Positions 1-64,000 of a stretch of DNA of 64,000 nt are shown piece by piece. A model generated the notes under the pieces. The model did no database searches, was not told where the DNA came from, and was given only the letters and a program-made list of their open reading frames with translations. Origin of the DNA: a virus. The translations under genes and the position numbers were made by a program. The number at the start of each line of letters is the position of its first letter. Positions within the stretch are counted from its first letter, which is position 1. The DNA is taken from IMG/VR virus record IMGVR_UViG_3300022821_000012, positions 36,211 to 100,210 of that record, one strand, 5' to 3'.

Positions 1-113
1 GTCGGGTCATATGCCCACAACACACCGTTTGTCTGTCCAGAGTGTGAATCTGTGACGCCACTATAGAACTTCAAGGATGGAATCTCTTTTTGGTCAAACT
101 CGAATATACGCAT
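1..113 (-). CDS. Partial small protein, 5' end only
   Basis: An open frame begins at the ATG at 113 (MRIFEFDQKEIPSLKFYSG) and runs off the left edge after 37 residues. Its ATG overlaps the stop of the upstream gene as TAATG, the coupling style used across this genome. I do not recognise the family. Confidence 0.6.
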   Translation of the reverse strand, partial: MRIFEFDQKEIPSLKFYSGVTDSHSGQTNGVLWAYDP

Positions 114-1018
114 TACATCACAAATATGCGGCCAATAGATTGGCTAAACATATTTTCTACATAATATTCAAGGTCACGTGATAATGTTTGAATCATTTGA
201 TTTGACATATCTTCATCATTGCGAAGATAAATCCCATCTGCGTCATTACCCCAAGCCTTCGTTAAAATGATTTTCTGCGGAATCGGATTAAATGTTATTT
301 TTCCAGTGATAATGTATTGTGCAATGACTTCATTCAAAAACTCGAAATCAGCACGAAGTTTTTTATTTCTTGCCGAACGAAAGGTGCCAATCTCTTCAAA
401 AAACTTTTTACGTATCTTTTCATATCTTACCGTCGATGTTCTGTCATTTCCATATTTATCAGTAGATGGCGGCGTATACCCATAACTTGTCTTTAAAATA
501 TCGGCAACGGTATCGTTAATGGAACGCTCGGCTTCACTATATTCATTGATGTCCCTACCACCTTGCCATTTGCCACGTGCCATTGCGTGTGCAAGACGAT
601 GTGCCATAATCCAAGGCGTCATAGGAACCTTCTCGGCACCCTTGTTGTTTGTGTATAAAATAGTAATACCGTCTTCGTGTTGTGGAATGTGTGGGGCAAT
701 GGCTGGCATTTGTGTCTCAAGCCATTCACGAGTTACTACGCCGACCTCTGTGTGATCCCTTGCTTCTTTGCTATTAACCACATAAACATATACATCTTCG
801 CCAATCTTTTCCCACTTTTTCTTTAACTGCTGAACTGCTTTTGGATTCGTTGTAAGAACACGATCACGTTTATCAGTGAAACTTGATGACCGCTTTGCAA
901 ATGCTTCTGGGTCTTTACTGATAGCCGTTGGGTCACCCCGCTGACTGGATGGTTCATCGCTTATTGTCTGATAGTCACTAATAGGTGCTTCGCCGACAGC
1001 TATTTCTGATATGCGCAT
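113..1018 (-). CDS. Hypothetical protein, 301 aa
   Basis: A soluble protein with a disordered N-terminus rich in Ser, Asp and Pro. A central AHRLAHAM stretch (about residues 138-145) vaguely recalls a zinc-protease helix but lacks the HExxH glutamate. It starts MRISEIAV at 1018 behind GAGGATTTAGA and lies downstream of a late promoter, so it is probably made late, perhaps as a virion or assembly protein. I do not recognise the family. Confidence 0.75.
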   Translation of the reverse strand: MRISEIAVGEAPISDYQTISDEPSSQRGDPTAISKDPEAFAKRSSSFTDKRDRVLTTNPKAVQQLKKKWEKIGEDVYVYVVNSKEARDHTEVGVVTREWLETQMPAIAPHIPQHEDGITILYTNNKGAEKVPMTPWIMAHRLAHAMARGKWQGGRDINEYSEAERSINDTVADILKTSYGYTPPSTDKYGNDRTSTVRYEKIRKKFFEEIGTFRSARNKKLRADFEFLNEVIAQYIITGKITFNPIPQKIILTKAWGNDADGIYLRNDEDMSNQMIQTLSRDLEYYVENMFSQSIGRIFVM

Positions 1019-1039
1019 TCTAAATCCTCACTGATATGT

Positions 1040-1047
1040 TATTTATA
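1040..1047 (-). promoter_or_regulatory. T4-type late promoter TATAAATA
   Basis: An exact TATAAATA on the minus strand. The predicted start near 1034 gives a short leader with a GAGG ribosome site for the 301-aa gene. It sits beside the terminator that ends the upstream unit. Confidence 0.6.
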
Positions 1048-1048
1048 C

Positions 1049-1082
1049 AAAAAGGACGGCACCCGTAGGAACCGCCCTTTTC
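1049..1082 (-). terminator. Intrinsic terminator after the LPP20-like gene
   Basis: Complementary arms AAAGGGCGG and CCGTCCTTT (one G-U pair) enclose a 12-nt loop and are followed by a U-run on the minus strand, just past the stop at 1100. Confidence 0.7.
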
Positions 1083-1099
1083 TAATATATCAATGTTCG

Positions 1100-1696
1100 T
1101 TATTGTGCTACTTGTTTTTCAAGCTCTTTATACAAAGAAGCTTTACGCTTATCACGTTCAGCAAGCTGTTGCTGTTGAATAACACGTTTCAATACTTTAT
1201 TGATTTCTTCGTCACCGTATTCCAATAGGATATATGTTTGATACACCCCACCCGATTTAGCTACGATTTCTTTGTTGGCAATACGATAACCGTATACCGC
1301 AGTGTTACGAACAACGTTTTTGGTCGCCCGTTCCATTTCTTCAAAGACCGTTGGATCATCGCTGGACCCAATCTCGGTGGCAAACTCACGAATAACTTCG
1401 CTCAACTCACCAGCCATGCGGTCTGCAAGCTGACGTTTTGCCGATAGGGTTGCTTTGGTAAGGGACATATCCAGACTTTTGGATGCACCCGAACCCACTG
1501 TATATACAGCGATATTGCTCTGTGGTGGATCAATAAACCAGTCTGGAATATTGTCTACCTGTTCTTGAATGGCTTCTTGTTTCGCTTCTTGTGCGTCAAG
1601 ATAGGCTTGATAACGGGCTTCTGGCGAACCGGGGTCTGCCGCACATCCAGCCAAGAACATTACACCGGCAACTGCCGATAGAAGTTTAGTATTCAT
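1100..1696 (-). CDS. LPP20-family-like lipoprotein
   Basis: A 198-aa predicted outer-membrane or periplasmic lipoprotein. A signal peptide ends in the lipobox LAGC (Cys18). The mature part has a coiled segment, then the DWF..PP and AVYTVGSGAS pattern and Ala-rich helices typical of LPP20-like proteins. A GAGGATAT ribosome site precedes the ATG at 1696. Its own sigma70-type promoter and terminator flank it. The role in infection is unknown; a cell-envelope change is a guess. Confidence 0.75.
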   Translation of the reverse strand: MNTKLLSAVAGVMFLAGCAADPGSPEARYQAYLDAQEAKQEAIQEQVDNIPDWFIDPPQSNIAVYTVGSGASKSLDMSLTKATLSAKRQLADRMAGELSEVIREFATEIGSSDDPTVFEEMERATKNVVRNTAVYGYRIANKEIVAKSGGVYQTYILLEYGDEEINKVLKRVIQQQQLAERDKRKASLYKELEKQVAQ

Positions 1697-1734
1697 AGTG
1701 ATATCCTCTTTATTGTTAAAGTTTAACTGTAATC

Positions 1735-1764
1735 ATTATACACACATTGGTATCGTTATGTCAA
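1735..1764 (-). promoter_or_regulatory. sigma70-type promoter (TTGACA-18-TATAAT)
   Basis: -35 TTGACA at 1764-1759, an 18-bp spacer, and -10 TATAAT at 1740-1735. It lies about 40 bp upstream of the lipoprotein ATG. Confidence 0.7.
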
Positions 1765-1769
1765 GTCTT

Positions 1770-2084
1770 TTATTCACTTAGTTCATAAATAAATTTTAAC
1801 TTGTCATATGCATTTTTGTATTTCGGATCGTCTTTTAGATAAAAATACAGTTTCAATAACATATCAAGTTCAGCAGGATCACAAGTTTCTGATGGTAATA
1901 CACCGCATTCGCCAGTATATCGATTCTTCTCAATACATACCCGTCGCCCTTCCCAAGCATCATCACCAAAGCCATGCCGTATAGAAATAATAACGTCAGA
2001 ATGCATCATTGTATCTATAACTGATTTACCTTTGCCAGTGCCGCCAGAAATGACGTTCATTGCACCTGATTTGATTCCGTTCAT
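1770..2084 (-). CDS. Small paralogue A with P-loop-like N-terminus
   Basis: A 104-aa protein whose C-terminal half (DDPKYKNAYDKLKFIYELSE) is nearly the same as that of the next gene, so the two are tandem duplicates. The first 25 residues contain GGTGKGKS, which fits a Walker A pattern but is missing from the paralogue. If translation begins at the MM near residue 26 the two proteins match in length. The ATG at 2084 overlaps the upstream TGA. Confidence 0.65.
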   Translation of the reverse strand: MNGIKSGAMNVISGGTGKGKSVIDTMMHSDVIISIRHGFGDDAWEGRRVCIEKNRYTGECGVLPSETCDPAELDMLLKLYFYLKDDPKYKNAYDKLKFIYELSE

Positions 2085-2317
2085 TCACTTAACTCATACA
2101 TGAACTTTAACTTATCATATGCATCTTTGTATTTTGGATCATTCTTTAATCCGATAAACATCTTCCAAAGCATTTTCAACTCGTCGGGTGGATATGCAAC
2201 TGGATCAAGATTACCTGTCCTGCCTTGTCTATTCTTGTCAACGGATACCCTAGATACCCCGTCTTCTTCATAAATGGATACAATGAATTTAGCACGATAT
2301 GCTGATGATAGTGACAT
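2081..2317 (-). CDS. Small paralogue B, 78 aa
   Basis: Tandem duplicate of the downstream gene with the shared tail NDPKYKDAYDKLKFMYELSE. I place the start at 2317 (MSLSSAYRAKF), one base after the upstream TAA. A longer reading would overlap the upstream secreted-protein gene by about 70 bases out of frame. Function unknown. Confidence 0.65.
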   Translation of the reverse strand: MSLSSAYRAKFIVSIYEEDGVSRVSVDKNRQGRTGNLDPVAYPPDELKMLWKMFIGLKNDPKYKDAYDKLKFMYELSE

Positions 2318-2318
2318 T

Positions 2319-2867
2319 TTAGTAACGATCCATTTCAACCCAACGGTTTGGGCGTAGTTGACACATAATGACAGTCCATTGATATAGGTCACGACCTTCT
2401 ACTACGGTTTCAAAATAGCGGTCGCACGTTTTTCCTTGGTATACAAATCTATTGCCACTGATTTTAGATAAGCCTTCTAAACCAGTTAAATCCTTTTCTT
2501 TATTTGAATCATCACAAACAAGTTCAGCCTTGCTACGGATTTGTTGTGGATATAACTCTTCAAGCATTAACTTTTTACCAGTTTCATATGCCACTGCACA
2601 CGCTTTGCCTTCATCTTTATGGAATACATAAGACCCAAGACCCTGATGCCAGTTGCCATCGACTTGTGCCTCGAATGAAACCATACACTTCTGCTTGTTT
2701 TCACGCCACGGAACAACGTTCTTTGTAATGTTACGAACGCTTTCAATAGTGCCTAGTTGCTTTGCATTAGTGGTTTCTTTTAAGACGCACTCGGCAGCTA
2801 CAGGTGTAGCAAACAAGACACTTGCAAGAATACTATACTTTAAGATTTTCGCCATTGGGAATATCAT
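2319..2867 (-). CDS. Secreted Cys-rich protein, 182 aa
   Basis: A signal peptide of about 25 residues with a TPVAA cleavage motif is followed by a mature domain with six cysteines that could form disulfides in the periplasm. The start may be at 2867 or at the second Met at 2855 (MAKILKYS); neither has a strong ribosome site. No family recognised. Confidence 0.7.
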   Translation of the reverse strand: MIFPMAKILKYSILASVLFATPVAAECVLKETTNAKQLGTIESVRNITKNVVPWRENKQKCMVSFEAQVDGNWHQGLGSYVFHKDEGKACAVAYETGKKLMLEELYPQQIRSKAELVCDDSNKEKDLTGLEGLSKISGNRFVYQGKTCDRYFETVVEGRDLYQWTVIMCQLRPNRWVEMDRY

Positions 2868-2913
2868 CCGTAAAATTGGTCCAAATTTGTGACTTCAACT
2901 CGCCTCTTTGATG

Positions 2914-3198
2914 TCATAGTTCAGTCTCTTTAAATAACTGATTGGTTAGGCGTCCGCTTTCACGTTCAACAAAATGTTCAAACTTAGCGATAGCAATAGT
3001 CGCCGCAATCTTTAACTGATCGTCGGTTGCTTGAAACGTATCATCATCCATGCCCAAATCATCGGCAGGAATAGCGAATGAAACCGTGCTGTCGCCTACT
3101 GGAAATTGAAAAGTGAATTCAAACTTCGGCATAGGGTGATACGCATAATTAATTAGCGGTAATAGTTCACTAAGGTAGTCTACATTTTTATCACTCAT
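2914..3198 (-). CDS. Hypothetical protein, 94 aa
   Basis: A small acidic soluble protein (MSDKNVDYLSELLPLINY). The middle reads as alternating beta strands (KFEFTFQFPVGDSTVSFAI), the end as helix. No family recognised. Confidence 0.65.
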   Translation of the reverse strand: MSDKNVDYLSELLPLINYAYHPMPKFEFTFQFPVGDSTVSFAIPADDLGMDDDTFQATDDQLKIAATIAIAKFEHFVERESGRLTNQLFKETEL

Positions 3199-3217
3199 GG
3201 TGTGTTTCCTTTAAAAG

Positions 3218-3529
3218 TTACGGGCATTGGGTTCTTAAATCCCAAATCAAATTTTTAGCAATCTTATCATATTCACGATCAGCGAGTGCCTTCTGTTGTG
3301 TATAGGTGCCGTTGATAGCCCCCATCAATCCACTAAGCATTCCACGTGTATGGTAGGTTGCAGATAAACGATCCCATTCGGTTGACATTTGCGTTTCAAG
3401 AAACTTGATTTGCGCTTCTTTATTTGCACAATCAATCTTCATATAACGAAGGTCATAAATATCCATACGATGGGTAGAAGAACATCCCGCAAGGGTTGCT
3501 ACTACTAGCAATGCTGCTGCGATCTTCAT
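3218..3529 (-). CDS. Small lipoprotein, 103 aa
   Basis: Starting at 3529 gives a clean lipoprotein signal, MKIAAALLVVATLAGCSS, with lipobox LAGC; the longer open frame to 3577 adds residues that hide it. The ATG overlaps the TGA of the upstream 42-aa membrane gene. The mature part is helical. Function unknown. Confidence 0.7.
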   Translation of the reverse strand: MKIAAALLVVATLAGCSSTHRMDIYDLRYMKIDCANKEAQIKFLETQMSTEWDRLSATYHTRGMLSGLMGAINGTYTQQKALADREYDKIAKNLIWDLRTQCP

Positions 3530-3654
3530 GATAGCAACATAAATACAAGTGGCACGACAATCAGTAAAATGCCGCAAATGTTTTCGATGCGTTCGTCTTT
3601 TTTCATTTCTTCCTCGTCAGATTCTGGTTCAGTTACATTATCATCATTATACAT
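3526..3654 (-). CDS. 42-aa single-pass membrane protein
   Basis: An acidic N-terminus (MYNDDNVTEPESDEEE), a short basic patch, then a C-terminal membrane helix (ICGILLIVVPLVFMLLS). The start overlaps the upstream stop and its stop overlaps the lipoprotein ATG, which supports it as a real coupled gene. Confidence 0.6.
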   Translation of the reverse strand: MYNDDNVTEPESDEEEMKKDERIENICGILLIVVPLVFMLLS

Positions 3655-3883
3655 TATCGTCGTCTGTTGTCAATCGTTTTCTTTCTAGAATATCCGCAAA
3701 TATTTTTTTTGGGTCTGTTTTTTCTTCTTTTTCTTTTTGCTTACGCTCTTTATATTTAATAGCCGACACTTCTCGCATACAGGACTTACACCAAGATTGG
3801 TAATATCCAGTGGCTTTAATAAAGAAGAATTCGGTGGCTATTTCCTGTTCGATTTCACATCTAGGGCATTTTTTTTGATCCAT
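3647..3883 (-). CDS. Small zinc-finger protein, 78 aa
   Basis: Two CxxC pairs (CPRC at residues 6-9, CKSC near 33-36) spaced as in a treble-clef or HNH-like zinc finger, followed by a long charged helix. It could bind nucleic acid. The start overlaps the upstream stop as TAATG. Confidence 0.65.
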   Translation of the reverse strand: MDQKKCPRCEIEQEIATEFFFIKATGYYQSWCKSCMREVSAIKYKERKQKEKEEKTDPKKIFADILERKRLTTDDDNV

Positions 3884-4461
3884 TAGAACTCTATTTCAAT
3901 TTCACTAATAGCTGCATAGTTTGCTTTCTTCTTTTTTGATATACTATTAAGTAATGTCCAACTTGATGCTATACCATCTGACCGCAACTTATCACTTTTC
4001 TGTGTGAACTGTGAGTTTGATGGATCAAGAAAAGCCAAAATATCTGCTTCAGTATTATCGGGATATGAATCAATCCATTTTTTGCAGTTGAATGCAAACT
4101 CACGCTTGGTTTGCGACCACCAACTATGATAAACACTTTCACAAGATTCAGTATACTTACTGCCGACCAAATGATTGTTGGCAGCGTCATCAAACAATGC
4201 TTCCTTCATCAATGGTGTAGGACGGATAAACCAACGGTAATCAGATACCAATGCCACAAATGTGCGATGCGTGAACATACGTGTTTTTGTTAATACATAA
4301 AGATGTTCTACACCTTTGACATCCAAGGTGACCATAGTAGGTTGCTCGGATAGTGATGCCCACATCGATTCCTTTTTCCACATTGAATCGATTGGCACAA
4401 AGCTACTCGAATCGTTATCTGAATCTGAATCTGGTAGTGATACATTAATATTAAATGCCAT
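3883..4461 (-). CDS. Hypothetical protein, 192 aa
   Basis: Ser/Asp-rich linker near the N-terminus (DSDSDNDSSS), then a mixed alpha/beta domain rich in Trp and aromatic residues. No signal peptide or recognised motif. Confidence 0.65.
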   Translation of the reverse strand: MAFNINVSLPDSDSDNDSSSFVPIDSMWKKESMWASLSEQPTMVTLDVKGVEHLYVLTKTRMFTHRTFVALVSDYRWFIRPTPLMKEALFDDAANNHLVGSKYTESCESVYHSWWSQTKREFAFNCKKWIDSYPDNTEADILAFLDPSNSQFTQKSDKLRSDGIASSWTLLNSISKKKKANYAAISEIEIEF

Positions 4462-4463
4462 AA

Positions 4464-5015
4464 TTAATACCCCGGATCATTGCGAAAATCATATTGTAAA
4501 TCAGAATCTGCGGAAAGCTTTGTAAGTGTTTCCTGTTTAATCTTGTAGCCGTATGCATAATATTTCACAAGGCGTTTCAGAATCGATTTCGGACGGTAGC
4601 TCACAATGTCAATGTCGTCTTCGTTCCAATCAGGATTGCCCCACGCCGAATAGCCATCTGAAATAAGTTGGGCTTGTGCGAAATCAAAGTCATTAACTAC
4701 ATCAAGTGGATTTTGAAACCACTGCTTCTTGATAAGTTGGACATCAATATCATCCGCACGGTATGTGACTGCGTTCTCGGAATCAAAGGCTACGCTGAAC
4801 CCAGCGTCGGTTAGTCGATCCGCAATGATTTTTGATTGCTCTTGACTAGAACAATATACATCAAAATCCGACTTAACTGTTCTGCATTGTAGTAGTTGCC
4901 TAATGGCACCGCCCGCTACCCACGGACCTTTTTCAAAGTCTGGTCTAACATAATAGAATACGTGGGCTTGTTGGGGGGATACAGTGATCCCCCCAAGATG
5001 TGTTAACTCTTTCAT
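4464..5015 (-). CDS. Nucleotidyltransferase-like protein
   Basis: A 183-aa protein with the nucleotidyltransferase signature: GGAIRQLL (about residues 36-43) followed by KSDFDVY, with a later IDVQLI strand supplying a possible third acid. This fits the minimal poly(A) polymerase/CCA-type fold. Substrate unknown. The start overlaps the TGA of the upstream 56-aa gene. Confidence 0.7.
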   Translation of the reverse strand: MKELTHLGGITVSPQQAHVFYYVRPDFEKGPWVAGGAIRQLLQCRTVKSDFDVYCSSQEQSKIIADRLTDAGFSVAFDSENAVTYRADDIDVQLIKKQWFQNPLDVVNDFDFAQAQLISDGYSAWGNPDWNEDDIDIVSYRPKSILKRLVKYYAYGYKIKQETLTKLSADSDLQYDFRNDPGY

Positions 5016-5182
5016 AGTGGTGATGTGCCAGTCAATAAACGGTTCACTGCGGCTTCTGCTTGATAGTCTTCGGTGTTGTCAACATTGTTTCTAACAAACC
5101 GAACAGCAGCATCGTGGTCTAGTTGAAGTCCGAAGATAGCCTCGTCGGCAGCGTCGTGTAGTTCTTTTTCAAAAGCATCCAT
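5012..5182 (-). CDS. 56-aa acidic protein
   Basis: MDAFEKELHDAADEAIFG and 38 further residues, helical and acidic. A strong AGGAG precedes the ATG at 5182, a consensus promoter lies just upstream, and the stop overlaps the next ATG. It appears to lead the nucleotidyltransferase operon. Confidence 0.65.
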   Translation of the reverse strand: MDAFEKELHDAADEAIFGLQLDHDAAVRFVRNNVDNTEDYQAEAAVNRLLTGTSPL

Positions 5183-5221
5183 ACTATTTCTCCTATAAAG
5201 GTTGGTTTAACTCAATGAACT

Positions 5222-5250
5222 ATTATACTACATTAGGAAGGGTTAGTCAA
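5222..5250 (-). promoter_or_regulatory. sigma70-type promoter (TTGACT-17-TATAAT)
   Basis: -35 at 5250-5245, exact 17-bp spacer, -10 TATAAT at 5227-5222. It drives the 56-aa gene and the operon to its left. Confidence 0.7.
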
Positions 5251-5255
5251 CATTA

Positions 5256-5645
5256 TTATGATTGTCTTAGTGTAAGATTTACAGCAAAAAGGTCACGTTG
5301 TTTTTTCAATCGAATGATAAAACCTTGTCTGCCGCCATCAAGCATCGGATATTGCCATTTTCTAATACCAATCTTATTCTTCTTACATTTTTCAAGGAGT
5401 TCTATAAACTTGTCACCTTGTCTGCCGCCAATCCTCGCATATTGCCAGTTTTTAATACCAATCTTATTCTTCTTACAGTATTCAAGGATTTCTATAAACT
5501 CGTCATAATCTGCCGTTATGATGTTAGGCTCCCAGTCATTAACTATCGTTCGCTGATCCACCCCCAACCACCAGCTGGGAACATCACGCTTGTTTTGTTT
5601 ATCGGGATCATACGAAGATTCCCACGCTTTTGATTTTTTACTCAC
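5256..5645 (-). CDS. Protein with internal tandem duplication, 129 aa
   Basis: I start it at the GTG at 5645 (SKKSKAWESSY), which overlaps the upstream stop and has GAGG upstream. The C-terminal half holds two copies of a roughly 30-residue unit (CKKNKIGIKNWQYARIGGRQ and CKKNKIGIRKWQYPMLDGGR), a recent in-frame duplication visible in the DNA at 5330-5520. Function unknown. Confidence 0.6.
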   Translation of the reverse strand: MSKKSKAWESSYDPDKQNKRDVPSWWLGVDQRTIVNDWEPNIITADYDEFIEILEYCKKNKIGIKNWQYARIGGRQGDKFIELLEKCKKNKIGIRKWQYPMLDGGRQGFIIRLKKQRDLFAVNLTLRQS

Positions 5646-6003
5646 GGACACATTCCTCTGTTCCATTAACCAAATCATAACAAATCTTTTCAGTGACACA
5701 TACGCCACCATCACAAATGCTGTAGATGCGCTTGTTGCCTGTTCGTGCTGGTGGTGGCGGTGCCTCACGTACGCTGCGGTCACCATGAATATCAAGTTCA
5801 AGGCATTCATAACTGTATGCCGTTTCGCAACGTTTACGGAATTGCCACATCTGAAAGTCCCTACCCTTTTGACCAGTCTTGCCAGCCCACGATTTTGGTT
5901 GGTTTTCTTCCCACTGAAGTTGTCGCTCGTAACTTGATAACTCACGCACACAACCCGTTAAAACGATTGCAGCCATTGTAATGGTTACAACAATAGTTTT
6001 CAT
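5638..6003 (-). CDS. Lipoprotein, 121 aa
   Basis: Starting at 6003, whose ATG overlaps the upstream TGA, gives MKTIVVTITMAAIVLTGC with lipobox LTGC. The mature part has a Pro stretch and several cysteines. Function unknown. Confidence 0.7.
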   Translation of the reverse strand: MKTIVVTITMAAIVLTGCVRELSSYERQLQWEENQPKSWAGKTGQKGRDFQMWQFRKRCETAYSYECLELDIHGDRSVREAPPPPARTGNKRIYSICDGGVCVTEKICYDLVNGTEECVRE

Positions 6004-6353
6004 TTCCAATACTCCACTTTTTTATAGTCAGCCGATAGGTCAAAGAACATTCGGGATTTTTCGTCATCTATTACGAAATCAATATCATCGATTTGAACAT
6101 CAGCACATTCTGTTAGATATGCAACCAGTATTTTTTCAAACCCGTCCATATTAGAAATCGTTACACGACGATTATATACTTCGGCTTTGTCAACCCCAAA
6201 CATTTCTATGTCTGCGGTCGATGCGTAGCGAAAAATGAACTCCAAATCTTCACGAACGTGCTGTATTCTTTCTTCACGATCCGATGCGACATACTCATAG
6301 TAATCCAACCGGAATATATTTGAGTCTGATAAATATCGTAGTTCGCCGTTCAT
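6000..6353 (-). CDS. Hypothetical protein, 117 aa
   Basis: An acidic alpha/beta protein (MNGELRYLSDSNIFRLDYYE). It overlaps its neighbours by 4 bases at each end, so it is part of the operon with the phosphoesterase. No family recognised. Confidence 0.65.
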   Translation of the reverse strand: MNGELRYLSDSNIFRLDYYEYVASDREERIQHVREDLEFIFRYASTADIEMFGVDKAEVYNRRVTISNMDGFEKILVAYLTECADVQIDDIDFVIDDEKSRMFFDLSADYKKVEYWK

Positions 6354-7102
6354 ATCTCTACTGTCAAATCCTCGTCAAAGTTAGGATTAAGTTCGCTCCC
6401 TTTGTAACCTCTCGGATTACATACCACACGTGTGTCGCCGACCATATAATCAAATGAATCGTGAACGTGACCGTGGCAGAATAATGCCGGTTTCGTGTCC
6501 AATATAAGGTCAGACAAATCACTGGCATAACATCCAGACAACTTATCGCCTCGGAATCTTGCGTGAATACTCTTATACGTTGGTGCGTGATGCGTTACAA
6601 CCACGTCGCCTTCCTTAACGTTATCAGCAAGGAACATCTTTGACACGTTATGTCTGGTGTGAATACCCTGTGGTTTAATAATCGAATACTTCTCGTCACG
6701 GATTTGCCTGTAATCATTCATCGACGATTGTGCAGCGTGATACGTAAGTGGATCGCCTTTATTAAAATCAGACCACAATGTGCAGCCGTGGAAATTTACA
6801 CCATCCAGCATCACTGAACTATCATCAAGGACATGCACATTACTTGGTAGACTTTCGACAGTATGACGTTTCACGCTATCAAAGTTACTCTTATAAAACT
6901 CATGATTGCCGTATACATAGACAACGTGCGGAAAATGTTTAGACATTTCCACAATCCATTGCACACGGCTTTTAGTAGTGATATCCCCCGCCAGAACAAG
7001 CACATCTGCCCCATTCCAGTTTGGGTTGTAAAGTGCGTCACAAAACTCCATTGGAGTATTGTCAAATTCGAGATGAACGTCACTGAGTAAGCGTATTTTC
7101 AT
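6350..7102 (-). CDS. Calcineurin-like metallophosphoesterase
   Basis: A 250-aa two-metal phosphoesterase with the motifs in order: SDVHLE (DxH), GDIT, GNHEF, VTHHAP and GHVHDS. The ligands for both metals are present, so it should be active. Substrates of such phage enzymes vary (cyclic nucleotides, phosphate esters, nucleic-acid ends) and the sequence does not decide which. Confidence 0.85.
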   Translation of the reverse strand: MKIRLLSDVHLEFDNTPMEFCDALYNPNWNGADVLVLAGDITTKSRVQWIVEMSKHFPHVVYVYGNHEFYKSNFDSVKRHTVESLPSNVHVLDDSSVMLDGVNFHGCTLWSDFNKGDPLTYHAAQSSMNDYRQIRDEKYSIIKPQGIHTRHNVSKMFLADNVKEGDVVVTHHAPTYKSIHARFRGDKLSGCYASDLSDLILDTKPALFCHGHVHDSFDYMVGDTRVVCNPRGYKGSELNPNFDEDLTVEI

Positions 7103-7326
7103 TACATCGCTTCTGCGTTAAGGTCGTAGAACTCGGTGTCGCCGTAGTTTGAAATCACTGGAACATTGCGACCGTTGACAGTTGCTTCGGCGATAAGTGC
7201 ACCGTCTTCATTGGTCACAACATTGCGAACAACTCGGGACAACTCAGCGAAACCTTCGCTGGTGTTCAATGCATTGTCAAAGAACTTTGCGTTCTGTGCG
7301 GCGGTGATAAAAACGGTAACTTTCAT
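7102..7326 (-). CDS. Hypothetical protein, 74 aa
   Basis: A small alpha/beta protein (MKVTVFITAAQNAKFFDNAL), first gene behind the promoter at 7355-7382 and coupled to the phosphoesterase. No family recognised. Confidence 0.65.
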   Translation of the reverse strand: MKVTVFITAAQNAKFFDNALNTSEGFAELSRVVRNVVTNEDGALIAEATVNGRNVPVISNYGDTEFYDLNAEAM

Positions 7327-7354
7327 TTGGGTTCTCCCTATTGATTACTTATAC

Positions 7355-7382
7355 ATAATAGCAGAATCGGTATGAATGTCAA
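7355..7382 (-). promoter_or_regulatory. sigma70-type promoter (TTGACA-16-TATTAT)
   Basis: -35 at 7382-7377, 16-bp spacer, -10 at 7360-7355, about 30 bp upstream of the 74-aa gene. Confidence 0.6.
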
Positions 7383-7513
7383 GAAGTTTTTTTGTGCCAT
7401 ACACAACTAACTCTTATGTCTCCCTTATCAAGTTTAATGGCAAATATTGTATCTGGATTAAATGCTGTCGTATTGAAAATCAATAGTCCTGCTACACAAG
7501 CTATTCCTAGCAT
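7379..7513 (-). CDS. 44-aa secreted or membrane peptide
   Basis: Starts at 7513, one base after the upstream stop. A hydrophobic N-terminus (MLGIACVAGLLIFNTTAF) is followed by a polar tail with one Cys. Small, so uncertain. Confidence 0.45.
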   Translation of the reverse strand: MLGIACVAGLLIFNTTAFNPDTIFAIKLDKGDIRVSCVWHKKTS

Positions 7514-7514
7514 A

Positions 7515-7817
7515 TTACACAGTCCTCACTTCTACTGTAATGGATTGGACTTCAACCACTTTCCATTCCTGTTCCCGATCTTTCCAATTTTTAACGCAAT
7601 CGGCGTTGGATTGGTCGCCGTCACGAACATATAGCTCATACAACTTCTTTCCACTCGCCACATTTTTATCGGCACGATCTTGGTGATATTTTCTAGCCTT
7701 TTCAGCACCTTTTTCATTTTCGTATCTTTTTGCTAATTCAATATTTTTTGGATCAGCCGTATTAGCGTTACTTGTAATCAAGTATTTCCCGCTCATTATA
7801 TCTTTAATTACAAACAT
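7515..7817 (-). CDS. Hypothetical protein, 100 aa
   Basis: I start it at 7817 (MFVIKDIMSGKYLIT) because GGAG lies 8 bases upstream; the longer frame to 7835 lacks a ribosome site. Lys-rich helical middle, beta-rich end. No family recognised. Confidence 0.6.
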   Translation of the reverse strand: MFVIKDIMSGKYLITSNANTADPKNIELAKRYENEKGAEKARKYHQDRADKNVASGKKLYELYVRDGDQSNADCVKNWKDREQEWKVVEVQSITVEVRTV

Positions 7818-7847
7818 TCTAAATCTCCATTTCATTTATTATTATGG

Positions 7848-7876
7848 AGTATACGCAAAAAAATAGGGACTGTCAA
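7848..7876 (-). promoter_or_regulatory. sigma70-type promoter overlapping a terminator
   Basis: TTGACA at 7876-7871 lies in the loop of the pstS terminator; a 17-bp spacer leads to TATACT at 7853-7848. Transcription of the 100-aa gene therefore restarts from inside the terminator of pstS. Confidence 0.65.
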
Positions 7877-7889
7877 GCCCCTATTTCCT
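7857..7889 (-). terminator. Intrinsic terminator of pstS
   Basis: Arms AAATAGGG and CCCTATTT with a 10-nt loop and a following run of T on the minus strand, directly after the pstS stop. Confidence 0.8.
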
Positions 7890-7903
7890 TATATCGTATA
7901 TGA

Positions 7904-8908
7904 TTATTTAACTTTTCGTTTTCGAACAGTTCCTTCTGGTGCCGGGATAAGACCCTTATCAGAAAGATATCCGTATTCACCCGTTGCCTTTTCACTGATA
8001 AACTCACTAACATATTCTTCAATACCAGCTATACTGCCAACGTGCTGTTCTTTCACATAAAAGAACAATGACCTAGACACTGGATAAGAACCATCAGAGA
8101 TGTTTTCAAATGTTGGCAACACACCATTGATGTGTGAACCTTGAACCTTATCACTGTTATTCTCTAGAAAGCTAAATCCAAAGATACCAACAGCATTCTT
8201 ATTAGCCGATAGCTTTTGAACAATCAAGTTGTCGTTCTCGCCAGCTTCTACATAAGCACCATCTTCACGTAGACCATGTGCTACTGCTTTGAACTTTTTC
8301 TTATCTGTCTTGCGAAGTTCTTTCAATGAAGGGAATGTCTTTGCGCCTTTTTCCATAACCAATTCAAGGAACGCATCTCGTGTACCTGACGTTGGTGGCG
8401 GTCCTAATATTTCAATCTTAATTTCTGGTAAGTTAATACCAATGTCATTCCATGTTTCATTTGGATTAGCGATTAACTCGCCATTTGCATCAGGAATAAA
8501 CTTAGCTAAAGCCAAGAATAAATCACGAACGGTTAAGTCAAGATGTGTTGCTCCCTTTGCGTTAGCGATAGCAATACCATCAAAGCCAACTAAAACCTCG
8601 GTTACATCAGTCACGCCGTTCTTTGCGCATAGTTTGATTTCAGAAGGTTTGATTTGTCTTGATGCGTTCGTAATGTCTGGGAATTGTGTTCCAACACCAC
8701 TGCAAAATAGTTTCAAGCCGCCGCCTGATCCCGTAGATTCGACGACTGGTGTTTTGAAGGAGGTTGTATTGCCGAATGATTCAGCAACGGTAGTTGAAAA
8801 TGGGTAAACGGTAGAACTGCCTACGATGCGAATTTGGTCACGTGCTTCAGCAGTTGTTGCCACAAGCAAAAATGCCGTTGCGGCGACGGCTAGTAGATTT
8901 AGTTTCAT
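7904..8908 (-). CDS. pstS: Phosphate-binding protein PstS
   Basis: A 334-aa periplasmic phosphate-binding protein of the high-affinity Pst importer. A signal peptide ends at AEA. The binding loops are present: GSSTVYPF near the start, ESTGSGGGLK, and GPPPTSGTRDAF for the second lobe. Phage-borne pstS is known in marine phages, where it can help infected, phosphate-limited cells take up phosphate. The phage supplies only the binding protein, so it must rely on the host PstCAB. A Pho-box-like region and a TATAAT precede it. Confidence 0.9.
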   Translation of the reverse strand: MKLNLLAVAATAFLLVATTAEARDQIRIVGSSTVYPFSTTVAESFGNTTSFKTPVVESTGSGGGLKLFCSGVGTQFPDITNASRQIKPSEIKLCAKNGVTDVTEVLVGFDGIAIANAKGATHLDLTVRDLFLALAKFIPDANGELIANPNETWNDIGINLPEIKIEILGPPPTSGTRDAFLELVMEKGAKTFPSLKELRKTDKKKFKAVAHGLREDGAYVEAGENDNLIVQKLSANKNAVGIFGFSFLENNSDKVQGSHINGVLPTFENISDGSYPVSRSLFFYVKEQHVGSIAGIEEYVSEFISEKATGEYGYLSDKGLIPAPEGTVRKRKVK

Positions 8909-8938
8909 TTGTTGATTTCCTTTAAATGATTATTCCTT

Positions 8939-8995
8939 ATTATATCACAAATATTTATATACTTGCAATTTAAGGTTTTGTTACACATTTGTTAA
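8939..8995 (-). promoter_or_regulatory. Probable PhoB-controlled promoter of pstS
   Basis: Three adjacent 11-bp units, TTAACAAATGT, GTAACAAAACC and TTAAATTGCAA, occupy 8995-8963. They are followed by TATAAT at 8944-8939 with no consensus -35, the arrangement expected when PhoB replaces the -35 contact. A late-type TATAAATA at 8959-8952 also lies here, so the gene may be read both in phosphate stress and late. Confidence 0.5.
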
Positions 8996-9002
8996 GGTTT
9001 TA

Positions 9003-9239
9003 TTATGTCGATACCCCATCCCATTTCCAAAACGGGAAAGAGTTATTCGAGGCGGGTCTACCTAAAGAACACCCCTCATCTTCGGTGCGAGTAGGATGAA
9101 AGCAGGGTCCATCTGGTTCAGAATACATATGATCTTTGTTATAGGTAGGATCGCCGTCATATATGCAGGTACTACAGTTCTTATTTTGTGGCATATGCAA
9201 TGCTTCCCAAAACTTTTCTTTCTTAGTCTTGTTTTTCAA
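9003..9239 (-). CDS. FW-family small zinc-knuckle protein
   Basis: Member of the repeated family defined here: N-terminal KEKFWEAL helix, a CSTC knuckle, and the C-terminal WKWDG. The start is probably a TTG at 9239, since GGAGG lies 9 bases upstream inside purS; the ATG far upstream would bury purS. Function unknown. Confidence 0.6.
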   Translation of the reverse strand: MKNKTKKEKFWEALHMPQNKNCSTCIYDGDPTYNKDHMYSEPDGPCFHPTRTEDEGCSLGRPASNNSFPFWKWDGVST

Positions 9240-9441
9240 TGGTAAAATCCTCCATAACTGGATTGACAATGTGTTTAACAATCTCGTTAATATCATCATC
9301 TGTTTCAATGTAAAATACCTTACCGATGCGGGTGCTTTTTAGCATATCGAATCCCATACCGTGTAGGGCATTGGTTACAGCCACGCCAGCATTGTCACGA
9401 ATACCGTCACGTAATGTTGTCGTTATTTTATATCTCATCAA
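9223..9441 (-). CDS. purS: PurS subunit of FGAM synthase
   Basis: A 72-aa protein matching PurS in length and pattern: a beta-strand start (YKITTTLRDGIRDNAG), then NALHGMGF, the VxxTRIGK strand, and the hallmark ending NPVMEDFTIEK. PurS bridges PurQ and PurL in formylglycinamidine ribonucleotide synthesis. No purL or purQ is in the window, so it would act with host or distant phage partners. Confidence 0.75.
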   Translation of the reverse strand: MMRYKITTTLRDGIRDNAGVAVTNALHGMGFDMLKSTRIGKVFYIETDDDINEIVKHIVNPVMEDFTIEKQD

Positions 9442-9495
9442 ATTCCCCTTTTAATGTTGCCCAAAAGAACTTGTCACCTTCTATTTTTTTCATGT

Positions 9496-9625
9496 TCATT
9501 CCCTTATTCCATCCCATTCCCACATACATGGTTCGCATGTTGTAGTTATGCGTTGACCCATCTGTTTTTTACAATAAATCTGTGCGTTTGCATAAATCCT
9601 GCCAAAACTTTTCTTTATCGTCCAT
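9496..9625 (-). pseudogene. Frameshifted FW-family copy
   Basis: Starts MDDKEKFWQDLCKRTDLL then hits a stop; a second frame continues with two cysteines and ends CMWEWDGIRE. Joining them needs a one-base shift near 9570. Confidence 0.6.
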
Positions 9626-9806
9626 AACAATGTTCGCCATTCCACTCCCAATACTCGTCACGCCCCCCACTACATATTGTCATGCCCACTGGATTCATAC
9701 AATCGCTTAGTAAACCCGATGAAGCGAAATGAATACAGTTGCGGCAACCTCGTCTATTCAACGGCGGCTTTGATAAATCCTGCCAAAACTTTTCCCTGTC
9801 GTTCAT
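9615..9806 (-). CDS. FW-family small zinc-knuckle protein
   Basis: 63 aa from the ATG at 9806: MNDREKFWQDL, the CRNC knuckle, two further Cys, and YWEWNG near the end. Its start overlaps the stop of the HNH nuclease gene. Confidence 0.7.
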   Translation of the reverse strand: MNDREKFWQDLSKPPLNRRGCRNCIHFASSGLLSDCMNPVGMTICSGGRDEYWEWNGEHCYGR

Positions 9807-10084
9807 TTCCCGTGGTATTGCCACATTACTGCATTGCATCTGGCATGAACCGCACCTTCGGTCATACCAGTATCATGATCATGCTGTAAGTGAACAGGAT
9901 GCTTAAAGAAGTTCGGCGGGAATAACCGACGATTAACATCTGTATCCATAATCTCAGTGGTAGGATTATCGGTAAGTGCGTTCTCACACCACCAACATTT
10001 TCCGTCTTGAATGCGAATGTATTCTTCACGGACTTCACGACGCTCGCGTGCACCGATTCTCGTATAGTTTATAGGTAGTTTCAT
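9803..10084 (-). CDS. EndoVII-like HNH endonuclease
   Basis: A 93-aa nuclease of the recombination endonuclease VII type. A CWWC zinc pair, the HLQHDHDTG catalytic segment and a closing HARCN form the beta-beta-alpha-metal core. It could resolve branched DNA like T4 gp49 or be a small homing enzyme; the very small size favours the bare catalytic core. GGAGA lies 7 bases before the ATG. Confidence 0.8.
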   Translation of the reverse strand: MKLPINYTRIGARERREVREEYIRIQDGKCWWCENALTDNPTTEIMDTDVNRRLFPPNFFKHPVHLQHDHDTGMTEGAVHARCNAVMWQYHGK

Positions 10085-10098
10085 TTAGTATTCTCCAT

Positions 10099-10141
10099 AA
10101 AAAAAGCCCATACCAGTTTATATACTAGTATAGGGCTTTTG
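10099..10141 (-). terminator. Intrinsic terminator
   Basis: Arms AAAAGCCC and GGGCTTTT around a partly paired A/T loop, followed by a T-run; ends the cluster of tiny genes at 10160-10763. Confidence 0.75.
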
Positions 10142-10156
10142 ATGTGGTGTTGTCAA
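10127..10156 (-). promoter_or_regulatory. sigma70-type promoter inside the terminator
   Basis: TTGACA at 10156-10151, an 18-bp spacer, and TATACT at 10132-10127 within the terminator stem. It restarts transcription for the HNH, FW and purS cluster. Confidence 0.6.
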
Positions 10157-10159
10157 GAC

Positions 10160-10333
10160 TTATTTGCTTTGTGCAGATACCTTCTTGAATGCAATAAGAC
10201 CTTCTTTTGCAGCTTTGCGCTGTGCTTCAAGACCTTGTTCAATCGCACTGAAATAGTTGCTCTGCATCTTTTCCATTGCTGTTACGAAACCTTCGGGTGT
10301 GAAAGCTTTTTGCATATCTTCTAATTTAAACAT
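10160..10333 (-). CDS. Phasin-like helical peptide, 57 aa
   Basis: MFKLEDMQKAFTPEGF, then an amphipathic helix with NYFSAIEQGLEAQRKAAKEG, resembling the helical core of phasins but about half their length. Coupled by ATG overlap to the upstream 46-aa gene. The family match is weak. Confidence 0.5.
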   Translation of the reverse strand: MFKLEDMQKAFTPEGFVTAMEKMQSNYFSAIEQGLEAQRKAAKEGLIAFKKVSAQSK

Positions 10334-10466
10334 TCTTAATTCTCTCCTGTTTGAGTTGTTCTAGTCGTTCTCTTGTAATACCCGCACGTGACAATGCTGT
10401 ACGTGTACGGGCTTGAATGAATTCCTCACTAATGAAGTATCCACCAATTCTTTTAAATATATTCAT
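10326..10466 (-). CDS. 46-aa basic helical peptide
   Basis: MNIFKRIGGYFISEEFIQAR, then an Arg-rich end, loosely like small alphaproteobacterial DUF1127-type proteins. Start and stop both overlap neighbours. Confidence 0.5.
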   Translation of the reverse strand: MNIFKRIGGYFISEEFIQARTRTALSRAGITRERLEQLKQERIKNV

Positions 10467-10617
10467 AGTCTCTTGCCTCTTTTCCAAGCATTCTCACGAT
10501 GCTCAAGATCATAAATGTCCTTGGCTCCTTTAAAGCGTTAGAGTAAGTCAAGATATAACTCGTATCTGTCATTTCTTTGCGCTTAAATAGCGAAATGATT
10601 CCATTAAATAAATTCAT
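10463..10617 (-). pseudogene. Small gene broken by a one-base shift
   Basis: Begins MNLFNGIISLFKRKEM at 10617 and reads to TYSNALK. The frame that overlaps the next ATG in the usual way reads AKDIYDLEHRENAWKRGKRL. The two join if one base is removed or added at about 10525, exactly where a 25-bp repeat ends. Confidence 0.5.
10524..10548. repeat. 25-bp inverted repeat, copy 1
   Basis: An exact 25-bp match, in reverse orientation, to 10928-10952. Here it lies inside the broken small gene; the other copy forms the ribosome site of the GIY-YIG gene. Confidence 0.85.
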
Positions 10618-10628
10618 AGTTATATCCC

Positions 10629-10763
10629 CTACCAGAAAAAACGCATACCATACAGATATGCCGGTGATGGCTTCTGGTGGTGCTTGTATTCTTCACGAAA
10701 TTCTGTGCGAAGATACGTATCGTAATCCCGCTGTTGCGGATGCTTCTTCTTTAAACCAAACAT
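10629..10763 (-). CDS. 44-aa basic peptide
   Basis: MFGLKKKHPQQRDYDTYLRT and 24 further residues rich in His, Arg and aromatics. TAGGAG lies 9 bases upstream and the promoter at 10814-10842 makes it first in the cluster. Confidence 0.55.
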   Translation of the reverse strand: MFGLKKKHPQQRDYDTYLRTEFREEYKHHQKPSPAYLYGMRFFW

Positions 10764-10813
10764 TTTGTCTCTCCTACGTGTTGTTAAAGTGTTAATGTGT
10801 TTTCATTGTTCTT

Positions 10814-10842
10814 ATTATAACATTATTTAGTAGGTAAGTCTA
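10814..10842 (-). promoter_or_regulatory. sigma70-type promoter (TAGACT-17-TATAAT)
   Basis: -10 TATAAT at 10819-10814 is exact; the -35 at 10842-10837 is weaker. It drives the four tiny genes to the left. Confidence 0.6.
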
Positions 10843-10927
10843 TCAAATCACCATGTTGATGTTGCTATGCAGCATTGCGGCGGGAACATAGCTAAATAAA
10901 GATGTAAGTCACGATACTGAAATATCC

Positions 10928-10952
10928 ACTTACTCTAACGCTTTAAAGGAGC
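10928..10952. repeat. 25-bp inverted repeat, copy 2
   Basis: Supplies AAAGGAG as ribosome site for the GIY-YIG gene that starts 8 bases further on. Confidence 0.85.
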
Positions 10953-10959
10953 ATCAGCA

Positions 10960-11415
10960 ATGTCAAATATTTATACTATATATAAAATCACCAATCAAAT
11001 CAACAACAAATCTTATATAGGATTTACATCATATTCACCGCAGCATAGATGGTCATCACACAAAGTAGCCGCAAATCGTGGGGGGAAATCACTGTTCCAA
11101 GCAGCTATTGTGAAGCATGGTCCTGAAAACTTCATTGTTGAAACCATCTACCAAAGCCTCGACGAAGATCATACTTTGAACACAATGGAACCTCACTTCA
11201 TCAATGAATACAATACATTCCATGGTGATGGATATAACAGCACGGCGGGTGGCGGAAGTAAACGAAAGGGGAAAAAAGCTGACCCTGAATTTGTAAAATT
11301 ACAGCAGCAACTAGGAAAACTAATATTTGCACATATGATACATAATGGTGCTATGCCTCATCCTGATGCGGAGTTATTAAACTTTTTACGAACCTACATA
11401 TATATAGGCAAGTAG
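10960..11415 (+). CDS. Free-standing GIY-YIG endonuclease
   Basis: A 151-aa protein with the GIY-YIG module: YTIYKITN, KSYIGFT, a catalytic Arg in HRWSSH, and Glu/Asn in the following helix. The C-terminal part is basic (SKRKGKK) and could bind DNA. It resembles Seg-type phage homing endonucleases. It is one of few plus-strand genes and stands alone, as expected for a mobile insert. Confidence 0.85.
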   Translation: MSNIYTIYKITNQINNKSYIGFTSYSPQHRWSSHKVAANRGGKSLFQAAIVKHGPENFIVETIYQSLDEDHTLNTMEPHFINEYNTFHGDGYNSTAGGGSKRKGKKADPEFVKLQQQLGKLIFAHMIHNGAMPHPDAELLNFLRTYIYIGK

Positions 11416-11502
11416 AACAAAACGGTAGTAACCATAATTTATGAGCGTAACCGGATTGCTACATCTTATTGTATCACTTTTCCTCACAGGGGTCAAAACT
11501 TT

Positions 11503-11510
11503 TATAAATA
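11503..11510 (+). promoter_or_regulatory. Late motif TATAAATA 4 bases before an ATG
   Basis: Exact motif on the plus strand. The predicted start falls at the ATG of the transporter gene, so the transcript would be leaderless; there is no ribosome site. Confidence 0.5.
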
Positions 11511-11514
11511 CGGT

Positions 11515-12474
11515 ATGATAAAATCGTTTTTCTGCTCACCGCAATGGCGTCTATGGGCTTGGGGTGGTTTATTACTACTCTTCGTCTCATTATCTTTCCA
11601 AGTGTATCTTACAGTTCAAATAAATGAATGGTATGGTTCATTCTATAATATTTTACAAAAGGCAACTGAGCATGATATTCAAGAGTTTTGGGATAGCCTG
11701 ATGACATTCTTTTATCTTGCGATGCCATATGTCGCTGTCGTTACGGTGACAAACTGGTTCACCAGAATGTATGCTATGCGATGGCGTGAGGCAATAACAT
11801 TCAGTTACATCCCACGATGGCGGCTGGTTATGAGGGAGATAGAAGGTGCCAGTCAGCGTATTCAAGAAGATACGTATCGCTTCGCCCGGATCGTTGAAAC
11901 GCTCGGGCTACAAGTTGTTCGGGCATTTATGATGGTCATTGCTTTTATTCCAATCCTTTGGACACTTTCCGGAGGGGTGAGTATTGAGCCATTTGCCAGT
12001 ATTCCCGGTAGTCTTGTATGGCTTGCCATTGCTGTTAGTTTTGGTGGCATTATTGTTTCATGGTTTGTTGGATGGTTCCTTCCCGGTCTTGAATACAATA
12101 ACCAAAGGGTAGAAGCACGGTTCCGTAAAGAGTTGGTGTATGCAGAGGATGACAAACTACGATACGGCTACGAAGAAACATTGATTGATCTATTCAGTGG
12201 CATTAAGGTAAACTATCAAAGACTATTTAATCATTATGGTTACTTTGATCTATGGACAAATATACTAGGGCAGTTTATGGTCATTGCACCTTACCTCGTT
12301 ATGGGGCCTAGCCTGTTCACCGGTGCCATCTTATTGGGAACGCTGGTTCAAGTGTCCAATGCATTTCAGAAGGTGTATCAGGCGTTTAGTTTGCCCATAG
12401 AAAACTGGACACAGATAACAGAACTACGAAGTATATGGAAACGACTAAAAGAGTTTGAAGAAAACATTTCTTAA
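11515..12474 (+). CDS. SbmA/BacA-like inner-membrane peptide transporter
   Basis: A 319-aa protein with about six to seven membrane helices. It resembles SbmA/BacA: the opening KSFF, YGSFYNILQKA after the first helix, TRMYAMRWREAIT, then SQRIQEDTYRFA, and FLPGLEYNNQRVEARFRKELV. SbmA/BacA proteins import antimicrobial peptides using the proton gradient and matter for rhizobial symbiosis. This copy is shorter than E. coli SbmA (about 400 aa) but keeps the core. Why a phage carries it is open; altering peptide sensitivity or the envelope is possible. Confidence 0.75.
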   Translation: MIKSFFCSPQWRLWAWGGLLLLFVSLSFQVYLTVQINEWYGSFYNILQKATEHDIQEFWDSLMTFFYLAMPYVAVVTVTNWFTRMYAMRWREAITFSYIPRWRLVMREIEGASQRIQEDTYRFARIVETLGLQVVRAFMMVIAFIPILWTLSGGVSIEPFASIPGSLVWLAIAVSFGGIIVSWFVGWFLPGLEYNNQRVEARFRKELVYAEDDKLRYGYEETLIDLFSGIKVNYQRLFNHYGYFDLWTNILGQFMVIAPYLVMGPSLFTGAILLGTLVQVSNAFQKVYQAFSLPIENWTQITELRSIWKRLKEFEENIS

Positions 12475-12477
12475 CGA

Positions 12478-12690
12478 TTATTCATTATAGGTTTTGCCAT
12501 CCCATTCCCATTGGTTATAAGAGGTGGTAGAGGGATGCTTGTAGGATGTGCATCTGGACAGTAGGCTTGTCCCGGCAATGTCGGGATGGGAGCATCCAAT
12601 CCCACTCTCATATTTACATGTATTGCATCCATATTCATTAAATACAGGCTCAGTCAATGTATTCCAGAACTCTTCTTTTTCTTTATTCAT
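12478..12690 (-). CDS. FW-family small zinc-knuckle protein
   Basis: 70 aa from 12690: MNKEKEEFWNTL, CNTC, a second Cys-His group (CSHPD), and QWEWDGK. Closely similar to its upstream neighbour, so a tandem duplicate. Confidence 0.7.
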   Translation of the reverse strand: MNKEKEEFWNTLTEPVFNEYGCNTCKYESGIGCSHPDIAGTSLLSRCTSYKHPSTTSYNQWEWDGKTYNE

Positions 12691-12910
12691 ACTCATAATC
12701 GTGATAGGTTTCACCATCCCACGCCCATAGATTATTGTTAGTCATGGATGGATGAATCCATGAATTGCAAACATCATACCGTATATTATCGGGGTGCCGA
12801 CACTCCCCCTTCTTCGTGACATTTTCTTTATATTTGCAGGTTCCACATCCATAAGCCTTAAATACAGGATCGGTCAATGTATTCCAGAACTCTTCTTTTT
12901 CGCTATTCAT
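12683..12910 (-). CDS. FW-family small zinc-knuckle protein
   Basis: 75 aa from 12910: MNSEKEEFWNTLTDPVFKAY, CGTCKY, CRHPD, and LWAWDGE. Middle of a three-copy tandem set. Confidence 0.7.
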   Translation of the reverse strand: MNSEKEEFWNTLTDPVFKAYGCGTCKYKENVTKKGECRHPDNIRYDVCNSWIHPSMTNNNLWAWDGETYHDYEYE

Positions 12911-12911
12911 A

Positions 12912-13202
12912 TTAATACTCATCATCAGGCATAGTTTTACCATCCCATTCCCATGCATTGTCTTTATGCATTAGATCGTTCGGGGGCGTGGTTTGGCACA
13001 CCATACAGGGTTTGTAATCGTACGTCTGGTCATGGTCCGCCCCCCATCCTTTAGGATTACCATGCTCGGCGTATTTACAAGAGGCGCAAGTGTGCCTGTG
13101 AAATATAGGTTGACTCAATGCTTGCCAGAATTCTTCTTTATTCATTCGTTTGGCTTTTACAGTGGGTTCTGAGAGGGCCTTGAAAAATTGTTGTTTGTTC
13201 AT
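12912..13202 (-). CDS. FW-family protein with doubled N-terminus
   Basis: 96 aa. The motif occurs twice: MNKQQFFKALSEP and then MNKEEFWQALSQP, followed by CASCKY and AWEWDGK. The second Met could be an internal start. The doubling suggests unequal crossing-over between copies. Confidence 0.7.
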   Translation of the reverse strand: MNKQQFFKALSEPTVKAKRMNKEEFWQALSQPIFHRHTCASCKYAEHGNPKGWGADHDQTYDYKPCMVCQTTPPNDLMHKDNAWEWDGKTMPDDEY

Positions 13203-13402
13203 TAGCCGATCAGTGCGGAAATGAAGTTGAAGACGACATAGGATATAAACACCATGCCAGTGACTACCATTAGCGGCGCGAGGGTCATCGCCATCGCCAT
13301 AATCTTATCAATATTGCTGCCATTTTCCCCATTCATCAAAACACGAATCATGCTGGTCACAATCATTAACAATAATGCTAGAGTTATAGGGGTGGTAATC
13401 AT
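13202..13402 (-). CDS. 66-aa membrane protein
   Basis: From 13402: two hydrophobic helices (TPITLALLLMIVTSMIRVLM and the MTLAPLMVVTGMVFISYVVF region) joined by a short polar loop. It has its own promoter at 13425-13453. A holin-like role is possible but nothing proves it. Confidence 0.6.
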   Translation of the reverse strand: MITTPITLALLLMIVTSMIRVLMNGENGSNIDKIMAMAMTLAPLMVVTGMVFISYVVFNFISALIG

Positions 13403-13424
13403 TTGTATCTCCTTATCTTTACAG

Positions 13425-13453
13425 AGTATACGTAGAAATCTATCGGTTGTCAA
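13425..13453 (-). promoter_or_regulatory. sigma70-type promoter (TTGACA-17-TATACT)
   Basis: -35 at 13453-13448, -10 at 13430-13425. It overlaps the end of the upstream gene. Confidence 0.7.
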
Positions 13454-13718
13454 CCCATTTTAATGAGAAGTACATAATATCTTTAGGGCTTTTGAAATCA
13501 ATAACCCATTCGGGTAGGCATCCTACTGTGTGGGTTTTTACGAAATCTGCTTCTTGTTGTTTGAGATAAACTTCGATATCGGATTCGGTTTTAATCATTT
13601 CGGGGGTAAGATTGGTGTGGTCAACGTATGAACGACCATAATAATAGTGGGTTCCGGCATCTAGCCAGCACTTGAACTTTTGTGCGTGATTTTTGACTTG
13701 ACTTATGCGTACCTTCAT
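13440..13718 (-). CDS. Hypothetical protein, 92 aa
   Basis: MKVRISQVKNHAQKFKCWLD, aromatic-rich alpha/beta. No ribosome site, but GATAAATA lies 7 bases before the ATG, so the mRNA may be leaderless and late. Confidence 0.6.
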   Translation of the reverse strand: MKVRISQVKNHAQKFKCWLDAGTHYYYGRSYVDHTNLTPEMIKTESDIEVYLKQQEADFVKTHTVGCLPEWVIDFKSPKDIMYFSLKWVDNR

Positions 13719-13736
13719 CAATATATATTTATCCTA

Positions 13737-14426
13737 TTAAAACTCCGCCGTAACAATATGTTGAAATGTTTTACTATATACACCCTTATATAAGGGTTCT
13801 TTATGGACATTATATTTTTTTACACCGTTGTCAAATAAGAACTTGGCAAGCTGTTTGAAATACATCGTTCGTCTATTATATGGTCCATGCATTGTGGTTA
13901 CATGATTTTCGTCAGTAATGTAAGTGTAATGTGTCCACGCCTGTCGATCATTATTATCCCATTTGCGATGATGCAATACCACTCGTTCGTCATTACCAGT
14001 TTTGATATAAAATGGTTCTTCAAAAATCCTATTAGTGGTATTTTTATAATCCATCACTGTGGTCACAAAATATTTTTTAGTGTAGCTGGCAAATAGTTTA
14101 ACCTTGGCTTGTTGTTTATCGTTACTATCGCAATACGTGGTGGCTTGATCCATAGCCAATACCAAATCGTATTTCTGGGTAGGTTCTGTAATATACACAA
14201 TATTTTTATGTAGAAATAATCGGTCATCAATTATATATACCTTATACCCAAGGTCAGCAAGACCATAGGCAACAAGGCTATTGCCAACACTCAGCACGGT
14301 AGTAAAATCCTGTTTGATAACGGACAATACCATATGCGTTTTGATAGCAGCAAGTTCACTTAACTTTGCAACATCAGTAATAGATGTAAAGTCTACAGCA
14401 ATTGCCGTAAATTCGGTAGTGTTCAT
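13737..14426 (-). CDS. Methyltransferase-like hypothetical protein
   Basis: A 229-aa protein. TVLSVGNSLVAYGLADLGYK followed by VYIIDD looks like the first strands of a Rossmann SAM-binding fold, and KYDLVLAMDQ like strand four. The glycine loop is not canonical, so the call is tentative. First in the metabolic island after the amidinotransferase. Confidence 0.5.
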   Translation of the reverse strand: MNTTEFTAIAVDFTSITDVAKLSELAAIKTHMVLSVIKQDFTTVLSVGNSLVAYGLADLGYKVYIIDDRLFLHKNIVYITEPTQKYDLVLAMDQATTYCDSNDKQQAKVKLFASYTKKYFVTTVMDYKNTTNRIFEEPFYIKTGNDERVVLHHRKWDNNDRQAWTHYTYITDENHVTTMHGPYNRRTMYFKQLAKFLFDNGVKKYNVHKEPLYKGVYSKTFQHIVTAEF

Positions 14427-14458
14427 TATTATTATTATTCCTTATACCGCTACTGTAT

Positions 14459-15478
14459 TTAGCTACGATGTAAGTCAAGTGTGCAACAATGAATCCCTCC
14501 ACCAAGTGTTCGTGCCATATCCATTGGCGTGTCAATAACCTCAATGCCGTGCGCTTCAAGTCGTTTTTTAATGTATGGTTGTCCTGATTCCATCAACACC
14601 AAACCCGGCTCAATAACCAATAAGTTCAATGCAATCCACTTAGACGCATACGGGTAGTCTTTGAAATATTGTGCCACAACTTCTTCTTCGGTAATGTAAA
14701 TCTTTTCCCAATCCTTAAAGACCTTCGGGCAGTTGCTTTCATTTACACGATTGGCATTAAGCATAACCAATCCTTCTTTAAGCGGACAAATAGTGCTATC
14801 GATATGAGCATAACTATATAGGTTATCAAGAATATGAACGGTCTTATCAGGTAGCATTTGCTGTAACCATTCGCCGCCACGATAGTTACCTGTCTCACTT
14901 ACAAGGTATAGTAGATCATCATTCACCCTGCATACGTTTGCTGCGTCGAAGATAGGATAGTCTTCGGTAAGTATCATCTTGTTATTGTCGTGGTCAAGTT
15001 TGAAATCATCATCGAATAATGCTGGTTTAGGTGCACTGAACCATACTGCCCCATCCTTTATTGCATCTCGTTTAATGTGTTCGTATCCTTGGAACTCATA
15101 CCAACGGCTTCTATACGCCATTGGTGTTTCAATGACACGGTTGCCGACTACTAGTAGAACGTCACGTGGACAATAGCCATACATACCGTCGGTTTCCCAA
15201 TAGTAGTTGTTATGTGTTTCACGGTAGTCAAGTTTCGCTGGGACTCGTGTTTTGATTCCATATTGCTCAAGACGAAGAACGATATCCATAAGGTTCTCGG
15301 TCGCCTTAGTTTTAACTTTCTTATCAAAGTTTCCTTGTGGCAACGATGTTTCTTTCCATTTAGTAGTGATGGATTGCATACTGAATAAAGGGTCTTCGGT
15401 AGGGAAACGGGCAAAGTTGGATACACCAACCACCACATCATGTAACTTATCCCATTCGTTATTGCTATTTACTATCAT
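14459..15478 (-). CDS. Amidinotransferase (arginine deiminase superfamily)
   Basis: 339 aa, close to the length of glycine amidinotransferases. The catalytic set is in place: FDAANVCR (Asp region), YAHIDSTICPL (His) and a C-terminal GGGIHCCTLDLHR with the nucleophilic Cys. Such enzymes move the amidino group from arginine to an amine. I start it at the ATG at 15478; an earlier TTG is possible. It may add a guanidino group to a sugar or small molecule made by this island. Confidence 0.85.
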   Translation of the reverse strand: MIVNSNNEWDKLHDVVVGVSNFARFPTEDPLFSMQSITTKWKETSLPQGNFDKKVKTKATENLMDIVLRLEQYGIKTRVPAKLDYRETHNNYYWETDGMYGYCPRDVLLVVGNRVIETPMAYRSRWYEFQGYEHIKRDAIKDGAVWFSAPKPALFDDDFKLDHDNNKMILTEDYPIFDAANVCRVNDDLLYLVSETGNYRGGEWLQQMLPDKTVHILDNLYSYAHIDSTICPLKEGLVMLNANRVNESNCPKVFKDWEKIYITEEEVVAQYFKDYPYASKWIALNLLVIEPGLVLMESGQPYIKKRLEAHGIEVIDTPMDMARTLGGGIHCCTLDLHRS

Positions 15479-15665
15479 CTTCAATCTCGGTTACCAACAA
15501 TCGCATCAGTTCTTCTTCTATATCTTTGCCCCACGCACTAATACTTCCATCCGAATATTCTACCTCTACGTGATGTCCATCATCGTAATATGATACTATA
15601 TATGGTTTTGGTTCTGGTGGGTCGGCGCAGAGTTCTTCCCAAAACAGTTCTTTATCTTTATTCAT
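15465..15665 (-). CDS. FW-family protein with diverged tail
   Basis: Opens with MNKDKELFWEELCADPPEP as in the family, but lacks the CxxC knuckle and ends in an acidic helix containing ISAWGKDIEEELMRLL. The N-terminal tag appears fused to another small domain. Confidence 0.55.
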   Translation of the reverse strand: MNKDKELFWEELCADPPEPKPYIVSYYDDGHHVEVEYSDGSISAWGKDIEEELMRLLVTEIEDDSK

Positions 15666-15897
15666 CTTTTCCATTCCATTCCCAATTATCTTTATATAAT
15701 GCTCGGGTGGCTCCACTGATTGGGTGTGAAATGCTAGCACAATCAGGGTCTAGCATACGACCATTTTCAGATTTGGTGTCACACACAACAGAGTAATTTC
15801 CCATACCCATATTCGCAAAATGATCAAGATGTTTACAGTTACGGCAGTTATGGTGTGTTGGTTCACGCAATGCTTTCCAAAACTTTTCTTTATTCAT
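15658..15897 (-). CDS. FW-family small zinc-knuckle protein
   Basis: 79 aa: MNKEKFWKALREP, CRNCKHLDH, three further Cys or His, NWEWNGKDE at the end. Stop and next ATG overlap. Confidence 0.7.
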   Translation of the reverse strand: MNKEKFWKALREPTHHNCRNCKHLDHFANMGMGNYSVVCDTKSENGRMLDPDCASISHPISGATRALYKDNWEWNGKDE

Positions 15898-15898
15898 T

Positions 15899-16405
15899 TT
15901 AAGTCGCTTTGGTCCATCCTGTCACCTGTAATGTATATCGGGGTTCAATCCCGATGTTTGCGGCAGAATGCTTATTATCGTTCTGCCAAACGACATAATC
16001 ACCAGCTTTCCAGTTAAGACATTCGCCATCAATCTCAAAGATGTGTCCCGGCTTTCGATCCTCTAAGAAGATCACTGCACGATTAATATTCTCGTTGTGC
16101 CATAACTCGTAAGCCTGTTTATATCGTGCGTACAGGTCTGCGTGTTCTGGTAGAATAACGCCTGTTTCCATCACATAATAACTTGTTCCAACATCATTCC
16201 AATGACGGAAATGTTCTTTGACTAGGTTATTCCAAGACGGTTGTTCCTTGCGGAAATCAGCCATCTTGCCTACATAGTATTTGTGGGTATAACCGTCTTT
16301 CTTCCATTGATTCAACAACTCAGGGTCATTGAATGCTTCTCGTTGATAATCTAAAAACTTATATTCATCGTCCCAAAACGGTGTCATCTTTTCTATTTTA
16401 TGCAT
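15899..16405 (-). CDS. 2OG-Fe(II) oxygenase-like protein
   Basis: 168 aa from 16405. The order HAD (HxD iron site, in LPEHADLY), a distal His in NDNKHSAANIG, and an Arg in EPRYTLQVTG matches the 2-oxoglutarate oxygenase double-stranded beta helix. It could hydroxylate a product of this island or a protein. Confidence 0.6.
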   Translation of the reverse strand: MHKIEKMTPFWDDEYKFLDYQREAFNDPELLNQWKKDGYTHKYYVGKMADFRKEQPSWNNLVKEHFRHWNDVGTSYYVMETGVILPEHADLYARYKQAYELWHNENINRAVIFLEDRKPGHIFEIDGECLNWKAGDYVVWQNDNKHSAANIGIEPRYTLQVTGWTKAT

Positions 16406-16634
16406 TTTTTCTATCCCATTCCCATAATCTTTTTGCTTTATACGTGTTAAAAGGTCTGCTACTTGTGTTTGCAACCGATGAGTAAATATAATCATTATGA
16501 ACATCGCACATTAATCCAGCCCGCAATGAACACGATGTGGTGCTAACCGTAGCTTCGTTAAAGAAACAGTTATCACACGTTCTTTTTGTTGGCTGGGTTA
16601 GCGCATTCCAAAACTCTTGTTTACTGTCATCCAT
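16398..16634 (-). CDS. FW-family small zinc-knuckle protein
   Basis: 78 aa: MDDSKQEFWNALTQP, CDNCFF, later paired Cys, and LWEWDRK. Overlaps both neighbours. Confidence 0.7.
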   Translation of the reverse strand: MDDSKQEFWNALTQPTKRTCDNCFFNEATVSTTSCSLRAGLMCDVHNDYIYSSVANTSSRPFNTYKAKRLWEWDRKNA

Positions 16635-17241
16635 TGATAGTTATATCTCGCAAATCAGGATAGTTGAATGGCGGCGGGGATTTGATATCACCATCATCCA
16701 ACATCCGCATACCTTTTATTGCCCATTCAGGACGCATATGATAATGATAACCAATATCAAATACATTTTGGTCAGCCCATTTATCATAGGTATGAATGTT
16801 ACGACCATCATATGCCATACGTTTTAAGGTAGCGTAGTCGTCAGCGTTATCTAATAGTATAGCACCACCTGCGCCGATTTGCAATGGTTTTCCGTGCCCA
16901 AAACTAAGGCATTGCTTTTCACGTGGACGGAACATTCCTTCTTCAAATAATCTTGCCGAATCGTATACACTTGGAATGACATCGTATTCGCCATCTTCTT
17001 CCCAATCAATATCCTTAAAGAAATAGTTCTTGTTAATCTTTTTTAACATCATCGGAATACTTAGATATGTTCGGGCTGGCAATGTGACATCCCACATTGT
17101 ATATTCGTGCCGTAAGCACAGTTCCAATGCGTGTGTGCAACAATCTGTTAACACCACATAAGGTGCGCCAGTATATTCCGACAGCATATCCTCAAAATCT
17201 AATAATGCGTCAAACGGGTTTTCATAATCTTCTATAATCAT
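16627..17241 (-). CDS. Mini DegT/DnrJ-like sugar aminotransferase
   Basis: 204 aa, about half the usual 370. It keeps YVVLTDCCTHALELCL (cofactor-phosphate region), DSARLF, and the PLP-lysine segment SFGHGKPLQIGAGGA. The C-terminal domain is missing. These enzymes aminate keto-sugars; the truncated form could be active as an oligomer or have another role. Confidence 0.75.
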   Translation of the reverse strand: MIIEDYENPFDALLDFEDMLSEYTGAPYVVLTDCCTHALELCLRHEYTMWDVTLPARTYLSIPMMLKKINKNYFFKDIDWEEDGEYDVIPSVYDSARLFEEGMFRPREKQCLSFGHGKPLQIGAGGAILLDNADDYATLKRMAYDGRNIHTYDKWADQNVFDIGYHYHMRPEWAIKGMRMLDDGDIKSPPPFNYPDLRDITING

Positions 17242-17462
17242 TCTCTTTCACCATCCCATTCCCATTGTTGTTTATAATGAATAAGTTCATATGTAGTGTG
17301 GTCCAATACATCTCTGTTATAGCATAGCCATTTGCCATTTCCCCAAAACGGGCTTTCATCAATACTGCATTTAACAGTAACATAATCGCCTTTAAACTGA
17401 CAGTTCATACAAGACTTTTCAGTTGGACCAGCCAATAACTTCCAGAACTTTTCCTTACTCAT
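17238..17462 (-). CDS. FW-family small zinc-knuckle protein
   Basis: 74 aa: MSKEKFWKLLAGP, CMNCQF, two more Cys, and QWEWDGERE. Sits between the aminotransferase and the SGNH-like gene with overlaps at both ends. Confidence 0.7.
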   Translation of the reverse strand: MSKEKFWKLLAGPTEKSCMNCQFKGDYVTVKCSIDESPFWGNGKWLCYNRDVLDHTTYELIHYKQQWEWDGERE

Positions 17463-18201
17463 TTAGAATCTCCATAAAATGTGGTTCCATAATGTCAGCA
17501 GCGGCAACATGTGCTTCTTCAAGAGGGTGTCCGTATTGCCCCTTTTCAAAGTTGTGTGCATTAGCCCAATATACAAATCCTGTGTCGCCATAATCGTGCG
17601 GAAACCATTTAAACTTATTCCAGTCAATGCTGTCGTATAGACTTCTACAAATAGATGGACCATTATTCTTTAATGTATTCCAATGTTTGAAATCGTTCCA
17701 TCGTTCAGCACAAGAAAACATATACGGGATGTTTCTATTATTCAAATATTCCTGTAGCAATAGGATTTGTGTAAGTGTGTTGTCAAGTTCATTCATACTA
17801 TCAAGCATACGATATTCAACTTCTGCCCACTTGTCGGTGCCGAAGTTTTTGATGCGTTGAACATACTCATCGCCAAAGCACGATGCTACCGTTTTATCAG
17901 ACAAGTTTAGGTGTGCGGGTGTTAGGGTATACCAAGGACTATTCTGCTCTTTAGTATCAAATGAACAAATGTAATCATAGCGTGAAAGATATGACCATTG
18001 AACTATTACCGCAACATTGTCGTCTATCGTTGATACCCTATCAATAATGCGTTTGGCGATATATCTGTTACCTGCGCCGGGATAGCCTTCGTTGATATAC
18101 TCAAATCCACGGCGTTCGGCAATATTTCCAGTCCACGTATTATCAGTATTTTGTAACTCTGCGCCTTGTATCAGGCTACATCCACCAGCTATTAGTTTCA
18201 T
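17455..18201 (-). CDS. SGNH-hydrolase-like protein
   Basis: 248 aa from 18201. GGCSLIQG at the start fits block I (Ser nucleophile), GYPGAGN block II/III, and the C-terminal HPLEEAHVAAA the catalytic Asp/His block (here E-x-x-H). Such enzymes remove or move acyl groups on sugars. It would fit glycan modification. Confidence 0.6.
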   Translation of the reverse strand: MKLIAGGCSLIQGAELQNTDNTWTGNIAERRGFEYINEGYPGAGNRYIAKRIIDRVSTIDDNVAVIVQWSYLSRYDYICSFDTKEQNSPWYTLTPAHLNLSDKTVASCFGDEYVQRIKNFGTDKWAEVEYRMLDSMNELDNTLTQILLLQEYLNNRNIPYMFSCAERWNDFKHWNTLKNNGPSICRSLYDSIDWNKFKWFPHDYGDTGFVYWANAHNFEKGQYGHPLEEAHVAAADIMEPHFMEILNE

Positions 18202-18395
18202 TCGCCATTCCATTCCCATTTATCAACGCTATTGTCAAGATGCAATCCACGTGAACAATACTTGTTTTCTGGCCAATGCGCCATGTCCAAATCTTGAATA
18301 AAGCATTCAAGACCATTCTTCTTAATACAGTTCGAACATGTTCGTTGATCATTTGGCGGGATTGTCAATGCTCGCCAAAACTCATCCTTATTCAT
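18198..18395 (-). CDS. FW-family small zinc-knuckle protein
   Basis: 65 aa: MNKDEFWRALTIPP, CSNCIKK, two further Cys, and KWEWNGE. It directly follows the C-half of ugd with an ATGA overlap. Confidence 0.7.
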   Translation of the reverse strand: MNKDEFWRALTIPPNDQRTCSNCIKKNGLECFIQDLDMAHWPENKYCSRGLHLDNSVDKWEWNGE

Positions 18396-18913
18396 CTAGT
18401 ATTTCCATACCAATATGTCTTATGTTGTGAACGTACTTGACGCCAAGGGTCAACAACCACAGAATCTTCTGCGCCTTCGTTAAACGTATCTTGCGGATGT
18501 GCCATTAGATATACAGCAGGTTCGTCAAGGATTACATCATATTGCACATCATCAATATATGATCCAACAAGAATAGAACTTGACCCATCTTCGTAATCCA
18601 CACCGGGCTTATAACTTTTGCCCATAATCACAACAGGTAGATTGTAACTAACTAGTTTGTCTGCCATATTCTTGGCTTGTTGTTCACGGGCATTCATTAC
18701 CGCATCAAACAAATCGTAGCCAAGATTTAGGTCTTTTGCCATCCAACGTAAAGCAATGTTGTCACGTGGGTGACAATTATGAATTACGATTCCAGTGTCA
18801 GCACACATATAAAATTGATCATCTTTATTTTCATGATTGGGTTCCACTTCTAAATTGTAAACATCACCATTGTATTCAGTTATTTCAATATTTGTAATTC
18901 GTTCAGTTGTCAT
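18392..18913 (-). CDS. ugd: UDP-glucose dehydrogenase C-half with C-intein
   Basis: 173 aa. Residues 1-46 are a split-intein C-fragment ending TGIVIHN, with the penultimate His and terminal Asn needed for cleavage. Residue 47 is Cys, followed by HPRDNIALRWM: this Cys is both the splicing +1 residue and the catalytic Cys of the dehydrogenase. The rest is the central helix and the NAD/UDP C-domain (GKSYKPGVDYEDGSSS). It must be joined to the N-half at 19781-20854 by protein trans-splicing to make an enzyme of about 381 aa. The ATG overlaps the stop of the endonuclease gene. Confidence 0.9.
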   Translation of the reverse strand: MTTERITNIEITEYNGDVYNLEVEPNHENKDDQFYMCADTGIVIHNCHPRDNIALRWMAKDLNLGYDLFDAVMNAREQQAKNMADKLVSYNLPVVIMGKSYKPGVDYEDGSSSILVGSYIDDVQYDVILDEPAVYLMAHPQDTFNEGAEDSVVVDPWRQVRSQHKTYWYGNTR

Positions 18914-19725
18914 ATTTTAATTCCTAAGTTTTCTAAATCTCGTTTAAATAATAATTTAATTGGATTATTTGGGTGTTGTTCTTTTAGTAGATCAAACTTG
19001 GTTGGTTCTTTGCTGTGCCAGTAATCAGATTTAACATCTATATAGCACTTCCATTCATTCACATAAAAATCAGGATAATAATTTCGTTCTTTACCATTTG
19101 CATCCACATAAGGGATACGTCCTATATGACAACTAAATGTCATATTGTTTCTATCTAACCATTTAATAAATGCTAATTCCCATGTTCCTTGAACTTTGTA
19201 CAATTCACCATTCGAATGGACGTAATCATGCCAAACACATTTTCCTGTTGTATTAGCGCCTATATATTTTCCGTCCTCCCATGCTTTTTTTGATCCTAAT
19301 GAATATTTCTTTCTTTCTTCTTTTGTCATTCGTTCTGAACGGGTTTTTCCTACCTTTTTTTGTGTTTCTGGATTTTTCATTGGGTTATTATCTCCAATCA
19401 TTCTTCCAGTTTTAGCACAAATATTTTTCATCATTATTGACATTTCCTGTCGTTTTTTTGGGTCACTCCACACCTTTTTTAATGCGTCTGACATCTTTTT
19501 TATTTTCTCCGGACGGTTGTTTAATATCGACCGCCAACATTTATTACAATAATCCTTGTCAAACAGATCAACCTTTGTCATCTTGGTGTAATGTGATAAA
19601 TCTCGTTCGTGTATTAGATCGCATTTGTCGCATTTCAATCGGATCATCTTTGTACTACAATAAACAGTCTTGTTTTTTTTCTTATCTATCCATGAATATT
19701 TTCGTCTAAATTCTTCTACTATCAT
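18910..19725 (-). CDS. Homing endonuclease in fractured ugd (Vsr/PD-(D/E)XK-like)
   Basis: 271 aa. A zinc region (CDKC, CNKC) is followed by NUMOD3-like repeats (NNPMKNPETQKKVGK, KKYSLGSKKAWEDGKY) that bind DNA, then a nuclease core: GTWELAFIKWLDRN, YYPDFYV and CYIDVKSDYW, the acid-x(n)-acid-x-Lys pattern of Vsr-like and PD-(D/E)XK enzymes. It lies exactly between the two split-intein halves of ugd, as in the fractured genes described from marine metagenomes. It has its own late promoter and is coupled by ATGA to the C-half. Confidence 0.85.
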   Translation of the reverse strand: MIVEEFRRKYSWIDKKKNKTVYCSTKMIRLKCDKCDLIHERDLSHYTKMTKVDLFDKDYCNKCWRSILNNRPEKIKKMSDALKKVWSDPKKRQEMSIMMKNICAKTGRMIGDNNPMKNPETQKKVGKTRSERMTKEERKKYSLGSKKAWEDGKYIGANTTGKCVWHDYVHSNGELYKVQGTWELAFIKWLDRNNMTFSCHIGRIPYVDANGKERNYYPDFYVNEWKCYIDVKSDYWHSKEPTKFDLLKEQHPNNPIKLLFKRDLENLGIKI

Positions 19726-19743
19726 TATGTATCTCCTATACTT

Positions 19744-19751
19744 TATTTATA
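19744..19751 (-). promoter_or_regulatory. Late promoter TATAAATA
   Basis: Exact motif between the N-half of ugd and the endonuclease gene; start expected near 19738. It would let the endonuclease and C-half be made late, apart from the N-half. Confidence 0.6.
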
Positions 19752-19780
19752 CAAAAATACATAACAAGTACCGTTATCAC

Positions 19781-20854
19781 CTATAAAATAAATAATTTAT
19801 CTGTTTCTTTGATGTCTTCTGCCTTTATAATAATTCGTTTTCTTTTTCGTTCTACTGGAATTAAATGATCTTTTGTAACTGATATTTTCTTTCCAGATTC
19901 GGTAGTAAAAGTATACAATGGGCCGCTATATTCTCGCATAGTAACATCGGCAATTTTCTTTTGGTCTTTCTTTGTTCCTGCCCAATTCATTGAATCTACG
20001 ATATAATATTCAGTGTCGTTAAATGTGTTATATAACTCGCTGATTTCAATATGTGCGTCATTTACATTAATTTTAAAGTCAGATTTAACACAAGCACCCC
20101 CATCGCCCATGCCAGCCTTCATATACATAGGTGACATAATACGGTGTGTTGAATGCGCAATGGCATCTGTAACTACATCAACATTGATATTGCCTTGCTT
20201 TTCAGCAACGTCTTGAATCATATTCACAAGACCGATTTTTGTAGAAATGAATGTATTGTAGAAAATCTTCACGCATTCCATTTCATCCCATGTTCCGACA
20301 ACATAACGTGGGTCATTATCCATAACGGTTTCATAGAAATCAATCAACTCTCGTGCTTCAGTTGTTTCATCGCCATCTTTAGTACCAATCATTACCATTT
20401 CTGGATTGACCATATCCCATCCAACTGTTCCCATAGCGATTAGGTATGGATTGTATACAAAGCGATTACGTGGAATCACATCAATAAGCTCACGGCGAAC
20501 TGTGCCGGGTAGCACGGTCGATACAAGGACCACCAGTGTCTGGCGATTACTATAACGATTAACTTCTTTCATCACATCTTTAACAATGGTGTAGTCAAAA
20601 TCTTTTGGTGGCAAATGCGCAGTTGGGTATCGACCATCATAAGATTCTTCGTGGGGTGTTGGAACTGCGATAAATAAAATATCAGGGCGGTTACTGTAGT
20701 CGTGGTGTATTAAATCTTTGATTGATTCCACACTAGTAACCAAATCTGACTTGAACCCTTGGATATCATAACCGGTAACAGTATGACCTTTTTTAGCAAT
20801 TTCTTCAGCGCACGGCAAACCAAGTTTACCAAGCCCTATAAACGATATTTTCAT
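19781..20854 (-). CDS. ugd: UDP-glucose dehydrogenase N-half with N-intein
   Basis: 357 aa. Residues 1-254 are the N-extein: Rossmann NAD site (SFIGLGKLGLPCAEE), FIAVPTP, VSTVLPGT, and the helix ending in AGMGDGGA. Residue 255 is the first intein residue (Cys), beginning CVKSDFKINVN. The 103-aa N-intein contains LYTFTTESGKKISVTKDH, the block B with Thr and His. It stops at DKLFIL where a contiguous intein would go on. The break is at the catalytic-Cys codon. Confidence 0.9.
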   Translation of the reverse strand: MKISFIGLGKLGLPCAEEIAKKGHTVTGYDIQGFKSDLVTSVESIKDLIHHDYSNRPDILFIAVPTPHEESYDGRYPTAHLPPKDFDYTIVKDVMKEVNRYSNRQTLVVLVSTVLPGTVRRELIDVIPRNRFVYNPYLIAMGTVGWDMVNPEMVMIGTKDGDETTEARELIDFYETVMDNDPRYVVGTWDEMECVKIFYNTFISTKIGLVNMIQDVAEKQGNINVDVVTDAIAHSTHRIMSPMYMKAGMGDGGACVKSDFKINVNDAHIEISELYNTFNDTEYYIVDSMNWAGTKKDQKKIADVTMREYSGPLYTFTTESGKKISVTKDHLIPVERKRKRIIIKAEDIKETDKLFIL

Positions 20855-20867
20855 ATTGGAGTGTCCT

Positions 20868-21932
20868 TTGTATGATGTTCTTAATTATAGCATTTCCATA
20901 GCTGAATTTCTATATAAAAATGGGTTTGGCATATATAAAAATGTATATTTTGAAGACCCCGGCACGGTTACCGATTGTTATTTAGACATTCAGGTGAGTC
21001 ATTCGGCGAATAGTGTAAAGTCATCCTTTATAAATATATTCGCCGCCAATGAACCAAACTTTTCATATGATAAAATACCACAACTGAGAACTGCGAGAGG
21101 TTCCAAGAAGAAACTAATCCTTATTAGTGATTACAACAATGACTATAAGCAAACATTTGAAGGGTGCGGGTCGTTCGAAACAGTTTATTTTTTCTTTCAA
21201 GGATATTTAGCATTACGGTGGTATAGAAACTATAGACATTATAAACCATTCGACACCTTTGAATATAAGTATAACAGTTCAAGTCGTATCATAGAAGGTA
21301 TGCGAGATTATCGTTTGTATCTATCAAGCATCCTGCCCGACCCACATACCAATCAAGTAAGCTGCTCAGATATATGTCCATTCAGCAACAAAACCATTGA
21401 CGAAATATTGGATAACCAATACTGCTTTTTAAACGAACATCAAAAGGCATCTGTGCGTAAAGCAAGCTTCCCATATCGGTATGATCACTTAGATAATCCT
21501 ATCCCAAATACAAGTTTTGAGATTGATTGGGTCACGCAATCTAAATCATTCCTTCATGTAGTAAACGAAACAGTTTTTTATGAGAAATTCAATCACTTAA
21601 CGGAAAAGATATTCAAACCCATCGCACTACAACGTCCATTCGTATTAACATCAACACCCGGTTCATTAGCTTATTTGAAACGATATGGCTTCCAGTCATT
21701 TGACAAATGGTGGGATGAAAGTTATGACCTTGAACTTAACCCACGCCGCAGACTTGATATGATCGCAGAAGTTGTAAAGTATGTCAACTCATTATCTATG
21801 GATGATCTACACACAATGTATCATGATATGAAACCTATCCTAGAGCATAATAACAATCTATTTTACGGAGAGTTCGAAGATAGTATCCTCCAAGAACTAA
21901 TAGTTAACTATCAACGGGCAGTCTATTCGTAA
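20868..21932 (+). CDS. Glycosyltransferase-like protein
   Basis: About 354 aa. The C-terminal third (NHLTEKIFKPIALQRPFVLT, then STPGSLAYLKRYGFQSF) matches the sugar-donor region of phage glycosyltransferases. I start it at the TTG at 20868 because GGAG lies 6 bases upstream; no ATG is in frame. It is divergent from ugd, which makes UDP-glucuronate, so a donor-transferase pairing is plausible. Confidence 0.65.
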   Translation: MYDVLNYSISIAEFLYKNGFGIYKNVYFEDPGTVTDCYLDIQVSHSANSVKSSFINIFAANEPNFSYDKIPQLRTARGSKKKLILISDYNNDYKQTFEGCGSFETVYFFFQGYLALRWYRNYRHYKPFDTFEYKYNSSSRIIEGMRDYRLYLSSILPDPHTNQVSCSDICPFSNKTIDEILDNQYCFLNEHQKASVRKASFPYRYDHLDNPIPNTSFEIDWVTQSKSFLHVVNETVFYEKFNHLTEKIFKPIALQRPFVLTSTPGSLAYLKRYGFQSFDKWWDESYDLELNPRRRLDMIAEVVKYVNSLSMDDLHTMYHDMKPILEHNNNLFYGEFEDSILQELIVNYQRAVYS

Positions 21933-22207
21933 TGTTTATATATGTAATAGGTGGCGTGGATGGACCACAAAAAATAGGGTTCAGCAATGATGTTGATACA
22001 AGGTTAGCTGCACTACAGACAGGTAATCCCACTAAACTAAAAATACATTATTATGCGGAAGTGCCAGAGAAACAAGTTCGCCTTATAGAATCAGAAATAC
22101 ACAAAGCAAACCGTCACACTAGGGTATCAGGTGAATGGTTTGATATCACACCAGATGAAGCCATTGCCGAAGTGCAATACGGTGTTATACGTTGGTGTGA
22201 TGATTAA
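21932..22207 (+). CDS. T5orf172/GIY-YIG-like small protein
   Basis: 91 aa: MFIYVIGGVDGPQKIGFSND, VDTRLAALQTGNPTKL and a GEWFDI end match the T5orf172 domain of the GIY-YIG superfamily. It overlaps the previous stop by 1 base. A nuclease or DNA-binding role is likely. Confidence 0.75.
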   Translation: MFIYVIGGVDGPQKIGFSNDVDTRLAALQTGNPTKLKIHYYAEVPEKQVRLIESEIHKANRHTRVSGEWFDITPDEAIAEVQYGVIRWCDD

Positions 22208-22221
22208 TCATCATTTTTCTT
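22198..22221 (+). terminator. Intrinsic terminator of the plus-strand pair
   Basis: TGATGATTAATCATCA hairpin, including the stop codon of the small gene, then TTTTTCTT. Confidence 0.55.
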
Positions 22222-22241
22222 AGTATCAAATAAGTCTTTGT

Positions 22242-23745
22242 TTAGTAATTATGGTTATTATCGTAGTCGTGTAAATCATCTGGCAGGTCAACTTTACTTT
22301 CGCCATCGCCCCAGTTCATTGTATCATCATCTTCTGTAGGTGTATGATCTGTCCATCCATTGCCGTTGCTTTCATCAGATGCTTCAGCATTCACCCAATC
22401 GTTTTGAACATCACCATCACGTTCTAATCCAAATACGAAGTCGGCTTCTTCATCGTTCTTTTGCGAATCCTTCGCATCGCCTTCAGCAGACCCATCGTTC
22501 TTTTCCATTCCCGAATCTTTGCCTTCGCCGCTTCCTTTCCCAGAACCGCTTCCAGATTTTGAGCCACCTTTTCCGTGTCCTGAATCGTCGTTATCTTTGC
22601 CATCTTTATCCTTGCCTTTTCCAGAACCAGAATCCTTTCCATGACCCGAACCTGAACCAGTATCTTTATCTTTTCCAGAGCCAGAATCCTTTCCATGTCC
22701 TGAACCAGACCCTGATCCACTTCCTGAACCTGAACCGTGTCCCGATCCACCGCCATTAGGGTCTTCGTAGTTTTCTTCACCTTCATCAGTTAAATCATCT
22801 TCAGTCGTTAGGTTCACTGTTGAACTTACTTCATCGTCACCGTCAGTGATTGTATATCCAAATGATGTCTCGCCATTCCAATTCTCGTCAGGCGTAAATG
22901 TAAACAGTTGTTCGTTAGCATCGTATGTCAATGTGCCGTTAGATGGCTGATCAAACGATACCAAATCCAATACATCACCATCAAGATCATAATCATTTTC
23001 AAGAATATCATCAAGGTAAAACTGCGTAGCTTGATCTTCTACACCAGTAAAGGCATCTTCATCAGCGAATGGTGTTGTGTCTTGGTCAATGATTTCATCA
23101 CGTTCAATGAATGTTTCATCTGTTGTTGTTTCGGTAGTAATAATCGGATCACCAACCACCGTTTCAGTTGTTCCATCGGAATAGGTCAACGTGGTTGTTG
23201 GTGTCGTTGTATTTGTTACAGTCGTTGTAACCGATGTTGTGTCAGTGAACTCACGTGTGGTGACTTCAGTTGTCGTTCCATCTTCATTTTGAACAGTAAC
23301 AGTCACATCTTCATACGTGGTCGTAACAGCAGGGTCAGTAACATCAGTTGACGTTACAGTATCATTTGTGGTAACAATCTCTGGATATTCGTAATCTGTA
23401 TTGATTGCTTCAACATTTGTATCAACCGTCACGTTATCACTACTCACCACATCAGCGGCAGGATTGCCATATTCTGTTTCCGTTGTTCCATCTGAATACG
23501 TCACAGTATACACAGGCGTAGTGGTTGTGGTCGTAGTGGTTGTTATCGTTGTGGTTGTAGTGGTATCTTCATATGTTGAAAGTTTTTCACGGTCATTGTC
23601 GTAATCAATCTCACGCTCAGTATATGTTTCTGATTGAACATCAACCACAGGATCACCGACAACCACGTTAACGTCTTGAACATATTCAACCGTTACCGCC
23701 GCATTCTCAAAGGTTGTGAAAGTATCAACGTGTTCTACTTCACGT
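22242..23745 (-). CDS. Adhesin-like protein, C-terminal part
   Basis: About 500 aa in this frame. The order is Thr/Val-rich repeats with the phrase YSDGTTETxxGDP, a cadherin-like (tandem-95/VCBS type) domain with LTYDANEQLFTFTPDENWNG, then a Gly-Ser-His-Lys-Asp low-complexity stretch (GSGSGSGHGKDSGSGK), and an acidic end. This is typical of a fibre or surface protein. A single-base shift near 23745 separates it from the upstream part. Confidence 0.65.
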
Positions 23746-24420
23746 GTTTATCAACAGAAGTTTCGTCCGTATAATTTCTAGTAACGGTTACATCTTCTTC
23801 ATTGTTTTCTAAATCGTTGGTACGTGAAGTTACGTCTTCATACGTGGTTTCGGTAACAGGATCACTTACAACCGTTACGGTTTCGACTTGCTGCGTTGTC
23901 TCGTATGTAGGTTCTTCGTATGATGTTTCACTGTTAACACTTGCATCACTCGTTTGGTCAACGGTAGAATCTTGGCTAGTAACTGTCGGGTCAGATTCAG
24001 TCATGCTTACCACGTTACCATCTGCATCAGTAATAGTAGTTACTTCAACTTCGTATTGTGTTGTAGTTACAGTGGTTTCGTATGTGTTAGTGGTAGTTGT
24101 ATCGGTTGTAACAACTTCACGATTGTTTTCAAGGTCATTAGAACGTGACGAAACGGCGTCAGTGCTAGTATCAACCAGCACTGGATCGCCTGTTTCTGTT
24201 TCACTATATGTGCGTGTGGTTACTGTTACAGTTAGACTGCCATTGCTGGTGCCAGAACCATCACCATCGCCAGAAGATGGATCGTCGCCCCCACCGTCAC
24301 CGTTTCCAGTTGTGTCTCCATCTTCACCTTCATCTGTTCCAGTGTCGTCGTCGGTAGTGCTTCCTGTGCTTGTAGTATCGCCACCGTCATTAGTGGTGCC
24401 GCTAGTGCTAGGGTTTCCAT
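23735..24420 (-). pseudogene. Adhesin-like protein, upstream part in another frame
   Basis: The frame reads Thr/Asp/Gly low complexity (TNDGGDTTSTGSTTDDDTGT) and then repeats with RSNDLENN and TYEDVTSRTNDLENN, ending in VDKHVK and a stop at 23735. Read one base over, it continues EVEHVDTFTTFENAAVTVEY into the downstream part. No good start is visible in frame; the frame stays open upstream to about 24600. Confidence 0.5.
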
Positions 24421-24756
24421 TTACTTGTTCTCCATCTGTGATTGTTTCTCGTTTAACATTTCCAGTGTCGCCACTGAGTTCGGAACCATCTGTTCCCGTA
24501 CTTCCACCAGTCTCTCGTATCGTCCCTCTGGCGGGTCCATCGCTACGGATTTCGTCTGGGTTGTCGCTGTTGATAATATCCCGAGGATTGTCATTGTCAT
24601 CAATGCGACCATCATGGATACTACTAGTAATGTGTTGTCCGTTGCTTTCTCCACCATTTGATCAATGCGACCATCATGGATACTACTAGTAATGTGTTGT
24701 CCGTTGCTTTCTCCACCATTTGATTCCCTGTACTGTACCACTAAATCATCTATCAT
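24421..24756 (-). CDS. Membrane protein, or fusion made by a 62-bp duplication
   Basis: 111 aa as it stands. Residues 1-32 (MIDDLVVQYRESNGG...) belong to the frame that without the duplication would run into the adhesin. From residue 34 (MVEKATDN, ATG at 24657) it reads a membrane helix (LLVVSMMVALMTMTILGILS) and a charged helix. The 78-aa part from 24657 may be the true gene. Confidence 0.5.
   Translation of the reverse strand: MIDDLVVQYRESNGGESNGQHITSSIHDGRIDQMVEKATDNTLLVVSMMVALMTMTILGILSTATTQTKSVAMDPPEGRYERLVEVREQMVPNSVATLEMLNEKQSQMENK
24599..24724. repeat. Perfect 62-bp tandem duplication
   Basis: Copy 1 begins at 24599 and copy 2 at 24661, identical over the full unit. Since 62 is not a multiple of 3 it moves the reading frame. 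The lack of any difference implies a recent event or an assembly artefact. Confidence 0.9.
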
Positions 24757-24760
24757 TTTT

Positions 24761-24995
24761 TTAATACTCCACTACGTAAGATGTGTATGGACATTTCGGG
24801 TCAGGAAAATTACCAGTTCGCATCACAATCGGTGTAACTTTAATCACCTGCCGTAAGTTGTAATCGTCTAACTCAACAACTTCAGTTACAGGCGTAAAGG
24901 TTTGATGGACTGTGCCCACCGCCTTCCCAGTTTTTGAAGGGTTTGGTCGTTAGTTGGATTGTCGTGCCTTTGAAAATATCTCGTTGGTATAACAT
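24761..24995 (-). pseudogene. Small gene with one-base frameshift
   Basis: Begins MLYQRDIFKGTTIQLTTKPF at 24995, then changes frame at a run of five A near 24940 and continues GKAVGTVHQTFTPVTEVVEL to the stop at 24761. Product about 77 aa if repaired. Function unknown. Confidence 0.55.
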
Positions 24996-25017
24996 GGTAT
25001 TTATTCCTTATGGTGTT

Positions 25018-25431
25018 TTAAGGGTGAAGTGGAAAGTTGCCCAGAACTGCTTTAACCATCGGGTTAGCACGATCTGCGAAAACATAAGCACACGTATCAA
25101 CTGGCAGGAAGTGTGTCGTGTCACCATCCCGTAGAGGGTAGGTTGGATCGTGAACAACACCAGAAACCAAACCCATAACTTCAGAAGTTTCTACAGCTTG
25201 GCGCATCTGCTTTTCGTTAACAGCTAGAACCAGAACAGTGCCGAAACCTTGTTCGGTTTCCAATTTCCATTGCGGAAACAATTGACCAAGATTGAAGTCA
25301 GGCAACGCTTCGTTAGCATGTTTTACGAAAGCGTTACTTGCGTGACTAGCTTGCGCCATTGCTTTGCCAGCGTTCATGCTTTCCATGTCATTCCGCATCA
25401 GAATGTATAGCGTCGGTAGTGTTTCAGTCAT
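25018..25431 (-). CDS. Peptidyl-tRNA hydrolase, Pth2 family
   Basis: 137 aa. LYILMRNDMESMNAGKAMAQ, then ASHASNAF, is the Pth2 active-site region, and a long variable loop precedes LRDGDTTHFLPVDTCAYVF. Pth2 enzymes (archaeal and eukaryotic type) release peptides from tRNA dropped by ribosomes. With the tmRNA it would recycle tRNAs late in infection. Confidence 0.75.
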   Translation of the reverse strand: MTETLPTLYILMRNDMESMNAGKAMAQASHASNAFVKHANEALPDFNLGQLFPQWKLETEQGFGTVLVLAVNEKQMRQAVETSEVMGLVSGVVHDPTYPLRDGDTTHFLPVDTCAYVFADRANPMVKAVLGNFPLHP

Positions 25432-25432
25432 T

Positions 25433-25630
25433 TTATTTTCCTTTCTTTACCATCTCTATTAACGAAAAACCCAGTCCAATAATAGTCGCCAGTGCAAATG
25501 ACGGCAACATAAAGACCCAAACGTACCACGGATCGGGTCCGCCGCATTTACCTTTAGTCTCCCAAGACCAAAAGAAGAAAACGACAGATGCAACTGTCCA
25601 AGTCGTCAGACCTAAAATTAACCAGATCAT
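25433..25630 (-). CDS. 65-aa two-helix membrane protein
   Basis: Two membrane helices (MIWLILGLTTWTVASVVFFF and VWVFMLPSFALATIIGLGFS) with a short loop containing one Cys. One base from the Pth2 gene. Function unknown. Confidence 0.6.
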   Translation of the reverse strand: MIWLILGLTTWTVASVVFFFWSWETKGKCGGPDPWYVWVFMLPSFALATIIGLGFSLIEMVKKGK

Positions 25631-25845
25631 ATTGCTTGAACTTTAAGCTGTGCAAAATAGCTTTTTGTTGCTGCGAAGTGCGCAGTACGATTTGGGTTCA
25701 TCGGGGTAGGGCAACTAATCGTCACCCAATCAATCATATTATGTGCTGCATTCTTGGCCTTGTTGAAACTTTTGATGGTTCCAACCAACTGACCAGCTGC
25801 GCTTGACCAAGTAACTTTCTGACCTACTTCAAAACCGTTTACCAT
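25627..25845 (-). CDS. HVA1/DUF2945-like Tudor-type protein
   Basis: 72 aa. FEVGQKVTWSSAAGQLVGTI fits the small beta-barrel of the hypervirulence-associated family. Coupled to the membrane gene. Role unknown. Confidence 0.6.
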   Translation of the reverse strand: MVNGFEVGQKVTWSSAAGQLVGTIKSFNKAKNAAHNMIDWVTISCPTPMNPNRTAHFAATKSYFAQLKVQAI

Positions 25846-25936
25846 GTGTGTATTCCTTTTCCTTATTGTTCATTAAAGTAACATGGACAATAAGTTAAGT
25901 CAAGTCTTTTTTAGACATAAGATAAATCCTTTTCAG

Positions 25937-26110
25937 TCATTTCATTTTCGTGTAAGTCTTTTTATTCCATACCCATTCATTTAATCGGGTAGGTGAACAA
26001 GTTACGGGTTTTGGCATAAATCGTGATATACACGCACGTGAATAAAAGCAGTTATTACAACTCTTTTCAAATGATAGTCGCTTCCAAAACAGTTCTTTAT
26101 CTTTATTCAT
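25937..26110 (-). CDS. FW-family small zinc-knuckle protein
   Basis: 57 aa: MNKDKELFWKRL, CNNCFYSRAC, another Cys, and EWVWNKK. Confidence 0.65.
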   Translation of the reverse strand: MNKDKELFWKRLSFEKSCNNCFYSRACISRFMPKPVTCSPTRLNEWVWNKKTYTKMK

Positions 26111-26595
26111 TTGGTTACGATTTCCCATAGTTTTTGCCAGTCGCTGCTGTTATATCCCGGTTTATCATACTGTTGGTTATAGCCACCCCAAAAGTTTAGT
26201 CTACCCTTCTCGTTAACCTTACTAAACGTTCCAGCAACAAACCCTCCACCAATCAGCGCAAGATATTGTGTACTATCTGTTTTGATATCAGGATGGCTAT
26301 CTTTTCCACCAGCAAGCATATCTACTTCAACAAGTGTTACATTCTTTCTAGTCCACGTGTCATAATCACGCCGCCGTTGTTCAGCCCGCTGTTCATTTTC
26401 AATATTAATACGATCAATGTATGACGGAAGGTTAGGAAACCGTTTTATAATACTGTTAAAAGTATGATGATGTTCGGCTTCCCGTAGATTAGAATACCCA
26501 AACCATTTTTCAAGTTCAAGTCCGAACTCTTCGGTATTCCAATAATCACGGCGTATCGGTGCTTGCAATGCTTCCCAAAACTTTTCTTTATTCAT
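26107..26595 (-). CDS. FW N-terminal tag fused to a larger domain
   Basis: 162 aa from 26595: MNKEKFWEALQAP, then a domain without the CxxC knuckle that ends DKPGYNSSDWQKLWEIV. The middle has a basic helix (RAEQRRRDYDTWTRKN). It shows that the FW tag can stand in front of an unrelated domain. Confidence 0.65.
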   Translation of the reverse strand: MNKEKFWEALQAPIRRDYWNTEEFGLELEKWFGYSNLREAEHHHTFNSIIKRFPNLPSYIDRINIENEQRAEQRRRDYDTWTRKNVTLVEVDMLAGGKDSHPDIKTDSTQYLALIGGGFVAGTFSKVNEKGRLNFWGGYNQQYDKPGYNSSDWQKLWEIVTK

Positions 26596-26762
26596 TTGTC
26601 GCCGTTCCATTCCCAGTTATCTTCTTGATAACTAAGGGTTGCCATAATTTCTGGATCGTGTTCGTGACACGTCACACACCAATTCTCGTATTTGAACTTG
26701 CAATTAAAGCAACCTTTTTTAGTAGGCTCACTTAACGCATTGATAAACTCAGTCTTATTCAT
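26592..26762 (-). CDS. FW-family small zinc-knuckle protein
   Basis: 56 aa: MNKTEFINALSEPTKKGCFN, CKFKY, CVTCHEHDPE, and NWEWNGDK. Not FW but FI at the motif, as in the copy at 27321-27524, so these two form a subfamily. Confidence 0.65.
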   Translation of the reverse strand: MNKTEFINALSEPTKKGCFNCKFKYENWCVTCHEHDPEIMATLSYQEDNWEWNGDK

Positions 26763-27100
26763 TTATCACGTCTTCCTTTATGTCTACCCATTTTCGCCTT
26801 TGCTTGACGGGCACGTTTGCCTTCAAGTTTGTTCGGAATGTGCTCTCGGGTGCTTAGAATCTCATACACCGCATCGGATACACCTTCCCGACTATGATAT
26901 TCATCATCATCACTATACTCATTCCTAAAATAACCATATCGCATATTGAGAAGCGCTTTGGTAGGTGTGTCTTTAAACTCTTTCAGCGCATTTCTCTTCG
27001 CCCTTTTATATTTTTTGGCATATTCACGACGCCGTTTCTCGAATTCAATGTCATTACTTGAAGCCGTTAATCCAAATATAAAATCTTCTTTACATATCAT
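26759..27100 (-). CDS. Hypothetical basic protein, 113 aa
   Basis: MICKEDFIFGLTASSNDIEF, then a very basic helix (KRRREYAKKYKRAKRNALKE) and a basic tail (KAKMGRHKGRRDK). Probably binds nucleic acid. Confidence 0.65.
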   Translation of the reverse strand: MICKEDFIFGLTASSNDIEFEKRRREYAKKYKRAKRNALKEFKDTPTKALLNMRYGYFRNEYSDDDEYHSREGVSDAVYEILSTREHIPNKLEGKRARQAKAKMGRHKGRRDK

Positions 27101-27324
27101 CGGTCATTGTCCTCTGTGTTAACTCCATCCCATTCCCAATGTGGGTATATACTCTTCGGGTGACTGTCACTCACCATGCGGGATACAACAATGCATTCAT
27201 CCTCGTCCTGTAGTAGCACCCTCCCACAACTTTCGGCACCATCTGGTTCTAAGTGCTTACATGTGCCGCACCCGATTTCAGGCGATACCATTGATTCCCA
27301 AAACTGTTCTTTATCTTTATTCAT
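27097..27324 (-). CDS. FW-family small zinc-knuckle protein
   Basis: 75 aa from 27324: MNKDKEQFWESM, CGTCKHLE, two further Cys, and HWEWDG. Confidence 0.7.
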   Translation of the reverse strand: MNKDKEQFWESMVSPEIGCGTCKHLEPDGAESCGRVLLQDEDECIVVSRMVSDSHPKSIYPHWEWDGVNTEDNDR

Positions 27325-27524
27325 TTGTCGCCGTTCCATTCCCAGTTGTCTTCTGGATACAGGTCAGGTTTATTTATCATTTCTGGATCGTGTTCGTGAC
27401 ACTTCCCACACTTGTTATTATATCCATCCTCTGGCATTGTGCCAGACCGTCTGGCAAACTTACAGTTCAGACAACTTTTATCATACGGTTCAGATAAAGC
27501 CTTGATAAACTCATTCTTATTCAT
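27321..27524 (-). CDS. FW-family small zinc-knuckle protein (FI type)
   Basis: 67 aa from 27524: MNKNEFIKALSEP, CLNCKFARR, CGKCHEHDPE, and NWEWNGDK. Closest to 26592-26762. Confidence 0.7.
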   Translation of the reverse strand: MNKNEFIKALSEPYDKSCLNCKFARRSGTMPEDGYNNKCGKCHEHDPEMINKPDLYPEDNWEWNGDK

Positions 27525-27720
27525 CAAAAGTTCCATCCCATTCCCAAAAAGGATAAGTTTGGACCACATTAATAAGAAATATAGCGCATTCTTCTTCGCC
27601 AGTTTCACGTAGACGATAGCATGTATCATTAAAATACTCTCGGTGTCTACAGTTAGAACAACGAGGTTCTGGTATCGGATTGGTTAAAATATTCCAAAAC
27701 TGGTGTTCTTTTTTATTCAT
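27517..27720 (-). CDS. FW-family small zinc-knuckle protein
   Basis: 67 aa: MNKKEHQFWNIL, CSNCRHRE, two further Cys, and PFWEWDG. First gene behind the promoter at 27727-27755. Confidence 0.7.
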   Translation of the reverse strand: MNKKEHQFWNILTNPIPEPRCSNCRHREYFNDTCYRLRETGEEECAIFLINVVQTYPFWEWDGTFDE

Positions 27721-27726
27721 TGATAA

Positions 27727-27755
27727 AAGATAACAGAATAGATTGATTATGTCAA
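27727..27755 (-). promoter_or_regulatory. sigma70-type promoter (TTGACA-17-TATCTT)
   Basis: -35 at 27755-27750 exact, -10 at 27732-27727 weaker. Feeds the FW cluster to the left. Confidence 0.5.
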
Positions 27756-27762
27756 GGGGTTA

Positions 27763-28329
27763 TTATTGTGGGTTGACGGCACGGAAACAACTAAGGGAGC
27801 CTCGTCCAATCTGTCCCGTGATTACCCAAGTGCCGAACAATGCTTTGATAGTATCGTCCTGATAGCTAAATGATAACCACGTGATGCCTGTTGCTTGGGT
27901 AGGTGTTTGAAAGATAAAGATTAGTTTCTTTGGCGTTACAATAACTTCTTCGGCTTGCCAAAACTTATTTGAATCTATGACTTGTCCAGTTAATGACAGC
28001 TTTCCGCCGCTATTCATATTAATGGATAGTGCGCTTTCAATGGTTGTGTTTACTTTATCTTCATTAAGGGAGTTTATTATTGTACCATTGCAAATCCAGT
28101 TACCTTCAAGATCGTGCCGAATAGGCTCTAATGGATCACTATACATATTATTGTATGATGTGAAAGCTACGCCCAATAAAATAAAATAGGCGGCGATTGA
28201 GCCACCTAGTTTAATGCCTTGGCTAGTGTTTTTGAACGAGCTATTACTTTGCAACACCTTGTGGGTTACATAGGTCGGAATAAGGGGCACTAACGTAATG
28301 ATTACCCAAATAATAAGTTTCTCGTACAT
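27763..28329 (-). CDS. Membrane protein with C-terminal beta domain
   Basis: 188 aa. Two N-terminal helices (LIIWVIITLVPLIPTYVTH and GGSIAAYFILLGVAFTSY) and then a beta-rich domain with DLEGNWICNGTI. No ribosome site; CTAAATA, a weak late motif, lies 5 bases before the ATG. Confidence 0.6.
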   Translation of the reverse strand: MYEKLIIWVIITLVPLIPTYVTHKVLQSNSSFKNTSQGIKLGGSIAAYFILLGVAFTSYNNMYSDPLEPIRHDLEGNWICNGTIINSLNEDKVNTTIESALSINMNSGGKLSLTGQVIDSNKFWQAEEVIVTPKKLIFIFQTPTQATGITWLSFSYQDDTIKALFGTWVITGQIGRGSLSCFRAVNPQ

Positions 28330-28350
28330 ACATATATTTAGGTATTTTCG

Positions 28351-28551
28351 TCATTTTCCATCCCGTTCCCATTGGCGTAACCATGGGTGTCCGTACTTAC
28401 ATGTCGTAGCGGAGTCTTTATCCATTAGTTCTGTGCAGATACACGAGTTATCACTGATGTAATATATACATATGATGTATTAAAATGCTTGCAGTTGCTA
28501 TAACCACGGCGATGGCAGACTTAACGCTTCCCAAAATGCATCCTTATTCAT
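28351..28551 (-). pseudogene. Decayed FW-family copy
   Basis: Starts MNKDAFWEALSLPSPWL and stops; other frames give GYSNCKHFNTSY and, at the end, QWERDGK. At least two frameshifts. Confidence 0.6.
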
Positions 28552-28754
28552 TCCAATAGCTCATATCTTCTTATCTTCCACATCTTACATTTCTCAGGAA
28601 CATAGTGATTTTGAAATATTTGGCTTTTCTCGTGACAAAACACTTGAAAATGATCTGGATTGTTATCATCAAGCGTTCGGTATATCTTTGCGAACCGACA
28701 GTCCTCGCAATCTTGATTACTTTTTAACGCTTCCCAGAACTCTTCTTTATCCAT
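28548..28754 (-). CDS. FW-family small zinc-knuckle protein
   Basis: 68 aa from 28754: MDKEEFWEALKSNQDCEDC, later FCHEKS, but the end is MWKIRRYELLE, not WEWDG. Confidence 0.65.
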   Translation of the reverse strand: MDKEEFWEALKSNQDCEDCRFAKIYRTLDDNNPDHFQVFCHEKSQIFQNHYVPEKCKMWKIRRYELLE

Positions 28755-29103
28755 TGCGATGGATAACAGGCGTCCAATGGTCAGGAACACTTAACTGCAA
28801 CTCTTTCACACGTTGTTCCATATGGTCATAAAATGAATCTATCTCTCCTCCCCATTTACCACGAAGATTAGATACACAATCCAATACAAAGTTCCATTGC
28901 TGTGTTTTGTAGCCATTAATCATCTTGGCGTGAAACTCTTTCCAATGGTCCATTTGTGGTAAATCACCAAGACTAATATTTTCTGCACTGATTACTGACC
29001 ACGCCGGGAGTTCTTCGCCTTCTACCATAAACGTGTCAAGTTCAAGCACGATATACTTGTCGCCAAACATTTCGCTTACATCTTCACCGTATACTACTTT
29101 CAT
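28747..29103 (-). CDS. Hypothetical protein, 118 aa
   Basis: MKVVYGEDVSEMFGDKYIVL, acidic and Trp-rich. Coupled to the upstream membrane gene. No family recognised. Confidence 0.65.
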   Translation of the reverse strand: MKVVYGEDVSEMFGDKYIVLELDTFMVEGEELPAWSVISAENISLGDLPQMDHWKEFHAKMINGYKTQQWNFVLDCVSNLRGKWGGEIDSFYDHMEQRVKELQLSVPDHWTPVIHRNG

Positions 29104-29288
29104 TTATTCATTTCCTCATCAGCTAAATCCCTGATATGATATGAAAGCGCACCCATCAATAGCATCATCAATAAGATATGCACCGACATCATCGACATTG
29201 GAATTATTCCTAAAATAAGACAACTAACAATCGATGTGACCATCACCAATGCTGATGAAATAAGAGTAAAGTATAAACAGTAAATCAT
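29100..29288 (-). CDS. 62-aa two-helix membrane protein
   Basis: Two hydrophobic segments (LYFTLISSALVMVTSIVSCL and IPMSMMSVHILLMMLLMGAL) with a short acidic tail. Coupled to the P-loop gene. Confidence 0.6.
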   Translation of the reverse strand: MIYCLYFTLISSALVMVTSIVSCLILGIIPMSMMSVHILLMMLLMGALSYHIRDLADEEMNK

Positions 29289-29809
29289 GTGTATTTTCCT
29301 TGTGCTAAAACAGTTTCCAATATACGCTTCGGTGCCATTGCATCGCCATCAACTTCAACAAACGGAAGATTATTGTCAATAAGAAGTTGTTTGATATCAT
29401 CGTCAGCCTGACGTGCTTCTTGTTCGTTCTGATTACGACCGTTTGGATTATATTTTTTAGTTCGATTAATCCAAATGTTTAGATTGTCATACGAATTAAA
29501 AAGTTCTAATGCAAATGTCGGAAATGTCAGTGGATGATAATTCGGCATATAATACAGCCCCAATAACAATGGCGAGTCAGTAATACACCAGTTCACTTGA
29601 TCCTGCAATACCATCATACGACTGTTCTGTTTGGCAGTCACATATAACTGATCTTTAAGAGTGTTATGTCGCTTTTGCCACACAAGTTTCTTAGCATATT
29701 CGGTGACAAGTTCAACTTCCATATCCCTTGTCTTCATTTCGAAGAAAAGACCCGAAGCAGTAGTGGACTTACCTGCGCCCGGACCCGCCCATAAATTTAT
29801 ACATTTCAT
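29285..29809 (-). CDS. P-loop ATPase/kinase (AAA_28-like)
   Basis: 174 aa. Walker A LWAGPGAGKSTTA at the start, a DSPLLLGLYY strand, and IWINRTKKYNPNGRNQ, the pattern of NadR-like phage P-loop proteins. It may phosphorylate a nucleotide or small molecule. Confidence 0.75.
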   Translation of the reverse strand: MKCINLWAGPGAGKSTTASGLFFEMKTRDMEVELVTEYAKKLVWQKRHNTLKDQLYVTAKQNSRMMVLQDQVNWCITDSPLLLGLYYMPNYHPLTFPTFALELFNSYDNLNIWINRTKKYNPNGRNQNEQEARQADDDIKQLLIDNNLPFVEVDGDAMAPKRILETVLAQGKYT

Positions 29810-30003
29810 GCTTTCACCACCTTGTATCCATTTTCTTTCAAGGCTTCTGCAATATTCATCGCAAAGTAATGTAAGTCACCCATTGCATCAACGTGCTTCT
29901 GAACCACCTCAACTTCTTTGTCTGGCATACCGCCAGATGAACACGTTTTTAGATAAGCCTTTGCTGCATTCTTACAGGCTTCATCCATATAACTATCCAT
30001 CAC
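29806..30003 (-). CDS. Hypothetical protein, 65 aa
   Basis: MMDSYMDEACKNAAKAYLKT and a C-terminal helix. Coupled at both ends between clpS and the P-loop gene. Confidence 0.6.
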   Translation of the reverse strand: MMDSYMDEACKNAAKAYLKTCSSGGMPDKEVEVVQKHVDAMGDLHYFAMNIAEALKENGYKVVKA

Positions 30004-30302
30004 GATGGCTCTACTTTGACTTGAAGTGGAAAACCAAGCGCACGGGCTTCAAGTGTTACTTCGACGCCTTTCTGTTCGGCAATCTCGTATGGTAGCGTGG
30101 CGACAACCGCGGAATCTTCTTCGTGGATTTCAGCCATCTTAGTAATCGCACGTTCATCATCATAATCAAAATGACGCATAAGCGTATCGATAACGAACTG
30201 CATTGTTGTTGCATCGTCGTTTAAATAAATCACGTTGAACATAGAAGGTTCTTTAACTCTTACCTTCGTTTTTGTAGCAATCGCAATATCTGAATCAGTC
30301 AT
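30000..30302 (-). CDS. clpS: ClpS adaptor protein
   Basis: 100 aa from 30302, with GAGG upstream. FNVIYLNDDATTMQFVIDTL is the ClpS signature (conserved DD near the N-degron pocket), followed by EIHEEDSAVVATLPYEIAEQ and GFPLQVKVE. ClpS gives N-end-rule substrates to ClpAP. Phage ClpS could redirect host Clp proteases. Confidence 0.85.
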   Translation of the reverse strand: MTDSDIAIATKTKVRVKEPSMFNVIYLNDDATTMQFVIDTLMRHFDYDDERAITKMAEIHEEDSAVVATLPYEIAEQKGVEVTLEARALGFPLQVKVEPS

Positions 30303-30309
30303 TATTACC

Positions 30310-30798
30310 TCATTGGTTTTTAGGAATACGTTGTTGATGTGGAAAATCATATACTTTTAAAGAGTTTTCACTGTCACGTGACATGCCTTGGTTCTTATTT
30401 CCTTTGGATTTGTTTGAACGTTCAAACTTACCCATCTGTCGCACACCTTTGTCAGCTTTCTTCTTAGCAGCATCAAGTGCCTTTTTCGCATTTTCATCAT
30501 ATGGGAAACGATACAGACGATCACCATCATCATTCCGAACCCATAACACAATAGTCTTTGTTTCGTCCACACGATGTGACACGATTTGAAATTCACCTAC
30601 TGGATAACCATCATAAGGATATCCGAATAGATTTATTGTATCACTTATAGTAACATACAGAAGTAGGAATGTCAATGGTACAATCGTCATTTTTCTAGTT
30701 AATGTTAAGGTTGACTTAGCTACCAGCATTAAAAATACAATAGTTAATGCAACCCAAATACTAACCAATGCGCCTGTCGTTGTTAAAAAGAATTCCAT
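30310..30798 (-). CDS. Two-helix membrane protein beside ExbB/ExbD-like pair
   Basis: 162 aa. Two N-terminal membrane helices (IWVALTIVFLMLVAK and IVPLTFLLLYVTISDTI), then a small beta region (IVLWVRNDDGDRLYRFPYDE) and a basic disordered tail. One base after the ExbD-like gene, so perhaps a third part of that complex. Confidence 0.6.
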   Translation of the reverse strand: MEFFLTTTGALVSIWVALTIVFLMLVAKSTLTLTRKMTIVPLTFLLLYVTISDTINLFGYPYDGYPVGEFQIVSHRVDETKTIVLWVRNDDGDRLYRFPYDENAKKALDAAKKKADKGVRQMGKFERSNKSKGNKNQGMSRDSENSLKVYDFPHQQRIPKNQ

Positions 30799-31455
30799 TT
30801 AATTTCCTGTGTCGGGTGTCTCGTGTACGATGGCATCACTGCGAAACTTCGCTACCTGCTCAGTAACCCATTCCTCTTGTTCAGTAGTAAATGCCTTTGC
30901 CAATCCCATGCCACTCATTGTAAACTTAAACGCCGTTTGTTCTTGACCTACTATTGTCATTATAACAGTTCTCTTAGCCATAAGTCTATATGGATTTATA
31001 CGTATCACTTCAATCTCGACAGGCACAACGTCTAGGCTATCATCTTTCGTTGAATACCAATGAATGCTAATAGTATACTCGCCTTCTATTGTTTGGCGAA
31101 TAGCAATAGCCTCAGTATTCATAGGATTTACAACTTCGACACCATCCAATACAAGCTTGTCATTCGTTTGTCCGAGATCATCACGGTCAAGATGCATCGT
31201 TTCATTATCACGTGCACGAAAGCTAACAGCGCCATGGGTATTTTTTGCCCATAGGTCAATGTCATTCGTGTCACCATCTGGCCACGTCATAGTAATCATA
31301 TACTCAGCCTTTGGATCAATCGATTTCTTTTTAGTAGGGGGATTCATCATGATGAATGCAATAATAAACAAACAAACAAAACTGATTAATAGATTGAATA
31401 GTAAGTCATTGAAGCCAACGACTGTTCCTGATCGCTTATTTCTCTGATACTTCAT
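30799..31455 (-). CDS. ExbD/TolR-like protein with beta-sandwich domain
   Basis: 218 aa from 31455. One membrane helix at residues 12-38 (GFNDLLFNLLISFVCLFIIA) with an Asp placed like the proton-carrying Asp of ExbD, TolR and MotB. The outside part begins with TWPDGDTNDIDLWAKN and LDRDDLG, which resembles a YfaP/DUF2135-type beta-sandwich instead of the usual ExbD fold. It overlaps the ExbB-like gene. Confidence 0.65.
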   Translation of the reverse strand: MKYQRNKRSGTVVGFNDLLFNLLISFVCLFIIAFIMMNPPTKKKSIDPKAEYMITMTWPDGDTNDIDLWAKNTHGAVSFRARDNETMHLDRDDLGQTNDKLVLDGVEVVNPMNTEAIAIRQTIEGEYTISIHWYSTKDDSLDVVPVEIEVIRINPYRLMAKRTVIMTIVGQEQTAFKFTMSGMGLAKAFTTEQEEWVTEQVAKFRSDAIVHETPDTGN

Positions 31456-31915
31456 CGTCTTCCCAACTGCTTTCAATAACCTGTATTTGAAGCTTGGTTA
31501 ACAAGTATCCAATAAGACCCATAAGCGTAGTGGTTAATGCTGTGCCGATACCCACTGCCATATCAACAATAACAGCCTGTAAGTTCTCGGTATTTTCTAC
31601 ATCAATGTTAGTAAATGCATCGCCAAATAACATAATAAAACCAGCAACCGTTCCGATCATTCCAAGCGTTAGCATTGCATCACATGAAAACCATACATAC
31701 TCGCCTTGTCTATCCAGAAACTTAGTATCTTTTCTTTTAGCAATGATGCCACACGATATGGTCGCAAATAGATATACAGCAATGATTACCATTGAAATCT
31801 TGGTTTGGTCAGCATACCATAAGGCTTCCCACCATCCAAGATGTGATGCCATAACGGCACCGAACATAACCACTACGGTTTGAATCCACCATTTCAATAG
31901 AATATTGTTTTGCAT
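31436..31915 (-). CDS. MotA/TolQ/ExbB-like proton-channel protein
   Basis: 159 aa. Two N-terminal helices, then the core MLTLGMIGTVAGFIMLF and MAVGIGTALTTTLMGLIGYL, the two pore helices of the MotA/TolQ/ExbB superfamily with the conserved Thr. Short, like a minimal ExbB. It should form a proton-driven motor with the ExbD-like partner. Confidence 0.75.
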   Translation of the reverse strand: MQNNILLKWWIQTVVVMFGAVMASHLGWWEALWYADQTKISMVIIAVYLFATISCGIIAKRKDTKFLDRQGEYVWFSCDAMLTLGMIGTVAGFIMLFGDAFTNIDVENTENLQAVIVDMAVGIGTALTTTLMGLIGYLLTKLQIQVIESSWEDDEVSEK

Positions 31916-31943
31916 AACTAGTCCTTAATGTACATATATAATG

Positions 31944-31951
31944 TATTTATA
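31944..31951 (-). promoter_or_regulatory. Late promoter TATAAATA
   Basis: Exact motif 29 bases upstream of the ExbB-like ATG; the cassette is probably late. Confidence 0.6.
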
Positions 31952-31957
31952 CAAAAG

Positions 31958-31988
31958 GAAAAGGGACAGGCTTTTACACCTGTCCCTC
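31958..31988 (-). terminator. Intrinsic terminator of hsp20
   Basis: GGGACAGG and CCTGTCCC arms, 8-nt loop, then TTTTCCTTTT on the minus strand. Confidence 0.85.
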
Positions 31989-32006
31989 ATTATTTTCGCT
32001 AACGGA

Positions 32007-32444
32007 TTATCCTTTGTATTCAATCTTAATGGTACGTGGTTGTAGTTCTTCGGGAACCTCACGAACCAACTTAATCGTTAACATACCATTTTCTACAACT
32101 GCGCCAGCCACTTGAACGTGTTCAGCCAGTCTAAAGATGCGTTCAAACTTACGGTTTGAAATACCTTTGTGTAGATAGTTACGTTGTTCATCCGATTCTG
32201 ATTCATTCTGAAGGACACCACGGATAATAAGTTCACCATTGTGTTCTTCAAGCGTTACCTCATCTTTCCCGAAACCAGCTACTGCGACTTCAACCGTGTA
32301 GGCATTTTCGTTTTCGCTGATTACGTTATATGGCGGATAACCCGCCGTTGATTGAACAGTTCCCGATGCACGTTCCAGTTCATTAAAAATACTGTCGAAT
32401 CCAAGAAAGTTAGGTAAGTTTCTGCGTGATAGTGTAGTTTTCAT
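32007..32444 (-). CDS. Small heat-shock protein, Hsp20 family
   Basis: 145 aa from 32444 (MKTTLSRRNLPNFLG), with AGGAG upstream. The alpha-crystallin domain runs from PPYNVISENENAYTVEVAVA to NGMLTIKLVREVP. It holds unfolding proteins in a refoldable state. Hsp20 is common in T4-like marine phages, where it may aid assembly. Confidence 0.9.
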   Translation of the reverse strand: MKTTLSRRNLPNFLGFDSIFNELERASGTVQSTAGYPPYNVISENENAYTVEVAVAGFGKDEVTLEEHNGELIIRGVLQNESESDEQRNYLHKGISNRKFERIFRLAEHVQVAGAVVENGMLTIKLVREVPEELQPRTIKIEYKG

Positions 32445-32618
32445 TTTGCTATACTCCTTTGTTATAAGCAAGTAATGTGTGTAAGCCCAAACCATTTGGC
32501 ACCTACTAAAATGGAACTTGATTTGCTACGCTGGCACAATGTTCCAAAGCCTCGATTGCAACGCCCGTAATGGCACGTTGTCATCATTATTTATCTTAGC
32601 CAGTTGTGAACACAATAT

Positions 32619-32681
32619 TCAATTACCAAATATTAACCAATGAACACAATATCCGACTAGAAATCCGATTACGAATGTCAT
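32619..32681 (-). CDS. 20-aa membrane peptide
   Basis: MTFVIGFLVGYCVHWLIFGN. Its ATG overlaps the stop of the zinc-ribbon gene. One helix only; may be real because of the tight coupling. Confidence 0.35.
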   Translation of the reverse strand: MTFVIGFLVGYCVHWLIFGN

Positions 32682-32794
32682 TTGTAACTCTCCCATTTAA
32701 CATATATATGGTCACACACAGGACATCCAGTTGGTCCCGCTGGACCAGTATATTGATGATTGCATTGCAAACATCTATATTGTTCGATTAGCAT
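32678..32794 (-). CDS. 38-aa rubredoxin-like zinc ribbon
   Basis: CLQC and CPVC knuckles 20 residues apart (CLQCNHQYTGPAGPTGCPVC) in a 38-aa peptide, like a bare rubredoxin-type ribbon. Confidence 0.55.
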   Translation of the reverse strand: MLIEQYRCLQCNHQYTGPAGPTGCPVCDHIYVKWESYK

Positions 32795-33039
32795 TTTTCC
32801 AAGTTTGTATCGGCTACCGTGCCATCAGCACTCTTCTGCTTAAAGAATACACGATTGCCTACATAACGTGGATGAACACCAAGTGGTCCAAACTGATAGA
32901 CACCTTCGGTAGATGGCGTATCAACCTTATGACAACCAATATATTCATACTCTGTCGTTCCGCCTACGTTAGTAAACGGAAAGTTATTAGCACAACCCGA
33001 AAGGGCTACTAATGCCACTACTGCGATTAATGTTTTCAT
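32788..33039 (-). CDS. Small lipoprotein, 83 aa
   Basis: From 33039: MKTLIAVVALVALSGC with lipobox LSGC. The ATG overlaps the stop of the bS21 gene as TGATG. Function unknown. Confidence 0.7.
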   Translation of the reverse strand: MKTLIAVVALVALSGCANNFPFTNVGGTTEYEYIGCHKVDTPSTEGVYQFGPLGVHPRYVGNRVFFKQKSADGTVADTNLEKC

Positions 33040-33290
33040 CACCAGCCTCTTTCCAATGTTGCTTCTTGTGCAGCTTTCTGACAACGGCGAATGGCTGCTG
33101 CCTTTCTACGACGACGCTTATCTGTTGGCTTTTCGTAAAACTGTGCTTCACGATAATCTTGAATGATATTCTCATTCTGTACCATCTTCTTGAACTTGCG
33201 CATCGCATTTGTAATAGCACGACCACGCTGTTCTTCCGTATCGCCGTGACGACTACGAACGTCGATTCTTGTTCCTTTAAACTCTCTCAT
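33039..33290 (-). CDS. rpsU: Ribosomal protein bS21 homologue
   Basis: 83 aa. AITNAMRKFKKMVQNENI, then EAQFYEKPTDKRRRRKAAAI, is the bS21 pattern (helix, xxFYEKP, basic helix). bS21 sits near the mRNA exit of the 30S subunit. Phage copies can replace the host protein and may favour phage mRNA. It lies directly between clpX and a lipoprotein gene. Confidence 0.85.
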   Translation of the reverse strand: MREFKGTRIDVRSRHGDTEEQRGRAITNAMRKFKKMVQNENIIQDYREAQFYEKPTDKRRRRKAAAIRRCQKAAQEATLERGW

Positions 33291-33305
33291 TTTTTTCCTA
33301 TCCGG

Positions 33306-34562
33306 TTATTCGTTTGCTTCTTTATCAGCATAAACAAACTTTACTCTATCATTATACATGATTGTGTCATCAGTTACAATAAGTTTTTTCACACCTTCTT
33401 CAGCATATGTATATAGATTATACTGATGATGTAATAGAACATCTTCGATAATCTTCTTCAAGCCACGTGCACCCGTATCCAATGTAACCGCCTTTTCAGC
33501 AATAGCCATTAATGCGGATTCAGTGAACTCAAGCGACACACCTTGTAAATCAAAGTAATATTGATACTGCTCAACAATACTGTTCTTTGTATCGGTCATA
33601 ATATGAACAAGTTGCTCACTTGTTAAACGCTGGACATTTGTGAATACAGGAAATCTACCTGTGAACTCAGGGATAAGCCCAAAGTCTACAAAATCGTGTG
33701 GCTCAACTTGGTCCAATAGATGCGTATTATCTTCATCCATCTTGTTTACTGACGCACCAAAGCCGATTGATGTAGGCTTCTGACGTTTAGCAATAAGTTT
33801 ATCCAAGCCAACAAATGCTCCACTAACAATGAATAAAATGTTATGTGTATCCACGCTCACCATATCCTGACCGGGATGCTTGCGTCCACCTTGCGGGGCA
33901 ATGCGACACTCAGTGCCTTCTACAAGCTTCAATAATGCTTGCTGAACGCCTTCTCCACTAACATCACGTGTAATACTGGCATTTTCACCTTTACGTGCAA
34001 TCTTATCAATCTCATCGATAAAGATAATACCATTCTGTGCCTTTTCTATGTCACCACCAGCAACATGTAACAATCGTGACACGATACTTTCTACATCATC
34101 ACCGACATAACCCGCCTCGGTTAAGGTTGTCGCATCGGTGATAACGAATGGAACTTCAAGATACTCTGCAATAGCACGTGCCAGCATCGTCTTACCATTG
34201 CCAGTCGGACCTGCAATCATAATGTTTGATTTTTCGATTTTCAAGTCTTTTGGTGGGTGATTGATACGTTTAAAATGATTGGCTACGGCTACACTTAATG
34301 CGATTTTAGCATTGTCTTGTGACACTACGTATTGGTCAAGGTGTGCTTTAATCATGATGGGATTAAGATGATCCTTGCTGATAAGAGATTTCTTTATCTT
34401 AGCATAACGATCATCTTCTAATATGTCGTGACAAAGATCAACACATTCGTTACAAATGCTTGTTTCATTACCGACAATGAGTTTATCTACTTCATTTCGA
34501 TTCTTGCCGCAGAAATCACATTCTAAGTTTTTAGTCTTATCACTGTCTTTGTCTTTGCTCAT
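33306..34562 (-). CDS. clpX: ATP-dependent unfoldase ClpX
   Basis: 418 aa, full length. The N-terminal zinc domain has CDFCGK and CNECVDLC. The AAA+ core has Walker A GPTGNGKT, pore loop GYVG, Walker B IIFIDEID, and sensor-2 GARGLKKI. The RKH loop that grips ssrA tags is kept (GGRKHPG) and so is the IGF loop that docks ClpP (SIGFGAS). It can therefore recognise tmRNA-tagged proteins and work with host ClpP; no phage clpP is in the window. Confidence 0.95.
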
Positions 34563-34923
34563 TTACAAACCTCATTATATAATCTAGGGGATCGGTTAAC
34601 TCGTTGGTGTTCAATGACGTAATATCATTATCACTATTATAGTACGAAACGTTCTTATGATTCAATATAAATCCTTTGATTAGGGTATGATTTTCTAAAT
34701 TAACTATCACACGGTCGCATTGCCTTGCGGTATTTAGTAACCATTCCCTATCGGATTTACCATTATAACATAAATGAAGGCTCATTACAAGATTAGCTTC
34801 CATTATAAGTTCGATTATAAGTTTAATATCAGCGCCCGATACATCGAATAGCATCAGACTAGGCTGGTCGCCGTAAAAATAGTTAGGTGAAGTTACAATC
34901 GTAATATTATCTTCCAAGAACAT
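34540..34923 (-). CDS. Hypothetical protein, 127 aa
   Basis: An alpha/beta protein (MFLEDNITIVTSPNYFYGDQ, LMLFDVSGADIKLIIELIME). It overlaps clpX by 23 bases and the coiled-coil gene by 17, so the three are coupled. Confidence 0.65.
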   Translation of the reverse strand: MFLEDNITIVTSPNYFYGDQPSLMLFDVSGADIKLIIELIMEANLVMSLHLCYNGKSDREWLLNTARQCDRVIVNLENHTLIKGFILNHKNVSYYNSDNDITSLNTNELTDPLDYIMRFVNEQRQRQ

Positions 34924-36466
34924 CCTCTTTACTCAATAAGCTCTGAATCTCAGATTGTTCCTTATGACTTAAATCGTCAAGTGCGACTTTGCCATCACCA
35001 AGTTCACTGATAAGGTGCTGTAGATACTTTTCATCATACAAAACACTTTCGTCTTTGATAACTTCCAACCAACGTGAACCATCATAACGATATAGTTTAC
35101 TTGGCATTTCATCAACACGTAAAAATGTCTGGTCTAATGTTGGGGATGCTGGAAACTCGGTGCCGAATGACGGTGTGTTTTTAGCTACGCTGTCAGGACG
35201 GGCAAGCATACCGGGGATTTTTTCAACAAGATTATACTTCTTGTTTAGGTTAAGCACAGCACCATCACGTGCATCAATCTCTTTACGAAGCGTATTATTT
35301 TCTTGCTGAATCATATTAAGTTGATTGCGGATTTCTCCTAACGCTTGTTGTAGTTCTGTCGTAACTTGTTCTTTCGTTAGCAAACTGGAACGCAGGGTAT
35401 CAAGCTCTTGTTCCATAGAATGCTTTAAACTAGTTAAACCATTGATATCAGCATTCATTTCTTCAATCTTTGCTGTATCTTCAATCTCAATAATCTTTTC
35501 AACCTCGGTTGGTTTCTCGTCAATGATGCGTCCCAATTCTTCTAGGACTGCCATATATTCTTTAAGTTCCATTTCTTTTTCCTCCAATTCATTATAAACA
35601 TCAACAAGTGCGGTTTCAAGTTCCGTTACATCGCCAACAAGTTTATATTCAATTTCCTTTATTTCTTTTATTTCTTCATCATTAAATGCATCACGTTCTT
35701 TACGGTGGCGCATAAATGCCCAATCCGCCGCCATAACAAGCCAAATAGCCAATGGGTCAAATGCCAGCATAAACATAACAATAACAATACGAACAGCCTT
35801 GCCCTTACCATCAGGATCAGTAACCAAGTCATAGCCAAACAACTCAGCTACGTATTTGATAGGTCCAAGCTTGGCTTCAATACTACTTACCTCTGATTGC
35901 AATGGTAATCTTTTTTCTTGTAGGGTATTAATGCGTTCGTATGCTTCATCGACGCTTGTTTGAATCACTTTACGTTCTGGCTGTTGCTTTTCAAGTGTGG
36001 CATCTGCGCCATCTGCTCCACGTATGCGGTCATACTTAATAAGCGCATCGACAATGCCTTGTAATCGCAATAAACGTTCCTCTTGGCGTGAAATGGTATC
36101 CTTCTCACGATTGATTTGTTGGTCAATTCGTTCAATCTGTAACCCACCTATTTCAGCTGGTGCTTCTTGTTCTAGGTGACCTTTTGATAAGAAACCAAAG
36201 ATACCCATACTGGTAATAACCATAAGAATAACGACCATTATCGTAAGGGGGTATTTTAACTGACCGGGCAAATCATCCCAGAATCGGTGTAGAAAGAAGG
36301 TTGCGCTTACTTTACCAAACTCAAGAACTGTTGCCATAATAATAACAGGCACAAGCGCAGCCGCAAATAGTGCCGCCAATCCGGTGATACTAAAATAGGC
36401 GGCACAACCCGCAATCAATAAGGACATTGCAAGGGACATCCAACCCATAACTAGTGTACTACGCAT
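34907..36466 (-). CDS. Coiled-coil membrane protein, 519 aa
   Basis: Three N-terminal membrane helices (about residues 5-30, 34-53, 71-93), a coiled coil (100-200), another helix near 228-248 (IVIVMFMLAFDPLAIWLVMA), and a second long coiled coil (270-400) before a folded C-terminus. A related layout occurs in marine T4-like phages. It may span the inner membrane during assembly or lysis. Confidence 0.65.
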   Translation of the reverse strand: MRSTLVMGWMSLAMSLLIAGCAAYFSITGLAALFAAALVPVIIMATVLEFGKVSATFFLHRFWDDLPGQLKYPLTIMVVILMVITSMGIFGFLSKGHLEQEAPAEIGGLQIERIDQQINREKDTISRQEERLLRLQGIVDALIKYDRIRGADGADATLEKQQPERKVIQTSVDEAYERINTLQEKRLPLQSEVSSIEAKLGPIKYVAELFGYDLVTDPDGKGKAVRIVIVMFMLAFDPLAIWLVMAADWAFMRHRKERDAFNDEEIKEIKEIEYKLVGDVTELETALVDVYNELEEKEMELKEYMAVLEELGRIIDEKPTEVEKIIEIEDTAKIEEMNADINGLTSLKHSMEQELDTLRSSLLTKEQVTTELQQALGEIRNQLNMIQQENNTLRKEIDARDGAVLNLNKKYNLVEKIPGMLARPDSVAKNTPSFGTEFPASPTLDQTFLRVDEMPSKLYRYDGSRWLEVIKDESVLYDEKYLQHLISELGDGKVALDDLSHKEQSEIQSLLSKEDVLGR

Positions 36467-36470
36467 ATGA

Positions 36471-36478
36471 TATTTATC
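36471..36478 (-). promoter_or_regulatory. Late motif GATAAATA 4 bases before an ATG
   Basis: Predicted start at the ATG of the 519-aa gene; no ribosome site, so a leaderless late mRNA is possible. Confidence 0.5.
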
Positions 36479-36501
36479 GTTTTACACTTGATATGGTTTT
36501 A

Positions 36502-36843
36502 TTAATCATCATCGCCATTCCATTCCCAATAGTTTTCAAATGGTATTGTGCCGGGTGGCTTCTTGCTTGGGAATGTTTTCACCGTTTCTTCCCATGCAGC
36601 TAACTGATATTCAATATATTCCTCTACACTAGATATTATATTATTTTTATCGTTGGTTAACACAGTTTCTGTTGGATGCAATACGCATCGGTGTGGCGCT
36701 GTGCAGGATTCAGATATCACGCATCCATAATAACCCGTGCTTATGCCATTCTCGGCAAGTGGCGGGACGGCACAGTTCACACAATGCCTATCCAAATCAT
36801 GTGGCATTCGCAACGCATTCCAAAAATTATCTTTTTCACTCAA
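36502..36843 (-). CDS. FW-family protein, long form
   Basis: 113 aa, the longest with a single tag: MSEKDNFWNALRMP, CVNC, CVISESC, a helical insert, and YWEWNGDDD. Confidence 0.7.
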   Translation of the reverse strand: MSEKDNFWNALRMPHDLDRHCVNCAVPPLAENGISTGYYGCVISESCTAPHRCVLHPTETVLTNDKNNIISSVEEYIEYQLAAWEETVKTFPSKKPPGTIPFENYWEWNGDDD

Positions 36844-37087
36844 AGGTATTTGCCATTTTTTTAAGGGATTTTATAAAGGCGTCAGCAGCTTCACTATCAA
36901 TGTGAACGATGTAATGAAACTTACCGGGCATAATCTTATTACCATCAACAAGCGGCCCAGAACGAACTACCCTTGCGATTTTGTCGTCCATAATGATATC
37001 CGAAATCATATCATGAATGATTTCTTTTTCATCACGGTCACACACAAAGTCAATGATACGAACCGAATAGTGTTCACGGATTTTCAT
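36836..37087 (-). CDS. Hypothetical protein, 83 aa
   Basis: MKIREHYSVRIIDFVCDRDE, an alpha/beta protein with GKFHYIVHIDSEAADAFI. Coupled at both ends. Confidence 0.65.
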   Translation of the reverse strand: MKIREHYSVRIIDFVCDRDEKEIIHDMISDIIMDDKIARVVRSGPLVDGNKIMPGKFHYIVHIDSEAADAFIKSLKKMANTFE

Positions 37088-37296
37088 TAATACTCCAGAC
37101 CTAACTCGCCCTCAGTCCATCTCGTTGGTTGGTTAACCCTTTTCAAGTCTTGAATGATACGATTCAACATCTCTTTTTCAGAGTATGCGGCAGCTAGTTC
37201 TTCTGCATCTTCGTCATCATATAAAGTCTTGATATAGTTTTTATTATCAACCAACTCTTTTTCGTATAACTCAATTAGTTTTTCAATCGTCATCAT
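37087..37296 (-). CDS. Hypothetical protein, 69 aa
   Basis: A coiled helical protein (MTIEKLIELYEKELVDNKNY). Coupled to the next gene. Confidence 0.6.
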   Translation of the reverse strand: MMTIEKLIELYEKELVDNKNYIKTLYDDEDAEELAAAYSEKEMLNRIIQDLKRVNQPTRWTEGELGLEY

Positions 37297-37305
37297 TTCT
37301 ATCTC

Positions 37306-37782
37306 CTACCAGACAATTTTGCCATCGTTTTCTTCAATGAAATCATCAAGCGCACGAATAGCTGCGCCATCTAATCCTAATATTTCATCACCTAATGCGA
37401 CTACTAAAGTATTTGGCCACATTTGTGGACGGTTGCGTTCAACACGCTTCAATGCTTCTTTGGGCGTAAACCCTGCTTGAATGTGAAACAGCATAGCCAT
37501 CGCAGTAGAACGACAAATCCCACCATGACAATGAACCAATACATTATCACCATCTTCAAACTTTAAACCAAAATCCAATGCGGCGGCAACGTCATTTAAA
37601 ACAGGTGCATTGCTGTCATTAGCATCTTCGTGATCTTCAAAGAAACCGACATGATGCCGACAATCAAACTCAGGGACACTATGTCCGGGATCAACTAAAG
37701 ATACAGCATGATTCGCCCAGTCCTCTGCTTCGGACTTAGCGAATAGTTTTGAAGTAACTTTAATTGATAATAGCTTTTTCAT
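37306..37782 (-). CDS. Dual-specificity/tyrosine phosphatase-like protein
   Basis: 158 aa. VLVHCHGGICRSTAMA is the Cys-x5-Arg phosphate loop with the following Ser; an acidic loop FFEDHEDANDS could give the general acid. Substrate may be a phosphoprotein, phosphosugar or RNA 5' end. Confidence 0.8.
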   Translation of the reverse strand: MKKLLSIKVTSKLFAKSEAEDWANHAVSLVDPGHSVPEFDCRHHVGFFEDHEDANDSNAPVLNDVAAALDFGLKFEDGDNVLVHCHGGICRSTAMAMLFHIQAGFTPKEALKRVERNRPQMWPNTLVVALGDEILGLDGAAIRALDDFIEENDGKIVW

Positions 37783-37940
37783 AAATTCCGTTCACTTACC
37801 TTCACAAACTTCATCAGTTTAGTGCCACGACTTGCTGCTTCGAACGCCATGCTACGTTTTGCTTCCGTAATCTTTGCGCCTGTCTCCATGGTCATTTTCT
37901 TACCATCGGAAAAATCTGCATTATATGTGTAAAACTTCAT
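37779..37940 (-). CDS. Hypothetical protein, 53 aa
   Basis: From 37940: MKFYTYNADFSDGKKMTMET. AGGCGAGATGAC lies upstream. Coupled to the phosphatase. Confidence 0.6.
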   Translation of the reverse strand: MKFYTYNADFSDGKKMTMETGAKITEAKRSMAFEAASRGTKLMKFVKVSERNL

Positions 37941-37969
37941 GTCATCTCGCCTTTCATTGATTATGATTA

Positions 37970-37998
37970 TATATAACACACATATAGTATTCAGTCAA
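37970..37998 (-). promoter_or_regulatory. sigma70-type promoter (TTGACT-17-TATATA)
   Basis: -35 at 37998-37993, -10 at 37975-37970, 30 bases before the 53-aa gene. Confidence 0.55.
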
Positions 37999-38179
37999 CT
38001 AGTAATGTTCTATATTTTCGCAGAATGCGGATATGTGTCTCATGATCTGCAAAAAATCCGTGTCCGACTGTGGTTAATTCCCGTTCCATCGCCAACATTG
38101 CGTATCTTAGAGCAGTAAGCTCTTGCTCTGTTGTCTTACAGGATTTGCGGATTTGACACGCTCGAATAAAAAGGGTCAT
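37991..38179 (-). CDS. Hypothetical helical protein, 62 aa
   Basis: MTLFIRACQIRKSCKTTEQE, with ELTALRYAMLAMERELTTV after it. Coupled to the upstream 73-aa gene. Confidence 0.55.
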   Translation of the reverse strand: MTLFIRACQIRKSCKTTEQELTALRYAMLAMERELTTVGHGFFADHETHIRILRKYRTLLVD

Positions 38180-38397
38180 CGTACTTTCACCGTAAAGGGA
38201 AAGGATGATTCAAGGTGACGAATCAACTCGGCTTTTGGCATAGGCTCTGAAAAGAATGGAACGCCATCGTTAATAAATGCTTTCCAGCCCAGCTTGCCGA
38301 ACTCAACAATCGTGATAGCGGCATTGGCACAGTTTGTGCTAACTTCACGTGGCTGTGACCAGTTGAATGATGTGTCAGGTGCAAATGTCATACCCAT
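38176..38397 (-). CDS. Hypothetical protein, 73 aa
   Basis: MGMTFAPDTSFNWSQPREVS with a C-terminal helix and strand. First behind the promoter at 38429-38456. Confidence 0.6.
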   Translation of the reverse strand: MGMTFAPDTSFNWSQPREVSTNCANAAITIVEFGKLGWKAFINDGVPFFSEPMPKAELIRHLESSFPFTVKVR

Positions 38398-38428
38398 AAT
38401 ATCTCTCCTTGATTAATCTGATACATAC

Positions 38429-38456
38429 ACAATACCACATCCAACGTAGATGTCAA
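38429..38456 (-). promoter_or_regulatory. sigma70-type promoter (TTGACA-16-TATTGT)
   Basis: -35 at 38456-38451 exact, -10 at 38434-38429 weaker. Confidence 0.5.
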
Positions 38457-38458
38457 GT

Positions 38459-38614
38459 CTAAAATTTACAACAAGATAATAGTTTCATTTCATTCATCGC
38501 GGATCGCATATCATCAACCGCACGTTTCTTTGAACCATGATGCCGTGATTGTGCCATCGGTGTCGAATCATTGCGACCTTCACCAAAGTTCTGAATACGC
38601 ACACCGCTACTCAC
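38459..38614 (-). CDS. 51-aa basic peptide
   Basis: GTG start at 38614 overlapping the upstream TGA; reads SSGVRIQNFGEGRNDSTPMA and a basic helix (RHHGSKKRAVDDMRSAMNEM). Confidence 0.5.
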   Translation of the reverse strand: MSSGVRIQNFGEGRNDSTPMAQSRHHGSKKRAVDDMRSAMNEMKLLSCCKF

Positions 38615-38766
38615 TTAATATCAATGCGCCACGTCCAATACGTCTTGCGTGATGTGCCTTCCATCGTTTCAGTATGACCTTTCCACTTGGCTACATACCC
38701 ACGGATATATCCGCCTCTCGGTGTTGGCGTATCATGTATTTTGATTTCGTTACTATTCGACCACAT
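38611..38766 (-). CDS. 51-aa peptide
   Basis: MWSNSNEIKIHDTPTPRGGY and a beta-like end with KTYWTWRIDIK. AAAGGATAT lies upstream of the ATG. Unknown function. Confidence 0.5.
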   Translation of the reverse strand: MWSNSNEIKIHDTPTPRGGYIRGYVAKWKGHTETMEGTSRKTYWTWRIDIK

Positions 38767-38779
38767 TTGTTATATCCTT

Positions 38780-39043
38780 TCAGTCACTTTTCATTCTCCA
38801 CCAAAATCGTTCTTTTGGATCGGTTATAACATCTTCCATAGTAACTTCATGTCCATGAAGATACCAAAACTTGTTGCCATTTGGATATTCAACAGCAGGT
38901 CCATCTTCTCTGTGAAGTTTATCATCAAGATACCAAAACTTGTTGCCATTTGGATATTCAACAGCAGGTCCATCTTCTCTGTGAAGTTTATCATCCATCC
39001 ACCAAAACTTGTTACCAAATATATCTGCGTCGAGTTCACTCAT
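38780..39043 (-). CDS. DGPA-repeat (MORN_2/YwqK-like) protein
   Basis: 87 aa with two and a half units of the 24-residue repeat (NKFWYLDDKLHREDGPAVEY) and the shared C-terminal cap HGHEVTMEDVITDPKERFWW. The two repeats are nearly identical in DNA. Confidence 0.75.
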   Translation of the reverse strand: MSELDADIFGNKFWWMDDKLHREDGPAVEYPNGNKFWYLDDKLHREDGPAVEYPNGNKFWYLHGHEVTMEDVITDPKERFWWRMKSD

Positions 39044-39720
39044 TATGCATACTCGAAATAACGTGCAGCATACCCTAACAACCGCTGCAATGGTTTTGCA
39101 TTTGGTGGGAAAATCGCACGATGCTTATCATACGTTGGTAAATCATTACGAAAACTCTCTGGATTACGTAACGCTTCCTGTGGATTATCTAAACGCTGTA
39201 ACTCACGATATATATCGTGTCCGTGCGCCATCAACTCCTGTGGATCACGAAAATACATACGCTTCATATCATTTTGATTACCAGTTTCGGCTGCTTTCAA
39301 AACACCCTTCATATAACCGCTCGGAATGCTGTTATACTTATTAACACCCATGCGATCCCGCTGGCGCATATGAATGTCTTCGTGTTCAAGCGTCTTTAAG
39401 ACAACATCTTTAAAAGTTGCTGGACCCCAATAACCGTTAATTGACGATGGGTCTAGCATAATCGTTATCTCTCCATCACCATCAACAACAGCATTCTGGA
39501 TATACCAATCAACCGCAGTTACACACGTCGCTGAACCAACGTCTACGTAGATATGATCCATATCATACACTTCAAACATACTGTTCATAATATCAGCAAG
39601 TTCAGTCGGGTCATCAACATTGTTATTGTCAGACAAAAAAGCAACATACTGTTCGTTTACCGAATCAAGTAATAATGAAAGTTCCGTAATAAAGTTTGCG
39701 TCGGGGTGTAAATTTGCCAT
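39043..39720 (-). CDS. HEDIH zinc-metalloprotease-like protein
   Basis: 225 aa. LKTLEHEDIHMRQRDRMG carries the HExxH zinc motif, and DPQELMAHGHDI lies about 60 residues later with a possible third ligand, as in small zincins. A late-phage maturation protease is one possibility. Confidence 0.65.
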   Translation of the reverse strand: MANLHPDANFITELSLLLDSVNEQYVAFLSDNNNVDDPTELADIMNSMFEVYDMDHIYVDVGSATCVTAVDWYIQNAVVDGDGEITIMLDPSSINGYWGPATFKDVVLKTLEHEDIHMRQRDRMGVNKYNSIPSGYMKGVLKAAETGNQNDMKRMYFRDPQELMAHGHDIYRELQRLDNPQEALRNPESFRNDLPTYDKHRAIFPPNAKPLQRLLGYAARYFEYA

Positions 39721-39726
39721 ACTTGT

Positions 39727-39754
39727 AGTATAGCTATTTTTGAAATTATGTCAA
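39727..39754 (-). promoter_or_regulatory. sigma70-type promoter (TTGACA-16-TATACT)
   Basis: -35 at 39754-39749, -10 at 39732-39727, directly before the zincin gene. Confidence 0.65.
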
Positions 39755-40372
39755 GCGGTTTTTCATAATATTATGGATTTGTCCGTCATATACACCATAC
39801 ATATCTGTTACCATCACCGTCTGTGCAGCATTATCCGCCTTCGCAAACATGCTACGGAATTCACTGGCAGAACGCATCAACTGTCCATTTACAGTAAAAT
39901 CAATCGTAGGCACAACACGTATGTATCCCTGATTATTAAAAGTATCAAGCGTATCATCATTTACCCAAGGCTGGAAATAACTAGGCTTACCAGACTTAGT
40001 GGGTTTAAATTGAAAACGTGGATCAGATGCCATATCCTTCTCACCGATGAAAAATACAACAGAATCATATTGCGGATTAAAGTTCTGTAATATTTCAATA
40101 GGCATATAAGGCTGACGACATACCGCAATCTTATCAATAGGAATACCAGAACGCATCATCATTATTCGCTTGTGTTCCGATGTAAATGGCGATTTTATAT
40201 CTAAACTACCAGACGTAGCAATATAACATTCACCGTATTTCTCTTTCGCAATATTATATACTGCTGCGTGTCCCAAATGAAATGGCTGAAAACGTCCCGG
40301 ATAAATCGCAACAATACGCTTCGGCTTATCAACCGAACTCATTAGTTTGCGTAAATGCGAAACGTCACTCAC
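39746..40372 (-). CDS. Cytidylyltransferase-like (NMNAT-type) protein
   Basis: 208 aa. YPGRFQPFHLGHAAVYNIAK contains the HxGH-type nucleotidyl-transfer motif; TSEHKRIMMMRSGIP matches the second helix. Usually found beside the ligase-like gene in marine T4-like phages. It could make NAD or another dinucleotide. Confidence 0.8.
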   Translation of the reverse strand: MSDVSHLRKLMSSVDKPKRIVAIYPGRFQPFHLGHAAVYNIAKEKYGECYIATSGSLDIKSPFTSEHKRIMMMRSGIPIDKIAVCRQPYMPIEILQNFNPQYDSVVFFIGEKDMASDPRFQFKPTKSGKPSYFQPWVNDDTLDTFNNQGYIRVVPTIDFTVNGQLMRSASEFRSMFAKADNAAQTVMVTDMYGVYDGQIHNIMKNRLT

Positions 40373-41598
40373 GTCTTTTTCCAGTCTTTTGCTGCATCAA
40401 AATTCATTTTAGAAAAGCTCATACGATCAACTAATTTAATCGCCCCACCAGCGGCACCAATAGCAACAAACCCCTCGGGATTAACTACCTTGTAACCATC
40501 ATCCGTCTTTACTAAACTTTTCATCGTATCAATCTTATTCAGTTTGTTTAATAACTGATTCTTTAAAACAATCAAATCCTTGTAAACCATTAACCCAGCA
40601 ATAATACCCTTAAAATTACGCTTCATGTATTCCTTCTGTTCTTCAATCTTCTTCATACGATTCTGAACAGGCTTCGCATCAGGGTCTTGATTCTTTAATT
40701 TGCTAATCTCATGCATCAATCGTGCCGCATACCATTTAGTGAAACCTTCTGCAAAATCATGCGGATGTGCAACCTGATCATCACCCTTACGAATACGACT
40801 ATTAACAAACGTCATAAGCAATGGACTATATTGACTCTTCAATGCATCAAACTTCGCAATCTTAATAGCACGTTTGGTAGCCGCTATATCACTGATAAGT
40901 TTATCGTTCTCCGCCTTGGTTAATGATGCAATGCCAGTCAAATCCTTGTAAGATGCATCATCATACCATACATCCGATACACTATTCAATCCCGAAATAC
41001 TAGCACCAAATTCCGCCGTCATTTCACCAATGCTGTCGCCACTGTAACGTGTGTGAAATACAATACCAATCTTCGATCTACGCATAGTCTTCGCAACGTC
41101 GCTATTAATAGGAACAGCATACGTAATCGTATTAGGCTGAAACATAAGGTATTCTTCACCACCAAATGTCTTTGTCTCAAGATCATCTCGGGTATACATC
41201 ATATCACCCTGTAACACACCAGTGATGCCTAACTTGGATAAATGCGTCAATGCTAACATAAGTTTGTTTGCTAACTCACCCTCGTAACCATACTTCTTTA
41301 AATCAGAACGTGACTTAATCAACTTGCCACCAGTCTTATTGAATACACTCTTCGTGCCAACAAAAAACTCACCGTCAGCAGGATCAATGCCACATATAAT
41401 AGCTGGCGCACCATCCCACTTAACCGATATGCTTTCGTGCCTGTTACCACCCTGTGCTAATAGTTGACGAACGCTATCAATATAGTTTAATGCAATACGT
41501 GCACCAGCATTACCCTCGTGAAATACAATGTCTTCAACGTGATGAAGGTGCTGGTTCTTGCCTTCTTTATATTCTAATAGTAAATCATTTAATAACAT
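40369..41598 (-). CDS. Ligase-like nucleotidyltransferase (KxDG motif)
   Basis: 409 aa. ISVKWDGAPAIICG holds the Lys nucleophile of the ligase/capping superfamily, and the following GEFFVGTKSVFNK and LQGDMMYT are like motifs III and IIIa. Coupled by ATGA to the NMNAT-type gene, so the two likely work on one substrate. GATAAATA stands 7 bases before the ATG and no ribosome site is seen. Confidence 0.7.
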   Translation of the reverse strand: MLLNDLLLEYKEGKNQHLHHVEDIVFHEGNAGARIALNYIDSVRQLLAQGGNRHESISVKWDGAPAIICGIDPADGEFFVGTKSVFNKTGGKLIKSRSDLKKYGYEGELANKLMLALTHLSKLGITGVLQGDMMYTRDDLETKTFGGEEYLMFQPNTITYAVPINSDVAKTMRRSKIGIVFHTRYSGDSIGEMTAEFGASISGLNSVSDVWYDDASYKDLTGIASLTKAENDKLISDIAATKRAIKIAKFDALKSQYSPLLMTFVNSRIRKGDDQVAHPHDFAEGFTKWYAARLMHEISKLKNQDPDAKPVQNRMKKIEEQKEYMKRNFKGIIAGLMVYKDLIVLKNQLLNKLNKIDTMKSLVKTDDGYKVVNPEGFVAIGAAGGAIKLVDRMSFSKMNFDAAKDWKKT

Positions 41599-41613
41599 TA
41601 TAATGTATTTATC

Positions 41614-41797
41614 TTACCCATAGTTCTTACCATCCCATTCCCATTGCGATTTTTTTCCATAAAATCCAACACAGGCGTAGACTTGGTTTGGTCGCTTACA
41701 TACTGAGTAAATCCCCCCATTTATTCTTTTATTATACTTACAGTTATCACAACCCCTTTGTGTTGGTTGTGTGCATCCCAAAATTCCTGCTTACTCA
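41614..41797 (-). pseudogene. FW-family copy with one-base frameshift
   Basis: MSKQEFWDA starts it; the next frame gives TQPTQRGCDNCKYNKRINGG, more Cys, and SQWEWDGKNYG. A one-base shift near 41770 joins them into a normal family member. Confidence 0.65.
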
Positions 41798-41983
41798 TTT
41801 TGGTTTCCAATAACTACCAGACGAAGCACCAACAGGCTTTTTACTATCTTTAGCATCTTGGACACAATATATACAATTAAGCCAACTCTGCGTGGTATTA
41901 CGTGTGTAATATAAACAGTTATTACAATCACGGTCAGATAATGGCACCGACCGCAAATCATTCCAAAATTCCTGCTTACTCAT
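41795..41983 (-). CDS. FW-family small zinc-knuckle protein
   Basis: 62 aa from 41983: MSKQEFWNDL, CNNCLYY, CIYC, and SYWKPK, so the WEWDG end is altered. Confidence 0.65.
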   Translation of the reverse strand: MSKQEFWNDLRSVPLSDRDCNNCLYYTRNTTQSWLNCIYCVQDAKDSKKPVGASSGSYWKPK

Positions 41984-42185
41984 CACGTGCCTTCCACATA
42001 GGTAAACTACGTCCTTCATAGTTAACATACGCCGGATCAAATATTCCTTCATCGTCCTGACCAATAGCTTTAAGTATAGGACGAAATATAGTTTCATCGT
42101 CAGTGTCGTCATAATCAATTAACCAAATATTAGCACCATGCGCTATTAACCATTCAGGGGCTTCAGCCTTGTGCTTCAGAACCAT
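41976..42185 (-). CDS. Protein sharing an FW-family tail
   Basis: 69 aa. Its end, DPAYVNYEGRSLPMWKARDE, matches the end of the FW protein at 43291-43521 (DSAYVSYTGYSLPKWERREN), but there is no FW tag or knuckle. The two shapes look recombined. Confidence 0.55.
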   Translation of the reverse strand: MVLKHKAEAPEWLIAHGANIWLIDYDDTDDETIFRPILKAIGQDDEGIFDPAYVNYEGRSLPMWKARDE

Positions 42186-42206
42186 TACCGCATCCGATAT
42201 TCTTTA

Positions 42207-42371
42207 TTATTCATCAGATATCCACTTACTGAAATTATCGCATGAGATACAATACTCACGACAATACTTGTTAGTTAATGTAGACATACCATACGAATGT
42301 ATAACAGCACAGTTTTTACACTCACGTATAGGTGACTTCAATGCTTTCCAAAATTCTTCTTTGTCATTCAT
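42207..42371 (-). CDS. FW-family small zinc-knuckle protein
   Basis: 54 aa: MNDKEEFWKALKSP, CKNC, CREYCISC, and a short FSKWISDE end. Confidence 0.65.
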   Translation of the reverse strand: MNDKEEFWKALKSPIRECKNCAVIHSYGMSTLTNKYCREYCISCDNFSKWISDE

Positions 42372-42446
42372 AACATAACCATATCATAACAATTACTATA
42401 TGTCAAGGATTAGGATCAAAGTCCTACCGTTGCAACGATACGTTCT

Positions 42447-42644
42447 TCACTCACTTCGAATATAAGATAACATCTCATGTACCGTGAACATCTTAACAGG
42501 ATCGCCGCAATCAGGGTAGGTTTGAAAAGTAACTTGGTTTCCATCAACCTCGGTAATCACACCATCCGTAATACACGCATCGCCGTCAATAAAGACTCGT
42601 GAAATACAGTGTCGAAATTTTCTTGGTTTCATATCAGACATCAT
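42447..42644 (-). CDS. Hypothetical protein, 65 aa
   Basis: MSDMKPRKFRHCISRVFIDG with VITEVDGNQVTFQTYPDCGD, a small beta-barrel-like pattern. Confidence 0.6.
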   Translation of the reverse strand: MMSDMKPRKFRHCISRVFIDGDACITDGVITEVDGNQVTFQTYPDCGDPVKMFTVHEMLSYIRSE

Positions 42645-42691
42645 TATTTTCCTTTTGATAATTTCTTCATATCCAGTATCTACAGGTTGGA

Positions 42692-42805
42692 TTATATCTC
42701 CGGTTCAACAACCCACCCGCCTTCATACACACCATCCATTTCATTTTGTAGATATGTTTTATACCTGCCAATTCTTACTCTTTCTCCAACCTTGAACTTA
42801 GACAT
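42692..42805 (-). CDS. 37-aa SH3-like peptide
   Basis: MSKFKVGERVRIGRYKTYLQ, 17 more residues. KVGERVRIG is the start of KOW/SH3-like barrels; probably a truncated domain. Confidence 0.4.
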   Translation of the reverse strand: MSKFKVGERVRIGRYKTYLQNEMDGVYEGGWVVEPEI

Positions 42806-42972
42806 TACACTTGCCTTCCCAAATGTGATACACAACAGGAAAGCGGGGAACGCCATATGTTGTTCTGAAAACGAACAGTCGCTTCGCTACCGGGCACCAC
42901 TTCTCTATGACGCTTCACACCCACATGCCACGACTTGTTGCCAAACCGGTCTATAGATTCTTTTTCAATCAT
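42805..42972 (-). CDS. Single-repeat DGPA-family protein, diverged
   Basis: 55 aa from 42972: MIEKESIDRFGNKSWHVGVK, then HREVVPGSEATVRF, in place of HREDGPAIE. A decaying or changed member. Confidence 0.5.
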   Translation of the reverse strand: MIEKESIDRFGNKSWHVGVKRHREVVPGSEATVRFQNNIWRSPLSCCVSHLGRQV

Positions 42973-43298
42973 GATTTCATCTTCCACCAAAACTGTTCTC
43001 TCGGATCAGTCAATACATCATACACAGTAACTTCTTTACCATGTAAATACCAAGACTTGTTGCCATTAGCAAACTCAATAGCTGGTCCATCTTCCCTATG
43101 TCGATTGTCATGATTATACCAAAACTTGTCGCCATTAGCAAACTCAATAGCAGGACCATCTTCCCTATGACGTTCGCCATTAATATACCATACCGTGTCG
43201 CCATTAGCAAACTCAATAGCTGGTCCGTCTTCCCTATGATATTCACCATTCAAAAACCAAAACTTGTTGCCAGCATCATCAGTCTTACATTCAATCAT
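42969..43298 (-). CDS. DGPA-repeat (MORN_2/YwqK-like) protein
   Basis: 109 aa from 43298 (MIECKTDDAGNKFWFLNG). Three clear repeats ending HREDGPAIEFANG and the C-cap HGKEVTVYDVLTDPREQFWW. Confidence 0.75.
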   Translation of the reverse strand: MIECKTDDAGNKFWFLNGEYHREDGPAIEFANGDTVWYINGERHREDGPAIEFANGDKFWYNHDNRHREDGPAIEFANGNKSWYLHGKEVTVYDVLTDPREQFWWKMKS

Positions 43299-43521
43299 TC
43301 TCCCGACGCTCCCATTTAGGTAAACTGTAACCAGTATAACTAACATACGCAGAATCATAATCAACATCGCTATAAACATACATACAAGTCGTAATGTCAT
43401 TGCGGAGAGATATAGGCTCAATACAAAACTTACCATTAAACCAACGACAGTTATCACAGGAACGCTCAATAACAGGCATAGTAGTCAATGACTTCCAAAA
43501 CTCTTCCTTATCATCAGTCAT
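43291..43521 (-). CDS. FW-family small zinc-knuckle protein
   Basis: 76 aa: MTDDKEEFWKSL, CDNCRWFNGKFC, and the tail SAYVSYTGYSLPKWERREN. Confidence 0.7.
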   Translation of the reverse strand: MTDDKEEFWKSLTTMPVIERSCDNCRWFNGKFCIEPISLRNDITTCMYVYSDVDYDSAYVSYTGYSLPKWERREND

Positions 43522-43524
43522 ACG

Positions 43525-43790
43525 TCAATACCCAATTGCTTCCTTCCCAGATAATACATCATATTCTTTATCATGTAAATACCAGTCATTGATGCCATTA
43601 ACAATCAATAGCATAAGCCATTCAAATACCAAGCCTTATTGCCATATGAATCTGTCACACATACAACATCATCATTCATGATTCCATCTTCCATAGTAAC
43701 ACGTTCAATAGATGGCCCGTCAGTTCTATGACCATTGTAATTAGTATAACGTCCGTTTAGTTCTCTAAATAATTTAAAAAAGGCTTTCAT
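43525..43790 (-). pseudogene. DGPA-repeat protein with frameshift
   Basis: MKAFFKLFRELNGRYTNYNG, HRTDGPSIERVTMEDGI, and a GNKAWYLNGLCY stop at 43605; another frame continues NGINDWYLHDKEYDVLSGKE to 43525. Confidence 0.5.
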
Positions 43791-43887
43791 TACGTCACGC
43801 CATTCCATTCCTAATACGCAAAACGATCAATTCAACGTGCATCAACCACGCCAACTGTACGATTAGTAGGACATTTCAGATTATGCC

Positions 43888-44024
43888 AAACCATCCCATT
43901 CCCAGTTGTCTGGATACAGAAATGATGAATAACCCTGATTGTTCGCATTTACGACAATATAAGTAGTCCGAACCGACAGTTAAAGCAACCTTTTTTATTA
44001 GGTTCACTTAATCTTTATTCCATG
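43888..44024 (-). pseudogene. Decayed FW-family copy
   Basis: Separate frames give LSEPNKKGCFNCRFGLL and, at the end, YPDNWEWDGLA. Most like the FI subfamily at 26592 and 27321. Confidence 0.55.
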
Positions 44025-44030
44025 GTGTTG

Positions 44031-44276
44031 TCAATGTTTATTATTCCATTGCCATTTAGGCAGGATAACATTCGATGTGTCATTATTACTCCTGATGTGC
44101 CTATTCATTGTACACGCTTCACAAATATCACCAATATGGTCGTAATCCTCTGAAGTGCATTCCGAACCATCTTCATTCAGTTTAACTGATTTTATATCAT
44201 ATCGCCATTTACAGTTTTTACATGATTTCTCAGACGGTTCACGTAACGTTTTCCAAAACTTTTCTTTATCCGTCAT
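44031..44276 (-). CDS. FW-family small zinc-knuckle protein
   Basis: 81 aa from 44276: MTDKEKFWKTLREP, CKNCKWRYD, CEAC, and KWQWNNKH. Confidence 0.7.
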   Translation of the reverse strand: MTDKEKFWKTLREPSEKSCKNCKWRYDIKSVKLNEDGSECTSEDYDHIGDICEACTMNRHIRSNNDTSNVILPKWQWNNKH

Positions 44277-44427
44277 TTCCATCCCATTCCCAAAACACTT
44301 CACCATACTCCCTCATACTTGCCGACGAAGTGCACGATTTGATTTTGCAATACACTGATTGATTGTATCCTCGACTGTTATTAGCACAGTTATGACTTAA
44401 TGACTTCCAAAACTTTTCTTTATTCAT
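44266..44427 (-). CDS. FW-family small zinc-knuckle protein
   Basis: 53 aa: MNKEKFWKSLSHNCANN, two more Cys, and FWEWDGNDG. Overlaps the next copy. Confidence 0.65.
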   Translation of the reverse strand: MNKEKFWKSLSHNCANNSRGYNQSVYCKIKSCTSSASMREYGEVFWEWDGNDG

Positions 44428-44464
44428 TAATGTATACTAGCAGTTATTACTAATGTTGTCAATG

Positions 44465-44860
44465 TTTATTCCATTCCCAGTATACGTGTCGGGCGTTCAT
44501 GACATTTACCACACGTAATACTATATCATTTGCCATTCCATTCCCAGTTGTCAACTGGTTCACGTAACTTATTCCAAAATACCATCTTCTTTATTCACAT
44601 TTGCCATTCCATTCCCAGTTATCATCTGGATAAACAGGGTTATTCATCATTTTAGAATCTTTTTCATACATACTTTTTTGTATGGTTCTCTCATACCGAC
44701 AATTGAAACACCCTTTTTTGATAGGTTCACGTAACTTATTCCAAAATACCATGTTCTTTGTCAGTCATTTTATTCCATTCCCAGTTATCATATGGATAAG
44801 CGGCTGGACCATCTTCTCTATGAAGTTGACCATTTTCTTTCCGCCAAGTTTTGTATCAGT
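44465..44860 (-). pseudogene. Run of FW-family fragments and one chimera
   Basis: Four pieces. 44465-44520 holds an HVYWEWNKH end. 44529-44600 reads MVFWNKLREPVDNWEWNGK, a copy with all of the middle deleted. 44600-44765 has MVFWNKLREPIKKGCFNCRY and NWEWNGKCE, out of frame with an upstream MTDKE. 44766-44860 reads WRKENGQLHREDGPAAYPYD and NWEWNK, so a DGPA repeat is joined to an FW tail. Confidence 0.55.
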
Positions 44861-45458
44861 TTCGTGTGACATAGAAGATATGATCCCCAATGATAGTAGA
44901 AACATTGAAACGTTTATTCCATCGTGGATTAACTGCTTTGGTATGATACCATAGTGCACCTTCTGTAAAGTCTGTATATTTATTGGCTAATATATCCCCT
45001 GCGATTTCCCAAGCTGTTCGCCACGCTTGTTGTTCATATACCCTATCGTGTTTACCATCTAGTGCCCAAGAGAACTGTGCCACTTTACGTTTTGTTTTAG
45101 CTGAACGTCTGATATCCCATACCACTTCTTCATATGTATTGGGGTATTTCTTTGAAAGGACACGATTACGTGTTACTAATGCCACTGCTACTTGTCCACG
45201 TAGGCTTTCGGAACGTGCTTCATGGTATATGTTACAAGCCAATGCGATACGTTCGCTACGTTCTTTACTACAGTCTAGTAGTGTTCCGTTTGCATCTTCC
45301 CATGGATATAGTTCGGGGAGGATTTCTACGTATACGGGTGATATGGGTGCGGGCACGAGGACCATTGGTTTTTCGGGGTATATGTGCAATAGTGTGCTAC
45401 CTACGGCATATGCTGTTAGTAATGCTATTACACTGATTGTGTGTTTTTTCATCATCAT
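44856..45458 (-). CDS. SleB-like cell-wall hydrolase (endolysin candidate)
   Basis: 200 aa. A hydrophobic N-terminus (TISVIALLTAYAVGSTLL) may be an uncleaved signal-anchor. The hydrolase_2 core is clear: LACNIYHEARSESLRGQVAV (catalytic Glu), QFSWALD, and GALWYHTKAVNPRW, GDHIFYVT. It would cut peptidoglycan for lysis, perhaps as a signal-arrest-release enzyme, as no holin is evident beside it. Confidence 0.8.
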   Translation of the reverse strand: MMMKKHTISVIALLTAYAVGSTLLHIYPEKPMVLVPAPISPVYVEILPELYPWEDANGTLLDCSKERSERIALACNIYHEARSESLRGQVAVALVTRNRVLSKKYPNTYEEVVWDIRRSAKTKRKVAQFSWALDGKHDRVYEQQAWRTAWEIAGDILANKYTDFTEGALWYHTKAVNPRWNKRFNVSTIIGDHIFYVTRN

Positions 45459-45487
45459 GATTTAATATATCATATAATGTAGTAATG

Positions 45488-45751
45488 TCAAGATATTAGT
45501 TTCCACCAGAACTGTTCTTTTGGATCGGTGATTACGTCTTCCATAGTAACACGTTCGCCATACAACCGCCATTCGGTGTCATTTGCACGTACAACAGCTG
45601 GTCCATCTGTTCTATGTAGTTTATCATTCAAGTACCAACGTTTGGTGCCATTTGCATATTCGACGGCAGGGCCATCTGTTCTATGTAGTTTATCATTCAA
45701 ATACCAAGATTTGGTGCCATCTTCATAAGTATGACATATCGGTTCAGTCAT
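45488..45751 (-). CDS. DGPA-repeat protein, array copy 1
   Basis: 87 aa from 45751: MTEPICHTYEDGTKSWYLND, repeats ending HRTDGPAVEYANG, and the C-cap YGERVTMEDVITDPKEQFWW. Overlaps the next copy by ATGA. Confidence 0.75.
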   Translation of the reverse strand: MTEPICHTYEDGTKSWYLNDKLHRTDGPAVEYANGTKRWYLNDKLHRTDGPAVVRANDTEWRLYGERVTMEDVITDPKEQFWWKLIS

Positions 45752-46083
45752 GTTTTCATCTTCCACCAGAACAGTTCTTTTGGATCGGTGATTACGTCTT
45801 CCATAGTAACACGTTCGCCATTCAAATACCAATACTTGTTGCCATTAGCAAACTCAATGGCAGGTCCATCTGTTCTATGACGTTTGCCATTCTTGAACCA
45901 TTGTTTGTCGCCATTTGTAAATTCAATAGCAGGGCCATCTGTTCGATGATATTCACCATTCAAGTACCAAGCTTTGGTGCCATTTGATTCTTCAATAGCA
46001 GGTCCATCTGTTCTATGAAGTTTATCATTAAAGTACCAAGCTTTGGTGCCATTTGCATCGGTATGCATTCCATTTTTATTCAT
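45748..46083 (-). CDS. DGPA-repeat protein, array copy 2
   Basis: 111 aa from 46083: MNKNGMHTDANGTKAWYFND, four repeats and the same C-cap. The start is chosen by its overlap with the neighbour's stop. Confidence 0.75.
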   Translation of the reverse strand: MNKNGMHTDANGTKAWYFNDKLHRTDGPAIEESNGTKAWYLNGEYHRTDGPAIEFTNGDKQWFKNGKRHRTDGPAIEFANGNKYWYLNGERVTMEDVITDPKELFWWKMKT

Positions 46084-46478
46084 GATCTTAACTTCCACCA
46101 GAACAGTTCTTTTGGATCGGTGATTACGTCTTCCATAGTAACACGTTCGCCATTCAACCGCCATTCGGTGTTGTACGTGCAAATGACAGCAGGTCCATCT
46201 GTTCTATGACGTTTGCCATATTGATACCAATACATGTTGCCATTTACATTTTCGACAGCAGGTCCATCTTCTCTATGACGTTTGCCATGTAGATACCAAT
46301 ACATGTTGCCATATGATTCGATTGCTGGTCCATCTGTTCTATGACGTAAGCCATGTAGATACCAAGATTTGCTACCATTTGCATATTCAACAGCAGGTCC
46401 ATCTTCTCTGTGAAGTTTATCATTCGTATACCAACGTTTGGTGCCATCTTCATAAGTATGACATATCGGTTCAGTCAT
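46080..46478 (-). CDS. DGPA-repeat protein, array copy 3
   Basis: 132 aa from 46478: MTEPICHTYEDGTKRWYTND, then repeats such as MYWYLHGKRHREDGPAVENV, and the C-cap LNGERVTMEDVITDPKELFW. Confidence 0.75.
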   Translation of the reverse strand: MTEPICHTYEDGTKRWYTNDKLHREDGPAVEYANGSKSWYLHGLRHRTDGPAIESYGNMYWYLHGKRHREDGPAVENVNGNMYWYQYGKRHRTDGPAVICTYNTEWRLNGERVTMEDVITDPKELFWWKLRS

Positions 46479-46876
46479 GTTTTCATCTTCCACCAGAACA
46501 GTTCTTTTGGATCGGTGATTACGTCTTCCATAGTAACACGTTCGCCATTCAACCGCCATTCGGTGTCATTTGCACGTACAACGGCAGGTCCATCTGTTCT
46601 ATGTAGTTTATCATTCAAATACCATTCTTTGGTGCCATTTGTATATTCAATGGCGGGTCCGTCATCCCTATGAACTTCGCCATTCTTAAACCACCACTTG
46701 CTACCATTTGATTCTTCAATGGCTGGTCCGTCTTCCCTATGCGATTCACCATTGAATAACCAATACTTGTCGCCATTTGCATATTCAACAGCTGGTCCAT
46801 CTGTTCTATGTAGTTTGCCATGTAGATACCAATACTTGTCGCCATTTGCATAAGTATGACATATCGGTTCAGTCAT
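46475..46876 (-). CDS. DGPA-repeat protein, array copy 4
   Basis: 133 aa from 46876: MTEPICHTYANGDKYWYLHG, five repeats and the C-cap. First in the array behind the promoter at 46923-46951. Confidence 0.75.
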   Translation of the reverse strand: MTEPICHTYANGDKYWYLHGKLHRTDGPAVEYANGDKYWLFNGESHREDGPAIEESNGSKWWFKNGEVHRDDGPAIEYTNGTKEWYLNDKLHRTDGPAVVRANDTEWRLNGERVTMEDVITDPKELFWWKMKT

Positions 46877-46922
46877 GTTTTCATCTTCCACCACATTTTA
46901 CACTCAATGTTATTGTACGTTC

Positions 46923-46951
46923 ATTATGCTATATGGTATACATTGTGTCAA
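46923..46951 (-). promoter_or_regulatory. sigma70-type promoter (TTGACA-17-CATAAT)
   Basis: -35 at 46951-46946, -10 at 46928-46923. It faces left into the repeat-protein array and is back to back with a plus-strand promoter 13 bp away. Confidence 0.6.
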
Positions 46952-46964
46952 GCAATCTTTTTAC

Positions 46965-47401
46965 TTGACTATGGATGAAAACGTGTTATACTGGTAGTGA
47001 TACGTTTGATTTGAAAACGATTCTGTAGGCATCAGTCCATTCTAACACATATATGTTTTATGTCAAGGTAAAAGATTGCTTGACAGTATATGAAAACGTG
47101 TTATACTGGTAGTGATACGCCGTTTTTTTATTATTACTACGCAGGCATCAGTCCATTGTAACACACATAGAAACTTTGTCAAGCGTTTATTTCACGGTGA
47201 TAGAATGATTATACGTCAGGCATCAAGCCCATTGTATCACATATATGGCAAGGGTTGACAGCATTGAGTATATGTGTTATAATACCACTGTTTTTATTAT
47301 TGGTGGGTCGGGTATCACCACCATTATAACATGTTTTTATGCGTTATTATTACTATTAATCCATACGAAAGTCATTGTAACACATATACGCTTTATGTCA
47401 A
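46965..47401. promoter_or_regulatory. Cluster of divergent promoters
   Basis: No convincing gene here. Plus-strand promoters: TTGACT at 46965 with TATACT at 46987; TTGACA at 47080 with TATACT at 47102; TTGACA at 47255 with TATAAT at 47278. Minus-strand promoters: -35 at 47066-47061 with -10 at 47044-47039; 47182-47177 with 47160-47155; 47401-47396 with 47379-47374; and a weaker one with -10 at 47236-47231. Spacers are 16-17 bp. Minus starts share GGACTGATGCC or GGGCTTGATGCC just downstream; plus starts share GGTAGTGATACG. Confidence 0.7.
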
Positions 47402-48423
47402 GTGTTAATCAATGCGCTAGACGCAAGATTTTTATGTTTGGCTTCGATCATGATGTCAGCATATGGCAAGAATGATTCAGCCCATTGATTACACGCTGTA
47501 TTCCACATCATATCACTGTGTGCACGTAGTTTATGTTTCTTGTATCCATCCTCAAGCAACGTAGGCATATCGGGCATAACATCGGTAGGATGGTCAATAA
47601 GGATATCCTCACGTGATAAGCTATAGTGGATGGTAGGACGCACACCACGCCAACTGTCAATGACACGTTTGAATCGGTCGTCGGTAGGCTGTATGTATTC
47701 GCCTTCACGGCACCAGTGATGATGTATGTCAAGGACAAGTGCTAGGTCATTAGCAAGGTCAAGTGAACTGTCAATACCCCACGCATTCTCATCATTCTCG
47801 ATAGTGATACAGTTACGTGCTTCTGTAGACAAGCGTGGTAGAATGGCATCGATGCCATCGGGACCGTTGCGACCAGAGATATGCACGTTAATTTTGAAGT
47901 CCATGAAGTTTTCGCCATAACCCATCATACGTGCAATGTCAGCATGATATTCAAACTCACGAATAGAGTTTTCTACAATATCGGGGTTGTCACTGGCAAG
48001 CACGGTAAACTGACCGGGATGCATTGATAGTCGCACATCATTATCACGTGCAAGGTCGCCAGCCTGTTTGAGTCGTGATGAAACGTGATGTTTTACATCA
48101 TTATTATAGAAGTATTTCCAATCAGGATGGGTATACATTGGTAGAACGTCACTGCCGATGCGCAACATACGCTGATTAGGCGGCAAGCTGGCTACATATT
48201 TGATAAGATTGATAACTGATTCACAGTTAAACTTGGCAAGTTCATATAATCGCTGTTCGGCTATATCAATGCATGATTGTGAAGCAAGCCAACGAGCAGT
48301 AGTGGTCTTGCCATTGAACGGTCGCTGAACGTCTTCCAGCAACTTCTTGGTGAGCGATTGGTCGGGATGCATATACTTACATGCAAAGCCGACACGCTGT
48401 ATTGATTGGTCAAAATAATTCAT
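47398..48423 (-). CDS. UV damage endonuclease (UvdE/UvsE family)
   Basis: 341 aa, family length. RVGFACKYMHPDQSLTKK at the start, then LRIGSDVLPMYTHPDW, RLSMHPGQFTVLAS, and ITIENDENAWG and LDIHHHWC for the metal site in a TIM barrel. It nicks 5' of UV photoproducts and begins alternative excision repair; useful for phages in sunlit water. Confidence 0.9.
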   Translation of the reverse strand: MNYFDQSIQRVGFACKYMHPDQSLTKKLLEDVQRPFNGKTTTARWLASQSCIDIAEQRLYELAKFNCESVINLIKYVASLPPNQRMLRIGSDVLPMYTHPDWKYFYNNDVKHHVSSRLKQAGDLARDNDVRLSMHPGQFTVLASDNPDIVENSIREFEYHADIARMMGYGENFMDFKINVHISGRNGPDGIDAILPRLSTEARNCITIENDENAWGIDSSLDLANDLALVLDIHHHWCREGEYIQPTDDRFKRVIDSWRGVRPTIHYSLSREDILIDHPTDVMPDMPTLLEDGYKKHKLRAHSDMMWNTACNQWAESFLPYADIMIEAKHKNLASSALINT

Positions 48424-48429
48424 AATAAG

Positions 48430-48457
48430 ATTATACGCAAAACAACAATATTGTCAA
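48430..48457 (-). promoter_or_regulatory. sigma70-type promoter (TTGACA-16-TATAAT)
   Basis: -35 at 48457-48452, -10 at 48435-48430, 7 bases before the UV endonuclease ATG. Confidence 0.65.
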
Positions 48458-48460
48458 GTG

Positions 48461-48691
48461 TTATTCTACGAATCGTTTATATCTCCAAAGGCGTTTTTCA
48501 TCACTGTCTGCTGCCCAGCACCGCCGTTTCTTTCGAACTCCTGCTGTCGGGTGGTTACAGTTATCCCTAGCATTTGTATAGCGTATATTGGGATTATTAT
48601 GAAATGCGAAATGCTTACAGTTAAGACAGTTTTTTCTTATGTCGGGTGGCATACGTAAACTATCCCAAAACGATTGTTTATCGTCATTCAT
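48461..48691 (-). CDS. FW-family small zinc-knuckle protein
   Basis: 76 aa: MNDDKQSFWDSLRMPPD, CLNCKHF, CNHP, and an altered LWRYKRFVE end. Confidence 0.65.
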   Translation of the reverse strand: MNDDKQSFWDSLRMPPDIRKNCLNCKHFAFHNNPNIRYTNARDNCNHPTAGVRKKRRCWAADSDEKRLWRYKRFVE

Positions 48692-48935
48692 GTTTCATTC
48701 TCCACCAAAATGCTTCCTGTTCAGTCAATACGTCTTCCATAGTAACTTGTATGCCATTCAAACACCAGCCATTGGTGCCATCTACACGTACAACGGCAGG
48801 TCCATCTGTTCTATGTAGTTTGCCATTAATATACCAATGTTTGCTACCAGTTGGATATTCGATTGCTGGTCCATCTGTTCTATGACGTTTGCCATTAATA
48901 TACCAAAACTTGGCACCAGTTGGATATTCAGTCAT
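48684..48935 (-). CDS. DGPA-repeat (MORN_2/YwqK-like) protein
   Basis: 83 aa: MTEYPTGAKFWYINGKRHRT, two and a half repeats, and the C-cap LNGIQVTMEDVLTEQEAFWW. Confidence 0.7.
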   Translation of the reverse strand: MTEYPTGAKFWYINGKRHRTDGPAIEYPTGSKHWYINGKLHRTDGPAVVRVDGTNGWCLNGIQVTMEDVLTEQEAFWWRMKHE

Positions 48936-49533
48936 GTTTCAATGTCCACCAGAACTGTTCTTTTGGATCAGTGATTACGTCTTCCATATGAACGGAGAAA
49001 CCATTCAAATACCAATACTTGTCGCCATTTGCCGCTTCGACGGCAGGTCCGTCTGTTCTATGACGTTCACCATTCAAATACCAATACATGTTGCCATATT
49101 CTTCAATGGCTGGTCCATCTTCTCTATGTCGTTCGTCATTCAAATACCAAGCTTTGGTGCCATTTGCATCTTCAACAGCAGGACCATCTACTCGATGTCG
49201 TTCGCCATTCAAGTACCAATATTTGTCGCCATGTGCAAATTCAATGGCAGGTCCATCTTCTCTATGTAGTTTACCATTAAAGTACCAAAACTTGTCGCCA
49301 TTTGAATTTACAATGGCAGGGCCATCAGTTCTATGACGTAAGCCATTAATATACCAATACTTGTCGCCATTTGCATATTCAATAGCTGGTCCGTCTGTTC
49401 TATGACGTTCACCATTCAAATACCAATACTTGTCGCCATTTGCATATTCAATAGCTGGTCCGTCTGTTCTATGACGTTCACCATTCAAATACCAATATTT
49501 GCTACCATTTGCATCAAATCTTGGTTCAGTCAT
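48928..49533 (-). CDS. DGPA-repeat protein, eight repeats
   Basis: 201 aa, the longest of the family: eight 24-residue units of type KYWYLNGERHRTDGPAIEYA and the cap LNGFSVHMEDVITDPKEQFW. The first two units are identical in DNA, a sign of fresh expansion. Confidence 0.75.
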   Translation of the reverse strand: MTEPRFDANGSKYWYLNGERHRTDGPAIEYANGDKYWYLNGERHRTDGPAIEYANGDKYWYINGLRHRTDGPAIVNSNGDKFWYFNGKLHREDGPAIEFAHGDKYWYLNGERHRVDGPAVEDANGTKAWYLNDERHREDGPAIEEYGNMYWYLNGERHRTDGPAVEAANGDKYWYLNGFSVHMEDVITDPKEQFWWTLKHD

Positions 49534-49634
49534 GTTTCAATGTCCACCAAAATGCTTCCATCGGTTCTATGCAGTTTACCGTCCATAGTCCAACGTGCCG
49601 TGCCCAATCATTAATTTCCATTTCGCATGTCATA
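49529..49634 (-). pseudogene. DGPA-repeat remnant
   Basis: Frames give TARWTMDGKLHRTDGS and the final EAFWWTLKHD; the rest of the gene is deleted. Confidence 0.5.
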
Positions 49635-49710
49635 TAGTTACTCTACACCATAATGCATCGTATGTCAATAGGCTACTATATCACACACTATTACGTCAGG
49701 CATCAAGCCC

Positions 49711-49809
49711 ATTGTATCATATATATGGAATCTGTCAAGGGGTTATTATTACTATTAATCGATACGAAAGGCATCAGGCCCATTGTATCATATATATGGA
49801 CGCTGTCAA
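49711..49809 (-). promoter_or_regulatory. Two tandem minus-strand promoters
   Basis: TTGACA 49738-49733 with TACAAT 49716-49711, and TTGACA 49809-49804 with TACAAT 49787-49782; both have 16-bp spacers and GGGC(C/T)TGATGCC just after. They feed the repeat proteins at 48684-49533. The stretch 49635-50001 holds only promoters. Confidence 0.65.
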
Positions 49810-49921
49810 GGAATATTACTATTAAATGATTAATAAATGGTGGGAGGGGTGTGTGTGGTAGCAACCATATGAGATGGCTACTCCACGGCGCTTAAAATCC
49901 ATTCTAGACTATATTTAATGC

Positions 49922-49949
49922 TTGACATATGGTGTGTATATGATATACT
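49922..49949 (+). promoter_or_regulatory. Plus-strand promoter (TTGACA-16-TATACT)
   Basis: -35 at 49922-49927, -10 at 49944-49949. It faces the broken minus-strand promoter whose -10 is at 50001-49996. Confidence 0.6.
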
Positions 49950-50012
49950 GGTATGATGCTTGAATTATGGATTTCAGAAGTTGGGTATCACTACCAGTAT
50001 AACACGTTTTCA

Positions 50013-50217
50013 AGTACCCGAATGCCGTGTCTGCTGGGATAAAGAACAGCATGGCATAGAAAGTCTTAGACACATCTACAACCAACAATTTCTTAATGAT
50101 AAAATAATTCCGGATAGATTGGTTAAGAAGGCTGCTGTAATGAATAAGATTGTTCATGCTGATATTAAAATTGGCAATACATGCAAAGTTGCATGTGCAA
50201 TGTGCCATCCATGGCCA
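50013..50217 (+). pseudogene. Radical SAM protein fragment
   Basis: Reads ECRVCWDKEQHGIESLRHIY and NKIVHADIKIGNTCKVACAM CHP in pieces, clearly like the N-terminal part of the radical SAM protein at 62108-63331 (ECNNCWKKEE, HADIKTNNLCNFSCAMC). It lacks both ends. Confidence 0.65.
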
Positions 50218-50672
50218 CCACTGTTATAGTAATCATCAATACGAGTCTTGGGATCATGGAAGTAATCTGTTCCCATGTCTCTGGTTAAACTAATTTGGAC
50301 TGCGTCTTTAATTAGTTTCTCAACTGGATCATACTCGCCTTTCTCTAACATGTCTGCACTCTTAAGGATTGCACGTTCTAGTTCTTGTCGTTTTGTAAAC
50401 CCTTCAAACTCTGCCATAAACCAATCGTTATGTCCATCCAGCATATCGGGGATAGGCTTTAACTCAACTCCAACGCTTGCCTTAACCATTTCATATGTAG
50501 GCAGTGTAGCATGCTTTGTGCTATGCTCTGCGATAAATGTTGCTGTGTCTTTAAGACTTCTATCAAAGTTTTCTGGATTAAAGATGTTTTGCACTCTGAC
50601 ATAGTTCTGTGCATCCTGCATCATCATTTCTAAGAATAGTTTTTGTAAATCCGGGGTGTATTCTTTACTCAT
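50218..50672 (-). pseudogene. gp41-like DnaB helicase, N-terminal fragment
   Basis: About 150 residues: MSKEYTPDLQKLFLEMMMQD at the start, and VQISLTRDMGTDYFHDPKTR before the break, matching the region just before the helicase core in T4 gp41-type proteins. The Walker motifs are missing; the sequence breaks off after DDYYNSGG at about 50218. Confidence 0.65.
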
Positions 50673-51423
50673 AATATTCCTTTAACTCTTTACTGTTGGG
50701 AAAAGTGTTTAAAGCATAGCATTTAAGTTCAATTCCTTTTTGACTCAAGTGCCATTGTATCATCGCTTCATGTACTACGTCTTCACTTTCAATAATAGAA
50801 AATTTGCCTTCTCTATAGTTTATATAATTTTTCCAATCTTTCCAAATTTTATTTTGTCCCTGATGCCAAACATCGCACATTTTGTTAAACTTAATAATAT
50901 CTGTAATATCACACTGTACACTTTTTATTACTAATAACATTACTTCTTTTAAGTTTTTAAAAATATCCATGGTGTCAATACAGACAAATCCCAGTTGCTC
51001 TGCTCGATCCCACTGCTCTTTCATTTGTGGAATCCACCACTCAAGCAATTGTAAACTAATGGCTTCTCGTTTTTCCCATTTTTCAAGTGCATCTATATTA
51101 TTGTTCCAAGCAGCTAAGTCCAACCCCTCTATTGCTCGGGTAGAATATTTTGGAATTTTTTGCTGAGTAATCTTTGCAAACTCAGCTGAGTCATCAGTCT
51201 TGGGACCTAAATAAAATTTTATACCATGTTCTTTATTAATATATTCAATTACCTCTATGCCTTTCATGTCCGGCATTGGAACAATAGGAGTAAAAATATT
51301 ATCATCTGATTCAATATATTTCTTTTTAATTAACGCTTCCTTAGTTACTGGATGCCATTGTTTCTTAAAACCATGTGATGTAACTATGTCGTTGCCGGGT
51401 ACAAAACTTAACCAAATATTCAT
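50665..51423 (-). CDS. Unknown protein, 252 aa, inside the insert
   Basis: From 51423: MNIWLSFVPGNDIVTSHGFK; Trp-rich with helical segments. Complete, and coupled to the fragments on both sides (ATGA at its start, TATGAG at its end), so this part of the insert is one uninterrupted piece of a donor genome. Confidence 0.6.
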   Translation of the reverse strand: MNIWLSFVPGNDIVTSHGFKKQWHPVTKEALIKKKYIESDDNIFTPIVPMPDMKGIEVIEYINKEHGIKFYLGPKTDDSAEFAKITQQKIPKYSTRAIEGLDLAAWNNNIDALEKWEKREAISLQLLEWWIPQMKEQWDRAEQLGFVCIDTMDIFKNLKEVMLLVIKSVQCDITDIIKFNKMCDVWHQGQNKIWKDWKNYINYREGKFSIIESEDVVHEAMIQWHLSQKGIELKCYALNTFPNSKELKEYYE

Positions 51424-51655
51424 TGACATTTCCCACAATTAAATAAGCAATAGTCTGGTTTACTAGTCTGTATTGTAGCATAAAAATTATTAAAATAAGA
51501 TATCTGATTACTTAGTTTACTAGTTTTAATATTATGGTCCTCTTTATTTTTACGCCATTGACTCTTATAATGAAAGTTATAGTGTTTGCTATAACAGCAT
51601 GGTGAATAGTAGCCGTCACTGCTAATAAAATGCATCATGTCATCTTTACATTTAG
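51420..51655 (-). pseudogene. Radical SAM-like C-terminal fragment
   Basis: DPKCKDDMMHFISSDGYYSP, CCYSKHYNFHYK and the ending CLFNCGKCQ: Cys pairs like a SPASM or twitch cluster-binding tail. No N-terminal part. The stop overlaps the next ATG. Confidence 0.5.
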
Positions 51656-51659
51656 GATC

Positions 51660-52158
51660 GATCTATAACAAAATCTCTATTAGGAGTAGTTTCAAATTTT
51701 CTTTGTACAATATCCCTTGGGTGTCATTGCATCTATTGGTAAGTGTAGCAACACCACCAATAGTTAAGGCGTCAATAATACCCTCACATACTATACTAAA
51801 CTTTCCTCCTTGGGATTTGCCTGTCTATTCCGTAAACGTAGTTGCTCTCGTAATTATTAAAGTATTTAGGCTTAGTCTCGTTATCTGCGGCTCTTGCTGT
51901 TGATCCTATAACACGGCCCTGCCAAGTACAGGGAATAATAATACGCTTATACATTCTAGCAGGTTTAGTGTCGCTCCACAATAACTCATTTACTGGCATC
52001 TTACGCTGTTGTGCATATTCCAGTAACTCTGCTGGGCCTTGTGTTAATGGCACACAATCTTGAGGTAGTTCACGCTCTGGAAACTCAATAGTAAACTCAG
52101 GTTCATCTATCTCCTCTTCAAGCACCACAGTATCTTTAATGCGCAGCGCTTCAACTAC
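51660..52158 (-). pseudogene. gp61-like DNA primase fragment with frameshift
   Basis: Frame one reads EFTIEFPERELPQDCVPLTQ to KPKYFNNYESNYVYGIDR. A one-base shift near 51828 restores KSQGGKFSIVCEGIIDALTI, the toprim motif (EGxxDAL). It begins and ends inside the gene. Confidence 0.6.
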
Positions 52159-52244
52159 TACACGTTTTCATTTTAAGTCAAGCATAAACGATACGAAGAA
52201 GTTTCAAAGAAGGTATGTGACGACATCACGTGGGTTAAAACGCT

Positions 52245-52526
52245 TTATATCCAATAATCGGGGCGCGCTGCACGGTTAATATCTTCGGGCGAAACCCATT
52301 GTAAACAAAATATACCGGCATCTTCTTCTTTTTCGAAATAGAATGAAAACGCCGTACCGCTAGAGTGTTTAGCAATCACGTCGCCTTTACAGTTATGATG
52401 AATCCATAACCGAAGCTGGTGCGCTGACCGTCCTGACTCATGTGTTATTCCACCGACCATAGTGTATCCATCGGTATTATAGAACATTTGAAATATAGTG
52501 TCATTTGAAATATAGTTGAATGTCAT
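52245..52526 (-). CDS. Hypothetical protein, 93 aa
   Basis: MTFNYISNDTIFQMFYNTDG with FYFEKEEDAGIFCLQWVSPE. Coupled to the upstream gene. Confidence 0.65.
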   Translation of the reverse strand: MTFNYISNDTIFQMFYNTDGYTMVGGITHESGRSAHQLRLWIHHNCKGDVIAKHSSGTAFSFYFEKEEDAGIFCLQWVSPEDINRAARPDYWI

Positions 52527-52822
52527 TTTATTACTCGAACGATTTCCATATCGATGTTATAATCATCACTGGCAAAGTCCAAGTAGTCTTGGTATGATTT
52601 ACCTACCCATGCAGGAAGTTCATCTTCCATCTTATGCCAGCGTGGACCTTTCCATTCATCGCATTTGTATGTGGTATCCCATCCGCCGTCTTGTGAATAC
52701 ATGGGTGATTCTTGCACGTCACGGACATAATCATCACTATTCAAAATAACATCGGCTGTTAATACTAATAGTGTACAGCCGGTAAGGGTATAGTTTATAC
52801 CATCTTTTGAATGCGGTGTCAT
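52523..52822 (-). CDS. Hypothetical protein, 99 aa
   Basis: MTPHSKDGINYTLTGCTLLV, Trp- and Asp-rich. A late motif at 53069-53062 could drive it through a leader of about 230 bases. Confidence 0.65.
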   Translation of the reverse strand: MTPHSKDGINYTLTGCTLLVLTADVILNSDDYVRDVQESPMYSQDGGWDTTYKCDEWKGPRWHKMEDELPAWVGKSYQDYLDFASDDYNIDMEIVRVIK

Positions 52823-52877
52823 TGTATTGCCTATTTGAAATGCGTTAAAAACTGTGATTTTGGGGATTTGGTAGAAT

Positions 52878-52912
52878 CAGGGGTGAACGATACTGTTACC
52901 GGGTCACCCCTG
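52878..52912. other. Nine-bp perfect hairpin
   Basis: CAGGGGTGA and TCACCCCTG enclose 17 bases. It may close the 3' part of the large RNA at its right. There is no clear U-run on the minus strand. Confidence 0.5.
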
Positions 52913-53979
52913 TTTCTAAATTATTCGATTTTTATCTACTATGTGAGTAGTTTATCTAGCCAGCACCTCTTTGAGTAGAACGCAATGTCTAAACTATTGA
53001 CTGTAGGGATCAGCCACTATACTATATTTATCATGTAATACTATACACGTTTATACTCTAGTATTTATATCAAGTCTGAGATTACGACTTGTAGTAGGTG
53101 TCTTTGGGCCGTACCGAACGATATCCCTATCGTTGTTAATCCTTTATCCACTAAGTGCCTTGCGGCTTACCTAGTATCACCTAATGCTGCCTTGATTAAA
53201 GTGGTGGCGTTTCCACTGTCGCATTACACTACTCGTCCATCTATCTTCCGCCTGTCTTGCGAACAGTTCAACTTTGCTAAAAGTTTACGTCTTCTTTTCG
53301 AACAATCACTCGCAGCCTTGGGAGCTTTGAGCAAACTACATTCACTTACGTGTGTAGTATTAAGCACCTTTAGTGCAATACCGGGACAGACTTTCCATTT
53401 GACAATGTTGGAATTGAACCAACGTTCGTCTGCTATGAAGGCAGATGTCTAACCATTCGACATATTGTAAATCACCATGATGTGCTGTCCCTGTTGCGTC
53501 ATAACCTTTTGGGTTACAATATACAACACACCACCTGTTTTTCGGCTTGCGACCTAATAAACGTTTCTTCTGGTTTATGTCCCTCTTCAAAGAACGAGGT
53601 CCATCCACCGTTGAAATACCAACCGCCCTTCTACGCTAATAGTCGGACTACTTTGATTACCTGTTAGTCAATCTTCGCTGAATAGGTTTGCATGTTATGG
53701 CGATGTTGCTGCATCTTTTGTCCTCATCGTTGACCAAGACCATTTTATCCTTTCGGACCATACCCCTATCTTACCGTGTAACCCCTACCTTTCGATAGAA
53801 GTCCCGTCGCCGGGAGACTCAGGCTTGTTTAGATGGACCATTACTGGCGATGCTATGTGATATATACATCTTTGGGTACGTTACCGCACTTATCCTTAAT
53901 GGACGCTAAACCGCCCATTAACTCTATTCTATTTTCAATCAGCGTTGCTACACTGTCTGTAGCGGCTTACTTATTCAAT
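52913..53979 (-). ncRNA. Candidate large structured RNA (GOLLD/ROOL-like class?)
   Basis: About 1.07 kb with no convincing gene, behind a perfect consensus promoter. It is full of local hairpins: GCTACA/TGTAGC at 53946-53962, TCCCG/CGGGA near 53801-53814, ATAAAC/GTTTAT near 53557-53578, AGTGG/CCACT near 53190-53210, and AACGATA/TATCGTT at about 53121-53138. A tRNA-like element lies in its middle. Large ornate RNAs of the GOLLD type occur in phages near tRNA genes; that match is by style, not alignment. The 3' end is unknown. Confidence 0.45.
53399..53470 (-). tRNA. tRNA-like element, anticodon UCA
   Basis: Folds as a cloverleaf: acceptor TTACAAT/ATTGTCA with one T-C mismatch, D arm GTC/GAC with loop GAATGGTTA, a perfect anticodon stem TCTGC/GCAGA with loop CTTCATA (anticodon TCA at 53438-53436), and a perfect T arm GTTGG-TTCAATT-CCAAC. 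UCA would read UGA. The mismatch and 5' T make it doubtful as a working tRNA; it may be a domain of the large RNA. Confidence 0.5.
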
Positions 53980-53985
53980 ATAACC

Positions 53986-54014
53986 ATTATACTATAACTA
54001 AATGGCTTTGTCAA
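53986..54014 (-). promoter_or_regulatory. Perfect sigma70 promoter (TTGACA-17-TATAAT)
   Basis: -35 at 54014-54009, -10 at 53991-53986; start near 53979. Same downstream GGTTA as the next promoter upstream. Confidence 0.8.
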
Positions 54015-54020
54015 TAACTA

Positions 54021-54226
54021 TTTTCAAAAAACTTATTATATAAGTGCTTTGAAAATGGACCGATGGCTGCGCCTTACATACGCTATCGGTCCCTAGCACA
54101 TGGGTCTTAAAGTAGACCACACCGTTGATTCTTATCGACCCTCAACGAACCCGTCCAAAATTAAAGTATTTGAAAAACTGCATCAGCTTTGTTTTGCCTC
54201 GGAATATCAGGGGTTCTTTATTTGAT
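54021..54226 (-). ncRNA. Candidate structured RNA, about 200 nt
   Basis: Lies between two identical-type promoters. Hairpins: CGTTGA/TCAACG at 54123-54148, GGTCT/AGACC at 54104-54118, and GGACCGAT/ATCGGTCC at 54057-54093. It ends with a TTTTCAAA/TTTGAAAA stem at 54021-54055 that may stop transcription. Confidence 0.5.
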
Positions 54227-54232
54227 TTAACC

Positions 54233-54261
54233 ATTATACTATATTGTTATGGCATTGTCAA
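54233..54261 (-). promoter_or_regulatory. Perfect sigma70 promoter (TTGACA-17-TATAAT)
   Basis: -35 at 54261-54256, -10 at 54238-54233; start near 54226. Confidence 0.8.
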
Positions 54262-54273
54262 TCTAAAATTTTA

Positions 54274-54388
54274 AAGAATGTTTTAGGTGGAAAAAAACTG
54301 TGCTACTTCACAGGAAAGCGAGCTGGTCTAAAACTATGGAACAACTAAACATAGGAGAGACTTACGCTCGCGCCTAAAACATTCTTTA
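54274..54388. other. 115-nt element closed by a 15-bp perfect stem
   Basis: AAAGAATGTTTTAGG and its exact complement close the element. Inside are CTGTG/CACAG, and a nested set GCGAGC/GCTCGC, GTCT/AGAC and CTATG/CATAG. The nesting means RNA selection; the strand is unclear. Confidence 0.6.
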
Positions 54389-54414
54389 AACTTTCAGTCT
54401 GTCAACAACTATCA

Positions 54415-54534
54415 TCATTTGATTTCTTCCTTAAATACGCACAAAGCAACGACACTAGATTCATTTTCATTGCCAGAGCCGACTTCAATGCGCATTTCCT
54501 TAATTGATTGCGAACATACTTCATAGCTGGGCAT
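54415..54534 (-). CDS. 39-aa peptide
   Basis: MPSYEVCSQSIKEMRIEVGS, then 19 more residues. Weak evidence: small and without a clear ribosome site. Confidence 0.3.
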   Translation of the reverse strand: MPSYEVCSQSIKEMRIEVGSGNENESSVVALCVFKEEIK

Positions 54535-54613
54535 CGTCGCATGCGGATTCGAACCGCTTCAAGGGGTTAACCTCTTATCTCCACGCCCTTCCCGGAAAGG
54601 GTCAGTCAATTCT

Positions 54614-54709
54614 TTATCCAAAAAACATAAAAAAGAATGCAGCACCAACACCACTACAAACAGCAATCATCAGTACGACGGTCTTAATATCTTCTCGGTC
54701 AATTTTCAT
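54614..54709 (-). CDS. 31-aa membrane peptide
   Basis: MKIDREDIKTVVLMIAVCSG followed by VGAAFFFMFFG, one helix. GGAGAAGCTTAG precedes the ATG. Confidence 0.45.
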   Translation of the reverse strand: MKIDREDIKTVVLMIAVCSGVGAAFFFMFFG

Positions 54710-54806
54710 CTAAGCTTCTCCAATACATTCACAGCTAATGTCTTTTAGCCAATAATAATCAGCGTCCATTGCCTGATTGGTTGCATCATGTTCATCTTCT
54801 GCGATG

Positions 54807-55115
54807 TTATGATTCGGATATTGCTTTGAACGCCATTTTTGTTAACTCGGTATACAGGTTTAGATTTTCTTTAATCATGTATTCCTGTGTTGGGGATTTG
54901 GCGTGTTGAAGTTGGTGTTCATATAGTTTGGCTTCATGGCGTAGGTATTTCCATAATGATACCATAGCATCCATTGACGGTTCTTTATTCATTGACTTAA
55001 TGTATGCGTAGTATGTTGGATTACGATTAAGATAAGTCTTACTGAATTGCTTATCGGATAGTCCAATGTTTTCTATACGCAGACGATGTAATATTTCGTT
55101 AAGGATATCGATCAT
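54807..55115 (-). CDS. DUF6626-like phage protein
   Basis: 102 aa. IENIGLSDKQFSKTYLNRNP, then TYYAYIKSMNKEPSMDAMVS, matches a helix-turn-helix-like family found near phage regulatory regions. It has a good promoter at 55121-55149. Confidence 0.6.
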   Translation of the reverse strand: MIDILNEILHRLRIENIGLSDKQFSKTYLNRNPTYYAYIKSMNKEPSMDAMVSLWKYLRHEAKLYEHQLQHAKSPTQEYMIKENLNLYTELTKMAFKAISES

Positions 55116-55120
55116 ATTGT

Positions 55121-55149
55121 ATTATACTATATGTGATAGGTTAAGTCAA
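55121..55149 (-). promoter_or_regulatory. sigma70-type promoter (TTGACT-17-TATAAT)
   Basis: -35 at 55149-55144, -10 at 55126-55121, just before the 102-aa gene. Confidence 0.75.
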
Positions 55150-55284
55150 GATATTAATATGTTATTATCAACTATAAATTATTCGATAAAGTAACTTTGA
55201 AAGACTTTGTTACATAAGAGGTATACAAGAATATCAAACGATAATCTACTAGATAATGGAAGATTTATTTAATACCTTTTAAAG

Positions 55285-55560
55285 TGCTAGGTGATTCTGT
55301 TTCCAAGTTCACCTAGCGAAACTCATTTCCTACGAAGCAGGGCGAAAACCGTTAGGTTCAGGCTGCTACCGCCATAGGAACAAAATTGTCGTTAGACGCT
55401 TTTGCAATTGTTGTGTCGTTACGTTAACCCAGTTTCCACGGGACAATCTCGGTATCGTTTTTACTGCATCAGTCGAACCTGTTTCACTCCCATCATAAGG
55501 ACACCATATAATATCCTTATGGTGGAAGTGGTGGGTACTGCCCCCACGTATCTGAACTGC
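55285..55560 (-). ncRNA. ssrA: Two-piece (circularly permuted) tmRNA
   Basis: In transcript order: an acceptor piece (about 55560-55520) with T-arm GTGGG-GGCAGTA-CCCAC and 3' ACTTCCA plus an encoded CCA; a spacer (55519-55493) folded as CATAAGGA/TCCTTATG, to be cut out; and a coding piece (55492-55285) opening TGGGAGTGAAACAGGTTCGAC in part. TGGGAGT pairs with ACTTCCA to form the acceptor stem. The tag frame at 55405-55358 reads AKASNDNFVPMAVAA and a stop, like alphaproteobacterial tags (NDNF, AVAA). The piece ends in CTAGGTGA/TCACCTAG. It rescues stalled ribosomes and marks the product for ClpXP. Confidence 0.88.
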
Positions 55561-55624
55561 CTATTATACTAGCCTCAAACGATTGTATTCTTATTTAGTG
55601 TGTCATCTTATTGTTACCATGTGT

Positions 55625-55653
55625 ATTATACCACTATATAACAGGAAAGTCAA
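55625..55653 (-). promoter_or_regulatory. tmRNA promoter (TTGACT-17-TATAAT)
   Basis: -35 at 55653-55648, -10 at 55630-55625. Start near 55618 leaves a leader of about 60 bases to be trimmed. Confidence 0.75.
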
Positions 55654-55690
55654 TTGTTTTATAATAAATAAGTATCTATTGATAAATGCG

Positions 55691-56203
55691 TCAATAGTTA
55701 TTATGGATTTCTTCTAATACTACAATATTGACGGCGATGGGTGGAACTTTCACAGTGATATCGGGCAGGATATAACGGTGGTAGCGCACTTCGGAAGTAT
55801 ACCAGCATGATCCTGATGGGACGTTATTCGGGATTTTAACGAATAGGTCGGCGTGTTGTGCAACCCCTGCTGGCCACACGGTGTTTGGACTTGGGCGTGT
55901 CACTAGGTTAGAATATAAGTTTCCATCGCTACACATAAGGCTTTGGTCTATTACAGTAAGACGGGGTGTTGTATATGCGGTATAAGTGAAATCTAGTTTG
56001 GCATATTCACCGGGGCGTGTTGGTCCATCGATATGTGTTGCACTAACATCACGTATGGGTGCTTTAATATCCATCCAGAATAGTGTTCCCAAAATAGAAC
56101 AGGATGTCAATACGAATAGCAAGAATCCTACTGCAAAAATATGTGATGGGTCTTTGATATCTACGTCATTGCACTCATTTTTGATATGTGCCACTAAGTT
56201 CAT
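55691..56203 (-). CDS. Membrane-anchored protein, 170 aa
   Basis: A helix at residues 23-44 (IFAVGFLLFVLTSCSILGTL) and then a beta-rich outside domain with two Cys pairs. Precedes two other genes at the left end of the virion group. Unknown. Confidence 0.6.
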   Translation of the reverse strand: MNLVAHIKNECNDVDIKDPSHIFAVGFLLFVLTSCSILGTLFWMDIKAPIRDVSATHIDGPTRPGEYAKLDFTYTAYTTPRLTVIDQSLMCSDGNLYSNLVTRPSPNTVWPAGVAQHADLFVKIPNNVPSGSCWYTSEVRYHRYILPDITVKVPPIAVNIVVLEEIHNNY

Positions 56204-56215
56204 TGTATTTTCCTT

Positions 56216-56467
56216 TTATGATATATTTACGATAACTGAGGCTACGATGGCTGTTACTACGGATATGAGAATGATACCAGCAAATCCATACGCAAGGATT
56301 TTGACTGGTGTGTGTTCATGTTTAGTGATGAAGTCATGGCTCATACTTTTTTCGATGCTGGTTAAACGGCGTTCTAATTCAATAGTGCGTTCATCGATAC
56401 GACCAAGCAACTCACGTATGTCGTTGTTTTCTCGTCTGTCAAAGCTCTGTCGTTCTTCTGTTTTCAT
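56216..56467 (-). CDS. Coiled-coil membrane protein, 83 aa
   Basis: MKTEERQSFDRRENNDIREL, a coiled coil to residue 45, and a C-terminal helix (ILAYGFAGIILISVVTAIVA). Spanin- or holin-accessory-like in shape only. Confidence 0.6.
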   Translation of the reverse strand: MKTEERQSFDRRENNDIRELLGRIDERTIELERRLTSIEKSMSHDFITKHEHTPVKILAYGFAGIILISVVTAIVASVIVNIS

Positions 56468-56532
56468 AATCTTTGCCCAATGCCTGTATACGTTTATTTA
56501 CTATATATTAGTAAAGATTATGGATGTATATA

Positions 56533-58353
56533 TTATGTAAGAAAGTCTTCGTCGGTAAATCCAGCAACATTTTGTGTATCATTAAATTCGTTGATAGGTT
56601 CAAGATCATCATTTAGTTGACCTGCATAACCTATACCGTATTCGGCGAACTGCGCAAGATTTTGTCCTTCACGCAAACCAAGTTTAAGGAAGTCGCCTGT
56701 TTGTGTAGGTGCGGCGGATTTTGCTAGGAATTCTGCACGGTTGCTACCATCTTGTCCATACGTTGGTAGTTGCCTTGCGAAGCTTAACATGGTTGCTTTA
56801 TTGCCGGGTGACACCAGCGAGGTATCGATATCGGATATAGCAATGTTTTCTAGTTCGGTATTCAATTTATCTGCGGTGCCTATCCAGTTATTGCGTGAGG
56901 TGTCTATTAAATTTTGAACCGTTGGTGAACTATTGTTACCTATGATTGTGAATTCGTCTGTGATTTGAGTTTGTTTGGCGCTTGCCCAATCGTCCAATGT
57001 AGCGAAGATACCGATCAGTGGATCATTGATTGTTCCTGCGGATACATCTGTATATGCTCCACCAAGACCTGCGCTTAGTTGACCATATAATGATTGAACG
57101 TCTGCGGTTACGCCAAGGTCTGATAGTTGGTCGATTGCCTGTTTATATGACGGTATGTAATCTTCGATGCCATATCCTGCGGCGATACCCATAACGTCAC
57201 GCATTAACACTGATCCGTCTGGACCAGTGCCGTTACCAAAGACGCCTGAAATATTACTAAAGTATTCAGGTGATAGTAGGTCGGTTTGTCCGAGAATATT
57301 GGTTAAGTCGCTTCCGCCTGCCATGCCGCCCATCATATCCCCTAGATCACCAAGACTGGCCAATGAGCCTGTATCAATGCTACCTAGTTTTGTTCCGAGG
57401 TCAGCGAAGCTACTGAATGATTTACCAATATTGTTATCGAGAACTTTTGTTACATCGGTCAGCTGACCTAGATTATTAAGATTGATTCCTGATCCCATCA
57501 CTTCTTGGATGTCGGCAAGGTCGGTGATATTAGTAATACCGTTCATTACTTCTTGTATTTTTCCTTGGTATAGTGGGTTAGAAAGATCATCTAGTGGAAT
57601 CCCCAACCCTTCAAGTTTGGTTGCTATGTTACCGATATCACCCAGTCCTTCACTTAATAGTTGCGATGCGATTTGTCCGGGCTGCATTAGATTGGCGAAG
57701 TTCGATACGTCACCAAATTTACCGAGACTTGCGAAACCTGCACCAAGATCGGGGAAGGATGCTCCGAGTCCATCTGTAAGGCTACCGATACCATTTGTTA
57801 ATAGTTCATCGAAGTTACCAATGGAATCTCCTAGAAACCCACCATCGGTAAAGTCTTTAGTAAGTCCTGTAATACCACCGAAGTCTGTGTTTAAGGCACG
57901 AGTAATTGTTGGCATAATATCTATACTTGATCCACTGAATGATTGAACTTGATTAAAAATCTGAAGCCCAGCGCTAATATCCACTGGCATGAATTCGGAT
58001 GCATGGGCGGTGATTGAAGTAATCAGACTTGAAGAATCGGTTACTTTGGATGCTAGATCACCCAGACCACTGGGTACGGCTGCGGTTAATGCTGCTGCGA
58101 TACCAGACCCACCAGCTGCACTAGTTATGGCACCCAATGTTCCACTTGATATGGCTGTTAATGGGTCTAATCCTGTATCGCCTACTGCACCACTTGCGGC
58201 ACTCATTGCCGCCTGTGCAACGATGGCGGTTGGTCCATTTGCTGCTACTGCCATAATAGTAGGGGCAACACTAGCAATACCGGGGATTCCCCCAAGCATT
58301 CCGCCGAACATACCAAATCCGCCAGATGTCATTCCTGCAATTTTACATGCCAT
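56533..58353 (-). CDS. Large Gly/Ala/Leu-rich virion-type protein, 606 aa
   Basis: MACKIAGMTSGGFGMFGGML opens an Ala- and Gly-rich region; the middle repeats LGDxxS/LGxLG-like helices, and the end is hydrophilic. It lies next to the PAAR protein in an operon, so a baseplate or tail-tip role is likely. Confidence 0.6.
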   Translation of the reverse strand: MACKIAGMTSGGFGMFGGMLGGIPGIASVAPTIMAVAANGPTAIVAQAAMSAASGAVGDTGLDPLTAISSGTLGAITSAAGGSGIAAALTAAVPSGLGDLASKVTDSSSLITSITAHASEFMPVDISAGLQIFNQVQSFSGSSIDIMPTITRALNTDFGGITGLTKDFTDGGFLGDSIGNFDELLTNGIGSLTDGLGASFPDLGAGFASLGKFGDVSNFANLMQPGQIASQLLSEGLGDIGNIATKLEGLGIPLDDLSNPLYQGKIQEVMNGITNITDLADIQEVMGSGINLNNLGQLTDVTKVLDNNIGKSFSSFADLGTKLGSIDTGSLASLGDLGDMMGGMAGGSDLTNILGQTDLLSPEYFSNISGVFGNGTGPDGSVLMRDVMGIAAGYGIEDYIPSYKQAIDQLSDLGVTADVQSLYGQLSAGLGGAYTDVSAGTINDPLIGIFATLDDWASAKQTQITDEFTIIGNNSSPTVQNLIDTSRNNWIGTADKLNTELENIAISDIDTSLVSPGNKATMLSFARQLPTYGQDGSNRAEFLAKSAAPTQTGDFLKLGLREGQNLAQFAEYGIGYAGQLNDDLEPINEFNDTQNVAGFTDEDFLT

Positions 58354-58357
58354 AATC

Positions 58358-58639
58358 TTATCCTATAATAACGTTCGAACTACCAGTAGCTCTAGAATGA
58401 CCACAGGTATCTACATCACCTACACGTATTACGGGAATACCTTCAACTAACACTTTGGTACTACCTTTGCCTGTACGTGCACTACAATGAATAGGCACAT
58501 CAGGACAAGGGGCGTGTGGGGATACCGGAACACCGGTATAGCACAACGGGCGACCATTCACGGTCACCTTTGTTGAACCTTGCATTGTTGCTCCGCCGCC
58601 ACCATTAATATCGCCTAGTCTAACTGCCTGTGATGCCAT
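58358..58639 (-). CDS. PAAR-motif spike-tip protein
   Basis: 93 aa. The three-fold pattern with STKVTVNGRP, HCSARTGKGSTKVLVEG and GDVDTCGHSRATGSSNV fits PAAR tips: Gly-rich strands with His and Cys for a metal at the point. It would cap the central spike and help pierce the outer membrane. Confidence 0.85.
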   Translation of the reverse strand: MASQAVRLGDINGGGGATMQGSTKVTVNGRPLCYTGVPVSPHAPCPDVPIHCSARTGKGSTKVLVEGIPVIRVGDVDTCGHSRATGSSNVIIG

Positions 58640-58955
58640 GTAGTTCGTTCACTCCTGCTACTTGAATACCGGATGTGCTTTTGATGTAACTATTCTTAAT
58701 ATCGTCACGTGGAGTAGTTAGCATAGCGACAGCGGTTTTCATAATCTCTACACTCTTATTTATGTCCATACAAAACACACTTGGTTGCATATCCAAGATA
58801 GGTTCGCCTTTATCATTTTGAACTAGACCGATTGTGGCTGGTTTTTTTACGACATATTTTGTATCGCCTTCTACTTCTAGTTTGCCGATAATTTCTTCGC
58901 CGTTAGTCATTCTAAAGACGAAGATATCGCCTTCTTTTTTACTTTGAACTAACAT
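58620..58955 (-). CDS. Sm-like-fold phage protein, 111 aa
   Basis: MLVQSKKEGDIFVFRMTNGE and EIIGKLEVEGDTKYVVKKPA form the strands of an Sm-like barrel; the C-terminal half is helical. Overlaps the PAAR gene by 20 bases. Similar proteins occur near baseplate genes in T4-like marine phages. Confidence 0.65.
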   Translation of the reverse strand: MLVQSKKEGDIFVFRMTNGEEIIGKLEVEGDTKYVVKKPATIGLVQNDKGEPILDMQPSVFCMDINKSVEIMKTAVAMLTTPRDDIKNSYIKSTSGIQVAGVNELHGITGS

Positions 58956-58988
58956 TGATATATTCCTTTTTGATGATGTTTCTACTGT

Positions 58989-58996
58989 TATTTATA
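58989..58996 (-). promoter_or_regulatory. Late promoter TATAAATA
   Basis: Start near 58983, then a leader with AAAAGGAATAT before the ATG at 58955. It drives the Sm-like, PAAR and 606-aa genes. Confidence 0.65.
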
Positions 58997-59038
58997 GATA
59001 AATAAATATGATTAAATATTTTGGATAAATACTAAGGT

Positions 59039-60139
59039 ATGAGTACAATAAAAGATTTTGGGGATAAGCATGTTGCCGTTAGTTCTCTTGAGACAAAACT
59101 TCACGCAACAAGAAAAGACCCCCGTATAGTTTCAGTGAACTGGTTTTTAGGCAAGAGATGCAACTACGATTGCTCTTACTGTGCATCGTTCTTTCACGAC
59201 AACTATAGTCCGCATATTAAGTTAGAAGATGCCAAGTCTTTCATCGAAAGTCTGCGCGATGAAGTAAAAACCCAAAACAAAATGATAAAGTTTGCAATCA
59301 CCGGAGGCGAACCATTCATTCATCCACACTTCTATGAAATAGCAGAGTTCATAAAGTTACAGGGTAACTGTATACAACTTAGCGTCACTACAAACGGATC
59401 ACTACCCTTAGAATATTACCTACGATGTATTGAACACATTGACACCATCACCGTTAGTTTACATATGGAAAAATCAAACACTATTATAGATAACACAATA
59501 GCCAAAATCATAGCATTATCGAACAACGATATATTCCTCAATGTAAACCTTATGGCATTGCCGGGAAAGTTTGATAAAATAAAAGAAATCATTGATGTGT
59601 TTCATAAGCACAATATAAAGTTCGTGTTACGGAAAATAATCCCACCATATGAAGACAAGGACGCCATCGTAACCAAGAAGACTCTGACCGTTCCTATAGC
59701 AGAGTTGGAAAAAGACTTTGATAAAGTGAAGTTCGACAAGAAGCAATATGCCATTGAAACGACCAGTGATAGATATCTTGAATATTACTCAAAGGATGAG
59801 TTGGCATTTCTAGATGCATTTGTTCATAACAGTTGGTGCAACATCAAGTTACATACCGAAGATGATACATTAGAATGCAATACAGATGACCTCATATTAC
59901 AAGATGCAAACAACTGGCAAAACTGGAAGTGTTATATCGGGATTGACTCATTGTATATTCAACACAACGGGTCAGTTTTTAGAGGAACTTGTATGCAGGG
60001 TGGATCAATAGGAAAAATAGGTTCTCCTATTGATTGGCCAAGAGAACCTATTGTTTGTCCTATTTCAAAATGCGGATGCAATGCCGACATGGTAATCAGG
60101 AAAGTAAAAGACGACAGATATACTGGGTTGATTAACTAA
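59039..60139 (+). CDS. Radical SAM protein with C-terminal Cys cluster
   Basis: 366 aa. GKRCNYDCSYCASF is the CxxxCxxC cluster, AITGGEPFIHP the SAM-binding motif, and the end has CYIGIDSLYIQHNG and CPISKCGCNAD, a SPASM-like second-cluster site. Such enzymes modify peptides or RNA. GATAAATA is 7 bases before the ATG and there is no normal ribosome site. Confidence 0.85.
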   Translation: MSTIKDFGDKHVAVSSLETKLHATRKDPRIVSVNWFLGKRCNYDCSYCASFFHDNYSPHIKLEDAKSFIESLRDEVKTQNKMIKFAITGGEPFIHPHFYEIAEFIKLQGNCIQLSVTTNGSLPLEYYLRCIEHIDTITVSLHMEKSNTIIDNTIAKIIALSNNDIFLNVNLMALPGKFDKIKEIIDVFHKHNIKFVLRKIIPPYEDKDAIVTKKTLTVPIAELEKDFDKVKFDKKQYAIETTSDRYLEYYSKDELAFLDAFVHNSWCNIKLHTEDDTLECNTDDLILQDANNWQNWKCYIGIDSLYIQHNGSVFRGTCMQGGSIGKIGSPIDWPREPIVCPISKCGCNADMVIRKVKDDRYTGLIN

Positions 60140-60251
60140 AGGTAACACCCAAAAAGATAATACCACATAGAATAACGAATATAGCCAAGGCAGACTTCCA
60201 CCCACATGCATGAGCAAATACATGAATTCCTTCAATGAATAATACTATCAT
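60132..60251 (-). CDS. 39-aa membrane peptide
   Basis: MIVLFIEGIHVFAHACGWKS, and ALAIFVILCGIIFLGVTF. One base after the glutaredoxin stop. Its stop lies inside the end of the plus-strand gene. Confidence 0.45.
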   Translation of the reverse strand: MIVLFIEGIHVFAHACGWKSALAIFVILCGIIFLGVTFS

Positions 60252-60252
60252 C

Positions 60253-60492
60253 TCACCCATAGTCTTTTATTTCCTGTTCAGTCATTTTCTGTAGACCATT
60301 ATTACCACCGTGTACAGCCTTGCCATTAATATAAATCTGCGGAACTGTGCGATGACCTTCTTCTTTTAGAAACTCGCGAGTTCCCGGCGTCATCTCAATG
60401 TCAATCTCCAAAAATGGCAGATTGATTTCCGTTAGTTTTTTCTTTGCCTGAATACAGTGCGGACAATCGTTTTTTGTATATAGTTTAATCAT
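60253..60492 (-). CDS. Glutaredoxin
   Basis: 79 aa. MIKLYTKNDCPHCIQAKKKL has the CPHC site; TVPQIYINGKAVHGGNN binds glutathione. It gives electrons to the phage ribonucleotide reductase next to it. Confidence 0.9.
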   Translation of the reverse strand: MIKLYTKNDCPHCIQAKKKLTEINLPFLEIDIEMTPGTREFLKEEGHRTVPQIYINGKAVHGGNNGLQKMTEQEIKDYG

Positions 60493-60514
60493 TATGTTCT
60501 CCTGCTATGTAGAT

Positions 60515-61606
60515 TTATAAATCAAAGTCCTTGAATGTATCGCCGTCTACGTCTTGAACAGTTCCGCCCAAAATATATGATGACACCTGTACTTCTTGAG
60601 GAGCCACTTGAACTTCGCTTCCGCTAATCCATTTTTGCGTCCAAGGTAATGGATTGGCTTGTGGAACTTTATACGGGCTTGGTAGTTTAATTGACTGCAA
60701 TCGTTTATGTGCAACCCATTCTACGTATTGGTTTAGTAGTTCTTCGTTCAATCCAATCATTGAGCCATCCTTAAACAGATATTTGGCCCATGCTTTTTCC
60801 TGATCAACAACGTCAGTAAATAGGTTAAGACATTCTTCTTGTGTCTCTTCTGCAATCTTTGCGAAATCGGGGTCGTCGGTGGGTAGATATTTGATCAAGT
60901 TCTGCGTAGCTGCCAAATGAACATTCTCGTCGCGGCAAATAAGTTTGATTATTTTAGCGTTGCCTTCCATCTTTTTTAGTTCAGCGAATGCCCATGCACA
61001 TGCAAAACTCACATAGAAACGAACACCTTCCAATGCATTGACGCTATTGATAGCCATCCAAATATGCTTCTTTAGTTGATAGTCCGACATCGTACGTTTA
61101 TCATTGCGCCATTTATGTGTAGCATCAATCAACTCGTCGTAATATTTTGCGATTGACTTGGCACATTCCATGACTTCGGTGTTGTCATTGACGGCATCGA
61201 ATACTTTACTCGGGTTTGCATACACATTGCGGATGATATAGGTATATGATCGTGAATGGATAGTTTCGTTGAATGACCATGTTTCAATGAATGCTTCCAA
61301 CTCCGGTAAGGTAGCCAATGGCAAGAACGCAAGATTAGGTGATCGCCCCTGAACACTATCGAGGATGATTTGACGTTTCAGGTTGCTGGTGAAAATATGC
61401 TGTTCATATTCGCTCAACTCTTTGAAGTCTTTTGCATCGCGCATAATGTCAACTTCTTGTGGCGTCCAGAAGAATCCAATCATCTTCTCGGTAAGTTTTT
61501 CAAAGGCGGGATACTTTACTGTCTCGTATCTCTGCATCCCCATTGCCTCGTCTAAGAATAACTTCTTGTTTGTGTGGTCTGTGTGTTTCGTATTAAATAC
61601 TGTCAT
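60515..61606 (-). CDS. nrdB: Ribonucleotide reductase small subunit NrdB
   Basis: 363 aa from 61606, with GGAG 6 bases upstream. The iron ligands are visible: FIETWSFNETIHSRSYTYII, then CRDENVHLAATQN. It makes the tyrosyl radical that NrdA needs. Class Ia type. Confidence 0.93.
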   Translation of the reverse strand: MTVFNTKHTDHTNKKLFLDEAMGMQRYETVKYPAFEKLTEKMIGFFWTPQEVDIMRDAKDFKELSEYEQHIFTSNLKRQIILDSVQGRSPNLAFLPLATLPELEAFIETWSFNETIHSRSYTYIIRNVYANPSKVFDAVNDNTEVMECAKSIAKYYDELIDATHKWRNDKRTMSDYQLKKHIWMAINSVNALEGVRFYVSFACAWAFAELKKMEGNAKIIKLICRDENVHLAATQNLIKYLPTDDPDFAKIAEETQEECLNLFTDVVDQEKAWAKYLFKDGSMIGLNEELLNQYVEWVAHKRLQSIKLPSPYKVPQANPLPWTQKWISGSEVQVAPQEVQVSSYILGGTVQDVDGDTFKDFDL

Positions 61607-61637
61607 TGTTTTCTCCAAATATCGATTTCGGGTTGCA

Positions 61638-62111
61638 TCATAGGTCTAACTCATCAATGCGTAAATTATAGCAATCAGATTTTACAGTGAAGTTATTTGA
61701 GGGATCAACCTCTCCCCGCGTAAGCATCGTTGCTTCTTCAAAATATTTCATCTTATCTTTAAATCCAAGTATCCAAGCCGTTGACAAATCCTTACTGACA
61801 CGAGTGAATGCATAAACGTCACATTTCTGCGTAGTATTTAACTTAGCCACACTACATTCATAATATGGTTTAGGTGCCACGGTTGTTCTTTTTGTCTTTA
61901 CATCAATTGTAATATCCTCGAAAACAATATCATAATCATAAGTATTACGTATCGCTGCCCCCTCGCCCAAAAAGTCAGCGACAATACGCTCACCAATGAA
62001 TCCGGCAATGTTACCTGCGCCACCAGTTATACTGTTGTTGAGCCTTCCCATTTCTGCCGATTTTTCGGTAGCTTCGTGTACGATATCACTCGTCAGTTTA
62101 ACCTCGATCAT
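61638..62111 (-). CDS. PD-(D/E)XK-like nuclease
   Basis: 157 aa. FIGERIVADFLGEG, then YDYDIVFEDITIDVKTKRT, gives Glu, Asp and D-x-K in the order of PD-(D/E)XK enzymes. Between nrdB and a radical SAM gene. Confidence 0.65.
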   Translation of the reverse strand: MIEVKLTSDIVHEATEKSAEMGRLNNSITGGAGNIAGFIGERIVADFLGEGAAIRNTYDYDIVFEDITIDVKTKRTTVAPKPYYECSVAKLNTTQKCDVYAFTRVSKDLSTAWILGFKDKMKYFEEATMLTRGEVDPSNNFTVKSDCYNLRIDELDL

Positions 62112-63331
62112 TTCGTTACTTCCTCGTATAGTTTCGGCATTACATCTTTCATCTTTAATGACGAATCTTGCTCATACCATTCTATGTATCTAGTGAACTT
62201 CGCTTTGAGTTCGGGTTTGTATTTATGCGTTAGGTATTCATCAATTCGTTTATCAGATTCATTTTCGATATAGCCAGCTGAATTGTTAAAATCAAGTTCT
62301 TTTATATTATCTCGTATAGTATTGACATAATCGATACCAAGCGCATCTAGCGTTAAATATGACGGATGATCAGTTAATGAAAATCCAACTGTCAACTTGT
62401 TACTGTGTGTCCATTTGATAAACTTATCCATATGTTCCAATGATAATGCCTGTATAGTATTGACAATGCCCACATGATGTTTTTCTATGTTATGCTGGCA
62501 GTAATCCCTGAACATCAATATATTATTTTCTACTTCTGGCCAGTGACTACCCTTTCTAATATAATCCTGCGCATCACCTATTCCTTCGAGGCTTACGCTA
62601 ACACTTATATACTTGAACTTATCAAGCCGCTTCATTATGGGGATGAAATCAACACTCCCATTACTGACAAAATGTAATCGCACTTTAGATGCCTTGTCTG
62701 CCGGAACATTATCTAAAATAGTAAGTAACTTGGTATCAATAAACGGTTCACCACCCAATAGTTTTATGCTTTTTATTTCTTTACTCAATGCATATAACAG
62801 AGTGCGATATTCATTGACCATAAATGTATTCTTAGTTCTTTCGAAGTAGTCAGGCTCATCAGCCAGCACCTCTTGAACAAATTCATTACTCTTATCTTTG
62901 GCCCATCGGTTATAAATCTGGGTGCTGTCGGCTGGGTTGCACATCGCACAACTGAAATTACAAAGATTATTGGTTTTTATATCGGCATGCATCAACACAT
63001 TGTCGTGCTTTAATGCATTTTTGACCCACGAGTTATTGATGTCATCCTCTTTGATAAATGTTTGATGATAGATATTTCGTAGGCTTAGTAACCCTGCTTC
63101 TTCTTTCTTCCAACAGTTATTACATTCAGATATTTTATTTCCTGCCTCAAGGTTGTCATTCATGTACTTGAAGTATTCGCTGTTTTGCCAATCTGCGATA
63201 GCATAATAATCTTTCTCGCCAGTGAAGTCAGATGCTTTCTTGTCGACATGACAACATGGCACAATATCATTTTGCATTCCTGAACGTATAGCAAATCGTG
63301 ACGCAAAACAAAATGTCTTATTATTAGCCAT
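62108..63331 (-). CDS. Twitch-domain radical SAM protein
   Basis: 407 aa. The N-terminal CCHVDKKASDF and CNNCWKKEE give an auxiliary Cys set; NNLCNFSCAMCNPAD is the SAM cluster, and LLGGEPFIDTK the SAM site. A broken relative is in the insert at 50013-50217. It sits between nrdA and the nuclease. Confidence 0.85.
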   Translation of the reverse strand: MANNKTFCFASRFAIRSGMQNDIVPCCHVDKKASDFTGEKDYYAIADWQNSEYFKYMNDNLEAGNKISECNNCWKKEEAGLLSLRNIYHQTFIKEDDINNSWVKNALKHDNVLMHADIKTNNLCNFSCAMCNPADSTQIYNRWAKDKSNEFVQEVLADEPDYFERTKNTFMVNEYRTLLYALSKEIKSIKLLGGEPFIDTKLLTILDNVPADKASKVRLHFVSNGSVDFIPIMKRLDKFKYISVSVSLEGIGDAQDYIRKGSHWPEVENNILMFRDYCQHNIEKHHVGIVNTIQALSLEHMDKFIKWTHSNKLTVGFSLTDHPSYLTLDALGIDYVNTIRDNIKELDFNNSAGYIENESDKRIDEYLTHKYKPELKAKFTRYIEWYEQDSSLKMKDVMPKLYEEVTK

Positions 63332-63337
63332 TTTTGC

Positions 63338-64000
63338 TCATAGCATACATGCATCGCAATCTTCTGGGTCTTCTAACTCAGATAATGTATCAACTTCATC
63401 TTTTTTATCAAATGCATTTTCATCATATTCGCCTTGGCCATCATTGGTATTGAAGTAATAAAGCGTCTTAATTCCCCACTTGTATGCCATAAGCAAATGT
63501 TTCAATAACTCACTCATCGGAATCTTTTCATCTTCGTAGAAGGCTGGATTGTAACTCGTGTTCGTTGAAATAGATTGGTCAATGTATTTCTGTAGCACTG
63601 CCATAATCTTTAGATAGCCTTCTGGTGATTTTTGATCCCATAATAGTTCATACTTATTCTTTAGGCGTGGATACCCCGGCACAACTTGTTTCAACACACC
63701 ATCCTTAGATTGTTTGACTGATACATACGAGCGCGGCGGTTCAATGCCGTTTGTGCTGTTGCTGATTTGCGATGAAGTCTCCGATGGCATAAGGGCCATT
63801 AATGTGGCATTACGAATGCCAGTATCTTTTAGTTGCTCGCGAAGTGCTTGCCACGGCATACGTTCAACATGCGGGACCAACTCATCAACCGTCTTCTTGT
63901 ATGTGTCAATGGGCAGGATACCATCACTGTATCGGGTGTTTGCATTTAGTTTACATGCACCTTTTTCGGCAGCAAGGTCTGCGCTTGCTTTGATAAGATA
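63338..64000 (-). CDS. nrdA: Ribonucleotide reductase large subunit NrdA, C-terminal part
   Basis: 221 residues; the gene goes on past the right edge. ALMPSETSSQISNSTNGIEP, PPRSYVSVKQSKDG and MAYKWGIKTLYYFNT are class Ia features, and the end, DCDACML, has the shuttle Cys pair that takes electrons from glutaredoxin. Confidence 0.93.
   Translation of the reverse strand, partial: YLIKASADLAAEKGACKLNANTRYSDGILPIDTYKKTVDELVPHVERMPWQALREQLKDTGIRNATLMALMPSETSSQISNSTNGIEPPRSYVSVKQSKDGVLKQVVPGYPRLKNKYELLWDQKSPEGYLKIMAVLQKYIDQSISTNTSYNPAFYEDEKIPMSELLKHLLMAYKWGIKTLYYFNTNDGQGEYDENAFDKKDEVDTLSELEDPEDCDACML

Follow-up and report, generated by a model that had tools for sequence, protein, structure and literature searches.

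The ugd gene (UDP-glucose dehydrogenase) of this phage is fractured at the codon for its catalytic Cys, most probably by a mobile split intein. In the 64,000 nt of viral DNA we have analyzed (the window), ugd consists of two separate reading frames, with one intein part on each, and a nuclease gene lies between them. Our preferred reading, to which we give a probability of about 85%, is that the two halves trans-splice, that the nuclease homes into uninterrupted ugd genes, and that an I-TevI-like control of the nuclease fits best. Sequence comparison supports the anatomy, the invariance of the splicing residues and the existence of uninterrupted alleles. The features are listed in Table 1.

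Table 1. Features of the fractured ugd region, in window coordinates.
Feature	Position	Strand	Evidence or remarks
ugd N-half (whole frame)	19781-20854	(-)	254 aa extein + 103 aa intein-N
ugd C-half (whole frame)	18392-18913	(-)	46 aa intein-C + 127 aa extein
ugd N-extein, 254 aa, ends GDGGA just before the catalytic Cys	20093..20854	(-)	Frame and profile matches
Intein N-part, 103 aa, Cys1, block B TKDH	19784..20092	(-)	TIGR01445 8.3e-9; alignment of relatives
Intein C-part, 46 aa, HN at end	18776..18913	(-)	TIGR01443; alignment of relatives
ugd C-extein, 127 aa, begins Cys-HPRD (splicing +1 = enzyme Cys)	18395..18775	(-)	Frame and phrog_9148
Homing-type endonuclease, 271 aa	18910..19725	(-)	Cys4 cluster 32, 35, 60, 63; E183, P218-D219, D230-x-K232
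Homing-site-like stretch, putative operator	19762..19781	(-)	14/20 match with the ugd insertion site of this phage
TATAAATA, T4-late-promoter-like box before nuclease gene, putative	19744..19751	(-)	
RNA hairpin pairing nuclease RBS and first start-codon bases, predicted; putative function	19724..19765	(-)	-13.2 kcal/mol, z -2.1
Best sigma70-type match of the region, before N-half	20884..20912	(-)	10/12, TG before -10

At the junction, the N-extein is followed by Cys255, which opens the intein N-part; in the other frame, the intein C-part ends in HN just before Cys-HPRD. The computed length of the spliced protein is 254 + 127 = 381 aa, as given in the original prediction, whose frames and coordinates also agree with the frames and profile matches. 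The N-half up to residue ~265 corresponds to an NDP-sugar dehydrogenase (TIGR03026, 5.6e-36, a score that stays under the cut-off as a result of the split), and it matches phrog_9148 (UDP-glucose dehydrogenase) at 2.5e-71; the C-half matches the same family from residue 46 (9e-22). The intein parts are recognized by TIGR01445 in the N-half (36.3 bits, cut-off 24.5) and by TIGR01443 in the C-half (E 0.014, 15.7 bits, cut-off 15.6). Judged by its domains, the protein appears to be a UDP-glucose dehydrogenase, with an NAD domain, a central domain and the catalytic Cys in GGxCxPxD; PF03720 (UDP-binding C-domain) is not among the Pfam matches listed for the C-half. A phmmer search of PDB with the C-terminal 90 aa of the 103 aa N-part gave seven matches. 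The best one was MJ0781 (4.2e-5), which we take to be the KlbA intein, followed by PI-PkoII (0.0011); gp41-1 and NrdJ-1 were absent among them.

Cys1, the T and H of the block B already predicted in the 103 aa part, the penultimate His and the final Asn are invariant in all 15 aligned intein sequences; for nine of these, the extein or the nuclease led to the sequence, and not a pattern demanding HN followed by C. A Cys at +1 is present in the window and in its relatives, whose parsing required it. Comparison with relatives strongly supports the claim that a split intein, with a homing nuclease between its halves, breaks ugd at its catalytic Cys. Some phage enzymes do work as two polypeptides, such as the split NrdA of Aeh1 (described in a passage of PMC2988022), and the ugd halves might assemble in the same way, with the intein parts acting only as docking domains. 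We consider this very unlikely: the splicing residues are invariant in all 15 sequences, and the catalytic Cys would remain behind the intein C-part. The two partial frames might also suggest a decaying ugd with an inserted nuclease. This is hardly credible, as both halves are conserved in distant relatives, and in the five pairs compared pN is far below pS (which is saturated) in exteins and intein parts, even where the nuclease is gone. For example, the intein parts of L249 and L255 have pN values of 0.23 and 0.10 against pS values of 0.83 and 0.89 (also saturated). By this comparison, split inteins without nuclease stay under constraint.

The original prediction allowed for an intact ugd in better reads; in three other contigs (L081-L083) the split is identical, and all five segments match the window at 100% protein identity. 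An assembly error is ruled out as the source of the split by these contigs, together with relatives which have the same layout and nucleases at 45-57% identity.

The layout of the window is found in at least 28 IMG/VR viral contigs with related ugd genes (among the matches listed, a few of them cut by contig ends), always at the same Cys codon. A second lineage of three contigs, two of them with the same proteins, has the same fracture at this codon, with exteins only ~28% identical to those of the window. On the other hand, 74 of the best 80 N-extein relatives pass straight from N- to C-extein. Other states are also found at this codon: a different nuclease (L241), a split without nuclease (three contigs) and a contiguous intein (two viral contigs). 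In L249 and L255 the gap carries LGIKL and a stop overlapping the ATG of the C-half, the same ending as the C-termini of several nucleases; L227 retains the last third of the nuclease. A structure was predicted for L268, which is contiguous, with the halves as partial rows: the ugd part is largely good, while most of the intein part has pLDDT <55 because the aligner set intein-N rows against the C-extein, and the model was not used. In the intein tree, the viral sequences form one clade separate from the cellular ones (support 0.964), with L268 nested within the split sequences.

A contiguous intein at the ugd Cys codon is widespread in bacterial and archaeal nucleotide-sugar dehydrogenases. 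We have found it in 46 of the 63 cellular matches of a genome scan, Halobacteria included. The scan relied on a motif alone to recognize ugd, and its pattern required Lys (PKD), which excluded sites with Arg. Most of these inteins (40 of 46) have 453-490 aa. The other matches have no in-frame upstream junction (12, nine of them at the end of the stretch) or are not ugd-like (5). L184, L193 and L216 have a stop instead of this junction, and L184 may not be ugd. Some cellular matches (GPGVGGHC...CIPKD) resemble other nucleotide-sugar dehydrogenases. Since contiguous, nuclease-free and other-nuclease states share the codon, it is an old intein site; what is new is the fracture, together with its nuclease.

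Ten window proteins were scanned for phage type: They include a class Ia ribonucleotide reductase subunit and PAAR, among others, and point to no firm class. L082 lies on a 230-kb contig.

Fractured genes, with an intein part on each half and a free-standing homing nuclease gene between them, were reportedly described in metagenomes by Dassa et al. 2009. The window shares the nuclease gene between two halves. In our case, however, the host gene is ugd, the nuclease is T7-endonuclease-I-like with DxK, and a single codon is found with the nuclease lost, with another nuclease or with a contiguous intein. Methanocaldococcus jannaschii has a contiguous intein in its UDP-glucose dehydrogenase. Contiguous ugd inteins form part of one chain, whereas that of the window is split. 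A halobacterial "udp" intein in UDP-glucose 6-dehydrogenase is also in print (PMC4071816, in a passage which gives no insertion site). The suggestion of a possibly new ugd example may hold for the fractured form, which we have not found in print in the open-licence literature, but not for a ugd intein as such.

The nuclease, correctly predicted as a 271 aa endonuclease in the same direction as the halves, has a Cys4 cluster near its N-terminus and a T7-endonuclease-I-like PD-(D/E)XK domain at its C-terminus. P218-D219 and D230-x-K232 are invariant in all 11 nucleases compared: The motif is PD...DxK and not EDxHD. The match to PF05367 (T7 endonuclease I) reaches 25.5 bits, below the curated cut-off of 29.1, and a profile of the catalytic domain finds the T7 endonuclease I chains in PDB (3cae, 1m0d) at 1.4e-7, with PD and (D/E)xK aligned. 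No Vsr match appears in Pfam at E up to 1 for this nuclease and four relatives. A predicted model (pLDDT 82, VIA-align) resembles TnsA (Z 9.5, 2.5 A, 107 residues) and, within the Z range that the tool calls common, I-Bth0305I (Z 7.0, 3.0 A, 80 residues) and Vsr (Z 6.3, 3.1 A, 90 residues); Foldseek gave no match in PDB at E <= 0.001. By sequence and motif, the nuclease is thus closer to T7 endonuclease I than to Vsr. The earlier "Vsr/PD-(D/E)XK-like" holds for PD-(D/E)XK; Vsr-like is right at most for the predicted fold class. As to the NUMOD3-like repeats also proposed, NUMOD3 is listed only for one relative, L228 (E 0.037, below cut-off), and not for the window protein. The fractured-gene nuclease of Dassa et al. 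is cited as EDxHD/Vsr in a passage of PMC12350094. The stop of the nuclease gene overlaps the ATG of the C-half by 4 nt (ATGA) on the same strand, a feature absent from the original prediction.

T7 endonuclease I is a junction resolvase, and the window nuclease has ~180 additional N-terminal residues (Cys4 cluster, helices). This closest relative by sequence leaves some room for a passenger, such as a resolvase, which does not target the ugd site. We find this unlikely: among the matches listed, 28 of the 29 relatives at 43% identity or more are in a fractured ugd, the other one (L110) lies directly after a ugd, and the unit shows homing-type transfer. In L005 and L061 the unit is identical at 1298 of 1305 bp, against ~76% outside; 50-bp bins of the flanks range from 58 to 94%, with 90 and 92% beside the unit edges. 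L099 and L102 share 1188 of 1297 bp, against ~72% outside. In L042 and L093, the exteins are 53 and 47% identical in amino acids, the intein parts 78 and 91% and the nuclease 74%. These comparisons show that the unit has passed from one ugd background to another. Taken together, the related viruses suggest that it moves between phages and can swap or lose its nuclease. The nuclease would be the driver of this transfer, with its cut site in ugd.

The control of the nuclease is less clear-cut. The homing-site-like stretch ends 10 bases before TATAAATA, not over it, and this box begins 26 bases before the nuclease start codon. A match of 13-15/20 to the phage's own site, taking the best of 13 start positions, is found upstream of the nuclease in 7 of 10 families, which are related and hence not independent, and in most of them it is near a T4-late-like box. 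In L005, L061 and L092 the match is unremarkable (10-11/20). When nine families are combined, without L061, which has almost the same element as L005, starts -19 to -14 take the first six places among 1010 positions in ugd. In a shuffle test on the same nine families, p 0.000 stands for none of 1000 shuffles, and L005 gives 0.052, 0.047 and 0.002 in three ranges. Taken family by family, the site ranks first in ugd only in L091, L084, L042 and L093. Other ugd places score higher in the window and L099, starts -18 to -14 fall short of the top ranks in L005 and L092, and start -12 alone ranks from 4th to 509th. We have not seen a homing-site copy in the second lineage (L228) or beside the other nuclease (L241). 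Upstream of the nuclease, two of the ten families have the exact TATAAATA and four more have GATAAATA or CATAAATA, while L084 has no clear box; the hairpin has z <= -2 in three of ten families and a positive z in three.

The stretch might instead be a relic of the entry of the nuclease gene, a copied left half-site. Beyond the left half, the match covers no more than a few bases after the Cys codon, which makes this a serious alternative, although we rate it below an operator. Against it, the stretch is recognizable across families with nucleases only 42-57% identical, in otherwise diverged non-coding DNA, and in most of them it sits just before the late-like box; a relic should decay.

The box is a candidate for the late promoter predicted for the nuclease, and T4-type late transcription in this phage is putative. 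Two separately controlled mRNAs, as originally proposed, are made possible by the box and the sigma70-like match before the N-half, even if such matches are at chance level in the region (13 found, 12.8 expected). Read-through is equally possible, because a search for terminator-like sites between the halves gave none.

For I-TevI of phage T4, PMC2988022 describes a late promoter with a copy of the homing site, and a hairpin that masks the ribosome-binding site. I-TevI is a GIY-YIG nuclease of a group I intron; its repression has been demonstrated, and its operator overlaps the promoter. Here the nuclease is unrelated, it lies in a split intein, and the arrangement is predicted from sequence. 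In our preferred reading, the halves would be translated as two polypeptides, and the intein parts would fold together and trans-splice at GGA/Cys, giving one 381 aa enzyme in which the same Cys is both the splicing +1 residue and the catalytic one. In a co-infecting phage with an uninterrupted ugd, the nuclease would cut this gene around the conserved Cys codon, and intein-N, nuclease and intein-C would be copied in as one unit during repair. Control would be I-TevI-like: The nuclease would bind the homing-site copy beside the late-type promoter and repress itself, and the hairpin would hide its ribosome-binding site in read-through mRNA. More tentatively, and with considerable doubt, we suggest that this double control (homing-site self-repression and hairpin) arose independently in a T7-endonuclease-I-related homing nuclease of a split intein. 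Autoregulation might then also set the timing and amount of spliceable ugd, because the C-half shares a transcript with the nuclease gene and its start overlaps the nuclease stop; ugd would remain split after nuclease loss, with at least one re-fusion (L268).

In summary, many stages in the life of an intein can be seen at a single ugd codon: the site is found uninterrupted, with a contiguous intein, split with either kind of nuclease, split without it and perhaps re-fused. It is therefore possible to test ideas on the origin and persistence of split inteins. For protein ligation, natural split inteins whose Cys+1 lies in the active site of an enzyme are of practical use. If the homing-site copy before an unrelated nuclease does act as an operator, autorepression would be a convergent rule for phage homing nucleases.

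As judged from its sequence, the window locus is a fractured ugd (UDP-glucose dehydrogenase) gene with a mobile split intein. The virus record which contains it has 100,210 bases. The gene is formed by two frames on the minus strand, with a 271 aa nuclease gene in between: The intein N-part (103 aa) terminates the N-half and the C-part (46 aa) opens the C-half, the corresponding exteins have 254 and 127 aa. The original prediction of a split-intein ugd with a nuclease between its halves is recovered in its frames, intein parts and junction, GDGGA/Cys...HN/Cys-HPRD. In intact relatives, for example L002, the residue equivalent to the +1 Cys is the one within GDGGACHPRD, and we take it to be the enzyme nucleophile, as in UDP-glucose dehydrogenases in general. 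The nuclease stop codon and the C-half start codon overlap (ATGA). This overlap has 4 nt in 10 of the 12 tabulated loci; L091 has 35 nt, and L084 has no overlap, with a 3 nt gap instead.

All five segments are present at 100% protein identity in three further contigs, so an artefact can be ruled against: On this evidence, the fracture is due neither to chance nor to artefact. Among the best 80 relatives listed in a scan with the N-extein, 74 run directly from the N- into the C-extein (some are truncated further on by the contig end), five (L005, L006, L042, L060, L061) have a fracture that includes a nuclease, and contig L020 terminates at the insertion site. Among the best 80 loci listed with the nuclease profile, a fractured ugd holds the nuclease in at least 28 contigs. 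These are not one tight lineage, since the L084 exteins are just 43/36% identical to those of the window. Another 51 loci are distant (25–37% identity), and in L110 the nuclease is immediately 3' of an intact ugd that belongs to another lineage, the second one described below. This nuclease relative ends like a ugd C-terminus (RDWEEMKGRAV vs. KDWLNLKGRAV), as if inserted at the ugd 3' end. An intein-part profile (E up to 0.1) found nothing near L110 or the 51 distant loci; the positive control, L111, was detected.

All 11 aligned nucleases have Cys32, Cys35, Cys60, E183, P218-D219, D230 and K232, and the nine main-group members share Cys63 as well. The family profile hits chains of T7 endonuclease I (1.4e-7), and the window nuclease scores 25.5 bits with Pfam PF05367, under the cut-off of 29.1. 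Residues 160–271 of its structure model (pLDDT 82) align with TnsA (Z 9.5, 2.5 A, 107 residues), and also with I-Bth0305I (Z 7.0, 3.0 A, 80 residues) and Vsr (Z 6.3, 3.1 A, 90 residues), where Z below 8 may reflect only a common arrangement. The Vsr-like character originally proposed may hold at most for the fold class; the motif is DxK. PMC12350094 gives the nucleases of known fractured genes as EDxHD/Vsr. The window locus is of the same kind as these genes, with a different nuclease class. As far as our literature searches reach, ugd is a new host gene for such a fracture.

The unit formed by intein-N, nuclease and intein-C moves as a whole between ugd backgrounds, because its identity is much higher than that of the exteins. 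L005 and L061 share 1298/1305 bp of the unit, while 50 bp extein bins average about 76% (58–94%; 90 and 92% at the unit edges, with isolated distant bins also at 92 and 94%). The unit is identical in 1188/1297 bp between L099 and L102 (about 72% outside) and in 992/1318 bp between L042 and L093 (about 55% outside, excluding bins beyond the L093 end). Extein and intein of L042 also disagree: Its exteins are closest to L005, L061 and L086 (N-part 78–80%), its intein is closest to L093 (78/91%), with only 41% for intein-N against L005 and L086. We infer that the nuclease drives this transfer. The near-identical phages L061 and L106 (98–100% in nearly all other bins, element 1299/1300) differ in 8 of the 50 bases that directly adjoin the element on its right side, a pattern resembling a co-conversion tract.

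The split outlasts the nuclease. A gap of 16 bases in L249 and of 21 in L255 separates the halves; these bases encode LGIKL-stop (read by eye), the nuclease C-terminus in L005, L061, L086, L092 and L099; the stop overlaps the C-half ATG, and AGGAA in the gap is a likely ribosome-binding site. The intein parts have pN 0.23/0.10 against pS 0.83/0.89 (saturated), so the halves seem to be still joined, with no nuclease to benefit.

The gap that separates the nuclease start from the stop codon of the N-half contains a stretch similar to the ugd insertion site. With a PWM of 54 intact sites and dinucleotide shuffles (range -12 to +9), nine families gave p < 0.001 to 0.052; L228 and L241 showed no such match (0.386, 0.335). 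A scan of 58 intact ugd genes over 1010 positions, with the nine families pooled, places the six highest-scoring starts at -19 to -14, the top one (-18) 4.3 sd above the mean. Individually, this place ranks first in L091, L084, L042 and L093. It comes close to the top in the window, L086 and L099, and ranks lower in L005 and L092. Seven of ten families match their own homing site at 13–15/20 (mean over all positions about 10); in six of them no ugd position is better (2–15 equal, including the site), and L042 has two better positions. No standout match to the own site was seen in L005, L061, L092, L228, L241, L249 and L255. A T4-late-promoter-like box follows in most families; in the window, 6/9 TATAAATA are at most 80 bases upstream of a same-strand ORF (mechanical ORF list), compared with 1/9 in reverse orientation. 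In several families the ribosome-binding site or the start codon of the nuclease falls in the paired part of a predicted hairpin (z -3.8 to +1.2, at most -2 in 3/10). Homing-site-like copy, late-like box and hairpin resemble the plan of I-TevI, whose site copy matches 15/20 according to a T4 review (PMC2988022). Our hypothesis, by analogy, is that nuclease control may follow this plan.

Separate mRNA control of the two halves is possible. The top promoter match of the region is before the N-half (10/12), with matches at chance level (13 vs. 12.8), and no terminator-like site was found between the halves in the window region.

Other window features include adjoining ORFs with common repeats such as HRTDGPA and YWYLNGE, apparently a multi-copy repeat-protein cluster, and small ORFs with a common MNKEKFWEALxxP-like stretch, followed in most by CxxC, which from their sequences form a small-protein family scattered among other genes. 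Two more ORFs start like GIY-YIG proteins (class by eye).

Coordinates of the features in the window and in two related loci
Locus	Position	Strand	Feature
Window	10960-11415	+	ORF starting YTIYKITN...YIGFTS
Window	21932-22207	+	ORF starting FIYVIGG...KIGFS
Window	12683-12958	-	MNKEKFWEALxxP-like
Window	12912-13202	-	MNKEKFWEALxxP-like
Window	15465-15740	-	MNKEKFWEALxxP-like
Window	15658-15897	-	MNKEKFWEALxxP-like
Window	16398-16634	-	MNKEKFWEALxxP-like
Window	17238-17462	-	MNKEKFWEALxxP-like
Window	18198-18395	-	MNKEKFWEALxxP-like, directly 3' of ugd C-half
Window	26107-26610	-	MNKEKFWEALxxP-like
Window	28548-28790	-	MNKEKFWEALxxP-like
Window	44031-44306	-	MNKEKFWEALxxP-like
Window	18759-18776		Sole terminator-like site, at C-extein start
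Window	45488-49533		Repeat ORFs
L110	265-1477		Nuclease relative directly after intact ugd, with ugd-like end
L086	~2406-3470		ugd N-half intein at FYN/T

The intein C-end followed by Cys-His-Pro-Arg-Asp matched 38 viral stretches: 28 with the window-type nuclease, six with a different insert, two split without nuclease (L249, L255), one contiguous (L268, a single 576 aa frame) and one ended by the contig edge (L254). The Lys version of the pattern gave five. The insert read among the six, in L241, matches the homing endonuclease phrog_314 (5.6e-12) and no nuclease in Pfam; from its motif we take it to be GIY-YIG. A second ugd lineage (L226 and L228, with the same proteins, and L230) has the same three-part layout, with 233–235 aa nucleases of the same family; in L227 all but the final third of the nuclease is missing, and L229 has a contiguous intein containing LAGLIDADG domains. 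The N-half of L086 and the identical L087 has an additional contiguous 355 aa intein, so both a cis and a trans splicing event would be needed for the product. Of the 63 matches in cellular genomes, 46 have a contiguous intein at the same codon, 40 of them with 453–490 aa. A stop codon 162–200 codons upstream of the intein C-end in L193 and L216, doubtfully in L184, makes split or broken cellular ugd inteins possible. A tree built from 64 splicing domains (145 columns, midpoint rooting, moderate support) unites 15 viral split inteins and L268 in a single clade (0.964). L268 is nested beside L084 (0.754; 0.918 together with the window and L091). This placement suggests that its contiguous intein arose by re-fusion of a split one. 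The set of states at this ugd codon is unusually full.
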